This document shows positions 1 through 64,000 of a DNA stretch of 64,000 bases, in pieces (the first letter of the stretch is position 1; every line of letters starts with the position of its first letter). The position numbers and the translations under genes were made by a program. The DNA is taken from NCBI RefSeq assembly GCF_026745355.1, contig NC_079209.1:42477824-42541823 (forward strand). The letters are read 5' to 3'. This stretch comes from Beta vulgaris subsp. vulgaris. Taxonomy: Eukaryota; Streptophyta; Magnoliopsida; Caryophyllales; Amaranthaceae. The notes beneath the pieces were generated by a model. It saw only the letters and a list, made by a program, of their open reading frames with translations, had not been told where the DNA came from and made no database searches.

Positions 1-59
1 GTGATACGTAACTAGTCATAGATATCCTACTGTCAACATCACCATCATAATTAGTATTA

Positions 60-845
60 AAGATGGCAAGGAATCTTGGATCCGGGCCAGATCCATGGAT
101 TCATATCCATTTTTTAGGATCTGGATCTAAATCCTGGGTTCAGAATACGTATCCATGTTCGGATCTGATCTGAGGACCCGAACTCGAATCCGTTTTACAA
201 AATTATATTCTAAGACCCCTCGAACGTTACCTCACTCGTAGTCACACACATACCCAAAGTCCAGACCCTGACTTCTACCAGTCACCCCGTCTTTCTTGAC
301 CTCCGTGCACCTCTCATCAACCACAACAACTTCTTTTCATCCTGTCGACCTCTAAAGTTTGACTGCCACCAGCTACCATTCTCTCTCCTGGTCTTTTCCT
401 TCCCTCTTAACCATCAGCAACCATCACGACTTCTATTGCCAACCATGACATGATCTAGCAATATGATAATTCTCTCTCTTCGCGGCAATCAGCCACGACA
501 AACAGGCCCACCATCGCAGCTTTCTCGTTAGGTGAAGATGATTTTTTTTCTAATCTACATTTTCGAAGTTGCGAATTCCCTATCAAATATGAATTTTTTG
601 TAATCTTGTTACTGAATTTGTTCGAGTGTATTTGTGATACTTTTGTTGAATTTAGTGATTGTTCCTTGATTAAGTTGTGAATTTGTGGTAGAGTAGGCAT
701 ACGAATCTAAATTACCGATGTATCGAAGGACCCATAATATCCGGATCTGGGTCCTTTTTCGCAAACCCGTTAGATACAGGGCAGATCTGAATACAGTCTT
801 TATAAACGGATCTAGATTTGGGTCCATAAGGACTAGTTATAGAAC
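60..845. mobile_element. Candidate hAT-like non-autonomous repeat
   Basis: Both flanks are dense in GGATC/GATCC words and in the string GGACCC, which lie in opposite orientation at the two ends (about 75-195 and 715-830). Such GGATCC-rich subterminal sequence next to a GGCAA word is typical of plant hAT-derived elements. Between them is pyrimidine-rich sequence (240-480) with no recognisable coding region. I could not fix exact terminal inverted repeats or an 8-bp target duplication, so limits and class are tentative. Confidence 0.25.
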
Positions 846-884
846 GAACCTATTGCAAAACGTACTCAAAATAACAAGCAATTA

Positions 885-1390
885 AACATTATTGTGTATC
901 ATTTCCATAAATGAGTCTAACATCAGACTCACCTCTAAAATAACGAAAAGTCCTCTTCCCAACTTGCCAGTGTCCCTTCCTTGGTTACCTTATGAACCTA
1001 CTAATAACACTAACAACATGTGCAAGATCTAATCCAGTGCAGACCATAACATATATCAAGCTTCCAACTACATTAGCATATGGGATTCGACCTTCTAAGC
1101 ATCAGACTATGGTGCAAAAAGCACAAGATACATGTATATTTGCAGCACTAGGAGATTTCATAGGTTTAGCTAACATGCCAAACTTTGACAATATCTTTTA
1201 AATGTAACCTTTCTGTGATAAGAAATACTTCCTCTAATCCATTCCCCCTATGAATTTGCATCCCTAGAATCTTTTACGCAACACCCAAATCCTTCATCTC
1301 AATTTTATCACCCTTCAAATTCTAAATATGATTAGACTTGGACTTTACAACTATGAGCAGATCATCATCATACTTCTACTAAGTATAACT
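885..1390 (-). pseudogene. Ty1/copia polyprotein fragment (reverse transcriptase end into RNase H)
   Basis: Read on the minus strand this is the downstream half of a copia reverse transcriptase. The catalytic YxDD region is recognisable at about 1359-1373 (here read as YDDD). It is followed by the stretch around KDLG and LGMQIHR, then PYANVVGSLIYVMVC (about 1040-1095), which corresponds to the family's conserved PYxxAVGSLMYAM block, and the GHW and LIYG blocks near 900-970. Stops and frame changes occur throughout (for example after KDLGVA and before PRKGHW). No LTRs can be assigned to it. A 27-bp sequence beginning ATCACCCTTCAAATTC occurs twice, about 83 bp apart (near 1309 and 1392), suggesting a small local duplication. 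It is a dead fragment. Confidence 0.75.
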
Positions 1391-1430
1391 CATCACCCTT
1401 CAAATTCTGAATATGATTAATTAGCACCCA

Positions 1431-2459
1431 CTTCTGCATGTTCGGACTTCTAGGTTTTAACCGAACTTTGTCTTTTATTATTTCCTTGAACCGTTCAATA
1501 AGGGCTCATATAGATATCCCATGTCACCTCATTCTAAAGGAGATTATGCCTTAGTGTAGTGAGATTTAGCATCCATTACTATCAAATTAAGATTTTAGAA
1601 ATAAAGATTAAAGGACTCTAAATCTCCCGATGAGCTTTTATCACTTTTTCTTCTCTTTGTTAATTTAATTGTTCTTAGTCTCTTTCTTTACTTTGTTTAA
1701 TGCATAAATTCATTTCTAGTTTCTTCTTTCTAGTTAGGTTTTTATGTTGATTTTGATTTCTAAATAGTAATTTGTTTGTTAGGGTTTGGGTTATAATGTA
1801 ACTATGATTAATTTTGGTGCGTGATTATAAGTTAGAAACTCGTGGCAAGATATGGATAATTAATTGATTAATAAAATGATTACTATTTGCTTGCGTTATA
1901 GTCGTCCTTTTGAATGTTTTTTTGTTGATAGATTAATCGAGTTATGATAGGAGATAATGGTTGATATTTGTTCTAATATCTTTTAATATACATGACAAAA
2001 AGGTATTTATCAAATAAAGGTTTAATGAATTGACATTATGCTAATTGCTTAGATGGATGTTTGATACCATAAAAGATGCTTAATTACATGATATAGGTAA
2101 TTTTATGCACCCTTCAAGAGAGCTTAGGATTTATTAAGAGACAATCACCTGAATTAGTTGCTCGCTCTTATTTCCCGTACTTTTCATCTCTAATTTGCCT
2201 AAATCATGCATTAGTTAGTTTGATTCCTTTTCCATATCTTGTCAACCTTCTTTATATCGTATTTGCTAGTTATTAGCTTAATTTAGTTGTTTAATAGTTG
2301 ATGATTCCTCGTTGAAATGGTTTTACTTTGCTTATTATAGTTAAATTTACTTCTTTTGGAAGAACATCTCTTACTTGCCCGCTTTTTTTTTTTTTTTTTT
2401 GGGTGAAATCTTTATTTAGTTTAGTTTTAAGTTAGGTGATTGGATTAAGGAATCGTGTT
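1431..2459 (+). repeat. Unassigned LTR-like AT-rich sequence
   Basis: There is no coding region here. The text resembles old plant LTR sequence read in the plus direction, opposite to the LTR pieces that follow. A run of T occurs at 2383-2400. I see no terminal repeats that would define an element. Confidence 0.3.
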
Positions 2460-2829
2460 GGACAAGTATAACTCAATAGTAAGAATCAGACGAAATTTAT
2501 AAGCAAAATAATTATTCAATCAGTCCCTCATGCATACATAAATTCCCAATTTCCTAGAAATTAAAGTACTCACTCGCAATTAGGGAAAACATAATCATAA
2601 TAATATAAACATATATCATGAAATAATAGTGAAGTATTAAGGGGAATAGTAAGAGAAGAGAGATAATACCAACCAAAGAACGTATCTTAAAAACAATTAC
2701 TTCTATTGAAAATTTCAATGTGATGGAGAATGAAAATAATCTAAAAAGCTAAACCTAATAAGGTTTTTCAGAGAATAAAAATACACATAAAACTAATCAA
2801 ATAAATAATGAGATAAATAAAAAATTAAT
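2460..2829 (-). repeat. Left piece of split 3' LTR of an old minus-strand gypsy-type element
   Basis: 2640-2800 aligns by eye with 24230-24390, sharing GAAGAGAGATAATACCAA, CAATTACTTCTATTGAAA and AATGAAAATAAT in the same order. At 24390-24440 the homologous copy runs on without interruption into sequence that here resumes only at about 14865 and again at 18346. So 2460-2829, 14865-14916 and 18346-18971 look like parts of one LTR opened up by later insertions. AATTAAT ends this piece (2823-2829) and recurs at 14865-14871. Confidence 0.5.
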
Positions 2830-3159
2830 ATAATAATTCCATCTTTGACCGCTATGCTCAAAACAATCCCAACTTTCGATAATCTCAATACATTCCCACC
2901 TTAATACCTTATGTTCTTACGTTGGTCCTTTTTACCTTAAACCTGTTGGAACAGGTACACTTGATTGATTAAGTCCTTTTTTTCATTTTTTTTACAGTCA
3001 ATGTAACAGACTTGTTTTAAAAAGCTTTTATTAAAAGCTAATCATAGTTATTTATTTAATTATTTTTCAGATAATATTATTTATATTTGAGTTGGAGTAT
3101 GGATATTTATTGTGTTGTATTTGTAATATATTTATTTGTTTAATTTTGTGAAGTTATTT

Positions 3160-3172
3160 ATATTATATATAT
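3160..3172 (+). promoter_or_regulatory. Candidate TATA element of the LARD 5' LTR
   Basis: The sequence TATTATATATATG lies about 140 bp upstream of a GC- and CT-rich stretch that looks like a plant transcript leader. It is conserved in the second LTR near 8093-8104. A TATA box some way inside the LTR fits LTR promoter layout, but AT-rich sequence makes such matches common. Confidence 0.3.
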
Positions 3173-3299
3173 GTTTTGGATTTTAGTTATTTAAAATTGT
3201 TTGAGTGGCATTTGTCGAAACTTTCCAACTAAAGTCGGTTTATTTTAGATGAAATAAAACCCAAATCCCAACCCACCCCCTTGGTCGGTTTAATGATAA

Positions 3300-3740
3300 A
3301 CGAAAAACCCACCTGTAGATTTCTCTCTCAACTTCTTGGGTCTTCTAAACCCCTACCCCCAAATTAAAAAACTCAAAACCCCGTGAAACCCAAAACCCCA
3401 ATCAATTCTCTCTCTCTCTCCCGCGCATCTCCCTTGTTTCAGTTCGCCGGAATTCCCCCACCCTCTTGCAGCTCGCCGGAGCCTCGGCTCGTCTTGCCGC
3501 TGCGAGCGAGCGCCGTTGATGTTCTCGTTTTCTCTCTCCTCCTCTGTTTCGTCGTCGTTGTTGTTGTTTGTGTTCGATGCTGCCGTGTATCGCGCCACCT
3601 GGTGGTTGCCGTTGTAGCTCCGCCTGACTTGCGCCGCCTCACGGCATATACTGCTACTCGTCGGTGCTCCGCCGTCGTGCCCTGAAGCCTCGAAACCCCC
3701 CCCCCCCAACTCCTCTATCGCTTCTTCTTCGCTGCTCACA
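3300..3740 (+). other. GC-rich, CT-repeat leader-like island in the LARD LTR
   Basis: The sequence switches abruptly from AT-rich to a CT-microsatellite and then GC-rich sequence, with an ATG at 3383 opening a 100-codon frame rich in Leu, Ser, Val and Arg. The same island is present at about 8233-8670. Frames of similar length are open on both strands, so the reading frame follows from composition. It looks like a captured or evolved 5' leader, not a protein gene. Confidence 0.4.
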
Positions 3741-6149
3741 TGAGCAAAGGTACTAACCCCTCTGATCCTTCCTTTGAATTATGATAATGGTTGATAATTT
3801 GACAGTGAATTATGGTTGTTGATTATGTAGTATTGATGGGGCTGAATTATTGTTGTAGGTGAATTTGTTTATTAAATTGGATTGTGTTTATATTGATTGA
3901 TATAATAAATAGAGTATCATTATATTGTTGTAAATTGGTAGTGAGAAATGCATATTGGTTATGGACCCATACTTGGTTGATAAATTAGATTAATGATAAT
4001 GTTAGTTTTGCAGAAGATTAGTAAATATAAGTTCTTGAACTAGTTTAATAAGACATGTTAGTTTAGCATGATTAATGGAAGTCATACTTTAGCTATGTTG
4101 GGTAGTAAGGAAATCTAATTGAATTATGTGTTCGATTAGAGGTTGTCATTTGAATAAGTAGAAGAGTTCATACTAAGAAGAACCAGAAATGATTTATGAT
4201 ATTACTTGATATCATTAAAGTGAAACCATGACCGAGTTATGGACTTGAAGAGTTATTCAAAGAGCGGTGATTATTCTTAGAAACTTATTGGTATCGAATT
4301 GATTATGTTAGTTTTATTGTCTCCTAATCGAAGAGTTGTAATTAGACTCGTGAAACATTTATATTTAAGAAATTTGATTGAGTTAGTTTTATATAATTAA
4401 ACTTGAGGAGAAATACTTGTTAATAGTTAATGGTTAAAGAGTTGGAATGTTGTGAGCTATTAAGAGTTAACCTATATTGCTTGGTTCTAATGATAATAGA
4501 AAGTTGTTAATCCTTAAATAATATTCATGATATCAATTAGAATAGTATGTTGTTCGAGTTCATTGTTAATTATGATATAGAAGTCCTGGTTTTGGCTTAA
4601 ATGGTCTTTATTAGCGTTTAAAGGCGACTTGAGTATCAGATTGATATAGTAATGAAATTATGTTATTGATTTTGTTTATGCGATACATGAAAGTTGTTTC
4701 TACGTTGTTGATGGAAGTTCACTGAATTGTGGAAGGTGGCATCATGTTATAATTAGAATTCTAATTGTACGTTATCATTTTGTTAAGTATATACTATATT
4801 AATAAGTTGATTGATGTGGTAAGTGTGTGATAGTGTTCTACTTATAGCTAAATGTTCTAGAATTGGTTGGGTGTAATTCTATAAATAAAAGATTAGTTAT
4901 ATGAAAATCTGACTAGAGTTATCAATGATACTCTGGGGAAGAATAGTTTGAGTATACTGTTTAAATGGGTTAACCTAATTAATAACCTCACATGAAGTCA
5001 AAGAAAGGATTAACTAATTACTATAATAATATGAGGAGTATGAAAGTTAGATTACTTAACTATGGAGTAGATCGGTGAAGATTGTTGATAAAGTATTTTA
5101 ATTGGATAGCTATAAATAGAATAATATAATAAAGTGAGTTGATTGATTAGAATTCGAGGGACTAATTGGTTTATGAGATTACTTAAGTAAGTGCAAGTTT
5201 GTACATTACTTTAAAGTTGTTTGAATAACAAAATGCATGACTTCTAATTAGAAGAGAGGTTGACTCGCTATATTAAGTAAGATTATGATCCACTAATGGT
5301 TGTTATTGGAATCGAACTTACGATATAACATGGCCATAATGATTAGGTCTAATTACCTTTGTTTCATGAATCTTGAGTTGTGGCGCTAACTCTCCTTAGT
5401 TAGTTCTAAGAGAGAGACTTATTGTAATTGTTGATGGTGTTTGATAATGGTTATTATCATTATTGAGATGAGCCTACATAAATATTGGTGAAGTGGAAAG
5501 AATATGAACTATCTATACGCAAAAGTATGTGATGTGTGAATTGGTTAGTAACTCTCGCTAGTTAATTCTAGCTGAGAGACCTATTGTCACTATGGCTGGG
5601 TATTTTACATAATATGATTGGTTACTTGTGTGGTAAGTATGTTCTATAATTGTAATTGAGTTGAATCGAAATGCATAACTTATTGGCCTCAAATATATAC
5701 TTAGCATTATAACTCTCTAAGAAGAAGCCTTGCTTGTTGTTCAATGATTGTCAAGGATTACTATAACTATGGAATAGTTCTAAGAATGGCGATTAAGTTA
5801 TGAAAGATAATCGAAAGGAATCTGAAAGGGGAAAGTAGCCTCGTCTAAGTCGACGGATGAGGTGAAATGAACAGTGCCCCATGGACTGTGAACCTTGGGG
5901 GCCCCACAGGGAAACCTGCCCATTGCTCTGTGGGCGATAATCGGCTTATATCAGGTAATGTGAAACCTGTGGATGGCTGATGAAATCAGCGGAAAAATTA
6001 CTCCGACTAGTCGCGTTATTGGCCAAAAGTAAAGTGAATGGTTGGGTGACGACCCCCATTGTCGGAGTGTAAGCTTTGTCTCCTCCGCCGCGTTCTCTTT
6101 CCCCCTGGTTAAAAGGAATGTAATTTCAAAGTATGAAAGTTATATTGAT

Positions 6150-6375
6150 AATGGTTTCCCGATAAGAATCGTATCGTGGTAAGTTGTTTCGATATCGGAT
6201 TCCCGATAAGGAATCATATCAGGTAAGTAATGAAAGTTTATTCAGTATATGAATATGAATATCGAAATTGGTTTCCTGATAAGGAGGCATATCATGGTAA
6301 GTGATACTACCGTTAGATTCTCGATAAGGAATCGTCTCTCGTTATTGGATTCCCGATGAGGAATCGTTATGATGA
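6150..6375 (+). repeat. Cluster of degenerate hairpin repeats (GATTCC...GGAATC) in LARD LTR
   Basis: The motif GATTCCCGATAAGGAATC and variants occur about five times, with inverted halves GATTCC/GGAATC that can form 6-bp stems around CGATAA-like loops, separated by GTAAGT-rich spacers. The cluster is repeated in the 3' LTR at about 11080-11300. No coding role is apparent. Confidence 0.55.
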
Positions 6376-7383
6376 AAGTATTTATTGCCTGCATGATCTT
6401 GTTTGTGTAGGATAATATAAGAGAATGATTGATAGAGTATGAAAGCATAAGTTTGGATTCTCATAAGAAATCAATTAAAGGATGTAAAGTATATTGCTTA
6501 TATCAGAGTTGGTGAACTCGAATTCCTATTATGGAATCGTGGTAAATTGAAAGGTCGACTAAATGAGAATATAGAGACATTTTAGTGTTGAGAGTCACCT
6601 TATTGTGTTTGTTACTATGTGATTGATGATGTATTGTGAAACAAGGAATTGGATAAAATATAATATGTATGTTAAACAAGATTATTGGTGCTAAGCATGG
6701 TATTATGGATATGATTGTTGAACTTATTTTGGTTGGGTGAGAGTCATTTTCAAGTAAAAGCCACCAAAGCATGTGTTAATCTTATTTACGGGTTTAGTAC
6801 TCAGCTTTGCTGATGTGTGTACATTGTTTTGTCATTTCTGTGGCCTGTCACTTGGTGGGTGGCAGTATCTTAAATGTTTCAGGTTGAAGCCGTGAGTTAT
6901 TCTTTTGCAAGTTGAAGCTGATACGAGATGGTGTAGTATTGTATTTGATATTGAAGTGAGGAAGCTCCACTTGTAATAGTTAATCGTTTATTTTCTATAA
7001 TATATTTTCTATTTAAGAATCGCTAGCTAGTGCTTCTGATTCTCTATTGGTTGTTGCTCCGCGAAAGCGTTGAGATTGTTGAGCTTTGGGATTTGGAAAT
7101 ATTTTATCTATTGAAATTGTAACAGGTTCATATTATTTTCTCGCTTTAGCGTTGTCCTATTTTCAAAGGAAATCTTCGGATTTTCTTAGAAATTTATGAG
7201 AATAGAGTTGAGAATCAACGTAGTTGTAATAGTTAATTATTTGAATAGAGTTGGGAATTGAGTTCCACATCTCCGATGTAGTTCGGTGAGTGTGATGGTA
7301 ATAGTTCGGGTTATCTCGACTAGAGTCTCTTTCGCTGTGCTTAATCCTTTGTAAGCTGGTCGGGAAATTCGGGCTGTTACAAG

Positions 7384-7395
7384 TGGTATCAGAGC
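7384..7395 (+). promoter_or_regulatory. Primer binding site (initiator tRNA-Met type)
   Basis: TGGTATCAGAGC is complementary to the 3' end of plant initiator tRNA-Met, the usual primer of many plant LTR retrotransposons. It starts two bases after the CA end of the LTR, exactly where minus-strand priming is expected. Confidence 0.95.
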
Positions 7396-7917
7396 TTGAT
7401 TAGATTTGGATACGCTGTGATCTCCATATCATAGTGTAGGGTTGAAATAGGTTTAATGGATTGGATAAAAGTTAGGATAAATGAATCAAGCCGTATGAGT
7501 GTTTGCGCTTACGCGTGACTATATGAATCCATTTATTTGAATGTGTATTAAGTTGTGTATATTTGCTAATAAGTATTTATTAATTTATTATGACTTGATT
7601 TTCTTGTATTATTTACTTAAAAGTGTGTATTTCAAGAGAACTTATATGATTTGCTTCATAAATGAATTTCAAACGAGATCTCTGCAAATGAGATGATTGA
7701 AATCCAATGCCAACAAGTTTGCCCCTTTTGCTCTTTGCTCCTTGATTTTGCAAGTCAAGTCGAAGTAGAGATTTTCTTTGCTCCTTGACTTCGTGAATTA
7801 AGTTGAAGTAGAGAACCAAAAGATGATGGTAGAATGGAGGCTGGACGTATGTCTTGGAGCTTGAGATTTTGGTTTTGTGAAAGTAATTGTTTGCAAGTTT
7901 CGAGGACGAAACTTTTG

Positions 7918-7932
7918 ATAAGGGTGGTAGTA
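7918..7932 (+). promoter_or_regulatory. Polypurine tract of the LARD element
   Basis: ATAAGGGTGGTAGTA lies directly upstream of the TG start of the 3' LTR. It is purine-rich but interrupted, as in related plant gypsy elements. Confidence 0.75.
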
Positions 7933-10900
7933 TGTAACAGACTTGTTTTAAAAAGCTTTTATTAAAAGCTAATCATAGTTATTTATTTAATTATTTTTCA
8001 GATACTCTTATTTATATTTGAGTTGGAGTATGGATATTTATTGTGTTGTATTTGTAATATATTTATTTGTTTAATTTTGTGAAGTTATTTATATTATATA
8101 TATGTTTTGGATTTTAGTTATTTAAAATTGTTTGAGTGGTATTTGTCGAAACTTTCCAACTAAAGTCGGTTTATTTTAGATGAAATAAAACCCAAATCCC
8201 AACCCACCCCCTTGGTCGGTTTAATGATAAACCAAAAACCCACCTGTAGATTTCTCTCTCAACTTCTTGGGTCTTCTAAACCCCTACCCCCAAATTGAAA
8301 AACTCAAAACCCCGTGAAACCCAAAACCCCAATCAATTCTCTCTCTCTCTCCCGCGCATCTCCCTTGTTTCAGTTCGCCGGAATTCCCCCACCCTCTTGC
8401 AGCTCGCCGGAGCCTCGGCTCGTCTTGCCGCTGCGAGCGAGCGCCGTTGATGTTCTCGTTTTCTCTCTCCTCCTCTGTTTCGTCGTCGTTGTTGTTGTTT
8501 GTGTTCGATGCTGCCGTGTATCGCGCCACCTGGTGGTTGCCGTTGTAGCTCCGCCTGACTTGCGCCGCCTCACGGCATATACTGCTACTCGTAGGTGCTC
8601 CGCCGTCGAGCCCTGAAGCCTCGAAACCCCCCCCCCCCCAACTCCTCTGTCGCTTCTTCTTCGCTGCTCACATGAGCAGAGGTACTAACCCCTCTGATCC
8701 TTCCTCTGAAATATGATAATGGTTGATAATTTGACAGTGAATTGTGGTTGTTGATTATGTAGTATTGATGGGGCTGAATCATTGTTGTTGGTGAATTTGT
8801 TTATTAAATTGGATTGTGTTTATATTGATTGATTTTATAAATAGAGTATCATTATATTGTTGTAAATTGGTAGTGCGAAATGCATATTGGTTATGGACGC
8901 ATACTTGGTTGATAAATTAGATTAATGATAATGTTAGTTTTGCAGAAGATTAGTAAATATAAGTTCTTGAACTAGTTTAATAAGACATGTTAGTTTAGCA
9001 TGATTAATGGAAGTCATACTTTATTTATGTTGGGTAGTAAGGAAATCTAATTGAATTATGTGTTCGATTAGAGGTTGTCATTTGAATAAGTAGAAGAGTT
9101 CATACTAAGAAGAACCAGAAATGATTTATGATATTACTTGATATCATTAAAGTGAAACCATGACCGAGTTTGGACTTGAAGAGTTTATTCAAGAGCGGTG
9201 ATTATTCTTAGAACTTATTGGTATCGAATTGATTATGTTAGTTTTATTGTCTCCTATCGAAGAGTGTGTAATTAGACTCGTGAAACATTTATATTAAGAA
9301 TTTGATTGAGTTAGTTTTATATAATTAAACTTGAGGAGAAATACTTGTTAATAGTTAATGTTAAAGAGTTGGAATGTTGTGAGCTATTAAGAGTTAACTA
9401 TATTGCTTGGTTTAATGATAATAGAAAGTTGTTAATCCTTAAATAATATTCATGATATCAATTAGAATAGTAGTTGTTCGAGTTCATTGTTAATTATGAA
9501 TAGAAGTCCTGGTTTTGGCTTAAATGGTCTTTATTAGGTTTAAAGGCGACTTGAGTACAGATTGATATAGTAATGAAATTATGTTATTGATTTTGTTTAT
9601 GCGATACATGAAAGTTGTTTCTACGTTGTTGATGGAAGTTCACTGAATTGTGGAAGGTGGCATACTAATTATAATTAGAATTCTAATTGTACGTTATCAT
9701 TTTGTTAAGTATATACTATATTAATAAGTTGATTGATGTGGTAAGTGTGTGATAGTGTTCTACTTATAGCTAAATGTTCTAGAATTGGTTGGGTGTAATT
9801 CTATAAATAAAAGATTAGTTATATGAAAATCTGACTAGAGTTATCAATGATACTATGGGGAAGAATAGTTTGAGTAGACTGTTTAAATGGGTCAACCTAA
9901 TTAATAACCTCACATGAAGTCAAAGAAAGGATTAACTAATTACTATAATAATATGAAGAGTATGAAAGTTAGATTACTTAACTATGGATAGATCGGTGAA
10001 GATGTGTATTGATAAAGTATTTAATTGGATAGCTATAAATAGAATAATATAATAAAGTGAGTTGATTGATTAGAATTCGGAGGACTAATTGGTTTATAGA
10101 TTACTTAAGTAAGTGCAAGTTTTGTACATTACTTTAAAGTAGTTTGAATTACAAATGAATGACTTCTAATTAGAAGAGAGGTTGACTCGCTAATTAAGTA
10201 AGAATTATGATCCACTAATGGTTGTTATTGGAATCGAACTTACGAATAACATGCCCATAATGATTAGGTCTAATTAACCTTTGTTTCATGAATCTTGAGT
10301 TGTGGCGCTAACTCTCCTTAGTTAGTTCTAAGAGAGAGACTTATTGTAATTGTTGAAGGTGTTTGATAACGGTTATTATCATTATTGAGATGAGCCTGCA
10401 TATATATTGGTGAAGTGAAAAGAATATGAACTATCTAATACGCAAAAGTATGTGATGTGTGAATCGGGTTAGTAACTCTCGCTAGTTAATTCTAGCTGAG
10501 AGACCTATTGTCACTATGGTTGGGTATTTTACAAATATGATTGGTTACTTGTGTGGTAAGTATGTTTATAATTGTAATTGAGTTGAATCGAAATGCATAA
10601 CTATATTGGCCTCGAAATATTACTTGAGCATTATAACTCTCTAAGAAGAAGCCTTGCTTGTTGTTCAATGATTGTCAAGGATTACTATAACTATGGAATA
10701 GTTCTAAGAATGCGATTAGTTATGAACGATAATCGAAAGGAATCTGAAAGGGGAAAGTAGCCTCGTCTAGTCGACGGATGAGGTGACATGAACAGTGCCC
10801 CATGGACTGTGAACCTTGGGGGCCCCACAGGGAAACCTGCCCATTGCTCTGTGGGCGATAATCGGGCGTTATATCAGGTAATGTGAAACCTGTGGATGGC

Positions 10901-12316
10901 TGATGAATATCAGCGGAAAAATGTACTCCGGACTAGTCGCGGTTATTGGCCAAAAGTAAAGTGAATGGTTGGGTGACGACCCCACTGTCGGAGTGTAAGC
11001 TTTGTCTCCTCCGCCGCGTTCTCTTTCCCCCTGGTTAAAAGGAATGTAATTTCAAAGTATGAAAGTTATATCGATAATGGTTTCCCGATAAGAAATCGTA
11101 TCGTGGTAAGTTGTTTCGATATCGGATTCCCGATAAGGAATCATATCAGGTAAGTAATGAAAGTTTATTCAGTATATGAATATGAATATCGAAATTGGTT
11201 TCCTGATAAGGAGGCATATCATGGTAAGTGATACTACCGTTAGATTCTCGATAAGGAATCGTATCTCGTTATTGGATTCCCGATAAGGAATCGTTATGAT
11301 GAAAGTATTTATTGCCTGCATGATCTTGTTTGTGTAGGATAATATAAGAGAATGATTGATAGAGTATGAAAGCATAAGTTTGGATTCTCATAAGAAATCA
11401 TTAAAGGAATAAAGTATATTGCTTATATCAGAGTTGGTGAACTCGAATTCCTATTATGGAATCGTGGTAAATTGAAAGGTCGACTAAATGAGAATATAGA
11501 AACATTTTAGTGTTGAGTAGCACCTTATTGTGCTTGTTACTATGTGATTGATGAGTATTGTGAAACAAGGAATTGGATAAAATATAATATGTATGTTAAA
11601 CAAGATTATTGGTGCTAAGCATGGTATTATGGATATGATTGTTGAACTTATTTTGGTTAGGTGAGAGTCGTTTTCAAGTAAAAGCCACCAAAGCATGTGT
11701 TAATCTTATTTACGGGTTTAGTACTCAGCTTTGCTGATGTGTGTACATTGTTTTGTCATTTCTGGCCTGTCACTTGGTGGGTGGCAGTATCTTAAATGTT
11801 TCAGGTTGAAGCCGTGAGTTATTCTTTTGCAAGTTGAAGCTGATGCGAGATGATGCAGTATTATATTTGTTATTGAAGTGAGGACGCTCCACTTGTAATA
11901 GTTAATCGTTTATTTTTTTATAATATATTTTACCTATTTAAGAATCGCTAGCTAAGTGCTCCTGATTCTCTATTGGTTGTTGCTCCGCGAAAGCGTTGAG
12001 GTTGATGAGCTTTGGGATTTGGAAATATTTTACTTATTGAAATTGTAACAGGTTCATATTATTTTCTCGCTTTAGCGTTTTCCTATTTTCAATGGAAACT
12101 CTATCGGATTTTCTATAGAAATTTATGAGAATAGAGTTTGAGAATCAAAACGTTGTTGTAATAGGTAATTAACTTGAATAGAATTGGGAATTGAGTTCCA
12201 CATTCTCCGATGTAGTTCGGTGAGTGTGATGGTAATAGTCCGGGTTATCTTGACTAGAGTCTCTTTCGCTGTGCTTAATCCTTTTTAAGCTGGTCGGGAA
12301 AATTCGGGCTGTTACA
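7933..12316 (+). repeat. 3' LTR (4,384 bp) of the LARD element
   Basis: This is the second long repeat, TG...CA, matching 3002-7381 and followed directly by the target duplication GTCAA. Compared with the 5' copy it has frequent one-base deletions and insertions in 9155-10960 but only sparse substitutions near its ends. Confidence 0.93.
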
Positions 12317-12321
12317 GTCAA

Positions 12322-12688
12322 CCTCAAACTCTCAAGGTTTCAACTATTCAACAGCCCTTCCCTCTCTCCCCCCAACTTGAATCTACCACAATAACCCATC
12401 CGATCCACACCACCGGCAGCACCACTCGAAGTCACCAACTGCCTGAATATCACTCAACCTAAAGTCCCATACTACCACCATAAATTTATAATTTACCACT
12501 AAAAACCCATCCCACAACCCCAATATCAACCAATTAACCCCCTAGTCACCGATCACAATCATTACTATAACCGAAAATCAACCAGTCAACCACCACCACT
12601 TGACAGGGTCATCGTTTTCGGAGTTGCTCACAAAAGGAGAGAGTAAGATAGAGAGATTACTAAAAAAGAAAGAGAAAGAACACGAATT
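12322..12688. other. No recognisable gene
   Basis: C-rich, proline/threonine-codon-like text with many CCACC words. No frame or repeat could be assigned. It is part of the sequence in which the LARD, MITE and Pack-MULE are embedded. Confidence 0.4.
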
Positions 12689-13011
12689 GAGGTCTGAACT
12701 TTGGGTGATAATTTTTGAAAGGTCTGAACTATTGATTAACCTGTGTAGGTCCCAACTTTAGGGGGTCTTAACTTTTAGCAGGCCTCGACGACTTAAAACT
12801 GAAGATTTTTTTAAAAAAATCTCACCTAGTTCCTACATCCTTCCATCAATTAACCCTTTTGATGTGACCCAAGTTTTACAAGTGATGACCTATTATGCCA
12901 GTTTTAAGTCACTAAGGCCCGCTAAAAGTTAAGACCCCTTAAAATTAGGACCTACACAGGTTAATCAATAGTTCAGACCTTTAATAACTTATCACCCAAA
13001 GTTCAGACCTC
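12689..13011. mobile_element. MITE with about 110-bp terminal inverted repeats
   Basis: The left end GAGGTCTGAACTTTGGG runs for about 110 bp and is matched, inverted, by the right end, including ATTGATTAACCTGTGTAGG and GTCTTAACTTTTAGC in both arms. Only about 100 bp separate the arms and nothing is coded. Long TIRs point to a Mutator-like MITE, but I do not see a matching 9-bp duplication at the ends, so the insertion is old or the termini are slightly off. Confidence 0.8.
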
Positions 13012-13639
13012 TATTGTCAAGTTTTCCTATAAATTATTTGACGATAGAAATGTGGAGGTTGAGTCATGACCGTTTGATTTATAGATCTGATGATTAATGG
13101 TGATTGAAGTGTTGGCTATTGTTGGAGAGCTCGCATTGAAGTCGTAATTGATTCACTAAAACAGCAAGAGGCTTAATTTAGCTCCTTCAAGTAGGAAAGT
13201 TGTCCAATATTCATGTTCACATCTCCATAACTTGAACAAACAAAGTCAAACTTGGAGAACCCCAAGTCATATAATCAAGAGAGTAAACATTGGGTTATGT
13301 CTGACACTTTTCAATCCAGAATTACATATTAACTTTAGTTATTTTAGTTGGGCAGCTTCAATAATAAAAGCAACTTGAACTTTTTACAGTATCGAAAACA
13401 CAAACGTCAACAACAGTGCAATTTGAAAATCCGGAAGCTGGTGGTTCGATTTGATCGTGGAGGAGTGAGAGTGGCCCTATGTTTTGGAAGGGTGGTAGAG
13501 AGAGATGTCGAATGGGGTGAGGGGTGAGGGGACGGAAGATGAAGGGAAGAAGGAGGGGGGTTGGACATGTAGTGCTTTAGTTTTTTAAATTAATCAAATA
13601 ATAAAAATTAGGTGCTTAATTACATAATTGCGGTGTTAA
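13012..13639. other. No recognisable gene
   Basis: Low-complexity plant intergenic sequence, with a G-rich stretch at 13440-13560. No frame, terminal repeat or RNA gene could be supported. Confidence 0.4.
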
Positions 13640-13929
13640 ATAATTAAAGGGATATTCTCACTAGTAACCTTGTGCTATTGAAGATTACATTTGGTAACCA
13701 TTTCTAAATTTTTATTCAAAAAGTAACCTTATTGTTCTATTTTATAAGCAGTCGTGACATTAATGAAGTTTTTAGTTAAATTTTCCGTTAAATAGAGTTG
13801 GTTACTTGGTCTTTCTCTCTCTTCGTTGTTGGACACCTCTGCTACTACCGCACAATCAGTGGTGCTTACAGTGGCTTTCCTTCTCTCCCCATGCTTTTTT
13901 AACGTTTAAAATCAGACACCACTCTCACC

Positions 13930-14301
13930 ATGGAAATGAAACGAGATTCACCACCACTACCAACCTCAATCCTTAATCCGGACGTTAATAGCAATCCTAC
14001 CAAACCTTCTTCCAATGGGAATCCTACCATCACCTCTGCGAATTTCACGCTCTTCACTCCTTCTCCAAGCCCGAACCCGTTCCGCGGCCCCCACCATCGT
14101 CGCGCACATTCCGACGTCAGTTTTCGATTCTCCAGCGACATGGTTCTCTCCTCGGATCCATTCACTAGATCCTCCACTGAAGAAATCGGATCCGAGGACG
14201 ACCTCTTTACTACCTACATTGACGTCGATAAACTCGGCGCTTCAGGAGGGAGGCGAAGGGAGGGGCTGGTGTTAAGCGGTACGCGAAGGAGGGAAGGGTA
14301 G
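13930..14301 (+). pseudogene. Captured N-terminal exon of a group I (VIP1/RF2-like) bZIP transcription factor
   Basis: An ATG in good context (ACCATGG) opens a 123-codon frame. After a Pro/Ser/Asn-rich start it reads HHRRAHSDVSFRF (about residues 54-66), then DPF and GSEDDLFTTYIDVDKLG (about 86-102). These HRRAHSD and SEDDLF-YIDVDK blocks are the conserved N-terminal signature of plant group I bZIP proteins, where the first Ser-containing block is a phosphorylation/14-3-3 type site. The basic region and leucine zipper, which would follow on later exons, are absent. After residue 103 the frame runs into G-rich sequence unlike the family and stops. It could give only a truncated peptide without DNA-binding ability. 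The match is by motif recognition, not by search. Confidence 0.78.
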
Positions 14302-14535
14302 GAAAGGGGCGAGGGGTAGTACGAAAAAGACGGTATGCGAAGGGGGGAGGAGAAAGGGGCAGTAGCAGCGAAGGAAGGAGGCGAAGGGTGGGGTGGGGGC
14401 TGGCGGCTTGTGGGAATGAGTGGGGGAACTACAAAGGGGCTGTTTGGGGGAGGGGGGTTGCAGGGGTGGACTATTGTGGAGGGGTGGTGGGGGTGCAGAG
14501 GGTTGGCAGGGGTGGTGGTGGGGTTAGATAAAAAA
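14240..14535 (+). repeat. G-rich low-complexity interior of the Pack-MULE
   Basis: Strongly strand-asymmetric G-rich sequence (GGAGGGGA, GGGGGTG words) downstream of the captured bZIP exon. Open frames here follow from lack of stops in G-rich DNA. It may be a second captured piece or expanded simple sequence. Confidence 0.5.
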
Positions 14536-14864
14536 TTGTGTTATAAGATGACATTTAACGGAAAACCTCATTAATGTCACGTCTGGTAACAATGTACTAA
14601 CTAAGAGGTCACGTTTTGAATAAACTTTTGAGATTGGTTACCAAATATAATTTTCAATAGTAAAGGGTTACCAATGAGAATTTTCCATAAATAAAATAGA
14701 TTTTAATTACATAATTTAGATATTCAACCTGCATTTACAGGTAACCAACATGTCATGACCTGTTTTGAGCAAATATACCTCAAAGTTGGGCTTATTTTCA
14801 TGTTATAAAAAGTTCGGATTATTTTCAGAAGACAAGACCGGGTAAAAGTGGGATTATTCTTATC

Positions 14865-14916
14865 AATTAATCCTTATATAAAACATGATTTTTCCCTACT
14901 TAAAGGAGAAATATTT
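14865..14916 (-). repeat. Middle piece of split 3' LTR
   Basis: CTACTTAAAGGAGAA followed by TATTTATATT matches 24420-24445 of the homologous LTR. It links the pieces ending at 2829 and restarting at 18346. Confidence 0.5.
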
Positions 14917-15084
14917 ATATTAAAAGGTTTTTGTCCCAAACTACCTAAACTTTTAGCCACTTTGCTACAAACTACCTAAACTTTTAGCCACTTTGCTACA
15001 AACTACCTTAAATACTCAGAATTGTCCAAAACTACCTAAATTATACAAAACCGTTCTTGACCCATACCTTAATGGTTTTGGGGG

Positions 15085-16113
15085 GAATTGACCGCGGTTT
15101 TATACGTATTTTTATGCATATTTTTATATGAATACGTTTTCGTATACGTATTTTAGTATTTATATGTATCTTTATGCGTATTTTTATACGAATACATATT
15201 CTTATACATATTTTTGTATTTATATGTATTTTTATGCGTATTTTCATACGAATACGTATTTTATACATATTTTATACAAAATACGTATAAATATGTGTTT
15301 TTTAATGACACGTAAATCGAGGCTTCCGGGAACGTAGTTCAGGGTTAATCGGGTCCTTTTTTGTAAATTCCGACCTTGAAACCGATCTCTTAAGGGAGGG
15401 ATTAAAATGACCCGTAAAAACCTTGAACGGTTTTTTTTTGCGGACACGTAGATCGATGCGCACAAATCGAGGCTATTCGAGAACGCAGTTCGGACTAATC
15501 GGGTCGTTTTTTGCAAATTTCAACCTCGAAACGGACCCCTTAAGGGTGGGGCTAAAATGACCCGTAAAACTTTCAACGGGCTATTTTTTTCTGACACGTA
15601 GATCGATATGCGCAAATCTAGGCGATCCGATCAGCCCCGATCTGCGTTCCCGTATAGCCTCGATTTGCGCGCATCGATCTACGGTGTCAGGAAAAAATGT
15701 CCCGTTCAAGGTTTTACGAGTCATTTTAACCCCACCCTTAAAGGGTCCGTTTCGAGGTCGAAATTTGAAAAAAAAACGACCCGATTAGCCCCGAACTGCG
15801 TTCCCGGATAGCCTCGATTTGCGCACATCGATCTATGTGTCAGGAAAAAAATAGCCTGTTCAAGGTTTTACGGTTCATTTTAACCCCACCCTTAAAGGGT
15901 TCGTTTCGAGGTCAAAATTTGCAAAAAGAGGACCCTATTAGCCCGAAACTGCGTTCCCGGATCGCCTCGATTTATGTGTCATTTAAAAAACATACGTATG
16001 CTTATTTCGTATAAAATTTGTATAAAAATACGTATTTGTATAAAAATACATATAAATACTAAAATACGTATAAGAATACGTATCCGTATAAAAATACATA
16101 TAAAACCACGGTC
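15085..16113. repeat. About 1-kb palindrome of inverted repeat arrays (foldback core)
   Basis: Each arm has an outer AT-rich part made of TATACGTATTTTTATGCG-like units (15100-15300; inverted at 15985-16110) and an inner GC-richer part of roughly 155-bp units starting GACACGTAGATCGATGCGC. Units in the left arm (from about 15307, 15440 and 15593) face those in the right arm (15630-15980). The axis lies near 15625-15657. Such a sequence could form a large hairpin or cruciform and, if transcribed, double-stranded RNA. Confidence 0.88.
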
Positions 16114-18203
16114 AGCGTCATAAAAATACGTATGATGCTGTGGTGAGTTTTTTGAAAAGGCCTTTTTACACAAGCCTCTGTACTCCACTTCTATTACTCT
16201 TATCCCTAAGGTAGCCAATGCTATACATGCTAAAGAATTCAGGCCAATAGCATGTTGCACTGTCATTTACAAGATCATTTCAAAGATTATTACTAATAGG
16301 TTGCAAAAGGTGATCCATGAAGTTGTTAATGAAGCACAAGCTGGTTTTATACCAAAGAGGCACATCTCTGATAACATTTTGCTAGCAACTGAGTTAATAA
16401 GGGGGTACAACAGAAAAGGGATGTCTCCTAGATGTGTGATCAAGGTGGACATAGAAAAAGCATATGATTCAGTGGAATGGGTTTTCTTACAAAGTATGCT
16501 TCATGAGTTAGGTTTTCCTAGCAAATTCATTGCTTGGATTATGGCTTGTGTCCATAGTGTCTCTTACTCTATTTTGGTAAATGGACAACCTGCAGCTCCT
16601 TTCAATGCAAAAAAAGGTTTGAGACAAGGAGATCCATTGTCTCCTTTCTTATTTGCTATTAGCATGGAATATCTAAGCAGATGTTTGGGGGAGTTAAAGA
16701 ACAACCCTGATTTTAACTTCCACCCAAAATGTGAGAGATTGCATCTAACCCATCTGATGTTTGCTGATGATCTGCTCATGTTCTCAAGAGCAGATCACAA
16801 CTCTGTTACTAAGTTGATTCATGCATGTATGAAGTTCTCCAGGGCTTCTGCACTTCATGCTAGCCCTGAAAAGAGTAGCATGTATATTTCTGGGGTCAAT
16901 TTTGATGAGGCTCATGAGCTCTCTAATCCCTGCAATATGAACTTGGGCTCACTCCCTTTCAAATATTTAGGGGTCCCTTTGAGTTCAAAAAAGCTTACTT
17001 TCACTCAGTGTAAGCCTCTTATTGATAAGATAACGACAAGAGCTCAAGGTTGGGTGGCTAAGTTACTATCCTATGCTGGAAGATTACAATTGGTAAGAAG
17101 TATCCTCAATAGTATGCAAAACTACTGGGGGCACATTTTCCCTTTACCTAAAAAAATCATAAGAGCTGTGGAGAATATATGTAGAAAGTTTCTATGGACA
17201 GGAGATACCATAGAGTCAAAAAAAGCTCCAGTGGCTTGGACTACCTTTTAAGTCCCTAAAACTTGTGGAGGCTGGGGTTTAGTGAATATGGAGTTATGGA
17301 ATAAAGCTGCCATTTTGAAGCATCTGTGGGCCATTTCTTTTAAGGCTGATAAATTGTGGGTGAAATGGGTCAATGTCAACTACATTAAACGGAGAACTAT
17401 CAGTACAGTGGAGGTGAAAGCTTCCACTTCATGGCTGTTGAGGAAAATTATTGAAAGTAGGGAGTTGCTCACTGATTTAGGAGGTTGGAATACTACATTA
17501 GTTGATAGGGGTAAGTTTAGCATCAAGAAGGTTTATCAACTGCTTCTTGGTAACTTCCCAAGGGTGGAATCGAAAACATTGATATGTAATAACCAATTTA
17601 CTCCTAAGAGCAAGTTCATACTTTGGATGGCTTTACAAAACGGATTGGGCACCACTGATCGTTTTAGCAAGTGGAATATTCCTTGTGACAAGGTTTGTAG
17701 TCTCTGTGGGGTTGCTGATGAATCAACACAACACCTTTTTTTTGAATGTGGATATGCTGCTGCTATCTGGAGTCATGTATGCCATAAGCTTCACTCTAAT
17801 GGGCAGTGTGGTGATTTTGCTATTCATAAGAGGTATGCTACTACCAAGGCTCATGGTTGTAGTAGATTTGCAAGGTTGTACACCAAATGCTTCACTGAAA
17901 CTGTGTATGCAATGTTGAAACAAAGGAATAACAAAGTTTTTCAAGGCAGCTGTGGTACTGTTATTCAGGTGGTTAATGAAATTATTTTCATAGTAGCTTG
18001 TAATTGCACTGACCAAGATAGGATGTATCTACTGGGTTAGAATCTTGCTGGTTGTATTCTGCCTGTGTGCAGTCTTGTTTCTTGCCTCCCTCCTGAGTTT
18101 ATTCAGGGGTTGGTTTGTTTTGGTGTAAGTTTGTTTCCCTTTTACCATTTTTTTTGGTAGTCAATAAAAATTTTGAATTGCCAAAAAAAAAAAAAAAAAA
18201 AAA
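16114..18203 (+). mobile_element. 5'-truncated L1-type LINE inserted in the foldback element
   Basis: The element has the 3' half of a LINE ORF2, a short 3' untranslated region (18041-18182) and a poly(A) run at 18183-18203, after which the foldback arm resumes with CCCCCCAAAAC. The other junction lies after GGTCA at about 16113. The first 20-30 bases repeat foldback-like ATAAAAATACGTA, so the exact 5' junction is uncertain. Truncation at the 5' end is normal for LINE retrotransposition. Confidence 0.88.
16148..18040 (+). pseudogene. LINE ORF2 fragment: reverse transcriptase and zinc-binding RVT domain
   Basis: A single frame runs from about 16148 to the stop at 18038-18040 with only one in-frame nonsense codon, TAA at 17249-17251. 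The reverse transcriptase part starts at the TLIPKV and FRPIACCT blocks and contains KVDIEKAYDSVEW, GLRQGDPLSPFLF and the catalytic FADD (about 16759-16770). The C-terminal zf-RVT part contains KSKFILWMALQNGL, CSLCG and THL-like QHLFFEC (about 17600-17760). The endonuclease and N-terminal part of ORF2 and all of ORF1 are missing. Apart from the one stop the frame is well kept, so the insertion is fairly young. It is not able to move alone. Confidence 0.9.
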
Positions 18204-18345
18204 TCCCCCCAAAACGATCAAGGTATGGGTCAACAATGGTTTTGTATAATTCAGTTAGTTTTGGATAATTCTGAGTATTTAAGGTAGTTTGTCGCAAAGT
18301 GGCTAAAAGTTTAGGTAGTTTGGGACCAAAAAACCCATATTAAAA

Positions 18346-18971
18346 CAATAAATTGTGCAACACGCGCATAAAAACTGTAGAATTCTCGATTTGCCCGGGT
18401 AGCTGGGGAGGATTCTACCGGTCGGGAGGTCATCAAGTCAATTTTTTGTAGAAGTGAAATAACAATCTGTCAGACTGGGTCAGATTCGTCATACCAGACC
18501 CACAAAAAAGGATAAAAAGTGCTCTTCTTTGATATGTTATAACTTTCTCATCTCTCATCAAACTTTGGCATGTGACTAGTCGTTGGAAAGCTCTCCAAAT
18601 CTACTTTTTAACCAAGTGAAATCACTCAATTACCACATGCATATCAAATGTTATGGGTAAATGAGATGATAAGAGTGCGTCTTGACACTTCTTTGAGCAA
18701 CAATGTGCTACATTCTAGCTCAAATTCGTCCCAGAAAGATGCTTTAAAATGCTCAACCTATCTACCTTGTTAAATCATGATTATTATATTCAAGCTTAGA
18801 GAACTGCTGTCTATTTGCATTGAAATCACCTGAAATTCCTCAAAACAAGCAAACGAAAAACAGCAGAGCAAAACTTGAGCAAATTATGCAAATATGCACC
18901 TAAATGCTTTAATATGAACTAGAAATGCAACCTAAATGTACCTAAGAAGTATGTGCGAATATGATATATCA
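18346..18971 (-). repeat. Start of the split 3' LTR of the old minus-strand gypsy-type element
   Basis: On the minus strand the LTR begins TGATATATCATATTCG at 18971, just after a purine tract. TAACTTTCTCATCTCTCAT (18540-18558) and the CACGCGCATAAAAACTG region match 24440-24690, the presumed 5' LTR of the same element. It is non-coding. Confidence 0.55.
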
Positions 18972-18990
18972 AACTCTCCCAAGTAAAACT
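18972..18990 (-). promoter_or_regulatory. Polypurine-tract-like sequence before the 3' LTR
   Basis: The minus strand reads ACTTGGGAGAGTT directly upstream of TGATA, preceded by TTGGGGACAAGCA. This matches the common plant gypsy arrangement in which a GGGGGAGTT-type tract precedes an LTR starting TGATA. It fixes the minus-strand orientation of the element. Confidence 0.55.
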
Positions 18991-21250
18991 AATGCTTGTC
19001 CCCAAGATAAGACGATAGACATGTAAAAAGTATGACAACTAATTAACAATATGCGACTACAATACGACCAAACACAGAAACAAAACCACGAGAGATAAAA
19101 TCACCAGGCCACATAAACGAAGAATTGAAATAATCTCGAATAAAACCACATAGCATGTCATGTAACACAATCAACTCTCCAATAATACCACAAACCATCT
19201 CCCCTAAGCCGGAGTTAACCAAATATGACAGACTTCACCATAGTCATGTGCACTCAAATCTCTAATGTGTTTAAGGGATAATAAATGACGCTCAACCTAA
19301 ATGCAGTCGACTCAGATCAAGCATATACTATTTAACTTTGAACCTCTGAGTCACTTTCTATTCAATAATATAGCACAAAATGATCAAGAGGACTTTAAGG
19401 GTTGTAATGGGGTTGAGGTTAAGGTATGAATATTATTTTGGGAGTTGTGGTGGAAAACCAAGAAGAGGGAGCAACATATCACTAAAATCATGATTAAGAA
19501 AGGTCACAACAACTCTAAGCAACATCCCACAATCTCCAAAAATATGATCGACAATCCTTTTGCTCAAGCAAGTAAAACACAACCTTTTTCAATTTCTTTT
19601 TCATTTTAATTTTCAACATTTTGTTTTTCGATTCAATTTCTAAGCGCAAAACATACTTTTCCTATAACTAAAACATATTTCTAGAACTTTTATTCAATAT
19701 GAACTAAATTACAATCAATATTCGCTTTCCCAAGCTAGGCTTGCGACAAGAATCAAATAAGGCCAAGGCTTAAATGTAGGCATCGATCAAATATATTTCG
19801 AAAGGCTCAATGGGCTAAAAAAAAGAATATATGAAAATAAGAATAACTTCGAAGCTAAGATTATGAAATAAAATGCCTTAATCATATGAAAATATTTGCA
19901 CTATACAATATCAAAGAGCACCAAGTCAAAATCAAGATCAATGCGACAACTGAGGAACTAATGACACATGAAAGGATAGAACTGACCCAAATACTTCAAT
20001 TTTCAGGCATAGAAGCACACTCATATTAAGGTGTCTTCACAACAAAGTTAAATCAAGCGAGAATAGATCAATCAATCTTAATTACCACAAACAATCAATT
20101 GCAAAATAATCGTGCTATAAAGAACCATGAACAAAATGAATGATGCTTAGCAACTGTAGTGAAATATCAACAAGGATCTCAAAAAGTTCTAGCAGTAGTG
20201 CCATAAATGCCAACTGACATGAAATAAAATCTAATATTTGAGAAAAAATGCTAATGCAACTAAGAAAACATTACATGTAACAGTCCTTCTAATATATTTT
20301 TTTCATTACATGTAAATTCCAATGGTCTCACCCCTAGTGAGCGGCGGTACAAACTATGTAGCAGTCCTTCTAAAGCAAGGCGAGATGGAGTTGATCTACT
20401 TCCTGGTCATCGTGGAATTCTTGGTTGACCATGGGATGGCAATTGGGCTACTCCTTTGGAACCTGGCATAGTATGCAACTAACATGCAAGAAGTGACTTC
20501 CTTCCCCAAGTTGAACTTCACATTGTCATGAATGTGAACAGTGAGAAGAGCAAAGAAGCTAAAGATAATGGAAGGGTACAACTCACAAAAATGGTGGGTA
20601 ATAAATAGAGAGAGTGTCAAACAATATTGACACTCCCACCAGACACAAGAACACATCACTGGAACACATGTTAGCAAAGTTAATCATAAAGTATAAATGA
20701 AGATAACAACTAAAGGTTAGAAAGTAGGGTTTTCTCTCGATAAGCTCTGGTTTTTAGGGCCTCATATGACCGAAATACTTTAAACATTATGAAGAATCCA
20801 ATGCCTTCAGTTAAGAATCATAAGGAAAACAAAAAAAAATTATGTAGGCTATCTTGTAATGTTTAGTTCTTCTATGATGAACATGAATATTTACTTGGTC
20901 AAATTTAGCATGCAACAATAGCTCTGTAATAAAGTAAAGAGGATATAACATAGGAGATGAAGGTATAAGATTAAGATTATGTGAGAACGAGAGATAAGGG
21001 TTATGCAGGTTAGATTCAACATCAAATTTATTTAGGATTTAAGCATAGACAAACTCTTTACCTTCAAGAGCAACCTCTAAGGCATCCACCTCATCCTTCC
21101 ACTGAATAGAATAACATGCAGATGCTTTCAGATAAAGCAAAGACTCCAAAGGATCATGCATAGCGGGTTAAGGCAAAATTAAGGAAAAGAGATAGATGTC
21201 ATTAAAAAAAATAGCACTAAAAAATATATATATTTACAATATAAAATATA
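18991..21250 (-). other. Decayed internal region of the old gypsy-type element
   Basis: This is mostly non-coding AT-rich sequence, as found between pol and the 3' LTR in Athila/Ogre-type elements. The only notable frame is on the minus strand at 20396-20677 (93 codons). It has a hydrophobic stretch and a PSIIFSF...NVKFNLGKEV-like block and looks like a remnant of an extra ORF of this element class, but I do not recognise it firmly. GTGAGCGGCGG at 20337-20347 stands out as a short GC-rich word. No tRNA or other gene is visible. Confidence 0.35.
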
Positions 21251-21688
21251 GGAAAAATTATCTTCCACAATCTAACCTTTGGGCCATATTCCAAAATAAG
21301 TCATTCCTTTAATTAACCCGGAGTAAGTTAAACTTCTAGGGGTATTTTGCAAAATAAGGTTGATTAGTTAGTAACCTATTTTACAGGTTATATATGCCAC
21401 ATGTTGCCATATGATTGGTCTAACATATTTAATTTTAATTTATTTTTTTAAATTCATTTTAACAATTCTAATTGAACTTTAAAATAGTTAACATCATTTA
21501 TTTACAGAAAATAAAAAGACTAATTCTCTCTCCTCCCAACTCTTTTAATGACCTCACCCATGACTACCATTCTCCCTCAACTCACTTTTTAAATCCATCG
21601 TCGTCCCTTTTCATAAATCTTCCACTCTTTGATTGTAAAGCCCATTGCTACACTTCCACAATAAAGAGTTTGCTTACACCATAGTGTA

Positions 21689-22866
21689 CTAGAATTTTTT
21701 GCACGCGATGCGTGCTTGATTTTTTTTTCGAAACAGAAACTCGATTTTCTTCGGCATAAGAGTCAAAATTTGAACATTAGACATACGAAGTATAATTGTT
21801 TTTAGTTGCAAGATTTAATTGGTTTAGTTTCTGTCACTTAAATCTCCCACCATTTTTTTTTTCTTTTACTTTTGAAAGTTAAATTCTATGAACAAAATAG
21901 AAACTGTATTGAATTTATTTATGATTTCTAATATTATAATTTTTTGGTTGATTTTTGAATTACGTACAATACTTCATAAAGTGTAAAGAAAGTAGACACT
22001 TTGATTTCAAGTCAATTTTTTCATAGGTTGTAGTTTGTAAGTGAATTTTTAAGTTTTTGTAAAGTTTCCTCATTTTAGTGATTTGCATAACGTAAATTAT
22101 GCAATTTTATGATTTTAGTTGACTTGTGAGTGATTGTTTATAATTATATTTTGATATTTTTGTTTGAAGCCCCCTTTGATTTGTAAGTGAATTTGTAATT
22201 TAGAATGTGAAGGAGGTAACATAGTCTCTTCATTCGGGGACACCATAGCCCCCCCTTCCCTTATATAATAGAGATATGTTGTACTTTAATTCTTGAATGA
22301 TATTTTACATAAACCTTTTTACCTTGATAATTAATCGCTATTGTATAATAGAAAAAAAATAGGTCCAAATATATGTAAAAGTTTCATTATATATAGGAAA
22401 CACTATAAAAAAAAAGTAAATAATTTTTTTCCTTGTCTAACTTCTAAATTCTGATTTCACTACAAATGCACCTCTATTTTTTATCATGACCCACCATTAA
22501 TTGTGAATGGTTCTTGAGAATAGTGATTTGTAAGTAAATTTTTGTAAATATTTTTGTATGTATTGACGTTCTAGGTTATTAGCTAAGTTTTGGTTTGTAT
22601 GTTAATTTTAAGTTTTAATACAGTTTCCTGATTATTTGAGTGATTTGATGATTTTTATAACGTGATTTTCTCAATTGTATGGTAAATTGTAAAGTTTCTT
22701 CTTTTAAGTGATTTGTGAGTGAGTGTTGTAAATTTATTTTAGGTAGTTTTCTTTGAGTGCCGATTTTGATTTTGACATTCTTTTTGTAATTTAGAAAGGG
22801 AAGGGGGCAAAATAGGCGTTTCAAAAGAGGACACCATTGCTCCCCCCTTCCCTTATATAATAGAGA
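21689..22866 (-). mobile_element. Composite Helitron (two 5' ends sharing one 3' end)
   Basis: On the minus strand the 3' end is a hairpin GCACGCATCGCGTGC followed by AAAAAATT and CTAG, with target T. Two 5' starts read TCTCTATTATATAAGGGAAGG: one at 22866 and one at 22274, each preceded by target A. This is the Helitron rule (TC...CTRR between A and T, no target duplication). The unit is non-autonomous: no Rep/helicase is coded. An inverted copy of the whole composite lies at 47225-48314, so the double-headed form moved as one unit. Confidence 0.82.
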
Positions 22867-23594
22867 TATGTTAAGACAGAAAAATGACTTCCCGGCGACG
22901 AGCACCGTCGTTGAACGTCGTAACAACTCCGGCAAAGCAAACCTTGATTATGACATATCCACCCCAATCTTCGCCGGAAAATCCAAAGATCACAATTGAC
23001 CTTCTATATGGACCAAAATTGTTTCTCTCTCCTCACTTTTGTTGTTCTCATACGCATATCTTCTGTTGATTTACATCAAAATCGACGGCAAAACTAAAGC
23101 GATTCATCCTCATCAATGCCATATGAGTGATAAAGAAGTGGGTATGTCATGGTTATTGTTGTATTGGTGGAATTTGTAATTTATTGGGTACCCATCGTAG
23201 TCATGGGTATTGTCGGGATCGATGGGGCTTCGTGTTTCATTGCTAGGACAATTTTTTAGGTTGAGGGTTGGTGTTTTGAGGGCAGTTTGGTGAGAGGCGA
23301 GTTGATTTCAAGGCTTGGGTGCATGTTTGATGTGGTAGGTTTACTGGTTGGTGGTGCGAAATGGTTGCGGTGATAGTGGTCGACATGATGGTTGTTGAAA
23401 TTAAATTGATGGTTGAGAGAAATGATATTATCTTTTTCGTTAAGAGGACTAATGTAATTTAAAGAAAATTTTGTAAAAAATAAATATAATAATAGAATTT
23501 AGAGTATAGACTCTTACCTATCAAATATGTTACCAGTAGTATAAGTTATTTTGGGAAGACCAAGCAAAGGTTGCCTTATTTAAAATAAAATTTC
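22867..23594. other. Interior of the candidate MULE: no assigned gene
   Basis: There is a 61-codon plus-strand frame from 22884, with an Arg/Pro-rich start (TSRRRAPSLN), and G-rich sequence to 23400. It could be a captured exon, but I do not recognise it. The right 60 bp form the presumed terminal inverted repeat. Confidence 0.3.
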
Positions 23595-23659
23595 TTAAAA
23601 AATATACAATCTTGTCTAATATTAATATTTTAGATATAATAGTCATAAGCCATCTCCCT

Positions 23660-23685
23660 AGCGACACGCCCAAATTTGAAAGGCT
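23660..23685 (-). promoter_or_regulatory. Degenerate primer-binding-site-like sequence
   Basis: On the minus strand, TTGGGCGTGTCGCTAGGGAG resembles a decayed TGGCGCC...GGGGA primer site of the tRNA-Asp type used by many plant gypsy elements. It lies just after the presumed end of the 5' LTR and on the side facing the internal region, which fits the orientation given by the tract at 18972. Confidence 0.35.
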
Positions 23686-23689
23686 AAAG

Positions 23690-24685
23690 TCATATCACTT
23701 AATAAAAAATTAAATCTAAGGTCCACTAACCGGGTAGTCAGGAAGTGTGGATCAAATCCATAGGGAGAGAGCTTCACTATTATGTCTAAACTATAATATT
23801 AACCTAACTAGCTAGATCAGATAAAAAGAAGTTTGTTTACTACTAATTGCAAATAATCAAATCAAGAAATATTAAATAAGGGAAAGGTTAGAGAAATGGT
23901 TCACCATGTATGCAATTCAGTATATGAAGAATGATAGAATACACTCAATAAATCAATCTGATTAGGGTGAGTGTTATTCATTATTACCTTAATTGAAGCT
24001 CAATAAGCCGCTCTCGCACAATCATAGATTGCTAAGCATAATATTTAGAGCCTATACAAAATTCTATCTATCGGTCTATAACTCTTTATTGTAATAATAA
24101 TCAACAATGTTTGCTAAATAAGACGAAATTCCCTGGCTAAATAATAACTCAAACAATCCTTCATTTGTAATTAGTGAAAACATTATTATAATAGTATAAA
24201 CAAATATGATGAAATAATGAGAAATAATCAAAGGGAATTGTAAGAGAAGAGAGATAATACCAATCAAAGCACGAATTTTGAAAACAATTACTTCTATTGA
24301 AATCTTCAATGTGCTTCATAATGAAAATAATCTTGAAAGCTAGACCTAGGGTTCTTTAGAAAATAAGAGTACTTAGTAAACTAATTCGTTGAATAATAGT
24401 ACAAATGTGGTTTTCCCCCACTTAAAGGAGAAGTATTTATATTATAATAATAATTGTACAATACGCGCAATAAAACTGCATAATTATCGACCTGCCCTGG
24501 CAGCCGAGGTGGATTCTGCTGGATCCCGCGGTCATGAGGTCAATGTTTTCGTAGATCAAAGTGAAACAACGATATGCCAGACTGATCAAAAATCCGCCCT
24601 GCGAGCCCGCAACAAAGCATCAAAACTGCTCATCTTTGAAAATTCATAACTTTCTCGTCTCTCATTGAAGATTTGGTGTGTGACC
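23690..24685 (-). repeat. Presumed 5' LTR of the old minus-strand gypsy-type element
   Basis: 24230-24445 matches the LTR pieces at 2640-2829 plus 14865-14916, and 24440-24685 matches 18346-18600. This copy is not interrupted in the places where the other was, so it works as a comparison for the empty sites. It stops matching at about 24685, where another LTR-like sequence begins. Confidence 0.5.
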
Positions 24686-26480
24686 ATGTTAAGATTTTAT
24701 TTTAATATCGCAAGTGAACAGTGTTGTAGCACAAACGAGTCGAACTGAGGGAGGTGTAGGATTAAACATTAGCTGAATCTAGACTACGAAATAGCTACAC
24801 AATCCAAATATCAAGAAAGGTCTATTAACTAATATCTCAACTAATAACAAGATATGACAAACTATTATATATATGATAATAATACACGAAGATTTATAAT
24901 CATTACTAATATGAATTGATATGAACATAACTCACATCCTTGTTATTCAATTATAGCTTAATTAGGCGAGATTGACGTTCCCATATGACTCAACAATAAA
25001 GCATAGCTGCGAAAGAATCGAAACTAAATCCTTAGTCATTCATCAATACCTAAAACAACTCACTTTCATGATAGGAAAAGGCCTAACTAGCATGTATGTC
25101 TCCTATTATCATGGCTTAAAAACATAATAAGAAGCATTGAAAACCAAAGTCCAACAATTCCCAATTTCATTTCTCACCTATTTGCATTGAAGAATTCAAA
25201 TGAATAACAATATTATCTAAATTAAGACCTGACTTTCGTTGTTGAACTCAATTAATAAAATAACAATTTAGCAACAAACAAATAATCCTAACTTTAACTC
25301 TAATGTTTGTTGATAATATAGGACTAGGCTGATCGAAATGGAAAAAATTTAATAACAAGAACAATCTTATCAAACCCTCACCATATAACTCCATAAAATG
25401 GGAGTTAGATAAAATTTACATGATCAATCCATTTAAGGGCTTAATTGAATCTTAGATAAAAAGACTACTCCATAATCATGGCAATAAATCAACAAACATT
25501 ATTCAAAACATGACTAAATAAAAAAAGAGAAAGGAAAGAGTAAAACTTGATTAATAATGCTTGAATGGTAGATGAATCCCAATACTCGATCTAATATACA
25601 AACTTCAAACTCTAAGTTTGCAAAATAAAATAAAAATATAAATTAGCGCTAAAAACCAATAATAACGTAATAATGCTCTAAAGAAAATAATCCCAGGTAT
25701 TTTATATTTTCCGAAAAACTAACTTAAAAAACCGAGATAATACATTAAGAAAACAACAGCTTGCATCCACCGTGATCTGCGCCCAATACCACAGAATAAT
25801 AGATGAACTAAACGAAAGGATGGAAGTTTATCAAATAACTAAAAACATAGGGAAACTGATCGGTCCAGCATGGTTATACCAATTTAATCACTACAATATA
25901 ATTCAACAGTACTTAGATTGAATTGAATAATTAGAATATTTCGTTAATCCTACGACCAGTTCTTAGCAACTCTTGGATCAACCTATGCTAGTACGGTCGC
26001 TCGATTCTAACTCCTATTAACTAAACACAACGCATGATATTGCACAATTACATGGATTAAACAAGCATAACAAATCAATAGAGAATTACTCTAATTCAAT
26101 CCAAATATCAAAGAACTTTAAACCACAATCAAGTAGGTATAACATGGCTTCCCTCACTAAGCCCTAGATAAGACTACTCACTCATGATAATAATAAACTC
26201 AATAAACATAATGCAAGTAGAAGAATTCATCAAATTAAACAAAGTAAAGAGGGATACCGAATTATTGAAGAACAATGAAAACGAAATAAACGATCTTTAT
26301 AATCTTCAAAGCAAAGAGTTAATACCAAAGTAAAGAGAGAAAACTAAGTATTTAAATAGATGAACTACTCGAAAATACTGAAAACCTATTTATAGTCTTT
26401 ACAAAACCAGCTAAAAAGGCAAAAAATAATATTTTCAAAAAACCGCCCGGTCGGGAGATGTTGTCTTGAACTTACGAGCA
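24686..26480 (-). repeat. Cluster of decayed LTR-like segments
   Basis: There is no coding sequence. 25830-26460 matches 31335-31616 plus 32907-33261: shared words include TCAATTTAATCACTACAAT, GAATTACTCTAATTCAATCC and AACGATCTTTATAA in the same order. Both copies appear to be minus-strand LTR pieces. The segment ends where a LINE relic starts near 26500. Confidence 0.45.
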
Positions 26481-26499
26481 AAGGAACAATTTCCCATAA

Positions 26500-28827
26500 A
26501 GTCAAGCCAGATCTTCCCATAAAGCTGGCCTTTGATCTACTTGAGACTCACCAAACAAGAAAAGGCAATGCCAAACCTTTCCATTAAGAGCAGTTATTTT
26601 ACAAAATACATAGCTCCTAGATTGATCAACTACATCCACACCGAATAGCCCCCAGCGAAAAACCACTAGGCCACCCCTTGTATCCACAACATCCACACCA
26701 CAAAACGAAGATGGATGGACAAGTTGATCTAAGTACACTAACTACTTTATTTACACTGGTTTTAGTCTCCTGCAAAAACATAAAAGTCGGATGATAACTC
26801 GCTACGAGCCATCTGAGATATGGAATTGTCAGACTACTCGCGTCATTCAGTCCTCGACAATTCCAAGAAAGTATATTCATGATGACTTTGGTGGTTGATG
26901 AAGGTCAACCACTTCCCTAGTGTTACTTTCCTATACCTTTCCAAAAGCCAAACTCAACTGGAGAGCCATTTCTGTTGCCACACGTTCGTCAACGGTTGTC
27001 GAAATCTATGATGGTGCTGGAACTCGAACCACATTCTCTATTGCATTTGTCCGCGGCTGAGATGATCATGTTTCCCGAGCCGTTGAAAAGCCAGCCTTGA
27101 TCTTCTTACTGATCCACTAAGATATTTGTTGTGGAGGTGATGAGGCTGCTACTCTTTTATTTCCTTTGTGAGCTAAAAAGTTTCCATCGGGTGTAACCCC
27201 AAAAGTCAAAGCCATATCTATATCTGTGATGGCTTTACTCCTCATTAGTGTATCATTTGGACCCTAGGAATTGTAAATCCTCCCTTAGCATCCCATAACT
27301 CCATCCTTCTTTTCTGCCTCTTGATACGAGCCTGTAGTTCATCATATCCAAACCTGAGGTAGGTATCTAAAGATTGACTTTTGGAACTGGGAGCGTCGCG
27401 TCTTCTTTTCCCTGTAAACAAGGCCGCTGACTCGGTTATATCTAGTCTTATGTTTCTCATGTTGTCCTCACGGTGTCTGAATATTGATTGCTGAAGATGA
27501 ATCCATCTCGTCCGTCAACTGCAAAATATCAAGGGGAGAAGTTAGAGAATAACAATCCTCCAAATTTTCATCATTGTTAATTGCTCCATTAAACCTTCGA
27601 TGATCCTGCAACAAGGGGTTAAACAAATCCGCAAATGGAGGAGGAGATATACGAAATCGACTATTAATTATATGTGATATGTTACGGAGCTCTTCGGGAT
27701 CATTGCTTGAATTGGAATGGTTTTGATTTTGTGGATGCAGGCCTATGTCCAGGTACCCGTGCAGATCATTGAGAGCCTGTTCATGCGCTCTATCAACCCA
27801 ATTACTCGGTCCGGCTTCTTGTGGCCCAGGAGGAGCTATAGGCCATCCTTTGGCAACCAAGTCTTCAAGCGTGTTGGTCTGGACATAATGAAATTCATTA
27901 GAATGGCATGGTTGGACTGGCTGGTCTATTATTACCAAAAGATCCACATATTCTTCTTACTGCTTGTGCCGAACGGCTGGCCCATTAAGATAACCCAGCT
28001 CCAGAACGCTGGGTAGCTTGACCCTGGTAGTTATGTGGTTCCATCTTCACAACAGTATCTGGTGTTGTTGGGCCAGAAGGCAGATTTAAGTCTATCTGCG
28101 AGGCTATGCTGACTGGTGAAGGAATTCCTTGATGATGATTAATTAGAGATCCCCATTGGTCTGGTCCCAACCCAAATCTCCTGCCTGGAGAGGGTGTAAT
28201 ATTCTCCTCCCATCTTATGGGAGTTTGGTTTTGGAATGAAGCATTAGAGAAGTCCGGCGGGGGATTAGTGTGGTTTTGCGAGTTTTCGTCGGAGTAGTAC
28301 TGTCTGTGGGGATCAAGGACAGTGGGGCTGAAAGTCTGGGGTAGCGTCAAAATAATCCTCAGTAGAACTCTCGGATTCTCCATGATCAAACAAATAAAGG
28401 TGGGGATATAAATAAGGATCGAATTGAGGTCCAGCCATATGAGGTGGTATTCGGTTTAGGTTTAGCCTTGGATTTCTATGCAAGAAACGATCGGTTAACC
28501 CTCGTATCAAATTTGTGTAAAGGGGAATACCTGATTGAGTTTGTAGGACCGTCATTCCATCATTTTCGAAACCCTGTACACGCCTCTGGATTATTCTACT
28601 AGCATTGTAGGCAGAAAGCGTGCATCTCCCCGTGTTGTGGCCTACGCATCCACACTCGCAAAATTTAAAGTTGCCTTCGTACCTGAAATAAACCCAAGTA
28701 ACTCGGTTGTCTTCTAAAGGAAGGAAGCATCCCGGGAATAATGGTTGAGTCATTCCATATTTCTTGCTAAAGGTTTTGTGGCATCTAACCATTTTATCCC
28801 CACTTTACCTTCACCATATGCAAAAAT
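26500..28827 (-). pseudogene. L1-type LINE relic: ORF1 with zinc knuckle and start of ORF2 endonuclease
   Basis: On the minus strand, upstream to downstream, an ORF1 with the block PGCFLPLEDNRVTWVYFRYE and a CCHC-type zinc knuckle (C-E-C-G-C-V-G-H-N-T-G-R-C, about 28625-28665) is followed by a Pro/Asn-rich region to about 27245. The start of an APE-type endonuclease reads MNILSWNCRGLND (26842-26880), with FLQETK and GGLVVFW-like blocks to 26502. Several frame changes break both ORFs. The 3' part (reverse transcriptase and tail) is lost, the reverse of normal LINE truncation, so a later rearrangement removed it. The N-terminal side is interrupted by the CACTA element and may continue at 30479-30590. 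Confidence 0.8.
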
Positions 28828-28849
28828 CACAACAAGAATGTTGGGATCT

Positions 28850-29265
28850 AGCGTCCGACAAAAATCGGACGGTAAAAAAGCGGGGACGGACGGTAAATAC
28901 TTTAGCGTCCGCCAACGGACGCTAAGGAGCCGATGCAAAACCCTTGGTCGCTAATGGCTGGATTAGCGTCCGATTGACGGACGCTAAGTATTAGCGACCG
29001 CCCTGACAACGTTTACGTCCGCGCACAAACCTGACGTCAAATAGCGTCCGTTATATGAGGCGGACGCTAATTAGCGTCCGTTTTACGTAATGGACGCTAA
29101 TTAGCGTCCGTTACAGCGGACGCAAGTTAGTGTCTGTTATCAAGCGGACGCTATTTTGCGTCAGGTTATGCGGACGCTAAGTTTAGGACTCGGTCGCTAC
29201 TTCCTCGACCTCTTGCATGGTTCAAATTACTTTTAGCGGACGTTAACTTCATAGGCGGACGCTAA
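28850..29265. repeat. CACTA subterminal repeat array, left
   Basis: About a dozen copies of TAGCGTCCG or CGGACGCTA, in both orientations and often as paired inverted copies with 6-20 bases between them. In En/Spm-type elements such arrays bind the transposase. The same motif array lies at 30243-30465. Confidence 0.85.
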
Positions 29266-29509
29266 TTTCCCTTTTTTTGTTTTTTTAATACAATGCTAAT
29301 TGTATTTGAATAGTTTTTAACCTGTTTCGTTTTCCAATCAAATATATACTCAAGCTGTCCGCTAATGCATCGAATTCTGCACTAATGACCTGTTTGCATT
29401 AAATATAAATTCATACATACATAAAAATAAGTTAACGGTTTTAACTAAATTATATGTTTTCACGTTCCGAAATATAAACAAGATAGATAGTGCAAGCTAA
29501 TGTAGGATC

Positions 29510-29640
29510 CTAAGTCGCACACACATCACCACCGCCGCTGGGGGGGTCTCGAGGCCCGGGAGAGGGGAATGAACCACCACACTGGCTCATCATCTGGCTG
29601 TATGTCTCCATAGTGGCCCTCATCTGCACAACAACAACAA
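29510..29640 (-). pseudogene. Short remnant resembling the C-terminus of a CACTA-associated protein
   Basis: The minus strand reads MRATMETYSQMMSQCGGSF followed by a Pro/Gly-rich acidic end. A Met/Gln-rich helix followed by a Pro/Gly/Asp tail is common at the C-terminus of CACTA-carried Transposase_24-type proteins. The piece is about 37 residues and borders CAA-rich repeats. The assignment is an inference from pattern alone. Confidence 0.35.
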
Positions 29641-29895
29641 TACAATTAAAAACAACAAATACCAAAAACAAATTCACTAAATAACAACAACAATACAATT
29701 AAAAACAACAACAACAAATTCACTAAACAACAACAACAATACAATTAAAAACAACAAATTCACTAAACAACAACAACAATACAATTAAAAACAACAACAA
29801 TCATCAGACACAACAACAACAACTATCAACAACAACTATGAACAACAACTATACATTAAAAAAATACCAAAAACTCCAATTAACAACAAGAAATT
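29622..29895 (+). repeat. CAA-rich tandem repeats
   Basis: ACAACAACAATACAATTAAAA and shorter ACAACA units recur with variable spacing, including several near-identical blocks around AAATTCACTAAACAAC. It lies inside the CACTA element. Confidence 0.8.
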
Positions 29896-29929
29896 TAAGC
29901 CATAAATCAACTAAAGTATAAATTCATAC

Positions 29930-30240
29930 CTTAAACAACTGTAGATAAGAGAGAAAAGGCGGCGTCGGCGGGGAGGCGGGGCGGCGGTGCGGCGCTTCAA
30001 TAGTAGATAAGAGAGAAAGCAACGACCTTTTGTTGTTGTGAAGAGAGAGAAAGCAGCGGCGAGTACGGCGGCGTCGCGAGTCCGGCAGCAGCGCGAGTCC
30101 GGTGGGAGTGTCCGGCGACAAGGAGGGAGAAGTGATTCGCCGGCGAAATAGGGAGTTAGGTTTTCGTAGTTTCGATTTCGTGAAGTTGTGTGTGGTTGAA
30201 ATGTTCTGGGAATGGTCGAAGGGTTGGTTGGTATATCCGC
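29930..30240 (-). other. GC-rich interior of the CACTA element
   Basis: On the minus strand an Arg/Pro/Leu-rich frame of 110 codons is open (29911-30243), with a shorter overlapping frame also open. The sequence resembles a 5' leader or first exon of a plant gene, and may be a captured host fragment, but I do not recognise a protein family. Confidence 0.3.
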
Positions 30241-30589
30241 CAAATTAGCGTCCGCCAGGTGACATTAGCGTCCGTCAGACGGACGCTAATTTGCGTCTGG
30301 CATAAAAACGGACACTAAAGTCCACAGACAGACGCTAAGTTCCGTCTGTTTCCGAAGCGGACGCTAAATCGGACGGTACATAGCGTCAGATACTAAATCG
30401 GACGGTAATTCGACGTTTACCGTCTGTTTATTAGACGGACGCTAAAGGTAGACGCAAAATACGCGGATTCTTGTTGTGAATCATGGGAAATTTGGTCAAA
30501 TTTTTACTCTCTTTCCTATTTCTTCTTTCCTTAATATTTGTGCAAACATACATTTATTGCAACTAAGAAAAATAGAGGTAGTATGACAT

Positions 30590-30800
30590 ATCAGTGGGCT
30601 CTATGCGTCTCTGAACCGTCTCACTCTTACTAATGTTCTTTATGTTTCGCAACTGAGTTGTAACTTGCTCTTGGTTTCTAAGTTATCTCAAAATTTACAA
30701 TGTGTTATCTATTGTGTTATCCATTTAACTCCCCTATGTATGTTATACAAGACCAAGATATGAATCTGATTGGAACGGGTGTTAATGTAATCTAGATAGA
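30590..30800 (+). pseudogene. Ty1/copia fragment (GAG pre-integrase region)
   Basis: The plus strand reads LTNVLYVSQLSCNLLLVSKLS, then after frame changes DQDMNLIGTG. This is the conserved LxxVLYVPxLxxNLLSVSKL to QDxxxxxxIGTG stretch just ahead of copia integrase. About 200 bp remain, with no LTRs visible. Confidence 0.7.
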
Positions 30801-31625
30801 TTATACATTTTCGGTGACACAACTTCGCATAAAATAAACACTCTCTATATAATCTAAAATTGAAGGGTAAATGATTAATAACAGTTTACAATAATTACAA
30901 AAGTTGAAAAACAAAAAAACTAACATAAGATATTAAAAAGTACACAAATATAATGCAAAACAAAAATCAAAATTCTTATAATTTTTTGGGCACTTAACAC
31001 TAGCAAATGAAATTTCATAATCAATCAATCTAATCATTCTTTCTTTGCTTATGTTATTAATTACATATATATTTGACATGTAATTAATAAATCACAATTT
31101 TTTTCAAGAACCTTGATGGGTTTTAAGATAGTACTGTAAGTGTTCGGTGTATGTTGTTAGGATAGTACCTCAAGTGTTTGGTGCCTAATGGGTTTTAAGA
31201 TAAACTAGCAAAAACGGATCGATCCACATGGAGATGATTTCTAAAGATTAATGTTCAATTACTTAAAATCCTTTAAGAGAGAAATTAATTAAATAATTTA
31301 ATAACTAAACTAGAATAAACTAGAAAACAAATTATGAAAGTTTATCAAATAATTAAAAACCTAGGGCATTCAATCAGTCCATCATGTTTATATCAATTTA
31401 ATCACTACAATACAATTCAACAATAATTGGATTCGGGTTCAAGTAATTAGAGTATTTTGTTAATCATACGGTCTGGTCTTAATACTCTTAGATCAGCATA
31501 TGCTACTACGATCGCTGAACATATCAGATCTACGTCGTAACAAGCCTATAATCAGTACGATCTTTCAATTTTAACTCATATTAGCTAAACATAAACGATT
31601 ACATGAATTTAACAATTATAATAAA
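30801..31625 (-). repeat. Old LTR-like sequence (left part)
   Basis: It is non-coding. From about 31335 it matches 25830-26030. The match continues after the MULE at 32898 and runs to 33261, where the Tat element begins. CGATCCACATGGAGATGA near 31216 is a phrase common at the ends of plant gypsy LTRs. A short duplication (CCTTGATGGGTTTTAAGATA / CCTAATGGGTTTTAAGATA) lies at 31110-31205. Confidence 0.4.
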
Positions 31626-32094
31626 CGGTTTTTTCACCATATACCCCTGACAAATTTTTTTTTGCACCGTATACCCTTTCAGCTTTCCAAATTCACCATA
31701 TACCCTTCACTTTTCAAAAAATACATCAACTTACCCTTTTGACTAATGGTGTTAGACTTCCGTTAGTCATTAGGCCCTAATCCCCTCTAACCCAAGTTAA
31801 CTAACCTAAACCCTAACTCCCTAATTACCCTCTAACCCTAATTAACCCCAAACCTGCACTAGCCACCCACCCCCACCCCTCACCCTCACCCCCACCCCCA
31901 CCCCACCCTAGCCGCAACCCCCACCCCTTTCCCCGACAAACCCACCCCTCCCCTTTCCCCGGTAACCCCAACCCCTCCCTTTTCCCGACAACCCCACCCC
32001 ATCCCCTTTCCCCGACAACCCCACCGACGAAGTTGTCATCCATGGCGGAGGAGAGAGAGAGAGGGAAGGTGGGGAGAGGGGATCACAGGTTTGC

Positions 32095-32450
32095 GGTGAG
32101 GAGAGAGAGCAAAAATCCGATGGGGAGAGAGAGCGAAAATCCGATGGGGGAGAGAGAGCGAGAATTCGGTGCGGGAGAGAGGGCGAGAATCCGGTGGGGG
32201 AGAAAGAGCGAGAATCTGGTGGGGGAGAGAGCGCGATAATCCGATGGGGGAGAGAGAGCGAAAATCCGGTGGGGGAAAGAGAGCGAGAATCCGATGGGGG
32301 AGAGAGCGAGAGAATCTGGTGGGGGAAAAAGAGCGAAAATTCGGTGGAGGAGAGATAGCCAGAATCCGGTTGGGGAGACAGCGCGAGAATCCGGTGCGGG
32401 AGAGAGGGCGAGAATCCGGTGCGAGAGAGAGAGCGAAAATACGGTGGGGG
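32095..32450 (+). repeat. 25-bp minisatellite, about 14 copies
   Basis: Units follow the pattern CGGTGGGGGAGAGAGAGCGAGAATC, with scattered substitutions and one 24-bp and one 30-bp unit. Because 25 is not a multiple of three and the unit lacks stops, long frames are open on both strands. These are not genes. Confidence 0.93.
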
Positions 32451-32639
32451 TGGGGGTGGAGTGCGAAAATCCGGTGGGCAAGGTTGCGGCTGGGTGGGGG
32501 TGGGGGTGGGGTAGGGTGCAAAAATCCGGCTGGATGGGAGTGGGGGTGGGGGGAGGAGGCTGGGGGTGGACTGGCAAGGTTGCAGTTGGGAGTGGGTTGG
32601 TGGGGCTGGGCTTAGGGTGGGCTTGGAGTGGGCTGGTGG

Positions 32640-32735
32640 GCTGATGGGTTTTTAGGGGTTTTTAGGGATTTTAGGGTTTTTTAGGGTTTTTAGGGTCATT
32701 TAGGGTTTAGGGTTTATGGTAGTTAATTAGGTTTA
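32640..32735 (+). repeat. Degenerate telomere-like TTTAGGG stretch in the MULE
   Basis: Repeated TTTTAGGG and TTTAGGG words with irregular spacing, mirrored by CCCTAA words at about 31770-31860 in the opposite arm. It belongs to the subterminal inverted repeats of the MULE, not to a telomere. Confidence 0.6.
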
Positions 32736-32897
32736 GGAGAGATTAGGGCCTAATGACTAACGAAAGTCTAACACCGTTAGTCAAAAGGGTAAGTTGATGT
32801 ATTTTTTGAAAAGTGAAGGATATATGGTGAATTTGGAAAGTTGAAAGGGTATACGGTGCAAAAAAAAATTTGTCAGGGGTATATGGTGAAAAAACCG

Positions 32898-33266
32898 TAT
32901 AATAAATATATATAGGAATTACTCTAATTCAATCCAAATATCGAAGAACTTTAAATCATAATAATAAAAACAGGTATAAACATGGATTTCCTCACTGAGC
33001 CAAAAAAAGATCACTCACTCATAATATTGAAAACATAACGAAAATATAAGAGGTCATCAAATTAAACTAAGTAAGGATTAATACCGAATGATTGAAGACC
33101 AATGAATACACAATCAACGATCTTTATAACCATCAAAGGCATGAGTTAATACAAAACTAGAGAGAGAAAACTAAGTGTTTAAATCTAATCGATGAGATAA
33201 ATAAGGTGAACTCTATATAGTATTTGAAAAATCAGCTAAAAAAATACGGAAAACAGTCAACCTGAC
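32898..33266 (-). repeat. Old LTR-like sequence (middle part)
   Basis: It continues the match to 26095-26440 after the MULE insertion and ends at the target site CTGAC of the Tat element. The sequence on the other side of that element (from 44781) is its continuation. Confidence 0.45.
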
Positions 33267-33720
33267 TGTTTCTGCCTAGAAACTAGTCAAAAGAGTAATA
33301 TGTTTAAGGTGAGAGTCAAATCCCGAATTAGGTTAGAATCCCGAGTCTCGTAGTCTCCAATCCTGCAAAACAAGGAAAAACTGGCCGGGGGTGTTCCCGG
33401 AAAGCCCCTCCGACGCTCAAGTCAGTTGAGATTGAGGTAGAGAGAGAAAGTAATCCAAGTCTAGAGAGAGATGCTCTGGTTTTGTTAGGTGAGAATTGAA
33501 TACCTGCTCATTGATGGGATTGTTGGTATTTATAGTTGTTGGGGATTTCCCAGACAGGAAACCCTTTTTGGGAGCCTCCAAGACCTAGGAGCCACCACCT
33601 TTTTAAGGTAATCAGCTTTTTGTTCCCTAAAAGCTGGTGGATCTTCCTTGAGATGAGAGAACTAGGCTTGGGGTGAAATGCCTTTTAATAATTTATTGGG
33701 CCAGACCAGGGGCCCAAACA
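33267..33720 (-). repeat. 3' LTR of the Tat element
   Basis: 454 bp. On the plus strand it runs TGTTTCTGCCTAG to GGGCCCAAACA; in element orientation it starts TGTTTGGGCCC. It is nearly identical to 44317-44775. Indels against that copy sit in short C and G runs (for example GGCCGGGGG against GGCCCGGGGG). Confidence 0.95.
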
Positions 33721-34200
33721 ATTAGCCCCGCGCCAAATAATCGTAAATGAACTCTGGTTTCAGAATGCGGTTGATTGGCGAATTTTTCCTTAGCTGGCTC
33801 TCGGTCCGGGAACCCGACCCGAGTTCTCCCACTTGTGGGGGGATTTTTGAGGGGAGTTACTAGACCCCGAGAGGAGTTTTGGCTGAAGGTTCAACACTGA
33901 CCCCGACCCGAGGACATCGCGGCCTCTCACCACGTCAATTGCTGAAATCCCGAGTGGGGTTTCTGGGTTACAGCGTTGAGCGGAGGTGTGAGCACCGTCC
34001 CGAGAGTGCCCTGATGCCCCGAGTGCGGTATGATGAATTCTCGAGCGGGGGGAAGCGACCAGCCATAAGCACGCAATCCCGACTCGGGCATGCCGCGGCA
34101 TTTCAAATCCCGAGTGGGGGAGGTGTTTGTTTGCATATTATCGGCCTCGGGATGGAGGGGGGAACCCAAGGGTCTCATGCTACCCCGAGTTGGTCTGAGA
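33721..34200 (+). other. Spacer between 3' LTR and satellite array
   Basis: CCCGAG and CTCGGG words recur at irregular spacing, apparently degenerate ancestors of the 111-bp unit. Open frames on both strands look compositional. No recognisable protein. Confidence 0.4.
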
Positions 34201-34235
34201 CGGACTTGGGCAAGAAGCGACCAAGCAGGAGTATC

Positions 34236-35357
34236 CAACTCGGGGCCAATGGACCTCTCCATGGAGTCCCGAGATGGCCATGACGGAACTTAGCCATTAT
34301 TTGGGTTGACCCTACTTGAGTCCCTTGGATTGACCATGTGGTGGTACCCAACTCGGGGGCGGGTGAACCTCCGTGTTCGATCCCGAGTTGTTTATTGTTT
34401 AACTTAGCTCATTTTGGCTAAGTATGAGCTCCTTGGATTGATCAAGAAGGGGTACCCAACTCGGGGGCCAGTAGGCCTTCTCATGTAATCCCGAGTTGGT
34501 GATGATGGAACTTAGCTCATTATTTGGCTAAGTACTGAGCCCCTAGGATTGACCAAGTAGGGGTACCCAACTCGGGGGCCAATAGGATTTCTCATGTAAT
34601 CCCGAGTTGGTGATGATGGAACTTAGCTCATTTTTTGGCTAAGTACTGAGCCCCTTGGATTGACCAAGTAGGGGTACCCAACTCGGGGGCCAATAGGCCA
34701 TCCCATGTAATCCCGAGTTGGTGATGATGGGACTTGGCTCATTATTTGGCTAAGTACTGAGCCCCTTGGATTGACCAAGTAGGGGTACCCAACTCGGGGG
34801 CCAATAGCCATCCCATGTAATCCCGAGTTGGTGATGATGGGACTTAGCTCATTATTTGGCTAAGTACTGAGCCCCTTGGATTGACCAAGTAGGGGTACCC
34901 AACTCGGGGGCCAATAGGCCATCCCATGTGATCCCGAGTTGGTGATGATGGGACCTAGCTCATTATTTGGCTAAGTACTGAGCCCCTTGGATTGACCAAG
35001 TAGGGGTACCCAACTCGGGGGCCAATAGGCCATCCCATGTAATCCCGAGTTGGTGATGATGGGACTTAGCTCATTATTTGGCTAAGTACTGAGCCCCTTG
35101 GATTGACCAAGTAGGGGTACCCAACTCGGGGGCCAATAGGCCATCCCATGTGATCCCGAGTTGGTGATGATGGGACCTAGCTCATTATTTGGCTAAGTAC
35201 TGAGCCCCTTGGATTGACCAAGTAGGGGTACCCAACTCGGGGGCCAATAGGCTATCCCATGTGATCCCGAGTTGGTGATGATGGAACTTAGCTCAGAATT
35301 TGGCCAAGTACTGAGAGCCCCTTGGATTGACCAAGTAGGGGCGCCCAACTCGGGGGT
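34236..35357 (+). repeat. 111-bp tandem array, eleven copies
   Basis: The phrase CAACTCGGGG recurs at 34236, 34349, 34457, 34568, 34679, 34790, 34900, 35011, 35122, 35233 and 35346, giving periods of 113, 108, 111, 111, 111, 110, 111, 111, 111 and 113. Central units are almost identical (GGATTGACCAAGTAGGGGTA, then ATCCCGAGTTGGTGATGATG), and those at both edges are more diverged. It lies in the 3' non-coding part of the Tat element, a place known to generate satellite DNA in this lineage. Confidence 0.95.
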
Positions 35358-35524
35358 GATTGGAGGGAGTCATGGTTTGAGAATAGGGTTGACCGTTGAC
35401 CTTCTGACTTTTGGCCATTTGGACTTTTGGGGACCTGAACTTGAATTGGGCTTCTTCCATTTTGGCCCAATCTTTTGAGGGCCCATTGAGGGTCCAGAGG
35501 TTGTCGCGACGCGGAGGGGAGATT

Positions 35525-35540
35525 TGAGGTTATATATAGA
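35525..35540 (+). promoter_or_regulatory. TATA box of the antisense gene in the Tat element
   Basis: GAGGTTATATATAGAG lies upstream of a CT-rich leader (TCTCTCTCTAGAATC repeats, 35590-35650) and the first splice donor. It is on the plus strand, opposite to the direction of gag-pol. Confidence 0.6.
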
Positions 35541-36824
35541 GATGGAGAGAGGATTTGTCCGTATCCCAAATCATTTGCAATCACTTTCACTCTCTCTCTA
35601 GAATCTCTCTCTAGAATTTCTCCCTAGATTCTCTCTAGAATTTCTAGAATTTCGTCCGATCCCGAGTCCTCCTAGCGCGCGTCTCGGTTTCCGCTCCCGA
35701 CTGTTGTTTGAGAAGGTACGCCCCCTTGTGTCCCTTTTCTTTTCTTATTTTTGTTATTAGGTGTTTAGGATGGATCCCGAGTCGGATCCTAGTGAGTCTT
35801 CTTCTTCTATCATTAGACTTTCTGAGGAGATACGGGGGGTAGATGGATTCTTGGTTATACTCGGGTTCCCTGTGAGGACCCTTCCACCGTTCCCGAGGCC
35901 ATTCCTCTTACCACTCCATCGGATTCCCTAGCGAGGAAGACGAAGGGGTTGTCCCGGGACCTTTTGATGTTTCCTTGGCCCATAAACCTGTAGTTCGAGT
36001 TATCTGGATAGGTTATTGTCGGACAAGGTGGTGACGGTTTTGAGGAACCCGAAGATGAAGCCCCGACCACCTCCGGACAAGAGGTTCCTTCCTTAGATCC
36101 CGAGGGAGGCCCTCATACATTCTTTCCCGAGGCCAGCTTCATGACTTATATGGAGAGAAATGCGAAGTATATTGGGACCAAGTTCTGGATCCAAGACCCT
36201 TACTTTGTGGTGAGGGCCAAGAGTGCGGAGTCGGTATTGACTCCTCCTCCTGGGTGTGTTTCAGTGTACCATCATAGCATGCAGATGGGCCTTAGGTTTC
36301 CCTTGCACCCATTCATCAAGGACCTACTGAATGGTTACCAGCTTACTCTGACCAACTTACTTCCAAACAGCTGGTTAACAATAAATGGATTCATTGCTGT
36401 TTGTGATCTTCTCGGGGTGGCCCCGAGCTTGCGCCTGTGGCGTAATGTTTTACTTTGATGCTTGGCCCGGCTGAGCGCCATGGTCCGGGGTGGTTCCGTT
36501 TTCAGTGTCGCCCAGGTTACAAAGTGGTTCGTGATCCTCCTTCTAACCAAAAAGGATTCAGAAGAACCTTCTACCATGTTTATACCAGCGGCGATTGGGG
36601 GATACCCATATTACCCCCCGAGGAAGGTCCCAGATTTAGATTGAATCAGACGGTTCCTGAGATGTCTCGGGAGGAGGCAGTTGCTGGGATATACCTTTCT
36701 ACTACCCCGAGAATACATTCGGGGGACTTGGCTTATGTGCCTTCGAATTGGTTGCCCACTCGCCATGATATCCGGAACGAGATGTTCTTGGCGGCTGTAG
36801 GCTTGAGCTGTAGCTGTGATAAGG

Positions 36825-36892
36825 GTAAACTCCTTGTCCAAATGTGCAATTTATCTTGTTTATGCTAAATTTTGACATTTTGTTTGTTTCAG
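36825..36892 (+). other. Intron of the antisense gene
   Basis: GTAAAC donor, T-rich tract and TTTCAG acceptor, 68 bp. Splicing joins GATAAGG to TTCTAGCC and removes an in-frame conflict, so the codons read straight on. Confidence 0.8.
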
Positions 36893-37014
36893 TTCTAGCC
36901 CGACACCGACTCGATCCTGTAATGGCTGAGCGATTCATCAGTAGCCACGACTTGGCAGCTAAGCTCTTGGCGGAACTGGACGCAGAGACTATGTCTGTAC
37001 CCCCGGCTCCAAAG

Positions 37015-37086
37015 GTGAGTCTTAATTCCGACCCAATCCCGACACCGAGTGTATTTTTCTGTTTTGCTAACTATCTTTTCATTCAG
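37015..37086 (+). other. Intron of the antisense gene
   Basis: GTGAGT donor after CCAAAG and ATTCAG acceptor, 72 bp. Flanking codons remain in phase. Confidence 0.8.
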
Positions 37087-37494
37087 GATACCGAGTCCAA
37101 GAGGGCTAAGAAGCCTCACGTCCGCTCCCGTAAAGTGAAGTCGGATGTGGAGAAGGCTCAGGCTGCTGCAAAAGCCGAGGCGGAGAGGCGGCAAGGCGCC
37201 TTCGCTTGTAGCCTCGAAGGTTTCCGACAAGGCCTCGTCGGGGTTTCATCGGGAAGCAAGCGGAAGGTTCCGAGCTTTCCCGAGGATGCTTTGATAGGCT
37301 CTGAGGAGCCTATACAGAAGCGTACCCGAGTCGAGAAGTTTGGGATTGATACTCCCTTTACTTCTATTTCTCCGGCGCAGAAGATGGCTAGGGTGAGGTC
37401 TGCTCTTCATACCCTCTATACCGATGCCGATGATAAGGCACTCTTGGACTTGGGCATGGGCGAGATCAATGCTTTGTACGAGTCCTGGCTCGAG

Positions 37495-37562
37495 GTGAGT
37501 ACCTGTCCAGACTTCTTTTATTTCTCTTTCGGGTTTTCCTTATGTTTTGCTTTATCTTGCAG
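37495..37562 (+). other. Intron of the antisense gene
   Basis: GTGAGT donor after CTCGAG and CTTGCAG acceptor, 68 bp. The coiled-coil exon follows in phase. Confidence 0.85.
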
Positions 37563-38369
37563 ACCTCCATTCGTATGACTTCTGTGATAAATCGTCGCTC
37601 CCAATTTGAGGAGGGCGTTATTGAGCTGAAAGGGGAGATTGACGCCCTTAAGAAGCAGATTCAGGAGAAGGACGCTGAAGTTACCCGGCTCACTACCGAG
37701 TTAAATTCTCAGAAGGAGACCTTCGAAGAAGCCTCCACTGCTGTTAAGGAACATAAAGCACTGAAGGATAATCAGAAGGTGCTGACTGACGACCTTAACG
37801 CTGTTACCCTCGAGAGGAACACCCTTCAGAAGGAGCTGGACGAGCTACGCGTCAAGCTGTCGTCCGCAGAGAGGAAGCCAAGCGCTCCGCGCACAAGTTG
37901 AAGAAGGCCTCCAAAGAGGCAAAGGCTGAGCACTCTGAATTTTTGGAGGGATGGAAGAGGTCTCCTGAGGGTTTTGAATTACTTGGGACAGATGGCTTCT
38001 CGTTCCTACCGGATGGCGGTCAGGGAAACGAAGGAGCGGTTAAAGGGAATCCTGGTCGGTCCCGACTCCTCTTTGGACTGGTCGAGGGTCGAGGCTGAGT
38101 TTGACGCTCGCATAGCCGAGGAGCAGCGAGTGAATGCCGAAAAGGCTGCAAAGAAAGATCCTCCTCAATCATCTGCTTCCAAGGCGCCTCAGCCTTCGGT
38201 TTCAAAGGTTTCTGAGGACCCGACTGATCTTCCTTCCACACCTCCCGAGGCTCCAACTCCAAACCCCGAGGTGGACGTTGAACCAGAGGATCTTCTGTCA
38301 GAGAGTTCCAATGATGAGGATGGTACAGGCAGTACCGACAGCTCCCCTGCCAAGACTGCTGCTGTTTAG

Positions 38370-38799
38370 ATATGTTGTTTTAAACTTTGATGTACTAAAC
38401 CCTGAGTGTTTGTTCTCGGGTTAGATTTTTCTTATGGTTCTTGAGAGTCTGTTCTCGGGACCTTTATGTTGTACTTTTCTTTTGATGAAGTATTTCTTTA
38501 CAAAATTCATTTGTCTATTTGCTAAAATTTCTGTTATTGATGCTTATCATTCGTTGCAAATATGAGATAATGTGTCAACTTTCATTACTATTGCAATAAT
38601 ACCGAGCTCTAATAAGGTATTGCTAATGGCCCCGAGTTGTAACGAATGATAAAACCGTCGGCTCAACTGTAGTCAAGGCGGCTTTAGTCAATGTTAACTC
38701 AAAAGGGGACTGGCGAATACCCCGAGTTAGCTTGCATTTTGATTACAGAATTGGCTCAAGTGTGGCCATGTTACATGGTAACTTAGATAAAGTATTCTT
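38370..38799. other. Convergent 3' regions of antisense gene and pol
   Basis: T-rich sequence with AATAATACC-like and TGATGTACTAAA words but no clear polyadenylation signal. It separates the stop of the plus-strand gene from the end of the minus-strand integrase frame. Confidence 0.4.
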
Positions 38800-39240
38800 T
38801 CAAATTGTCTGCATTCCGGGTCGGGCAAGTGGGGTGCCTTCTGGTGACTCAAGTCGGTATGTCCCGGGCTTGACCTCGGCGACAACCTTGTAAGGTCCAT
38901 CCCACTTTGGCCCGAGCTTGCCTTTGAGGTGGGTGAGGCCAGTAGCTTCCACCTTTCTCACCACCCAATCCCCGACTAGAATAGGGCGAGCTCTGACCCT
39001 TTGATTGAACTGTCTGGCTACTCGTAGCTTGTTATGAATGGATTTCAGCAGAGCGTTGCCTCTTGTCTCGGGAAGTAAATCGAGATTGACTGGTTTTCTT
39101 CTTCGTTCTGCTCGTAATCGTAGAATGTCATTCTCGGGGATGGTATCCCGACTTCTACAGGAAGGACAGCGTCGCTTCCGTAAACCAGGTTGAAAGGCGA
39201 ATGGCCAGTTGCCTCTTTCACCGTTGTCCTTGCTGACCAT
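38800..39240 (-). pseudogene. Tat integrase C-terminal part
   Basis: 146 codons. It contains the ...ARPILVGDWVVRKVEATG...GKLGPKWDGPYKV... block, the SH3-like C-terminal fold that follows the catalytic core in gypsy integrases, and ends shortly after GTYRLES. It is out of frame with the core region upstream; the break lies in 39045-39130, where the two frames overlap. Confidence 0.85.
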
Positions 39241-39835
39241 AACACTCCCGGGAGGTCGTCAATCCAACTTCCCTTAGCTCCTTCTAGGGACTTTTTTATC
39301 CCATTCAGCACAACTTTGTTTGCAGCCTCTGCTTGACCATTTGTCTGGGGTCGGGATACTGCTGAGAATCTTGTTCTAATGCCGAACCTGGAACAGTACT
39401 CCCGAGTTGGCCCACTGTTAAATTGCCTTCCATTATCTGAGATGAGAGTCTTGGGAACCCCGAAACGGGTGATGATGTTTCTCCATATGAAGTTCTGCAC
39501 TTGCTTATCCGTTATGGAGGCCAGTGGTTCCGCCTCGACCCATTTTGTGAAATAGTCGATGGCTACCAAGAGAAACCTCCTTTGCCCCGAGGCGGCGGAA
39601 AGGGACCTATGAGGTCCATTCCCCACTTGTCAAATGGAAGAACAGCTTGGATAGTTGTGAGCTGATTGGTCGGGGCCCGAGGTATATCTCCGTGAAGTTG
39701 ACAATTAGGGCACTTCCTGACCAGTACCTCTGCATCATGTTTTAGGGTGGGCCAATAGTACCCCGCCCTTAGAGCTTTCCCAGCTATTGTCCTGGCCCCC
39801 TGATGGCTGCTGCAAGCTCCTTCATGGATTTCCCT
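39045..39835 (-). pseudogene. Tat integrase core
   Basis: Zinc-finger remnants (HEGACSSHQGA and CPNCQLHG, about 39700-39830) precede the catalytic core. The first Asp is in the DYFTKWVEAEPL block, the second in SDNGRQF and the Glu in NGQAEAANK (about 39320-39560). A frame break near 39600 (the WGMDLIGPF block) separates finger and core. It is the strand-transfer enzyme of the element but broken here. Confidence 0.88.
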
Positions 39836-40477
39836 TAGAATATAGTTCCTTCAAATGGAGTGACGCATTTTAGCAACGGGTGCGTGTAAGATTTTTTATA
39901 CAAGTTGCCTTCATGCCAGAGAAACCACCCTGCCTTCTTCTTAAGGGCGTCAGCCTCTTTCTCGTCTATGGGCAAGAATCCGTCCCGAAGATACCCTATG
40001 ATTTCTGCCATCCAGGTGTCGGTGCGGTTCAAAGTGTGCACTTCCAAAGAGTTGATGCTTGGCTGTTCCAGGACTTCCCAAATTATGCTGCGAGGTGCTA
40101 ACCCCTCAGCTGAGCTAGCCATGCGGGCCAGGGCATCAGCCTGTTGGTTCTCAGACAGGGGGAAATGTTGGATTTTGAAGGAAGTCAGCTTCTGAATTAG
40201 TTGTCGGGTCTTGTTGAGGTACATCCTCATATTATCCTCCTTAGCTTCGTACTCCCCAGAGACCTGCCCGACTATTAGTTGGGAGTCGGACTTTGCCAAG
40301 ATGTTCTGAGCTCCCGCCGTGATACAAATTTGTAAGCCCAGGATCAGTGCTTCATACTCGGCCTCGTTTGTTGGAGGCGAGGAAATTTAACTTCACCGCG
40401 TACTCCATCTTGTCCCCGACAGAGGGAAGGATGACCAGACCAGCCCCACTTCCCGACTTGGTTGCGGAACCATCTAC
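39835..40477 (-). pseudogene. Second (additional) RNase H of Tat element
   Basis: It begins after a stop at the end of the first RNase H unit with VDGSATKSGSGAG, the Asp-containing start of an RNase H fold. It continues through the KSDSQLIVGQ and ADALARMAS blocks, which carry the later acidic residues. One frame change lies near 40370 (run CAACAAACGAGG). A second RNase H in tandem is the diagnostic trait of Tat elements. The linker to integrase follows. Confidence 0.88.
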
Positions 40478-41299
40478 TTAATTCCATGACTCCCTTACTT
40501 CAATGTCCTCCGGGCGGGAGCAGCATTCGCTGATGAAGTCCGCTAGGGCTTGGGCCTTGATCGCCCGACGTGGCTCATATTCCAAACCGTAGTCGGCCAG
40601 CTGGTCCGCCCACTCGGTCATTCGGGTCGAATGATTCCTGTTCTCAATTAGCTTCCTGATAGGTTGTCCGGTTAGGACGATGATCTGATGCGCCTGAAAA
40701 TACGGCTTCAACTTCCTACTTGCCATCACCAGGGCGAACACCATTTTCTCAGCCTCACTGTATCTCGACTCTGCCCCTCGGTACGCATGGCTGATAAAAT
40801 AGACGGGGTGTTGGGATGTTTCCCTTTCGGCAACCAACACCGCACTGAGTGCATGCTCTGATACCGAGAGGTATAAGTAAAGAGTCTCTCCCGGCAAGGG
40901 AGATATGAGTTTCGGCAGCGTTGTTAAGTGTTGTTTTAGTTGTTGAAACGCTTTTTCTGCTTCCGGGTCCCAGTCGAACTCTTTTCTTTTCAAGGCCCTG
41001 AAGAATAGCAAGCTCTTGTCTGCCGACCGAGACAGAAAACGCCCTAAGGCAGCCAGGCACCCCGTCAGCCTCTGTACTTCTCGAACGTTCCGGGGTGATG
41101 ACATGTTCAACACTGCATTAATCTTGTCGGGGTTGGCTTCTATCCCCCTCTCATCTACCAGGAACCCCAAACACTTACCGCCAGTGACCCCGAATACACA
41201 CTTCTTGGGGTTTAGTTTCATGCCATGGCGCCTGAGTGTCGCCAATGTCTCCCTCAGATCCTCTACATGATCCTTCTTCTTCTTTGCTTTAACAATCAT
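40478..41299 (-). pseudogene. Tat reverse transcriptase C-terminal half and first RNase H
   Basis: It opens with MIVKAKK, immediately downstream of where the YxDD motif should be. Thumb region blocks (LRRHGMKLNPKKC, FLGF-like CLGFLV) follow, then the RNase H region with FDWDPEAEKAFQQLK, LYLYLSVSEHALSAVL, PVYFISH and LVMASRKLKPYFQAH. It ends at a nonsense codon (40478-40480) just before the second RNase H. All parts have normal family spacing. Confidence 0.9.
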
Positions 41300-42509
41300 A
41301 GACGTATACTTCTATATTCCTCCCGAGTTGCTCTGCAAAGACCTTGTTTATGGTTCTTTGGTATGTGGCCCCTGCGTTTTTTAGCCCAAAGGGCATCATT
41401 TTGTAGCAGTATACGCCTTGGGCTGTGACAAAGGCAGTATGGACTCGGTCTTTTTCAGCCATGGGGATCTGATGGTATCCCGCATTGGCGTCCATGAAGC
41501 TAAGCAACTCGTGACCTGCAGTAGAGTCGACTAACCTGTCAATTTTCGGGAGGGGATGGTTGTCTTTAGGACATGCTTTGTTAAGGTCTGTGAAGTCGAC
41601 GCACATACGCCAAGCTCCGCTGGCCTTCTTCACCAAGACCACATTAGCTAACCACTCAGTGTACTGACACTCTTCGATGATCCCCGCCTCTAGCAGCTTC
41701 TTAACTTCTTCTGCCGCTGCGGCATTCCTCTCGGGACCTTGATGCCTGAGCTTTTGCTTGATAGGACGAAACCCTTTCTTGATGTTGAGTTCATGGGAAG
41801 CAAAGTCGGGGCTCAGTCCTTGCATGTCCGCAGATGAATAAGCAAATACGTCCTTGAACTCTTTCAAGGCCAGAATCAGTTGATTTCTAATCTCGGGACT
41901 GAGGTTTGAACCAATCTTCAATGTATGTCCGAGTTCGGGCTCTATCACGACCTCTTCGACCTCCTCCACAGGTCGGGGACGCTCATAGTACTTGGGGTTC
42001 TCAGATATATAAACCCCGAGTCCCGCGGGGGCTTCTGTTGGTTCCTCTCTCTTTCTCTTCTTTTCCTTCTTCTCCTCGGGTGCCTTAGCTCGAAAGCTGT
42101 TGACATAACATTCTCGGGCTGTTTGCTGGTCCCCATAAATCTTCCCGACATGCCCATCATCGGTTTCATATTGGAGCAGTAGCTGGTATACCGAGATGGC
42201 AGCCTTTATCTTGTTCATGGTGGGCCTGCCCATGATAGCATTGTAGGGTAGTGGGGTATCAACAACTAGGAAATCTACTGGTAGACTTCTTCCCTTTCCT
42301 CTTTCCCCAAGTCTTACAGCCAGCTTTACTAAGAGAGGGTAGACCGACCCGCCTCCGAAACCGATCAATGGTTGGTTGGTAGGGATCACATCCTTCTCGA
42401 TGTATTTCAGTTTGAGCAAACAGTCGAGTATGATGATGTCGGCTGAGGATCCACTATCAACAAGGATTCGTTTCACCCGAGAGTTGGCTATTTTCATTTC
42501 TATGACCAA
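41289..42509 (-). pseudogene. Tat protease and reverse transcriptase N-terminal half
   Basis: 406 codons. Aspartic protease motif DSGSS near residue 18, then the flap block IGFGGGSVYPL and IMGRPTMNKIKA. After a charged linker the reverse transcriptase begins at GFRPIKQKLRHQGPER, with RMCVDFTDLNKACPKD, FMDANAGYHQIPM (first catalytic Asp) and MPFGLKNAGATYQR. At the end the frame reads VYVYDC and stops: the two catalytic aspartates of YVDD are missing, consistent with a net loss of five bases at about 41299-41303. Confidence 0.92.
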
Positions 42510-42800
42510 GGGGTCATCATGGGGGTGTGCAAGTGCCGGTCAGGCTCCCCGAATGTCATTATCGGGCATCCTGCCTTTGCAGGTTCCACATCTAGCACTC
42601 GATGGGTCATTGCTTGGAGATGGGCCTTGCGAGCGCGGCCAGATGATCCTCCCGAGGCGTGGCCCCCCGCTATGACACCGACATACCCGTCGGTGTTATC
42701 GCTATCGTTTCTCGCTTCTTTGTCCTTCCCCTTCTCTTCTCGGGGATGCTTGATGTATCTATTCAACTTCCCTTGATCAGCCAAGTGATCCAAGGCCTTC
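42500..42800 (-). pseudogene. Tat gag C-terminus and gag-protease linker
   Basis: This frame carries on from the gag after a shift near 42897 (six G). The HTTKDCRELK end of the CCHC zinc knuckle lies just upstream, then DHLADQGKLNRYI, a charged linker and the GVIAGGHASGGSS block that precedes protease. A further one-base shift at about 42520 separates it from the protease frame. Confidence 0.8.
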
Positions 42801-42801
42801 T

Positions 42802-44262
42802 TTAACTCCCGACAGTCTTTCGTAGTGTGACCACACTCCCGATGGTATTCGCACCATAATCTCTGATCCCGCCTATCTTTGGAAGTTCTGATAGGTGGGG
42901 GGTGGGCAATACCGACTTGTGCTTAAGATCCAAATAGATTTCCCGCCTGTTTCTGTTGAAATGTGGATCATTCCCATTATCTACTGCTCTCGGGAGCAAC
43001 TGTTGGTGATTCCTCATGCTTTTGTTTGGTTCCCGGTAAGGGAGTTCTTCCTTCTTTTTCTTAGCCTTTTCCCCGACAGGCTTACAGATATCCGAGGCTT
43101 GGATGAATTTCTGAGCCCGACTCATGGCCTCGGTGAAAGTGGTGACCTCGTTCTCAGCGAGGGACCATCTGAATTTTCCCGGCCAAAGTCCGGACATTAG
43201 GGCGGTGAACGCAACCCCGTCCTGAAGATCTGAAATCTTCAGCGACTCCTCGTTGAATAGCTTAATATAATCCGCCAGGCTCTCGTGCTCTTGCTGCTTG
43301 ATGGACATTAAGTGGATGCTGGTTTTCTTGTGCCTACGTCCAGCAATGAAGTGTTGGTGAAATAATGCCTCCAGAACCGAAAAGTTAGTTATGATACCCG
43401 GGGACAAGCCCGAAAACCAACTGAGCGCCAACCCTTTGAGGGTCGTCGGGAAATAGCGGCACCAAGTGGCTTCACATCCCGTCTGCACACTCATCTGAGC
43501 TTTGTAGGCGGCCATATGATCCTCGGGATCGCTACTGCCCGAGTATTGCTCGATGGTGGGGACCTTAACCTTTCCCGGGTTGGGTACCTCCATGATCTCC
43601 CGACTGAAGGGGGTCATAAAGTTGAGGACTCCCCTATTGATCAAGGTGTTGGTCTTGTTCCGAGGAGGCCCTGAGTCCGCTTCGTCCTCCTGCCTCGTCC
43701 TCTTGGACCCGACAGGAGACTTCTCCCGCTCCCTCCTCGGGGTCTGAGAGTGAGCCTGCTCCTCACGGTGCGTCCTTTCCCTTTCTTCTCTCTTCTTGTT
43801 TAAGAGGATGCGAGCGTCCTGCTCTGCTCTGCGCCTCCTATTCTCTTCAATGATGCACCTGGCATCCGAGTTCTGGGTCCTCTGAGAGTGAGCCTGTCGG
43901 GATCTTTCTCCTACCACTCGTTGCTCGCTCCGGTTAGGAGCGTGAGTTTGAGGGTTATCCCGGCCACGGGTCTCTGCCCGGGTCATCTCTCGGGGCTCCC
44001 CTTGATTGAGCTGGGGGATCCCGGCTATGAGCTGCTGTAAACTCCTCTGCATGTTTTCGTTCAACTGTCGGGCAATCCGCTCAATGTCCGCCATCGTGAC
44101 CGGCATAGGGTCATCTCGGGGAGCAGAATGCTCGTCGTTACGCGGGGTCGACCCCTCGTCGTCTATGGCCAGGGATTCGACCAAGACATTGGGTTGGTGA
44201 GACTGGAGAGGTGTGGGTTGGCGAGACAGTGAACCTCGGGTGGTTTTCCTTCGGGGTGCCAT
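42802..44262 (-). pseudogene. Tat gag
   Basis: 486 codons from an ATG about 55 bp inside the LTR end. The N-terminal half is polar and rich in Arg, Glu and Gln. The gag core (about residues 225-400) holds KVKVPTIEQYSGSSDPEDH, AYKAQMSVQ, TLKGLALSWF and SLADYIKLFNEE. After residue 440 a shift at six G (near 42897) puts the zinc knuckle (YHRECGHTTKDC) out of frame. It forms the coat protein of virus-like particles in active relatives. Confidence 0.92.
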
Positions 44263-44295
44263 GTTGCTCTCGGTACGTGACTTTGAGATGTAGTA

Positions 44296-44313
44296 TCCCC
44301 ACAGACGGCGCCA
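44296..44313 (-). promoter_or_regulatory. Primer binding site of the Tat element
   Basis: On the minus strand, TGGCGCCGTCTGTGGGGA starts three bases after the LTR end. TGGCGCCGT is shared with primer sites complementary to plant tRNA-Asp; the remaining bases differ from that tRNA, so the exact primer is unsure. Confidence 0.8.
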
Positions 44314-44316
44314 AAC

Positions 44317-44775
44317 TGTTTCTGCCTAGAAACTAGTCAAAAGAGTAATATGTTTAAGGTGAGAGTCAAATCCCGAATTAGGTTAGAATCCCGAGTCTTG
44401 TAGTCTCCAATCCTGCAAAACAAGGAAAAACTGGCCCGGGGGTGTTCCCGGGAAAGCCCCTCCGACGCTCAAGTCAGTTGAGATTGAGGTAGAGAGAGAA
44501 AGTAATCCAAGTCTAGAGAGAGATGCTCTGGTTTTGTTAGGTGAGAATTGAATACCTGCTCATCAATGGGATTGTTGGTATTTATAGTTGTTGGGGATTT
44601 CCCAGACAGGAAACCCTTTTTGGGAGCCTCCCAAGACCTAGGGGAGCCACCACCTTTTTAAGGTAATCAGCTTTTTGTTCCCTAAAAGCTGGTGGATCTT
44701 CCTTGAGATGAGAGAACTAGGCTTGGGGTGAAATGCCTTTTAATATTTTATTGGGCCAGACTAGGGGCCCAAACA
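44317..44775 (-). repeat. 5' LTR of the Tat element
   Basis: 459 bp, close to identical to 33267-33720, including TG...CA ends and the adjacent CTGAC duplication. It contains a CTATAAATA element on the minus strand. Confidence 0.95.
44579..44587 (-). promoter_or_regulatory. TATA box in the Tat 5' LTR
   Basis: The minus strand reads CTATAAATA inside the 5' LTR, about 270 bp before its end. It is the likely start point for genomic RNA. The same sequence is in the 3' LTR near 33523-33531. Confidence 0.55.
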
Positions 44776-44780
44776 CTGAC

Positions 44781-45290
44781 CATTAAACAGGGCCAAATCA
44801 CCCCGTGGGGCGACAGTAAAAAGTTTCTGCTACTTCAATTGGAAAACCACCAAGTTGACCGAACCAAACCGCCGCATGGGGCCACTGTGAAAACTTTCTA
44901 CGACTTCAACTAGAAAATCGTCTGGTCGACCGAGCTAGTCCACCAGGTCGAGGGGGCAAGGCCGCCCGTTCGACACAGTAAGGCCGCTCGTCGGGTGTGC
45001 AAGCATTTTAGGGGGATTCTTCACGCAATTGGCCGGGCCACTTGCACATGGAGATTTATTTATAGAAAACTTGGGTGGCTCGATGCGGTAAAACTGGCCG
45101 GTCGACAGGACGAAAGCTTTTTCATAACTTCTAGCATGAATTCTTCCTCCAATCTGCTTATGTGACTTCCCGGATCTGCTATATGCTATGACTTATCACC
45201 GTACTTTCCTTCTGGAACTAGATTAAGGCATAAAATGCAAAATATGTGCAATAAACTATAAGGAAGCAAAACAAGTCCAAACGCATAAAA
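44781..45290 (-). repeat. Old LTR-like sequence (right part)
   Basis: It continues the host sequence of the Tat insertion. Words such as CGGTCGAC and TTTTTCATAACTTCTAGC resemble the GGTCGGGAGG...TAACTTTCTC region of the LTR at 18.4-18.6 kb. It is non-coding. Confidence 0.4.
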
Positions 45291-45965
45291 TCACACAAGT
45301 ATAAGCTCAAAAGAGCTCAACATAGTACTCAAGGTTAAGGGAATGGACGGAGCTAAAACCTCTATATATAATAGACACATCAAACCTTCTTCCTTGCAAC
45401 CAGTGATAATTTCACGTGAGTAGTCTTGTAGTCTTGCCAAATTATTGCCCAATTTGGATGATACATTAAGGAATTGACTTGTTTTCATACTCTTGATTTT
45501 TAACCATAGTTGTTAATTTCAAGAAAGGATGGAGTAAAAATTGGAATAAATTTGCTTCAGAAATAATGTTGTCAACAAATCATTTTGGTTCTGAATCAAT
45601 CTTTTTTATGTGTGCAAGTTATTTGCTTCTAAAATTTTGTATAAAAAATGTCATTAATTACATGTGGTAAACTATTTTATATTGGCTTGACACGCATAAA
45701 TGTTAATTGGTTTTACGCTATGTGTCAATATTATTTTTTCGCTTTAGATGTAGATAGATGAATAGAAAGATTGAGGGTCTGACCAAAATGGTTTTAATCA
45801 GACCCTCTGATATATGGTTTCATGTTTTTACTTTCAGGTAATAATTATTTTTTCGTGGACCTACTCCTGACTAATATTATTGTCGACCAAAGACATTTAT
45901 AGGACATAGTGACATTGTTTATCATATAGTGAGCTTTTAAAATATTAAGTTACACTAATCTAGTA
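45291..45965. other. No gene; one short perfect hairpin
   Basis: AT-rich sequence. The only structure I see is an inverted repeat GAGGGTCTGA / TCAGACCCTC at 45773-45807 with a 15-base loop, possibly a remnant of a very small MITE. Confidence 0.4.
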
Positions 45966-46458
45966 CTAGTTGCATATGCACGCGATGCGTGCGTGATAAT
46001 CTTAGGTAGGTATATACAAATGGACATGTTTTTTTATCTAAACTTATTTTGGTAGTGATGTAAATTATTGAGGTTCTTTTGTAGATGTTATCATCTTAAA
46101 GGTGAATGATTTTTAATTGTTCAATACCGTCACTGAAAAATTTGGTAGATGATATAATAATTTCTTTTCGCAACTTTAGTATAGTTCTTTAACAATTATA
46201 AATGTTAATAAACTATATTGTTTGAACATTGTAAGTATGAAATATTATGTTATCACGATATATTGCAAACTTTTTTTTGGTTGAAGATTCTAATTGATTT
46301 CATATTTTATTTTTGACCTACTCATATGGCAAGTTTCATTGATTTTTCATTTTTCAATTTTTTATAAAAAGAAAAACATTGTTTTAAATTATTAGAGGGT
46401 ATTCTAGTCACTTCAAAAGAGGACACCACACCTCCTCCCTTGGCTTATATAATAGAGA
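45966..46458 (-). mobile_element. Non-autonomous Helitron (493 bp)
   Basis: The minus strand starts TCTCTATTATATAAG at 46458 (preceded by A). It ends with the hairpin GCACGCATCGCGTGC, a short spacer and CTAG followed by T at 45965. The body resembles the Helitrons at 21.7 and 47.8 kb only at the ends and in the AAAAGAGGACACCA region. Confidence 0.85.
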
Positions 46459-47224
46459 TTATTTAACATAGTGATGACTTTTTTGGATACAATCACCCTT
46501 TCCTTCATTAGTTTACCATCGCGAAATTTTCACTTTATATGATAAGGTTTTTTCCTCACTGTCACCCTTTACAATTATATCTACTCTTTTATATCTATTT
46601 TTTTATGGCAAACTTTTTTTTATTAAATCACATGTACTAACATTAGATCCGCATTAATTTAGTGTGGACCAGGTCCATATAAGTTTTTTTTACTTTATGT
46701 AAAGGGATAAATATTTCTTAGTTCAGTAATATTTAATCAAAAAATCTACATGGATCGGTGATAGAGTTTATGAGAAAGCTTGTATTGAATAGTATGGCAA
46801 GTATACCTTATACAAGAGATAACAACTAATAGAGGAAATAAAGATATTATGCTAATAATATCTTAGATAATTTGAGGATGATTAAAGGGTGGTTGAGTAA
46901 TAATAGTAATGGAGAAAGGACACCATTTATCTGGTGAAGTTTGAAGTGGCGCCACCAGGTGAAACATAAGATATGTGTAAGGGAGGATTGGTTGAGTTAG
47001 AATTGATGGAAGGACTTTTTTATTGGACAATACTTGGTACTCAAACTATAAGGTGGCAAAAGAGTTGAGTGGAAGTCGTAGGGTTGAGGCTTTATTGGTA
47101 TAAAGGGTTTTCATTTTTACCATTGGAGGACGATGATGGCTAATTTGGGAGTGATATTATCACTACCCCTATTAAGGGTGGGAGACTAGAGAGGGGAAGT
47201 GTGGTTAAAGATGAAAGTTCTTAA
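46459..47224. other. No recognisable gene
   Basis: AT-rich with a few G-rich lines. 46750-46860 matches the flanks of the MITE at 48310-48720 (GTGTATGAGAAA and ATTATGCTAATAATAT words), so it is itself an unnamed repeat. No frame of interest. Confidence 0.4.
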
Positions 47225-48314
47225 TTTCTATTATATAAGGGAAGGGGGAAGCAATTGTGTCCTCTTTTGAAATGTCTATTTTGCCCCCTTCTCTTTCTAA
47301 ATTACAAAAGGAATGTCAAAATCAAAATCGACACTCAAAGAAACTACCGCAAATTAATTTACAACACAAACTCACAAATCAGTTAAAAGAAGAAACTTTA
47401 CAAATCACTCATACAATTGAGAAAATCACGTTATAAAAATCACGCAAATCACTCAAATAATCAGGAAACTTTATTAAAACTTAAAATTAACATACAAACT
47501 AAAACTAATAACCTAGAACGTGAATACATACAGAAACATTTATAAAAATTTACTTACAAATCACTATTCTCAAGAACCATTCACAATTAATGGTGAGCCA
47601 TGATAAAAAATAGAGGTGTATTTGTAGTGAAATCATAATTGAGAAGTTAGACAAGGAAAAAAGATTATTACTTTTTTATAGTGTTTCCTATATATAATGA
47701 AACTTTTACATATATTTGGACCTATATTTTTCTATTATATAATAGCGATTAATTATCAAGGTAAAAATATTTATGTAAAATATCATTCAAGAATTAAATT
47801 ACAACATATCTTCATTATATAAGGGAAGGGGAGGGGGAACTATAGTGTCCCCTAATGAAGAGACTATGTTACCCCCTTCCCATTCTAAATTACAAATTTA
47901 CTTGCAAATCAAAGGTGGCTACTTATAAAATACCAAAAATATAATTATAACAATGACTCACAAACTACAACCTCTGAAAAAATTGACTTGAAATCAAATT
48001 GTCCACTTTCTTTACAATTTATGAGGTACTTAATTCAAAAATCAACTAAAAAATTATATTATTAGAAATCATAAATAAATTCAATAAAATGTCTATTTTG
48101 TTCATAGAATTTAACTTTGAAAAGTAAAAAAAAAAAAAAAAAACAAAAAGAATGGTGAGAGACTTAAGTGACAGATTCTAAACCAATCAAATTTTGCACC
48201 AAAAATAATTATACTTCGTTTGTCTAATGTTCAAATTTTGACTCTTATGCCGAAGAAAATCGAGTTTCTATTTCGAAAAAAATTCAAGCACGCATCGGGT
48301 GCAAAAAATTCTAG
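47225..48314 (+). mobile_element. Composite Helitron, inverted twin of 21689-22866
   Basis: The outer start at about 47225 (TTTCTATTATATAAGGG, first C changed) and the inner start at 47809 (TCTTCATTATATAAGGG) share one 3' end: GCACGCATCGGGTGC, eight bases, CTAG at 48311-48314 and T. The loop-side base of the hairpin is mutated here. Order and content match the minus-strand composite over its whole length, including the junction between the two heads (TTACAACATATC). It is non-coding. Confidence 0.82.
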
Positions 48315-48373
48315 TATCATAATAGAGTGTATGAGAAACCTTCTATTAAATAGTATGTTAAATACAACTTATA

Positions 48374-48650
48374 TATTACTCTCTCCGTTTCCTAAAAATC
48401 TTCTCTCTTTTTGTTTAAGTGCGTTTTCAAAAAAATTCCATCTTTTACTTTATTCCTTATTTGAAATTTTTTTCTTCCCATTTTTACCCTCTCATGTACC
48501 TATTATATGGTCCACCATTACATTATCAAATCAATTTTACTCCCTTTCTCTCTTCTATTTTGACCCATTTTTATTTGTTTATTTATCTTAATCCCTTCCT
48601 CTCTCCTACTTTACCCCCACACAAATGGATCCTCCTTGGTATCCATAGGA
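48374..48650. mobile_element. Truncated Stowaway-like (Tc1/mariner) MITE
   Basis: It begins TACTCTCTCCGTTTCCTAAA, close to the CTCCCTCCGTTCC ends of plant mariner-type MITEs, and contains their typical interior (TACTTTACCCCCACACAAATGGATCCTCC). The matching right end is missing. It splits a short repeat also found at 46750-46860. Confidence 0.6.
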
Positions 48651-49097
48651 AGAAGATAAATACAAAGGGACTACAAGGGAAATAAATATATTATGTTAAT
48701 AATATTATAGAGTTTATGCTATAAAAGAAAGATATAATATCCTCAAGATATATATGATATCCTAAATATAATGGCAAGATATCCTTACCATATATCTGCT
48801 ATAATCAGTTACCTAAATGAAATGATACGCTGTGATTCATTACTAAAATTATGTGGATGCACAATCTTTTTAACAATTTTAGTGCAAAAAAAAAATCAAT
48901 TGTAAACTCAATTACAGAAATTTCATATCTTTATTTATTTTTACCTTTTTGACGGAACTCTATCATTTTTGAGAAACGTGATCAAATCAATTAAATATCT
49001 TGATGCTATGAATTTATTTCTTTCCAAGCTAAGGTAGCAACGAAAATCTTGAAATTTCAATATTACAAACTGTAAGTATTCTTGCCTTGCTAGTAGC

Positions 49098-49106
49098 TAT
49101 ATATAC
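49098..49106 (+). promoter_or_regulatory. TATA box of the secreted peptide gene
   Basis: TATATATAC lies 75 bp before the ATG at 49180 and about 30 bp before an ACACACAATATACTC stretch that could be the transcript start. This gives a leader of about 50 bases. Confidence 0.6.
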
Positions 49107-49179
49107 AAAGCTAGTTGAACACACAATATACTCACTTTTTACGGATTAATATTATTGACTATCTACCTAATTAATAGCA

Positions 49180-49546
49180 ATGGCAGCATATAGTACCATT
49201 TTGTCAACTTTCGTAGTTTTGTCCATCCTCCTTATGGCAAATTGTAAGTTATCCAATTTCACTATATTCTTTTTTGAGGTTAAGTAATTCAAATTTAAAT
49301 ATTTGAGTCATCGTTACATGTTTGTTTTGAAATTGAGGATACTATACTAATAACTTGTTTTTCATTGATTTTTTTTTTTTACTTTAACTTGTACACTATT
49401 TTACAATATAGTTTCACAGAAAAGAAAACTATTGGCATATTATTTTGTTTCTCATTTGTTTGTTCCATTTTGTCTCTTCAACTATTTCCATACTCTATTT
49501 TAACTATTTTCTTTTTCTTTTTACAAATATATATATATAATAATAT

Positions 49547-49586
<40 letters not shown>

Positions 49587-49674
49587 TATTATATATATAT
49601 ATATATATTATATATATATATATATATATCTACATATACATATATATATATCTACATATACATATATATATATC

Positions 49675-49706
<32 letters not shown>

Positions 49707-50403
49707 ATAGGCTATCATATGAATTGTCCATTAGGGACACTTTTGGAGGAGAACTCCATAATTTTGGAGGAGAACTCCATTGACCCTTTTTCCTATCCCA
49801 AGTTTCTAGTTTGCTATGTTATTACTATTATTATTATTATTTTTTTACGATTGGGAGCTTGTTATGTTTGGTCGGATTTGTAAGAGTAACTAGTTTAGTA
49901 TGTCTGATAGAAAAATATCATTGAATTTTGTTAATATTAAATTCTGTAATATAGTACTTGTCATAAATTTATGTACCTCACCCGGTATGAAAGACCGAGT
50001 GAAAATAGGTCATCTGTTTGGAGTTACATTCAATGTCTCTTTCTAGCCTTATTCCACCATTTAGTTTTATTTGTGTGCTTCTCGAAATGGTAGAATATAT
50101 CTTCTAAATTTATGTATCTATGAATTTTTCTTGTTAACTTACATATATAATCCCCAAATTAAATATGCAGGTGATGCTTATGATAGTGAATACAATGGTA
50201 GATTGAAGACGGCTCAAGAAAGCAATGAAATGCTAAATGATGCTGGAAATGGAGTTGGAAAATTGAAGTTGACTAGGAAAGCAACATACTTACACAGCAT
50301 AGTCCTCCCGCAGTGCCCGCAGATGAGGAGCGGCCATTTTTGTTGCAGGGGTTATTTACCATGCTTTACTACTCTACTAGAGTGCCAGCAACATTGTAAA
50401 TAG
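49180..50403 (+). CDS. Secreted cysteine-rich peptide, two exons, 98 residues
   Basis: Exon 1 (49180-49243) starts ATG and codes a signal peptide with a hydrophobic core (STILSTFVVLSILLMAN). The donor GTAAGT follows at 49244. Exon 2 (50171-50403) follows acceptor ATGCAG, and the split codon joins as TGT. Removing the 927-bp intron gives one open frame of 98 codons. After the predicted cleavage near residues 21-22 comes an acidic, then basic pro-region (VGKLKLTRK), then a C-terminal domain with six cysteines spaced C-x8-CC-x5-C-x6-C-x3-C. The paired CC and the EC-x3-C ending recall plant small secreted peptides of the embryo-surrounding-factor/Meg type. A defensive peptide is the alternative. 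No close family match can be claimed by eye. It is the only plausible host gene in the window. Confidence 0.75.
49244..50170 (+). other. Intron of the peptide gene with AT microsatellite
   Basis: GT...AG limits, 927 bp. It contains a TA-rich microsatellite (49529-49709) with embedded TATATCTACATATACA units, and a 21-bp-period duplication TTTTGGAGGAGAACTCCAT at 49741 and 49762. A TA-repeat of this length is likely variable between individuals. Confidence 0.7.
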
Positions 50404-50555
50404 TAATGTCTCAAATCTCACATGGGACTATTCACAAAGATATCATAAGAGCCATCATAATTTATTTAAACACTAACATGCTTTGTCTTTAAAATCAGTT
50501 ATTATAATTTTATGATTCAAGCCATACTAACATACATGATTCATTAGACAAAATA

Positions 50556-51113
50556 CAACAACAAGTAAGCCTTATTCCCAACGTGATTTGGGGTCGGCTA
50601 ACATGAATCGTCAACTGGAATCGTGACCAGAGAAAATGGCATCGTCAAGAGTGATAATTTTTTTTTTTTTGAAAACAAGGTTTACTCCAAAAAGTATCGA
50701 GAGGAGGTTTTCAGCAAAAGGTTTTAATACCAATATAATTGAGAAAAACAAATAAATGCAGTAATCAGACCCCTTCCTCCACATAGATAGTGCCCTTCCA
50801 CCCACTTCTATCCAACATCATGCTCTTCTCAATCCCAAGTAACCTCATATCACTTTCAATTACCCTCAGCCAAGTCATCTTAGGTCTTCCCCTACCCTTT
50901 ACAATTTGATTACTCCTCCACTCTTCAATTCTTCTCACCGGTGCATCTCCTGATCTCCTTTTTACATGACCAAACCATCTTAACCGATTCTCCCTCATCT
51001 TTTCTTCAATTGATGCAACTCCAACTTTTTCCCGGATCACTTCATTTCTTAATCGGTCCTTCCTTGTGTGGCCACACATCCACCGCAACATACGCATCTC
51101 CGCCCGTTCATCT
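50556..51113 (-). mobile_element. 5'-truncated RTE-type LINE
   Basis: It is flanked by a perfect 17-bp duplication ATTCATTAGACAAAATA (50539-50555 and 51114-51130). On the minus strand it ends with the RTE tail GGGTCGGCTAACATG-like text, GATTTGGGGTCGGC in mirror, and TTGTTGT. It begins inside the reverse transcriptase C-terminus. It sits about 150 bp downstream of the peptide gene stop. Confidence 0.93.
50765..51113 (-). pseudogene. RTE LINE ORF C-terminus
   Basis: 110 codons with [32 protein letters not shown] and [10 protein letters not shown] blocks, the highly conserved end of RTE-clade ORFs. The frame is intact to its stop at 50765-50767. The endonuclease and catalytic reverse transcriptase parts are missing by 5' truncation, so the product would have no enzymatic activity. 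Confidence 0.9.
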
Positions 51114-51130
51114 ATTCATTAGACAAAATA

Positions 51131-51369
51131 TATTAGGAAAAATGCACAGGAACAACCTCGACTTTTTACAGTTCGCTATCTTTAGTCTCAATATTTTTAT
51201 TATCTTTAAGTGGTCTTAATTATAGTTCATTTTTTTTTACAAAAATGTCTTAATAGATTAATAACTTGTTATAATAGGTAAAATGTGTTTTTTCTTTTTT
51301 TTTTTTTACCAACCTTCCTCTCTCTCCTCTTATTTCCTCGACACTAATCACACAATGCTCTAGATCTGC
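51131..51369. other. No gene; possible single MITE end
   Basis: AACAACCTCGACTTTTTACAG to TAACTTGTTATAATAGG looks like one arm of a long-TIR MITE, but no partner is visible. Confidence 0.25.
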
Positions 51370-52629
51370 AACCAATTCACCGCCATTATTTTGCATCACT
51401 CCAAAGCTAAACACCAATTTCTTCCCCTTCTTTCAAATTAAAAAACTTACCTTGCCGAGCTATATGCGAAGGATTTATGCCTCATATATGGATTAAAATT
51501 TATCTTTACCACCTGGTTTGAGCAAGTTTAAGAATAATTTTAATCTCACATTGCTGATAGTTTAAAGTTTAAACCTTGATTTTCTGGTATTGAATAGCTA
51601 TATCACCTCACTCTGAAATTCACCCATCTAAAAGTATGTGTTCAACTTTTTAATTGTTCCAACCTTTTTTCTTTAGATATATAAAAGCAATACCTCACAA
51701 ATTAATGGGATTAATGGCCATTGGCCAACCCACTTTACAACAAAAATGTTCCTCAACATATATAGTGATAATCAACTGCACTGCTCTAATTGTCAAAAAA
51801 AAAAAAAATGCACTCCCCTCTTTACAGTTATAAATTATAGGTAGGAACACGAGGAGTACACCGCCGAGACGCCATATATACCTTTTATCAGGCACCAGTG
51901 TAAAGATTTTCATACAAAATTACTCTAATGATCACATAGAAGAGATTTTATTGACTTGCTCGACACAGGACTCCAGTTCTTCGACTATTGGTGCTCAGCA
52001 ATATTGCACAAGAGTCAAACTCCACAATAAATGTGATATTCCCAACCTACAATTAACATGATTTCAGCAATATAGCCTTTCGTTGTTGTGTTATCTACCC
52101 TTTGCTCCTTTCTCATTCAGTGGGTTCCATGGAAAATTCAACCATGATCTATAATTGTTTTCAGGAAACAGAAAATCGTTTATGGATGCTCGCAAAAATA
52201 GTAGACAATGGAATAATCGCGGTTAGCAAACCAATTAGGCTCCGTTTGGTCGGACGTAAAACACTTTTATTGTAAAATGATTTTCATGGAAAACAATTTA
52301 CAATGAAAAATACAATTTCAAAATTAGTTTTCCGTTGTTTGGTTCAATGTAAAAAAATGATGACATGAAAGGGAAAGTAAGGAGGTAGTGAGAGGAGTGT
52401 ACAAAGAGAGATAAAGAAAAGGAACGGAGAAAATTTTTCCTTCATTTTGAAAGGAAAATGATTTTCCATCATTGGGAGAACAATTTTACTCTAGGGAAAA
52501 ATAGTTTTACACTCCTTTGCAAAGCAAACAATGTAAAATTGAAAATTGAAGCAAAATAGTTTTTCATAAAAATGTTTTACGCCCTACCAAACGTTAGTGT
52601 TGGGATTGTTTTCATTTGGAGGAAGATCT
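51370..52629 (+). repeat. Direct duplication, copy 1 (partner at 62772-64000)
   Basis: From ACCAATTCACC(G/A)CCATTATTTTGC onward the sequence agrees with 62772-64000 at a high level over the whole length of the partner, including a MITE. It contains short open stretches kept in both copies, such as EHEEYTAETPYIPFIRHQC near 51845-51900, and a segment after TTTTCAG at 52164-52220 reading ETENRLWMLAKIVDNGIIA. These look like exons but I recognise no family. Copy 2 runs off the window, so the full length is unknown. Confidence 0.9.
52238..52597. mobile_element. MITE with GTTTGGT ends (in duplication copy 1)
   Basis: Left end GGCTCCGTTTGGTCGGACG and right end, inverted, CACTAACGTTTGGTAGGGCG share CGTTTGGT-x-GG-x-CGTAAAACA. 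The arms continue for about 60 bp of TTTTATTGTAAAATG-like sequence. It is non-coding. It is present at the same place in both copies of the duplication, so it is older than the duplication. Confidence 0.7.
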
Positions 52630-53693
52630 TAGGAACGTTAATAATGGTTTCGGGGTGGCAAGGTTACCGCCATTGTTGAAAACTCAAGCTTTTTATTGTG
52701 AGGATGATGATGATACCGGGGAGGGGATTTCGAGGGTGGCCGGTAGGGATGGCAGTGGCAAGGGAGGAAGGAGGAGAGAGAAAGAGGGATGATAGAGGAG
52801 GCAAGACTAACGAAAGATTTTTTTTAAAATTTAACCGGTTAAACCGGTGATAAGTCAATGGGACTTTTTTTTGGAAAACATACTCCAAAGTTGGCATCAC
52901 TGAAAAAAAATATCAAAATTTGGAACTAAAAATGGCGAAACGTCCATAATTGGAACGGTTCCCATCAATTTTTTCAAATAATTAAGAGTTAACATATTTC
53001 TTTTATAATCCATTCATGCAACTTATCTCTTTTTTAAATGTAAGAAACCACTCCCTCTGTCTTCTTATTTAGGAACAACAACAATGTTTTGGTACCAAAA
53101 TGATGACAACGACATCTTAGCAATTGGTAACAACTAGACCTACACGGTGATCAGTCAAATTTTTTCTCAATTTTTTGCCCAAATCCAGTTTACTAACGGG
53201 TCAAGAGGGAAAGACATTAAGGAAGGGAAAGAAAGTCGGAAGTCAAGAAGCCATAGAAAATTCATCGTGGTGTATTTCCCTCTCTAGAAAAGAGAGCATC
53301 TCTCACTAAAATAGAGAGTGACTAAAAATATACCAAAACCATTTACTAGATTACAACAAAACCTCAATTCAACAATTTTCCACAACAGAAAGCCAAACAA
53401 AAATCCACAAGAACTGATACATCTTACAACTGACGCTCAGTCGTAGTTCTCTCTGTATCACTAGAATGGAAGTCCCAAATACTCAAAACATAAACCTCAA
53501 CCTTATAGAGGAACAAGAGGAAAGCATCTTAAGAAGGATGGGGATACAAATAGAACCAAAAGAAAATGACGTAACACAGGAAGATTACATCCTTTATAAC
53601 ACGGTAATCGAGAAAGTTAAAGATCTATAGGATTTTGCAAAAAATCAAATTGGAGATTGGGTTTCACAAATCAGGACAATAAATGATGATATC
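52630..53693. other. No recognisable gene
   Basis: Unassigned intergenic sequence. GTTAAACCGGTTAAA-like AACCGGTTAAACCGG at 52836-52850 is a short tandem-like palindrome. From 53400 the plus strand has CAACTGACGCTCAGTCGTAG, followed by acidic coding-like text (GAGGAACAAGAGGAAAGC) to 53630, which may be the end of another retroelement. Confidence 0.3.
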
Positions 53694-54062
53694 TGTTTGG
53701 GCCCATTAAGCCTTAGTGGGCCACCACATGTTCCAAAGCCCTCTACCAGCATGGCCAACCCTTAGTGGGACCCACCCGTCTTGGATCACGTGCCAGCTTG
53801 GTAGGGACATTTTCACACATTTCAACACCTATAAATCTGGAGCAGATCCCCATTTATGGGGGTAAAACTTCTAGACAAACTACTTCACAAATCCCAATTA
53901 ACACACATCAACTGACTTGATCGTCGGAGGGGCGATCCCGGATTCACCCCCGGGGTAGTCTAACTCTCGTCTTGTGTAGGTCTCTCGGTAATCTTCGAGC
54001 ATCCGACCATCACTAGCCTTAATCTCGATCCATCCTACATAATACAAGTTTTTACCCGAAAC
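53694..54062 (+). repeat. LTR of a Tat-lineage relic
   Basis: It starts TGTTTGGGCCC, the same eleven bases that start the LTR of the complete Tat element in its own orientation. CTATAAATC (about 53830) is a plausible TATA box. It probably ends CGAAACA at 54062. No second LTR is present in the window. Confidence 0.6.
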
Positions 54063-56470
54063 AGGATATCAAACCAAAAGCCATAGCCATCACTCGGAGA
54101 AATCGGAGACGGCATAGAACCCACATCCCATCTCACTACTCGAGGACACCGTCCCACGAGGTGGCTGACGAAACCGCGGAGAACCCTCGGCAAGCCGCTG
54201 TCCTATCATTTCACCACCAACATGTCCTTGAAGAGGTCCACCCTTGAGAGGCTACCAGCGCCATCAACCCTGGGAGACCTCAACGAAGAAGGGTTCAAAC
54301 TCAAATAGAACCCCCTCGATATGAGCAGACCAGCCCTAATCCGGTCATTCAACAGGATCTCCAACAACTGGCAGATCGCCTCAGTGACAACCTCGAGCGT
54401 AGCCTTGGGGCCCTGATTTTATACTTCCAAACAGAAGGAGAAGGGACCTCGAATAGGCCACCCCTTCCCTCATACCTCGATTGGTCATAGGCCAACCTCG
54501 GGCGAGGCATCTCGACCAACCTGAGGTCATAGCCCTCGACCCGTCGAATTCACCACAAGCTCCTCAGAGGTCAACTCGAGTTGCTCGTAGCAAGGGGCAC
54601 GCGAGACATGGCTATCGTGACGCCCGCGAAGTCCTGAACGAAAAGATAGCACAATCTAAAGTAGGAGAAACCCCTCCCATCCCTAACCAGGAATAGAGGG
54701 AACCTCGGGAGCAGAGGGAACCTCGAGAGCAGAGGAAACCTCGAGAGCAGAGAGAACCTCGATAGCAGAGGGGCCATCGAGGAAAAGAACAGGCATCAAG
54801 CAGTTCTGAGTCCAGCCACGAGTCTGAGGTCCAAATGGGCAACCTGGGCTTCGTGACTCCTTTTAGCGAGAATATCATGAGGGTTCCCATCCCGCGGAAG
54901 GTCAAAGTTCCTCCAATCGACCATTACGACGGAACCTCGGACCCTATCGACCATTTACTGGCATTCAAAGCACAAATGAGTGTGCAGACGAGCAGCGAAG
55001 CAGCATGGTGTAAGTTTCCCTACTACCTTGAAGGGATTAGCTTTAACCTGGTTCACATAGCTTCCCTCCGGAAGTATCTCGAGTTTCACAGCCCTCGAGA
55101 CGGCTTTCAAGCAGAACTTCATAGCCGGTCGAAGGCACCGAAAGATGAGTATCCATTTCATGTCTATCAGGCAGCGAAGAGAAGAAGACTTGACAGATTA
55201 TATCAAAAGATCAACGAAGAGTCACTGAAGGTCTCCGATCTTCAAGCGTTGCGTTCACTGCGCTCACGTCCGGGCTGTATCTTTCGAGCCGATTCAAACT
55301 AAAGCTTGCAAAAAGTGAAGCCTCGTCATACTTAGAGGCTATGAACCTCGCCCAAAAATACATCGAAGCCTCTGACATGTGCAAAACACATGAGGAATCC
55401 AGTTCCAACAAGAGAAAGCACGAGTACACTCCTCGAGCGGACAATTTTGAGGGATGTCCCTCAAAAAGAAAAAGACAAGCAATCCCGGCTGGAGGACAAC
55501 CGGCACAATCCTCGATACAACTTGAACTGAAGAGAGATCTACCTCGACATCAAGGAGAAGTACACCTTACCAAAGCGTAACCCCATCCGAACGTCCGTCA
55601 ACAAAAGGGACAAGAGGCTCTGGTGCGAATACCATCATGACTGCGGTCACACGACCCGTGATTGCCGAGAATTGAAAAGAGCGCTAGACAAACTAGCCGA
55701 TGAAGGAAAATTGAATAGATATATGAAAGATGCGAAGGAAAAGAAAATGGAGCCTTGATAGGAAAAGCAAACCCGGAGCGACGAGACAATCGGGTACGTG
55801 AATGTCATCGCAGGAGGATTCGCCTCGGGCGGCTTAACCAGCTGCTCTCGAAAGAAACACCTTTACACCATGAAAAACGGGACTAATGTGGCTTCTTTAG
55901 CAACATGCCCAACGGTGACCTTCAAGGACAACCATCAGCCCATTCAGACCCCGTATGACGACCCCCTGGTCGTCGAGATGAAAATAGCAAATTTGCGGGT
56001 GGGTCGAGTTCTAACAGACAGTGGAAGTTCCGCAAACATCGTCACTATGGACTGTCATAGGAAACTAAAATACCAAGATGCAGATCTCACGCCCATCGAC
56101 CAGCCTTTGGTAGGGTTTGGCGGACAGTCCGTCCACCCTCTCAGCTCGGTTAAGCTCCCCACTCGGATGGGGGAGAAAGGAAAAGGATAATATGTGGTCG
56201 TCGATTATCTTGTCATCGACGCCATCATCCCCTATAATGTGATTATAGGGCGTTCCACACTCAACAAAGTCAAGGCTGCTATCTCGACATATTAGCTGCT
56301 CCTACAATTCGAGGGCGACGATGGTAAGGTCGCACGATTATTCGGGGATGAAAAGTCTACCCGAGAATGCTACGCCAACAGGTTTAAGAACAAAGATGAA
56401 GAGGTCACTTGAAAGAGAAAGTGCCATGAGCCTGAGGACCCTCTACCCGTCATGGGGCTCTACATGGCTT
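54063..56470 (+). pseudogene. Tat-lineage gag and protease relic, 3'-truncated
   Basis: Gag core blocks KVKVPPIDHYDGTSDPIDH and FKAQMSVQ (54900-54990), KINEESLKVSDLQ (55207-55245) and MNLAQKYIEASDM (55341-55380) are in changing frames. The zinc knuckle CEYHHDCGHTTRDC (about 55624-55665) and GVIAGG-like NVIAGGFASGG (55801) lead into the protease with DSGSS (about 56021) and VGFGGQSVHPL. In-frame stops at about 56188 and 56293 interrupt it. It ends after the protease, and no reverse transcriptase follows. A short tandem repeat of CCTCG(A/G)GAGCAGAGG at 54702-54775 expands the gag linker. Confidence 0.88.
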
Positions 56471-56725
56471 AAAACCCCAAACGATGCAACAAGGGGAAGG
56501 AGCGACATGAATATCAGTCATCCATATAGGTGTCATCACCATCATCATCCTCACCTCCACCACCCCGACTACTAGATCCGGGTGGCTGTAGCTCGGATCC
56601 AAGTGTACCAAGATGGGTGCACATCTTGTTCAGCAATCTGATGAAGGCGGCAATACTTGTCGTACATGGGATACATAGCCAAATGCTGATCATTGGCTAA
56701 TGTATCAACATGCTGACTGATGCTC
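56471..56725 (-). pseudogene. Continuation of the Athila extra ORF beyond the hAT insertion
   Basis: On the minus strand, coding-like text with HVDTLANDQHLAMYPMYDKYCRLH and a Gly/Asp-rich acidic end (GGGGEDDDGDD) resembles the C-terminus of the Athila-type extra ORF. Its upstream part resumes at 60372 on the other side of the hAT element. Confidence 0.55.
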
Positions 56726-57160
56726 TAGAGAGCTGCAAAATTGGCGGGGGAAAATTCCATCCCCATCCTCACCCCACCACCCATTGCAGAAGAAAATTCT
56801 AAACCCACCCCCGCCCCGGACCCGCGTCATACCCACTTCATCCCCGCAAAAAAATCCATCAAAAAATCTGTCAGAAACCCATTACAATTGTCTGGTTCAC
56901 AAAATCACAATACAATATAGTAAAAGAAAAGTTAAAATACATTAATAAAGGCAAATGTTATTACATATTAAAAGTGACTTTAAATACATTATAAAATGTC
57001 ATGAAATATGACAATCAATCAAGGCAAGATGTTCCAGTTATTTCCGCATCACGTTCATGTTCCACCTCTTTCATTAATTTATAATACTCCAATTCTTTCA
57101 ATTCACCTTCAATATAAGAACATTCATTAGTAACCATTAGTAATAAGTAAGCATATATAT

Positions 57161-59260
57161 TCAATACATAAAAATAATATAGTGAAATATTTTACCTTTA
57201 ATGTCAGCCCATATCAAATTTTGAGTACACATGAAAGCCTCTACGATTTCCGATAGAAGACGACTACGATAAGGACTTAAAACACGTCCAGTTGTTCTAA
57301 ATACAGATTCTGATGGGACAGTAGAAACAAGAATGTTCAAAATATCCCTTCCTATTCTTTGAAGAATTGGATACGAGTTTCCGTTAGTCTTCCACCAATT
57401 AAGAATATCAAAATCAGCAACAAGTGGTACATTAGGGTCTCCCAGATACTTCTCAAAATCTAAATTGTTATTAATTTTACTTTGATCTTGCTCCAAATAT
57501 TCTTCAAATTCCTGCATTAAAACATCCCCACTCACTCCACTAGTACTAACAAATGTACGATTACTAGATCCTTAGGATCTCCCATTCTCCAACCCATATT
57601 CATCCACCAATTGCTTGAGAAGATTTTTAAATTTTGTTTACTTCTCTATCAACCTCAGAACCATTATATAATTTTGGAAAATGGAAACGAATAAGAGCCA
57701 TTTTATATCTAGGGTCAAGTATATTTGCAACTCCCAACAAACTATTGACACCAACCCAATATTTGTTTTACTTTTGAAGCATTACTTTTGGCATTTTTCT
57801 CACATAATCATAAGGGGATGAAGACCAATTATTTAAAGTAAACCGAAGGGCAAAAACTTTGGGAAAGTAAATATTGGCCGTTGGATATTTTGATGTAGAA
57901 AAGTCAAGGGTAATAGTACTAAACACTTCCAGCTTTTCACAAATTTTCTCAACCTTAATCCAATCTTCACAAATTGGTGGGTTCTTATAGAGATTATCTC
58001 GAGTACCTAATACAACAAAAGCTTGTCTCTAATTAATAGCAACTGAAAGCATTTCATAAGTAGAGTTCCAATGAGTCTTACAATCAAGTGTCAATTTCCT
58101 TTTACATTCAGGAGCTATTTGCTTAGCTACTTGTTCAAACTTTTGGGCCCTTTTATCAGATGCCGTCCAAAACACAACACTTTCCCTAATTCTTTGGAGA
58201 CCTTCTGACAACACAACACTTAGTCCATCTTGAACAATCAAATTCAGTATATTGGCACAATAACACAAATGAAAAAATTCACCCTGTAACATTAGTGAAC
58301 CGTATATAAACTCATCACGCAAAATATTCATCATAGCATCATTAGTAGTACAATTATCCACAGTTATGGCATACAATTTGAGATCAATATTCCAAGATCG
58401 AATACACTATTTTAATGTTTTAGCTAAAACAATTGCGGTATGAAGAGCTGGGACATAGCAGACCCTATCAAATATGATGACACAGACAAATAAGAAAATA
58501 GGGGGAAAATAATACTAAATGGAAAGAGTTTACAGTTTAAAAAATCAATTAAAAGCATAATGACAAAAAAAATGCAATACATAACAAAAACAATTAACAT
58601 GAAGTGCATAAGAAAAGATCAAGTTAATAGTGTAATACCTAATAATTCGGCCAATCTCGATGAGCTATCAATAAAATGTACAGTGATGGTCGTATAACCT
58701 TTACTTCGGTTGCTCGTTGTGCACATAACAATAGTCAAGGCAATCCTACTCTTTTCTTTCCTCAACAACATACCAATATTCTCCTTCTCAGATTCATATC
58801 GTGCCATGATGTCTTTCTTAGTTGTACGTGCTGAGACATAGTACTTTGAATCCTTGTTGAAGTGTGGACGAATACTTTATAAAACCATAGTGGTCAACCA
58901 TACTAAGAGGGTACTCATGAAGAACAATCATTTCTGCTAATATTTTATTTCCTTTCTGTTGTTGAAACTCATATGGTGCCAATGTCAATGTATCTTGCTC
59001 ATCCTTAGGTTCTGCTTGTGAACCAAACAACCTAGTTTGTCTAAGGTCTTGACATTTTCTTTTTGGACAAACTTTTGTATTGTCATGCAAATGAGTAGTT
59101 CATGCTCTTCGCCCACCAGCAAGTTGCTTTAAACAATAGTTACACTCAGTCTTAATAACATCCCCCACTCTCTTCCTTGTGAAATCAGACCATGCTTTTG
59201 ATGTGTGTCTAAAGGTTATTGGTAAAATAGAAGGATCATGTTATCCAATTTCAATTGGAC
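57161..59260 (-). pseudogene. hAT transposase (BED finger, core, dimerisation domain), broken
   Basis: On the minus strand in order: a BED-type zinc finger (WSDFTRKRV, CNYC, HLHDNTKVC; about 59050-59195) with an in-frame stop; a segment through 58818; the RNase H-like core with ITVDNCTTNDAM (58330-58376), CYCANILNLIVQDGL and CKTHWNSTYEML (about 58045-58080); and the C-terminal dimerisation domain with DFDILNWWKTNGNSYPILQRIGRDIL and VSTVPSESVF...GRVLSPYR (57240-57430). Stops and shifts separate the pieces, for example at 57575 and 58410. In active elements this protein cuts and joins the ends of the transposon. Confidence 0.9.
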
Positions 59261-59340
59261 TTTCGTCAGCATCCACGGTAATTGGAATACAACTAGATGA
59301 AGTCGACTTTTTTGAGGATTTTGGAGCAGACATGTTTTCA

Positions 59341-60150
59341 TCATTTGAAGCCATTCTCACAAATACTCACAATAGTTATCACTATATTCAACATAATGTA
59401 TCCGGAAAAAAATCTAATCAATTTTTTCACGGAAACAACTGTGAAAAAACATAATGAACTAGTGCTTAAACAATTGAACCTAGTACGAAACATAATTACA
59501 GCATCATCAGGGGACAATTCCAAAATTAAACATAAGAATACAAACCAAGGTTTAAAAAAATAAACATAAGAATCAAAATCTCGTAGTACTGGCAATTCGT
59601 TGTATATACACCACTTTCATTGAATGAGAACAATCATTCGCAATCTTTAACCCTATGGTAAAATTACTGGAACCATTAAGATTCTTGGGCAACAGATACA
59701 TTATGAACTTTTTCAATTAGGTAACAATAATATTACCAGAACAAAACTTATGAAAAAAAATGTGACGATCTAGATATAATTAAGAAGAAACCTAAAACTA
59801 ATTACCTTCAAAGTTCAATTAGTGATACCACCGAGCAGGCGAGCAGTTCATCGACCAAAAAACCGAGCACCCATCCGTTTGCAATGGCCGTGAGAGAATA
59901 GGTAGTCACAATTGATAATGGCTGAGAGAAGGGGGAGTGTTGAGTGGATGCAGTCCTAAGACCCTAAAATGTTCAAACTCTAGAGACTTCTTTACTCTTT
60001 AGATAGATTTAGCCATTTAGGACTTTTAGTTTTTTACTCCTTTACTTTTCTGATGGCTTGGGTCAAAACTCAAATCCTTAAAGCCCATATATTTTTTTGA
60101 CAGATTTATAATTTGCAAATAAAATTATTTATAATATATGTATATAAATA
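59341..60150. other. hAT 5' untranslated and subterminal region
   Basis: No coding sequence beyond the start of the transposase. AT-rich text leads to the G/C-rich subterminal repeats at 60175-60340. Confidence 0.5.
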
Positions 60151-60371
60151 GGATTTTAATAATAAATATGTGAAACGGGGGTGGGGCGGGCGGGGATGGG
60201 ACGGGTATAACATAAAATCCACACCCGCTCCACCACCCATTGCGGGTACAATTTTAATCCCCATCCCCTCCTCATCCTCGCCAAACCTAGACCCATCCCT
60301 GCCCAATTGGGGCGGGGATGGGACGGGGATGAGGCGGGTCTCCTACTTGACCTGACCCACTGCCATCCCTA

Positions 60372-61134
60372 GATCTAGGTAGGCATAGTCCATGTGGGTG
60401 GGTCCTAGGGTCGGTTGGTAGCAGGTCCCATCAAAATCAGGGATTTCCTTAGCGAAAAGAGTGACCAACCCATCATTCACTATGGCATGAGAGGTCAAGG
60501 CACCATCGGCTAGGCTGTTAGGGAAGGTGGTAGCAATACGCTCCATTTGGAGCGCAATGTGATGAGGGATGTTGTATTGAAATCGGCGAGGGGTCCCTCG
60601 AAGCATATAACTTTTTATCAAGGACAATTCATCCCCCCGGATCAACTGTCCTTCTACCCGGTCAAACAGTGTTTTTGACATGAACCTTACCCAAATTTTG
60701 AAGATGGGTTGGTGGATGAATTTTGCATTACAATATTGGAGGGTGAAGTCATTTTCGTCCTCCGTGATGGCATAGTAGGTGTCACGGTGGTAGTAATTAG
60801 GGGGATGCCTAATCTCCCCTCAACATTGGATGCGGAGGATTCTAGCAAACTCTAGGAGGGTTAGGTGGAAGTCTTGGTTAAGTAGTTTATAGGAGACATA
60901 GGATTCGTGTCCGGTGTAGGGTCTGGTGACTGTTAGACTACTATAGAATTCATAGACAAGTACGAGAGAGGTGTTGACATGCACAGTAAAAAATGGTTCC
61001 ATCCCAATTATTTTTATGAAATCTTTGAATTCAAAGGAAATACCAAATTTACATAAAAATTCAATATCAAGGAAAGGGGTAGGACTCACCTCGTGCCTTT
61101 TTAGGCGCTGAAACCATTCCCACTGCTCTTTCAT
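60372..61134 (-). pseudogene. Athila-type extra ORF (ATHILA ORF-1 family), interrupted
   Basis: Two minus-strand frames lie in order. The upper one (61134-60820) starts with MKEQWEWFQRLKRHEV and has LCKFGISFEFKDFIKIIGMEPFF; this matches the Athila ORF-1 pattern of a LGLxxDVxxLFxxIGWxxF block followed by YxELTxEFLSS-like YEFYSSLTV. The lower one (60681-60372) has the YMLRGTPRRFQYNIPHHIALQ and PTHMDYAYLDL blocks. A shift or missing piece separates them, and the hAT cuts the end. The position, 3' of pol in the same direction, fits the extra ORF of Athila elements. Its function is unknown. Confidence 0.7.
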
Positions 61135-62118
61135 GGTGAAGATAACATCTGGGAAAGTGTCGTCTTGGGGGAAGGCCGGTGGTGGTGGTGGTTACGACTC
61201 AATGCAGATTTTCACCGCCGCAAATACATAGTGCTTAGTTGCCAAAAAAGTGAGAAATTTCTTACTCACTTTAATGGTGGATGATGAAAGAAAACTATTG
61301 CTCACTCACTTTAATGGTGGAAGGAAGGAAGAAGAAGATGGAGGTGAGGCATGGAGTGTAAGAAATTGAAAAAGATGGAGTAAGAAATTCGTAGGAGACG
61401 ATGAGAGAAGTAATTTTGTGAAGATTTGAGGAGCTTGAATAGAGTATTTTAATGGTGGAGGGTGAATTTTCGGGAAGAAGATGAAAATCAAGGATTAGGG
61501 TTTGAAGGAGAGAGAGATTGTGAGGGAAAGTGAGGAAAATTAGTTTAAAAACCTCCCACGCTGACACAAGCCCGATCGTGCGTCGGTGGCCTGATGCAAT
61601 AGGGCACTCTTTTTCTTCATTTTTTCGCCCATTTTTGGTCACGGGCCCGATCGGACGTACCTTTTTTTCTTTGTTTCCAAATTTTGGTTGCGAGCCCACT
61701 CGGGCAAGGTTGCCCGACAGGATCGGGCGAACTTGCTTCTTTGCTGTTTCTCGTTCCAAATATCTGACGGAGGCTCTCTCGATCTGGCGATATGGCTCCA
61801 CGGCATTGGGCGTGCTACTTTTTCCTTCTGCCTAGCCTTTTATTGCGGGCCCGATCTGGCGGTGTTGCCCGATTGGATCGGGATACTGCCCAATTAGATG
61901 ATTTCCTTGGTTTTTGTGTTTTTTTTTTCAGTTGAACAACAATCCTGCAAAACTATAGCTTTAGACGGATGATTTGTAACCTCTCACTCTCTCACCAAAT
62001 AACAAAAGTACCAAAAAAAAAAGTTAAAAGAAGAAAAGAAAAAGGAGAAGGGAAATTGGGTTGCCTCTTGATTAGCGCTGGTTTGTAAAGGTCCCGCATG
62101 ACCATAATGCCTCATCCC
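61135..62118 (-). other. Spacer between Athila pol and extra ORF
   Basis: No gene. Palindromic GCCCGATCGGGC-like words recur at 61570-61880 (CCCGATCG, CCCACTCGGGC, GGATCGGGCG, CCCGATCTGGC), and there is a CTTTTTCTTC-rich stretch. Open frames on both strands look compositional. Confidence 0.45.
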
Positions 62119-62765
62119 TCAAGCAGAAGGGGAAGGGGGTTGGAGGTATAATTCCTCCACAGATCCAACAGGGATTCTAGTGTGGTACAACTTTAAGTGT
62201 TGACCATTAAGTTTCAACTTTTTACTTGTTGCATTCGTCACCTCAATGGAACCAAACTTGTTAGTGTGGTACAACTTTAAGCATTGACCATTAACTTTGA
62301 ACTTTTTACCTATTGCATTCATCACCTCAATGGAACCAAACTTGTTACTATTAGTGACAGAAAATGGACCAGACCACCTAGACCTTAACTTACCAGAGAA
62401 AAGTTTTAGTCTAGAGTTATAGAATAAAACTTTGTCACCAATAGAGAACTCCCAACTCATAATTTTCTTATCATGCCATCTCTTAGTGCACTCTTTGTAG
62501 AGGCGTGAACTATCATAGGCATTCAACCGGAGTTCATCAAGCTCATTAATGTGCAATAGGTGTTTTTCGCCTGCTAATTTAGCATCAAGGTTTAGCTCCT
62601 TAACAGCCCAAAAAGTCGTACACTCTAGCTCAACAGGTAAGTGTCATACTTTCCCATAGACTGACCGGTAAGGGGTTTGGGCCAATAGGGTCTTGAAAGC
62701 AGTTATGTGGGCCCATAAGGTGTCGTCTAACTTATCACTACAGTCCTTCGTAGATTTGGCTACTA
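62119..62765 (-). pseudogene. Athila-lineage integrase C-terminal half
   Basis: The minus strand carries the block DDTLWAHITAFKT and PYRSVYGK, then a nonsense codon (62644-62646) in place of the family's Cys, then HLPVELE, AVKELNLDAKLAGEK, LNELDELRLNAYDSS and KRWHDKKI. These are the highly characteristic end of Athila integrases. The following GDKVLFYNSRLKLFSGKL and WSGPF blocks are the C-terminal domain. An 84-bp tandem duplication (62181-62264 and 62265-62348) repeats 28 codons in frame. The upstream half is cut off where the duplicated segment at 62772 begins. Confidence 0.88.
62181..62348 (-). repeat. 84-bp in-frame tandem duplication in the integrase end
   Basis: Both units begin TGTGGTACAACTTTAAG on the plus strand and end AACCAAACTTGTTA(G/C). 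They differ at about ten positions, so the duplication is old. 84 bp is 28 codons and the frame is kept. Confidence 0.9.
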
Positions 62766-62771
62766 CCTGCC

Positions 62772-64000
62772 CACCAATTCACCACCATTATTTTGCCTCA
62801 CTCCCAAGCTAAACACCAATTTCTTCCCCTTCTTTTAAATTAAAAAAACTTACCTTTCCGAACTATATGCGAAGGATTCATGCCTCATATATATATGCAT
62901 TAAAATTTATCTTTACCATCTGGTTTGAGCAAGTTTAAGAATAATTTTATCTCACATTGTTGATTGTTTAAAGTTTAAACCTTGATTTTTTAGTATTGAA
63001 AAGCTATATCACCTCACTGCGAAATTCCCCCATCTAAAAATATGTGTTCGACTATTTAATTGTTCCAACCTATTTTCTTTAGATATATTAAAGCAGTACC
63101 TCATAAATTAATGGGATTAATGGCCATTGGCCAACCCACTTCACAACAAAAATGTTCTGCAACATATATAGTGATAATCAACTGCACTGCTCTAATTGTT
63201 ATAAATTATAGGCAGGAACACGAGGAGTACATCGCAGAGACGCCATATATACCTTTTATTAGGCACCAGTGTAAAGATTTTCATACAAAATTACTCTAAT
63301 GATCACATAGAAGAGATTTAATTGACTTGCTCGACACAGGAATCCAGTTCTTCGACTATTGGTGCTCAACAACATTGCACAAGAGTCAAACTCCACAATA
63401 AATGTGATATTCCCAACCTACAATTAACATGATTTCAGCAATATAGCCTTTCGTTGTTGTGTTATCTACCCTTTACTCCTTTCTCATTCAGTGGGGTTCC
63501 ATGGAAAATTCAACCATGATCTATAATTGTTCTCAGGAAACAGAAAATTGTTTATGGATGCTCGCAAAAATAGTAGACAATGTAATAATCGCGGTTAGCA
63601 AACCAATTAGGCTCCGTTTGATCGGACGTAAAACACTTTTATTGTAAAATGATTTTCATGGAAAACAATTTACAATGAAAAATACAATTTTAAAATTAGT
63701 TTTCCGTTGTTTGGTTCAATGTAATAAAATGATGACATGAATGGGAAAGTAAGGAGGTAGTGAGAGGAGTGTACAAAGAGAGATAAAGAAAAGGAACAGA
63801 GACAGTTTTTCCTTCATTTTGAAAGGAAAATGATTTTCCATCATTGGGAGAACAATTTTACTCAAGGAATAAATAATTTTACACTCCTTTGCAAAGCAAA
63901 CAATGTAAATTTGAAAATTGAAGCAAAATAGTTTTTCATAAAAATGTTTTACGCCCTACCAAATGTTAGTGTTGGGATTGTTTTCATTTGGAGGAAGATC
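62772..64000 (+). repeat. Direct duplication, copy 2 (partner at 51370-52629)
   Basis: It matches copy 1 from its first base inside the Athila integrase relic to the end of the window, where it is cut. It lacks about 35 bp present in copy 1 near 51795-51830 (a poly(A) run and following bases). The two conserved open stretches of copy 1 are kept here (about 63215-63299 and 63540-63600). Confidence 0.9.
63610..63969. mobile_element. MITE with GTTTGGT ends (in duplication copy 2)
   Basis: Same element and position as 52238-52597. The left end here reads GTTTGATCGG (one change) and the right end CCAAATG instead of CCAAACG. Confidence 0.68.

Follow-up and report, generated by a model that had tools for sequence, protein, structure and literature searches.

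In the 64,000-nucleotide stretch of Beta vulgaris DNA analysed here (the window), a gene that encodes a Transposase_28 (TRP28) domain lies on the plus strand between the integrase and the 3′ LTR of a minus-strand retrotransposon. The best explanation, to which we give a probability of about 60%, takes it for the antisense accessory gene of a Retand-type element, which in this branch would be one gene of four exons coding for a nuclear coiled-coil accessory protein. That it is the antisense TRP28 gene of Retand is nearly certain, and on the homology of their junctions the three coding introns are very probably real in the family. It is likely that the protein is made in some plants. A nuclear regulatory role, suggested by relatives and by composition, is tentative, at slightly less than even odds.

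The host is a Ty3/gypsy LTR element on the minus strand, from 33267 to 44775 of the 64-kb window, with the following parts:

33267-33720, minus strand: 3′ LTR, 454 bp, with CTGAC directly before it on the plus strand
34219-35356, no strand assigned: tandem array with 10.3 copies of a 111-bp unit, lying between the 3′ LTR and the antisense gene
39048-39626, with a tail to 38803, minus strand: integrase (rve, PF00665; SH3_Tf2-1, PF24626) in two overlapping frames
39838-40299, minus strand: second RNase-H-like domain (RVT_3, PF13456, E 2.4e-10)
40481-41299, minus strand: end of RVT_1 and RT_RNaseH, in another frame than 41292-42509
41292-42509, minus strand: reverse transcriptase (RVT_1)
42805-44262, minus strand: gag ORF (Retrotrans_gag, PF03732, E 2.8e-11)
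44317-44775, minus strand: 5′ LTR, 459 bp, with the second CTGAC of the 5-bp target duplication directly after it

Both LTRs run TG...CA with CTGAC at their outer flanks; their alignment of 461 columns shows 97.8% identity, 5 mismatches and 4 gap openings. Pol of the window copy is broken and spread over several frames. Judged by domains, their order and sizes, the layout is that of the Retand lineage of Tat. The profile match to PF13456 places the second RNase H between RNase H (40481-41299) and integrase (39048-39626), an arrangement described as common to Ogre and Retand (Neumann 2019, PMC6317226), and an antisense TRP28 ORF lies between pol and the 3′ LTR. The LTRs of 454 and 459 bp, the internal region of about 10,596 bp (from coordinates) and the integrase-to-3′ LTR region of about 5,080 bp, which contains the plus-strand gene and the 111-bp array, all fall within the published Retand ranges (LTR 315-1,194, internal 7,380-12,869 and pol to 3′ LTR 2,933-6,566 bp; PMC11963269). 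The LTRs, the pol domains and TRP28 thus bear out the initial annotation, which had placed a plus-strand gene inside a minus-strand Tat-type element.

Several other repeats are found in the window. Outside the element and near its 3′ LTR, a 1.3-kb unit at 31619-32904 has 234-nt terminal inverted repeats (88% complementary) and encloses a 25-bp x 14 tandem array (32100-32450); it looks like a DNA element of the fold-back type. Inverted copies of another repeat flank the LTR element at 21853-22867 and 47224-48140, 79-94% complementary in five matched pieces. Farther away, RVT_1 and zf-RVT pieces lie on the plus strand at 16301-18037, which we take to be the domain pair of a LINE-type element, and a minus-strand ORF at 28316-28792 gives a weak zinc-knuckle match (PF14392, 20.8 bits against a cut-off of 27).

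Antisense genes of this kind are already known. Vicient 2025, whose survey counted 104 antisense ORFs in 63 Retand clusters, found TRP28 ORFs in antisense in every cluster but two, called the ORF characteristic of Retand and recorded tandem arrays in about half of the clusters (PMC11963269), and Neumann 2019 recorded TRP28 in 23% of Retand elements (PMC6317226). Given this published association and the Retand layout of the window element, the main claim of the initial annotation, that a retrotransposon carries such a gene, is not new. The ORFs of the 2025 survey were predicted with ORF Finder and listed one by one, and the word 'intron' does not occur in its main text (PMC11963269). We found no report of introns in Retand antisense genes in the literature examined, the 2013 Grande paper and the 2011 survey of extra ORFs lying outside that scope and the cited papers being covered in part. 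Within those bounds, the coding introns that the window gene shares with its relatives seem to have been overlooked.

The predicted features of the gene are:

35530-35539, plus strand: TATA-like string ttatatatag, found by eye, a candidate promoter
35591-35645, plus strand: CT-rich leader, 13-bp repeat x 4.4
35716 to 35760 or 35768, plus strand: possible leader intron, 45 or 53 nt, doubtful
35770-36824, plus strand: exon 1, with the start ATG, acidic N-terminus and TRP28; five frame breaks
36825-36892, plus strand: intron 1, 68 nt, phase 1
36893-37014, plus strand: exon 2
37015-37086, plus strand: intron 2, 72 nt, phase 0
37087-37494, plus strand: exon 3, basic; two frame breaks, outer frame unchanged
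37495-37562, plus strand: intron 3, 68 nt, phase 0
37563-38369, plus strand: exon 4, with coiled coil, acidic tail and stop; two frame breaks

All three putative coding introns that interrupt the antisense coding sequence are of the GT-AG type. Their AT content is 0.60-0.71, against 0.44-0.49 in the flanking exon pieces, and 36455-37898 without them forms 412 stop-free codons. We scanned 35701-38420 for splice-site pairs with a rough plant table and a length limit of 60-110 nt, and took 200 first-order Markov sequences as the null. Introns 2 and 3 were the top two of only three plus-strand candidates. The score of intron 2 (15.8) exceeded the best candidate in each of the Markov sequences, whose maximum of 14.2 lay above the score of intron 3 (12.7). 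The third-best plus-strand score, 9.7, was matched by the third-best in 0 of 200 Markov sequences; it belongs to a 101-nt pair, 35716-35816, that would delete the start codon and is not among the introns of the initial annotation. On the minus strand the same scan gave three candidates with a best score of 7.2. Intron 1 was absent from the candidates, as its donor (1.35, summed by hand) is below the table cut-off of 2, and so its support comes from homology. The leader intron that had also been proposed is shorter than the 60-nt limit of the scan and is doubtful.

Homology at the junctions was examined in all 22 distinct proteins found as relatives. In two of the protein searches, scoring was confined to the candidates with the most shared words (7,998 and 7,992), and the lack of grass relatives therefore carries no meaning. 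Four of the relatives are Beta vulgaris gene models (P0001, P0002, P0003 and P0009), and P0022 is a weak match in Abeliophyllum. Neither the viral-contig scans nor a genome-contig scan yielded DNA of a relative, and the intron sequence of relatives is visible only as translated read-through residues.

The flanks of intron 1 are matched in ten proteins. P0001 joins the two exons with 0 extra residues, its Ala codon fitting the same phase. Each of the five raw ORFs extending beyond the junction (P0005, P0006, P0017, P0018 and P0019) loses homology at one codon, where it has the Gly that G|GT allows, followed by non-homologous residues. Four of these are diverged and thus informative, the most diverged being P0017 at 36% identity; P0005 is near-identical to the window. 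Of the remaining proteins, P0002 leaves exon 1 at the same point and resumes later in exon 2, the start of which is skipped, P0012 stops at the junction, and P0003 and P0004 cover the exon-2 side only.

At intron 2, flanks are matched in four proteins: the three Beta models among them join with 0 residues, and P0004 reads through with 24. At intron 3 the exons are joined with 0 residues in each of the four Beta models, the P0004 frame continues into the intron and P0007 has the right side only. The remaining protein, P0010, reads through intron 3 with 24 unlike residues (72 nt, versus 68 nt in the window). An intron is expected to leave just such a pattern, a gap of differing length between exons that keep their frame. 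The Beta models, which may be ab initio predictions using the same splice signals, are rough: P0003 lacks exon 1, P0001 lacks part of TRP28 and P0009 is fused to an unrelated ABC-transporter domain. By hand reading, the place of the acceptor CAG is taken by His, not Gln, in P0019 (intron 1) and P0010 (intron 3); His leaves no AG, so these copies would not splice there. P0010, in which intron 3 is open in frame and the acceptor AG is apparently gone, may have lost use of the intron or may be decaying.

Chance as the source of the introns is rejected given the splice scores of introns 2 and 3 and the homology at all three junctions. The positions are kept in relatives at the level of protein junctions, and the three introns of about 70 bp in the initial annotation (68, 72 and 68 nt) accordingly find support in homology.

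The same comparisons bear on a very unlikely alternative, which takes the introns for read-through linkers or chance stretches and the locus for two or three separate antisense ORFs. The near-identical open copies are split at the introns into P0005 for exon 1, P0004 for exons 2-3 and P0007 for most of exon 4, P0010 is open through intron 3, and surveys count such ORFs individually (PMC11963269), all as separate ORFs would predict. However, neither the middle nor the last piece has a conserved start to itself: P0004 opens within intron 1 and P0007 at a Met in the interior of exon 4. The Beta models make their joins precisely at these junctions, the intron residues of P0010 and the window are unlike while the exons align, and the splice-site scores of introns 2 and 3 also speak for splicing. 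We therefore prefer one spliced gene of four exons.

As assembled, the window copy is, on its sequence, unable to make the whole protein. A frame-change alignment against P0005, P0004 and P0007 locates nine frame breaks, five in exon 1 and two each in exons 3 and 4. The same comparison, which in P0004 takes in intron-2 residues, covers 836 residues, of which 22 are changed; it has a single codon indel, and no substitution creates an in-frame stop. The claim that the frames join exactly thus holds at the three introns, and fails elsewhere in the window copy. The excess of frame breaks can reflect recent decay or indel error in a long-read assembly. There is an even chance that the window gene has no present function and is a pseudogene, irrespective of the role of the gene in its family. 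Nine breaks in 836 compared residues would fit such decay, as would a gag-pol that also lies in several frames. Set against this, the breaks stand beside only those few residue changes, the single codon indel and no substitution stop, the LTR pair has four gap openings to five mismatches, and an excess of small indels may equally be long-read assembly error.

The family protein can be described more fully from its open copies. TRP28 (PF04195) is matched in Pfam at 36267-36446 (E 7.6e-16), within the open piece 36069-36452. The start ATG is kept in kind, with N-termini MDPE, MDPV or MEPE in P0005, P0013, P0016, P0021 and P0001. In the open copies that are near-identical to the window gene, the first 120 residues carry a net charge of -20; the tail of P0007 carries -10 over 85 residues. 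The heptad contrast of exon 4, taken over the first 140 residues of P0007, was reached by 0 of 2000 residue shuffles, and the exon has a conserved KRSPEG-MASRSY-KERLKG stretch. TRP28, heptads and charge therefore agree with the predicted product of the initial annotation, which combines a Transposase_28-type domain, a coiled coil and an acidic tail. In exon 3, the stretch KRAKKPHVRSRK, recognised by eye, looks like a nuclear signal.

AlphaFold models of the product were poor (mean pLDDT 29.6 and 43.3), so structure is uninformative on function. The exon-4 coil (37563-37898) also gives Pfam matches to Mis12 and mitotic checkpoint proteins below the cut-off. The 2025 survey lists these names as separate antisense domains (PMC11963269); the matches may be coiled-coil look-alikes within one spliced gene. 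Homology of the coil to CENP-F, Mis12, MAD and the like was rejected, all such matches being below Pfam cut-offs. Capture of a host gene by the element was likewise rejected, as the relatives sit in the published lineage-wide TRP28 group.

Under the four-exon reading, a promoter between the 111-bp tandem array and exon 1 would drive plus-strand RNA. Independent transcription, as the initial annotation had it, is a possibility raised for the window gene by the TATA-like string, which is present together with the CT-rich leader reported with it; an own promoter has been described for the maize relative, Grande gene23. A role in host interaction, also put forward by the initial annotation, is speculative. 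Removal of the three short introns, which homology points to, would leave an mRNA for a protein of about 800 residues (the sum of the open exon lengths), ordered as acidic N-terminus, TRP28, basic nuclear-signal-like stretch, coiled coil and acidic tail. The protein would dimerise through the coil, enter the nucleus and, as an accessory regulator of the retrovirus-like kind, target host chromatin or the DNA or RNA of the element. Introns can persist in such a gene because the template for new copies is the minus-strand genomic RNA, where the splice signals lack their orientation. This argument of the initial annotation is sound as reasoning, and the continued sharing of the introns with relatives argues against spliced antisense RNA as the usual template.

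It is unlikely, but proposed in print (PMC7264820), that the antisense RNA is what matters and that the ORF is a passenger. The RNA would be complementary to genomic RNA, and transcription across the 3′ third would feed small-RNA silencing or hinder reverse transcription. The gene does lie inside a stretch covered by genomic RNA (33721-38369) and, as had been claimed, its coordinates make it convergent with pol. Antisense retrotransposon RNA has also been tied to silencing or lower transposition (review, PMC12786077). However, frame and protein are kept across Beta proteins 57-67% identical and down to 36%, and near-identical copies have open exons, which would be unexpected for a pure RNA function. 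RNA and protein roles could exist together. The idea of double-stranded RNA, also raised by the initial annotation, is already in print: Vicient and Casacuberta 2020 proposed it along with retrovirus-like regulation and urged attention to spliced antisense transcripts (PMC7264820).

The four-exon reading has consequences beyond the window. It is possible, at just under an even chance, that a single spliced, multi-exon antisense gene of about 800 residues is widespread among Retand elements and that its exons were taken for separate antisense ORFs; its introns would predate the split between the families compared here (as the 36% identity at intron 1 suggests) and form a one-way record. Surveys limited to uninterrupted ORFs would undercount and split such a gene; here, a survey of that kind would return three ORFs (TRP28, basic and coiled-coil) instead of one protein. 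The protein whose function the field asks about would change with it. If this reading is true, the introns would last only as long as no new copies arise by reverse transcription of the antisense mRNA, and their retention in an element that replicates in this way would reveal the template strand. The full protein could then come only from RNA already processed by the nuclear splicing machinery, so that a nuclear regulatory gene is kept apart from genomic RNA on the same DNA. The three junctions also provide an RNA test of whether antisense genes of plant retrotransposons are expressed as proteins.

Among known systems, the closest are the antisense TRP28 ORFs of other Retand elements (PMC11963269), which the window gene resembles in place (pol to 3′ LTR), strand and domain (PF04195), in the tandem array adjoining the 3′ LTR, and in the weak coil matches to Mis12 and mitotic checkpoint proteins, below the cut-off in the window. 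They are described there as separate ORFs, in contrast to one four-exon gene here. Grande gene23 of maize and teosinte is likewise an antisense accessory gene in a long 3′ internal region, a likeness drawn from its description; its antisense transcription from its own promoter and its nuclear product have been reported (PMC7264820).

Spliced antisense genes are established in deltaretroviruses (PMC10186651). Like the predicted window gene, HTLV hbz/APH has a spliced antisense transcript and a nuclear coiled-coil protein, and RNA and protein roles are both possible there. The likeness is one of working alike, with no claim of shared ancestry, and the hbz/APH promoter is in the 3′ LTR whereas the TATA-like string of the window lies ~1.8 kb inward of it (35530 versus the LTR end at 33720). 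Plant LTR elements are generally without introns, Ogre and EVADE being the notable exceptions according to a 2025 review (PMC12786077). The window element is like Ogre, also of Tat, and EVADE in being a plant LTR element with an intron (PMC6317226, PMC12786077). However, the introns of Ogre and EVADE are in the sense gag-pol RNA, where partial splicing is needed, and those predicted in the window are antisense.
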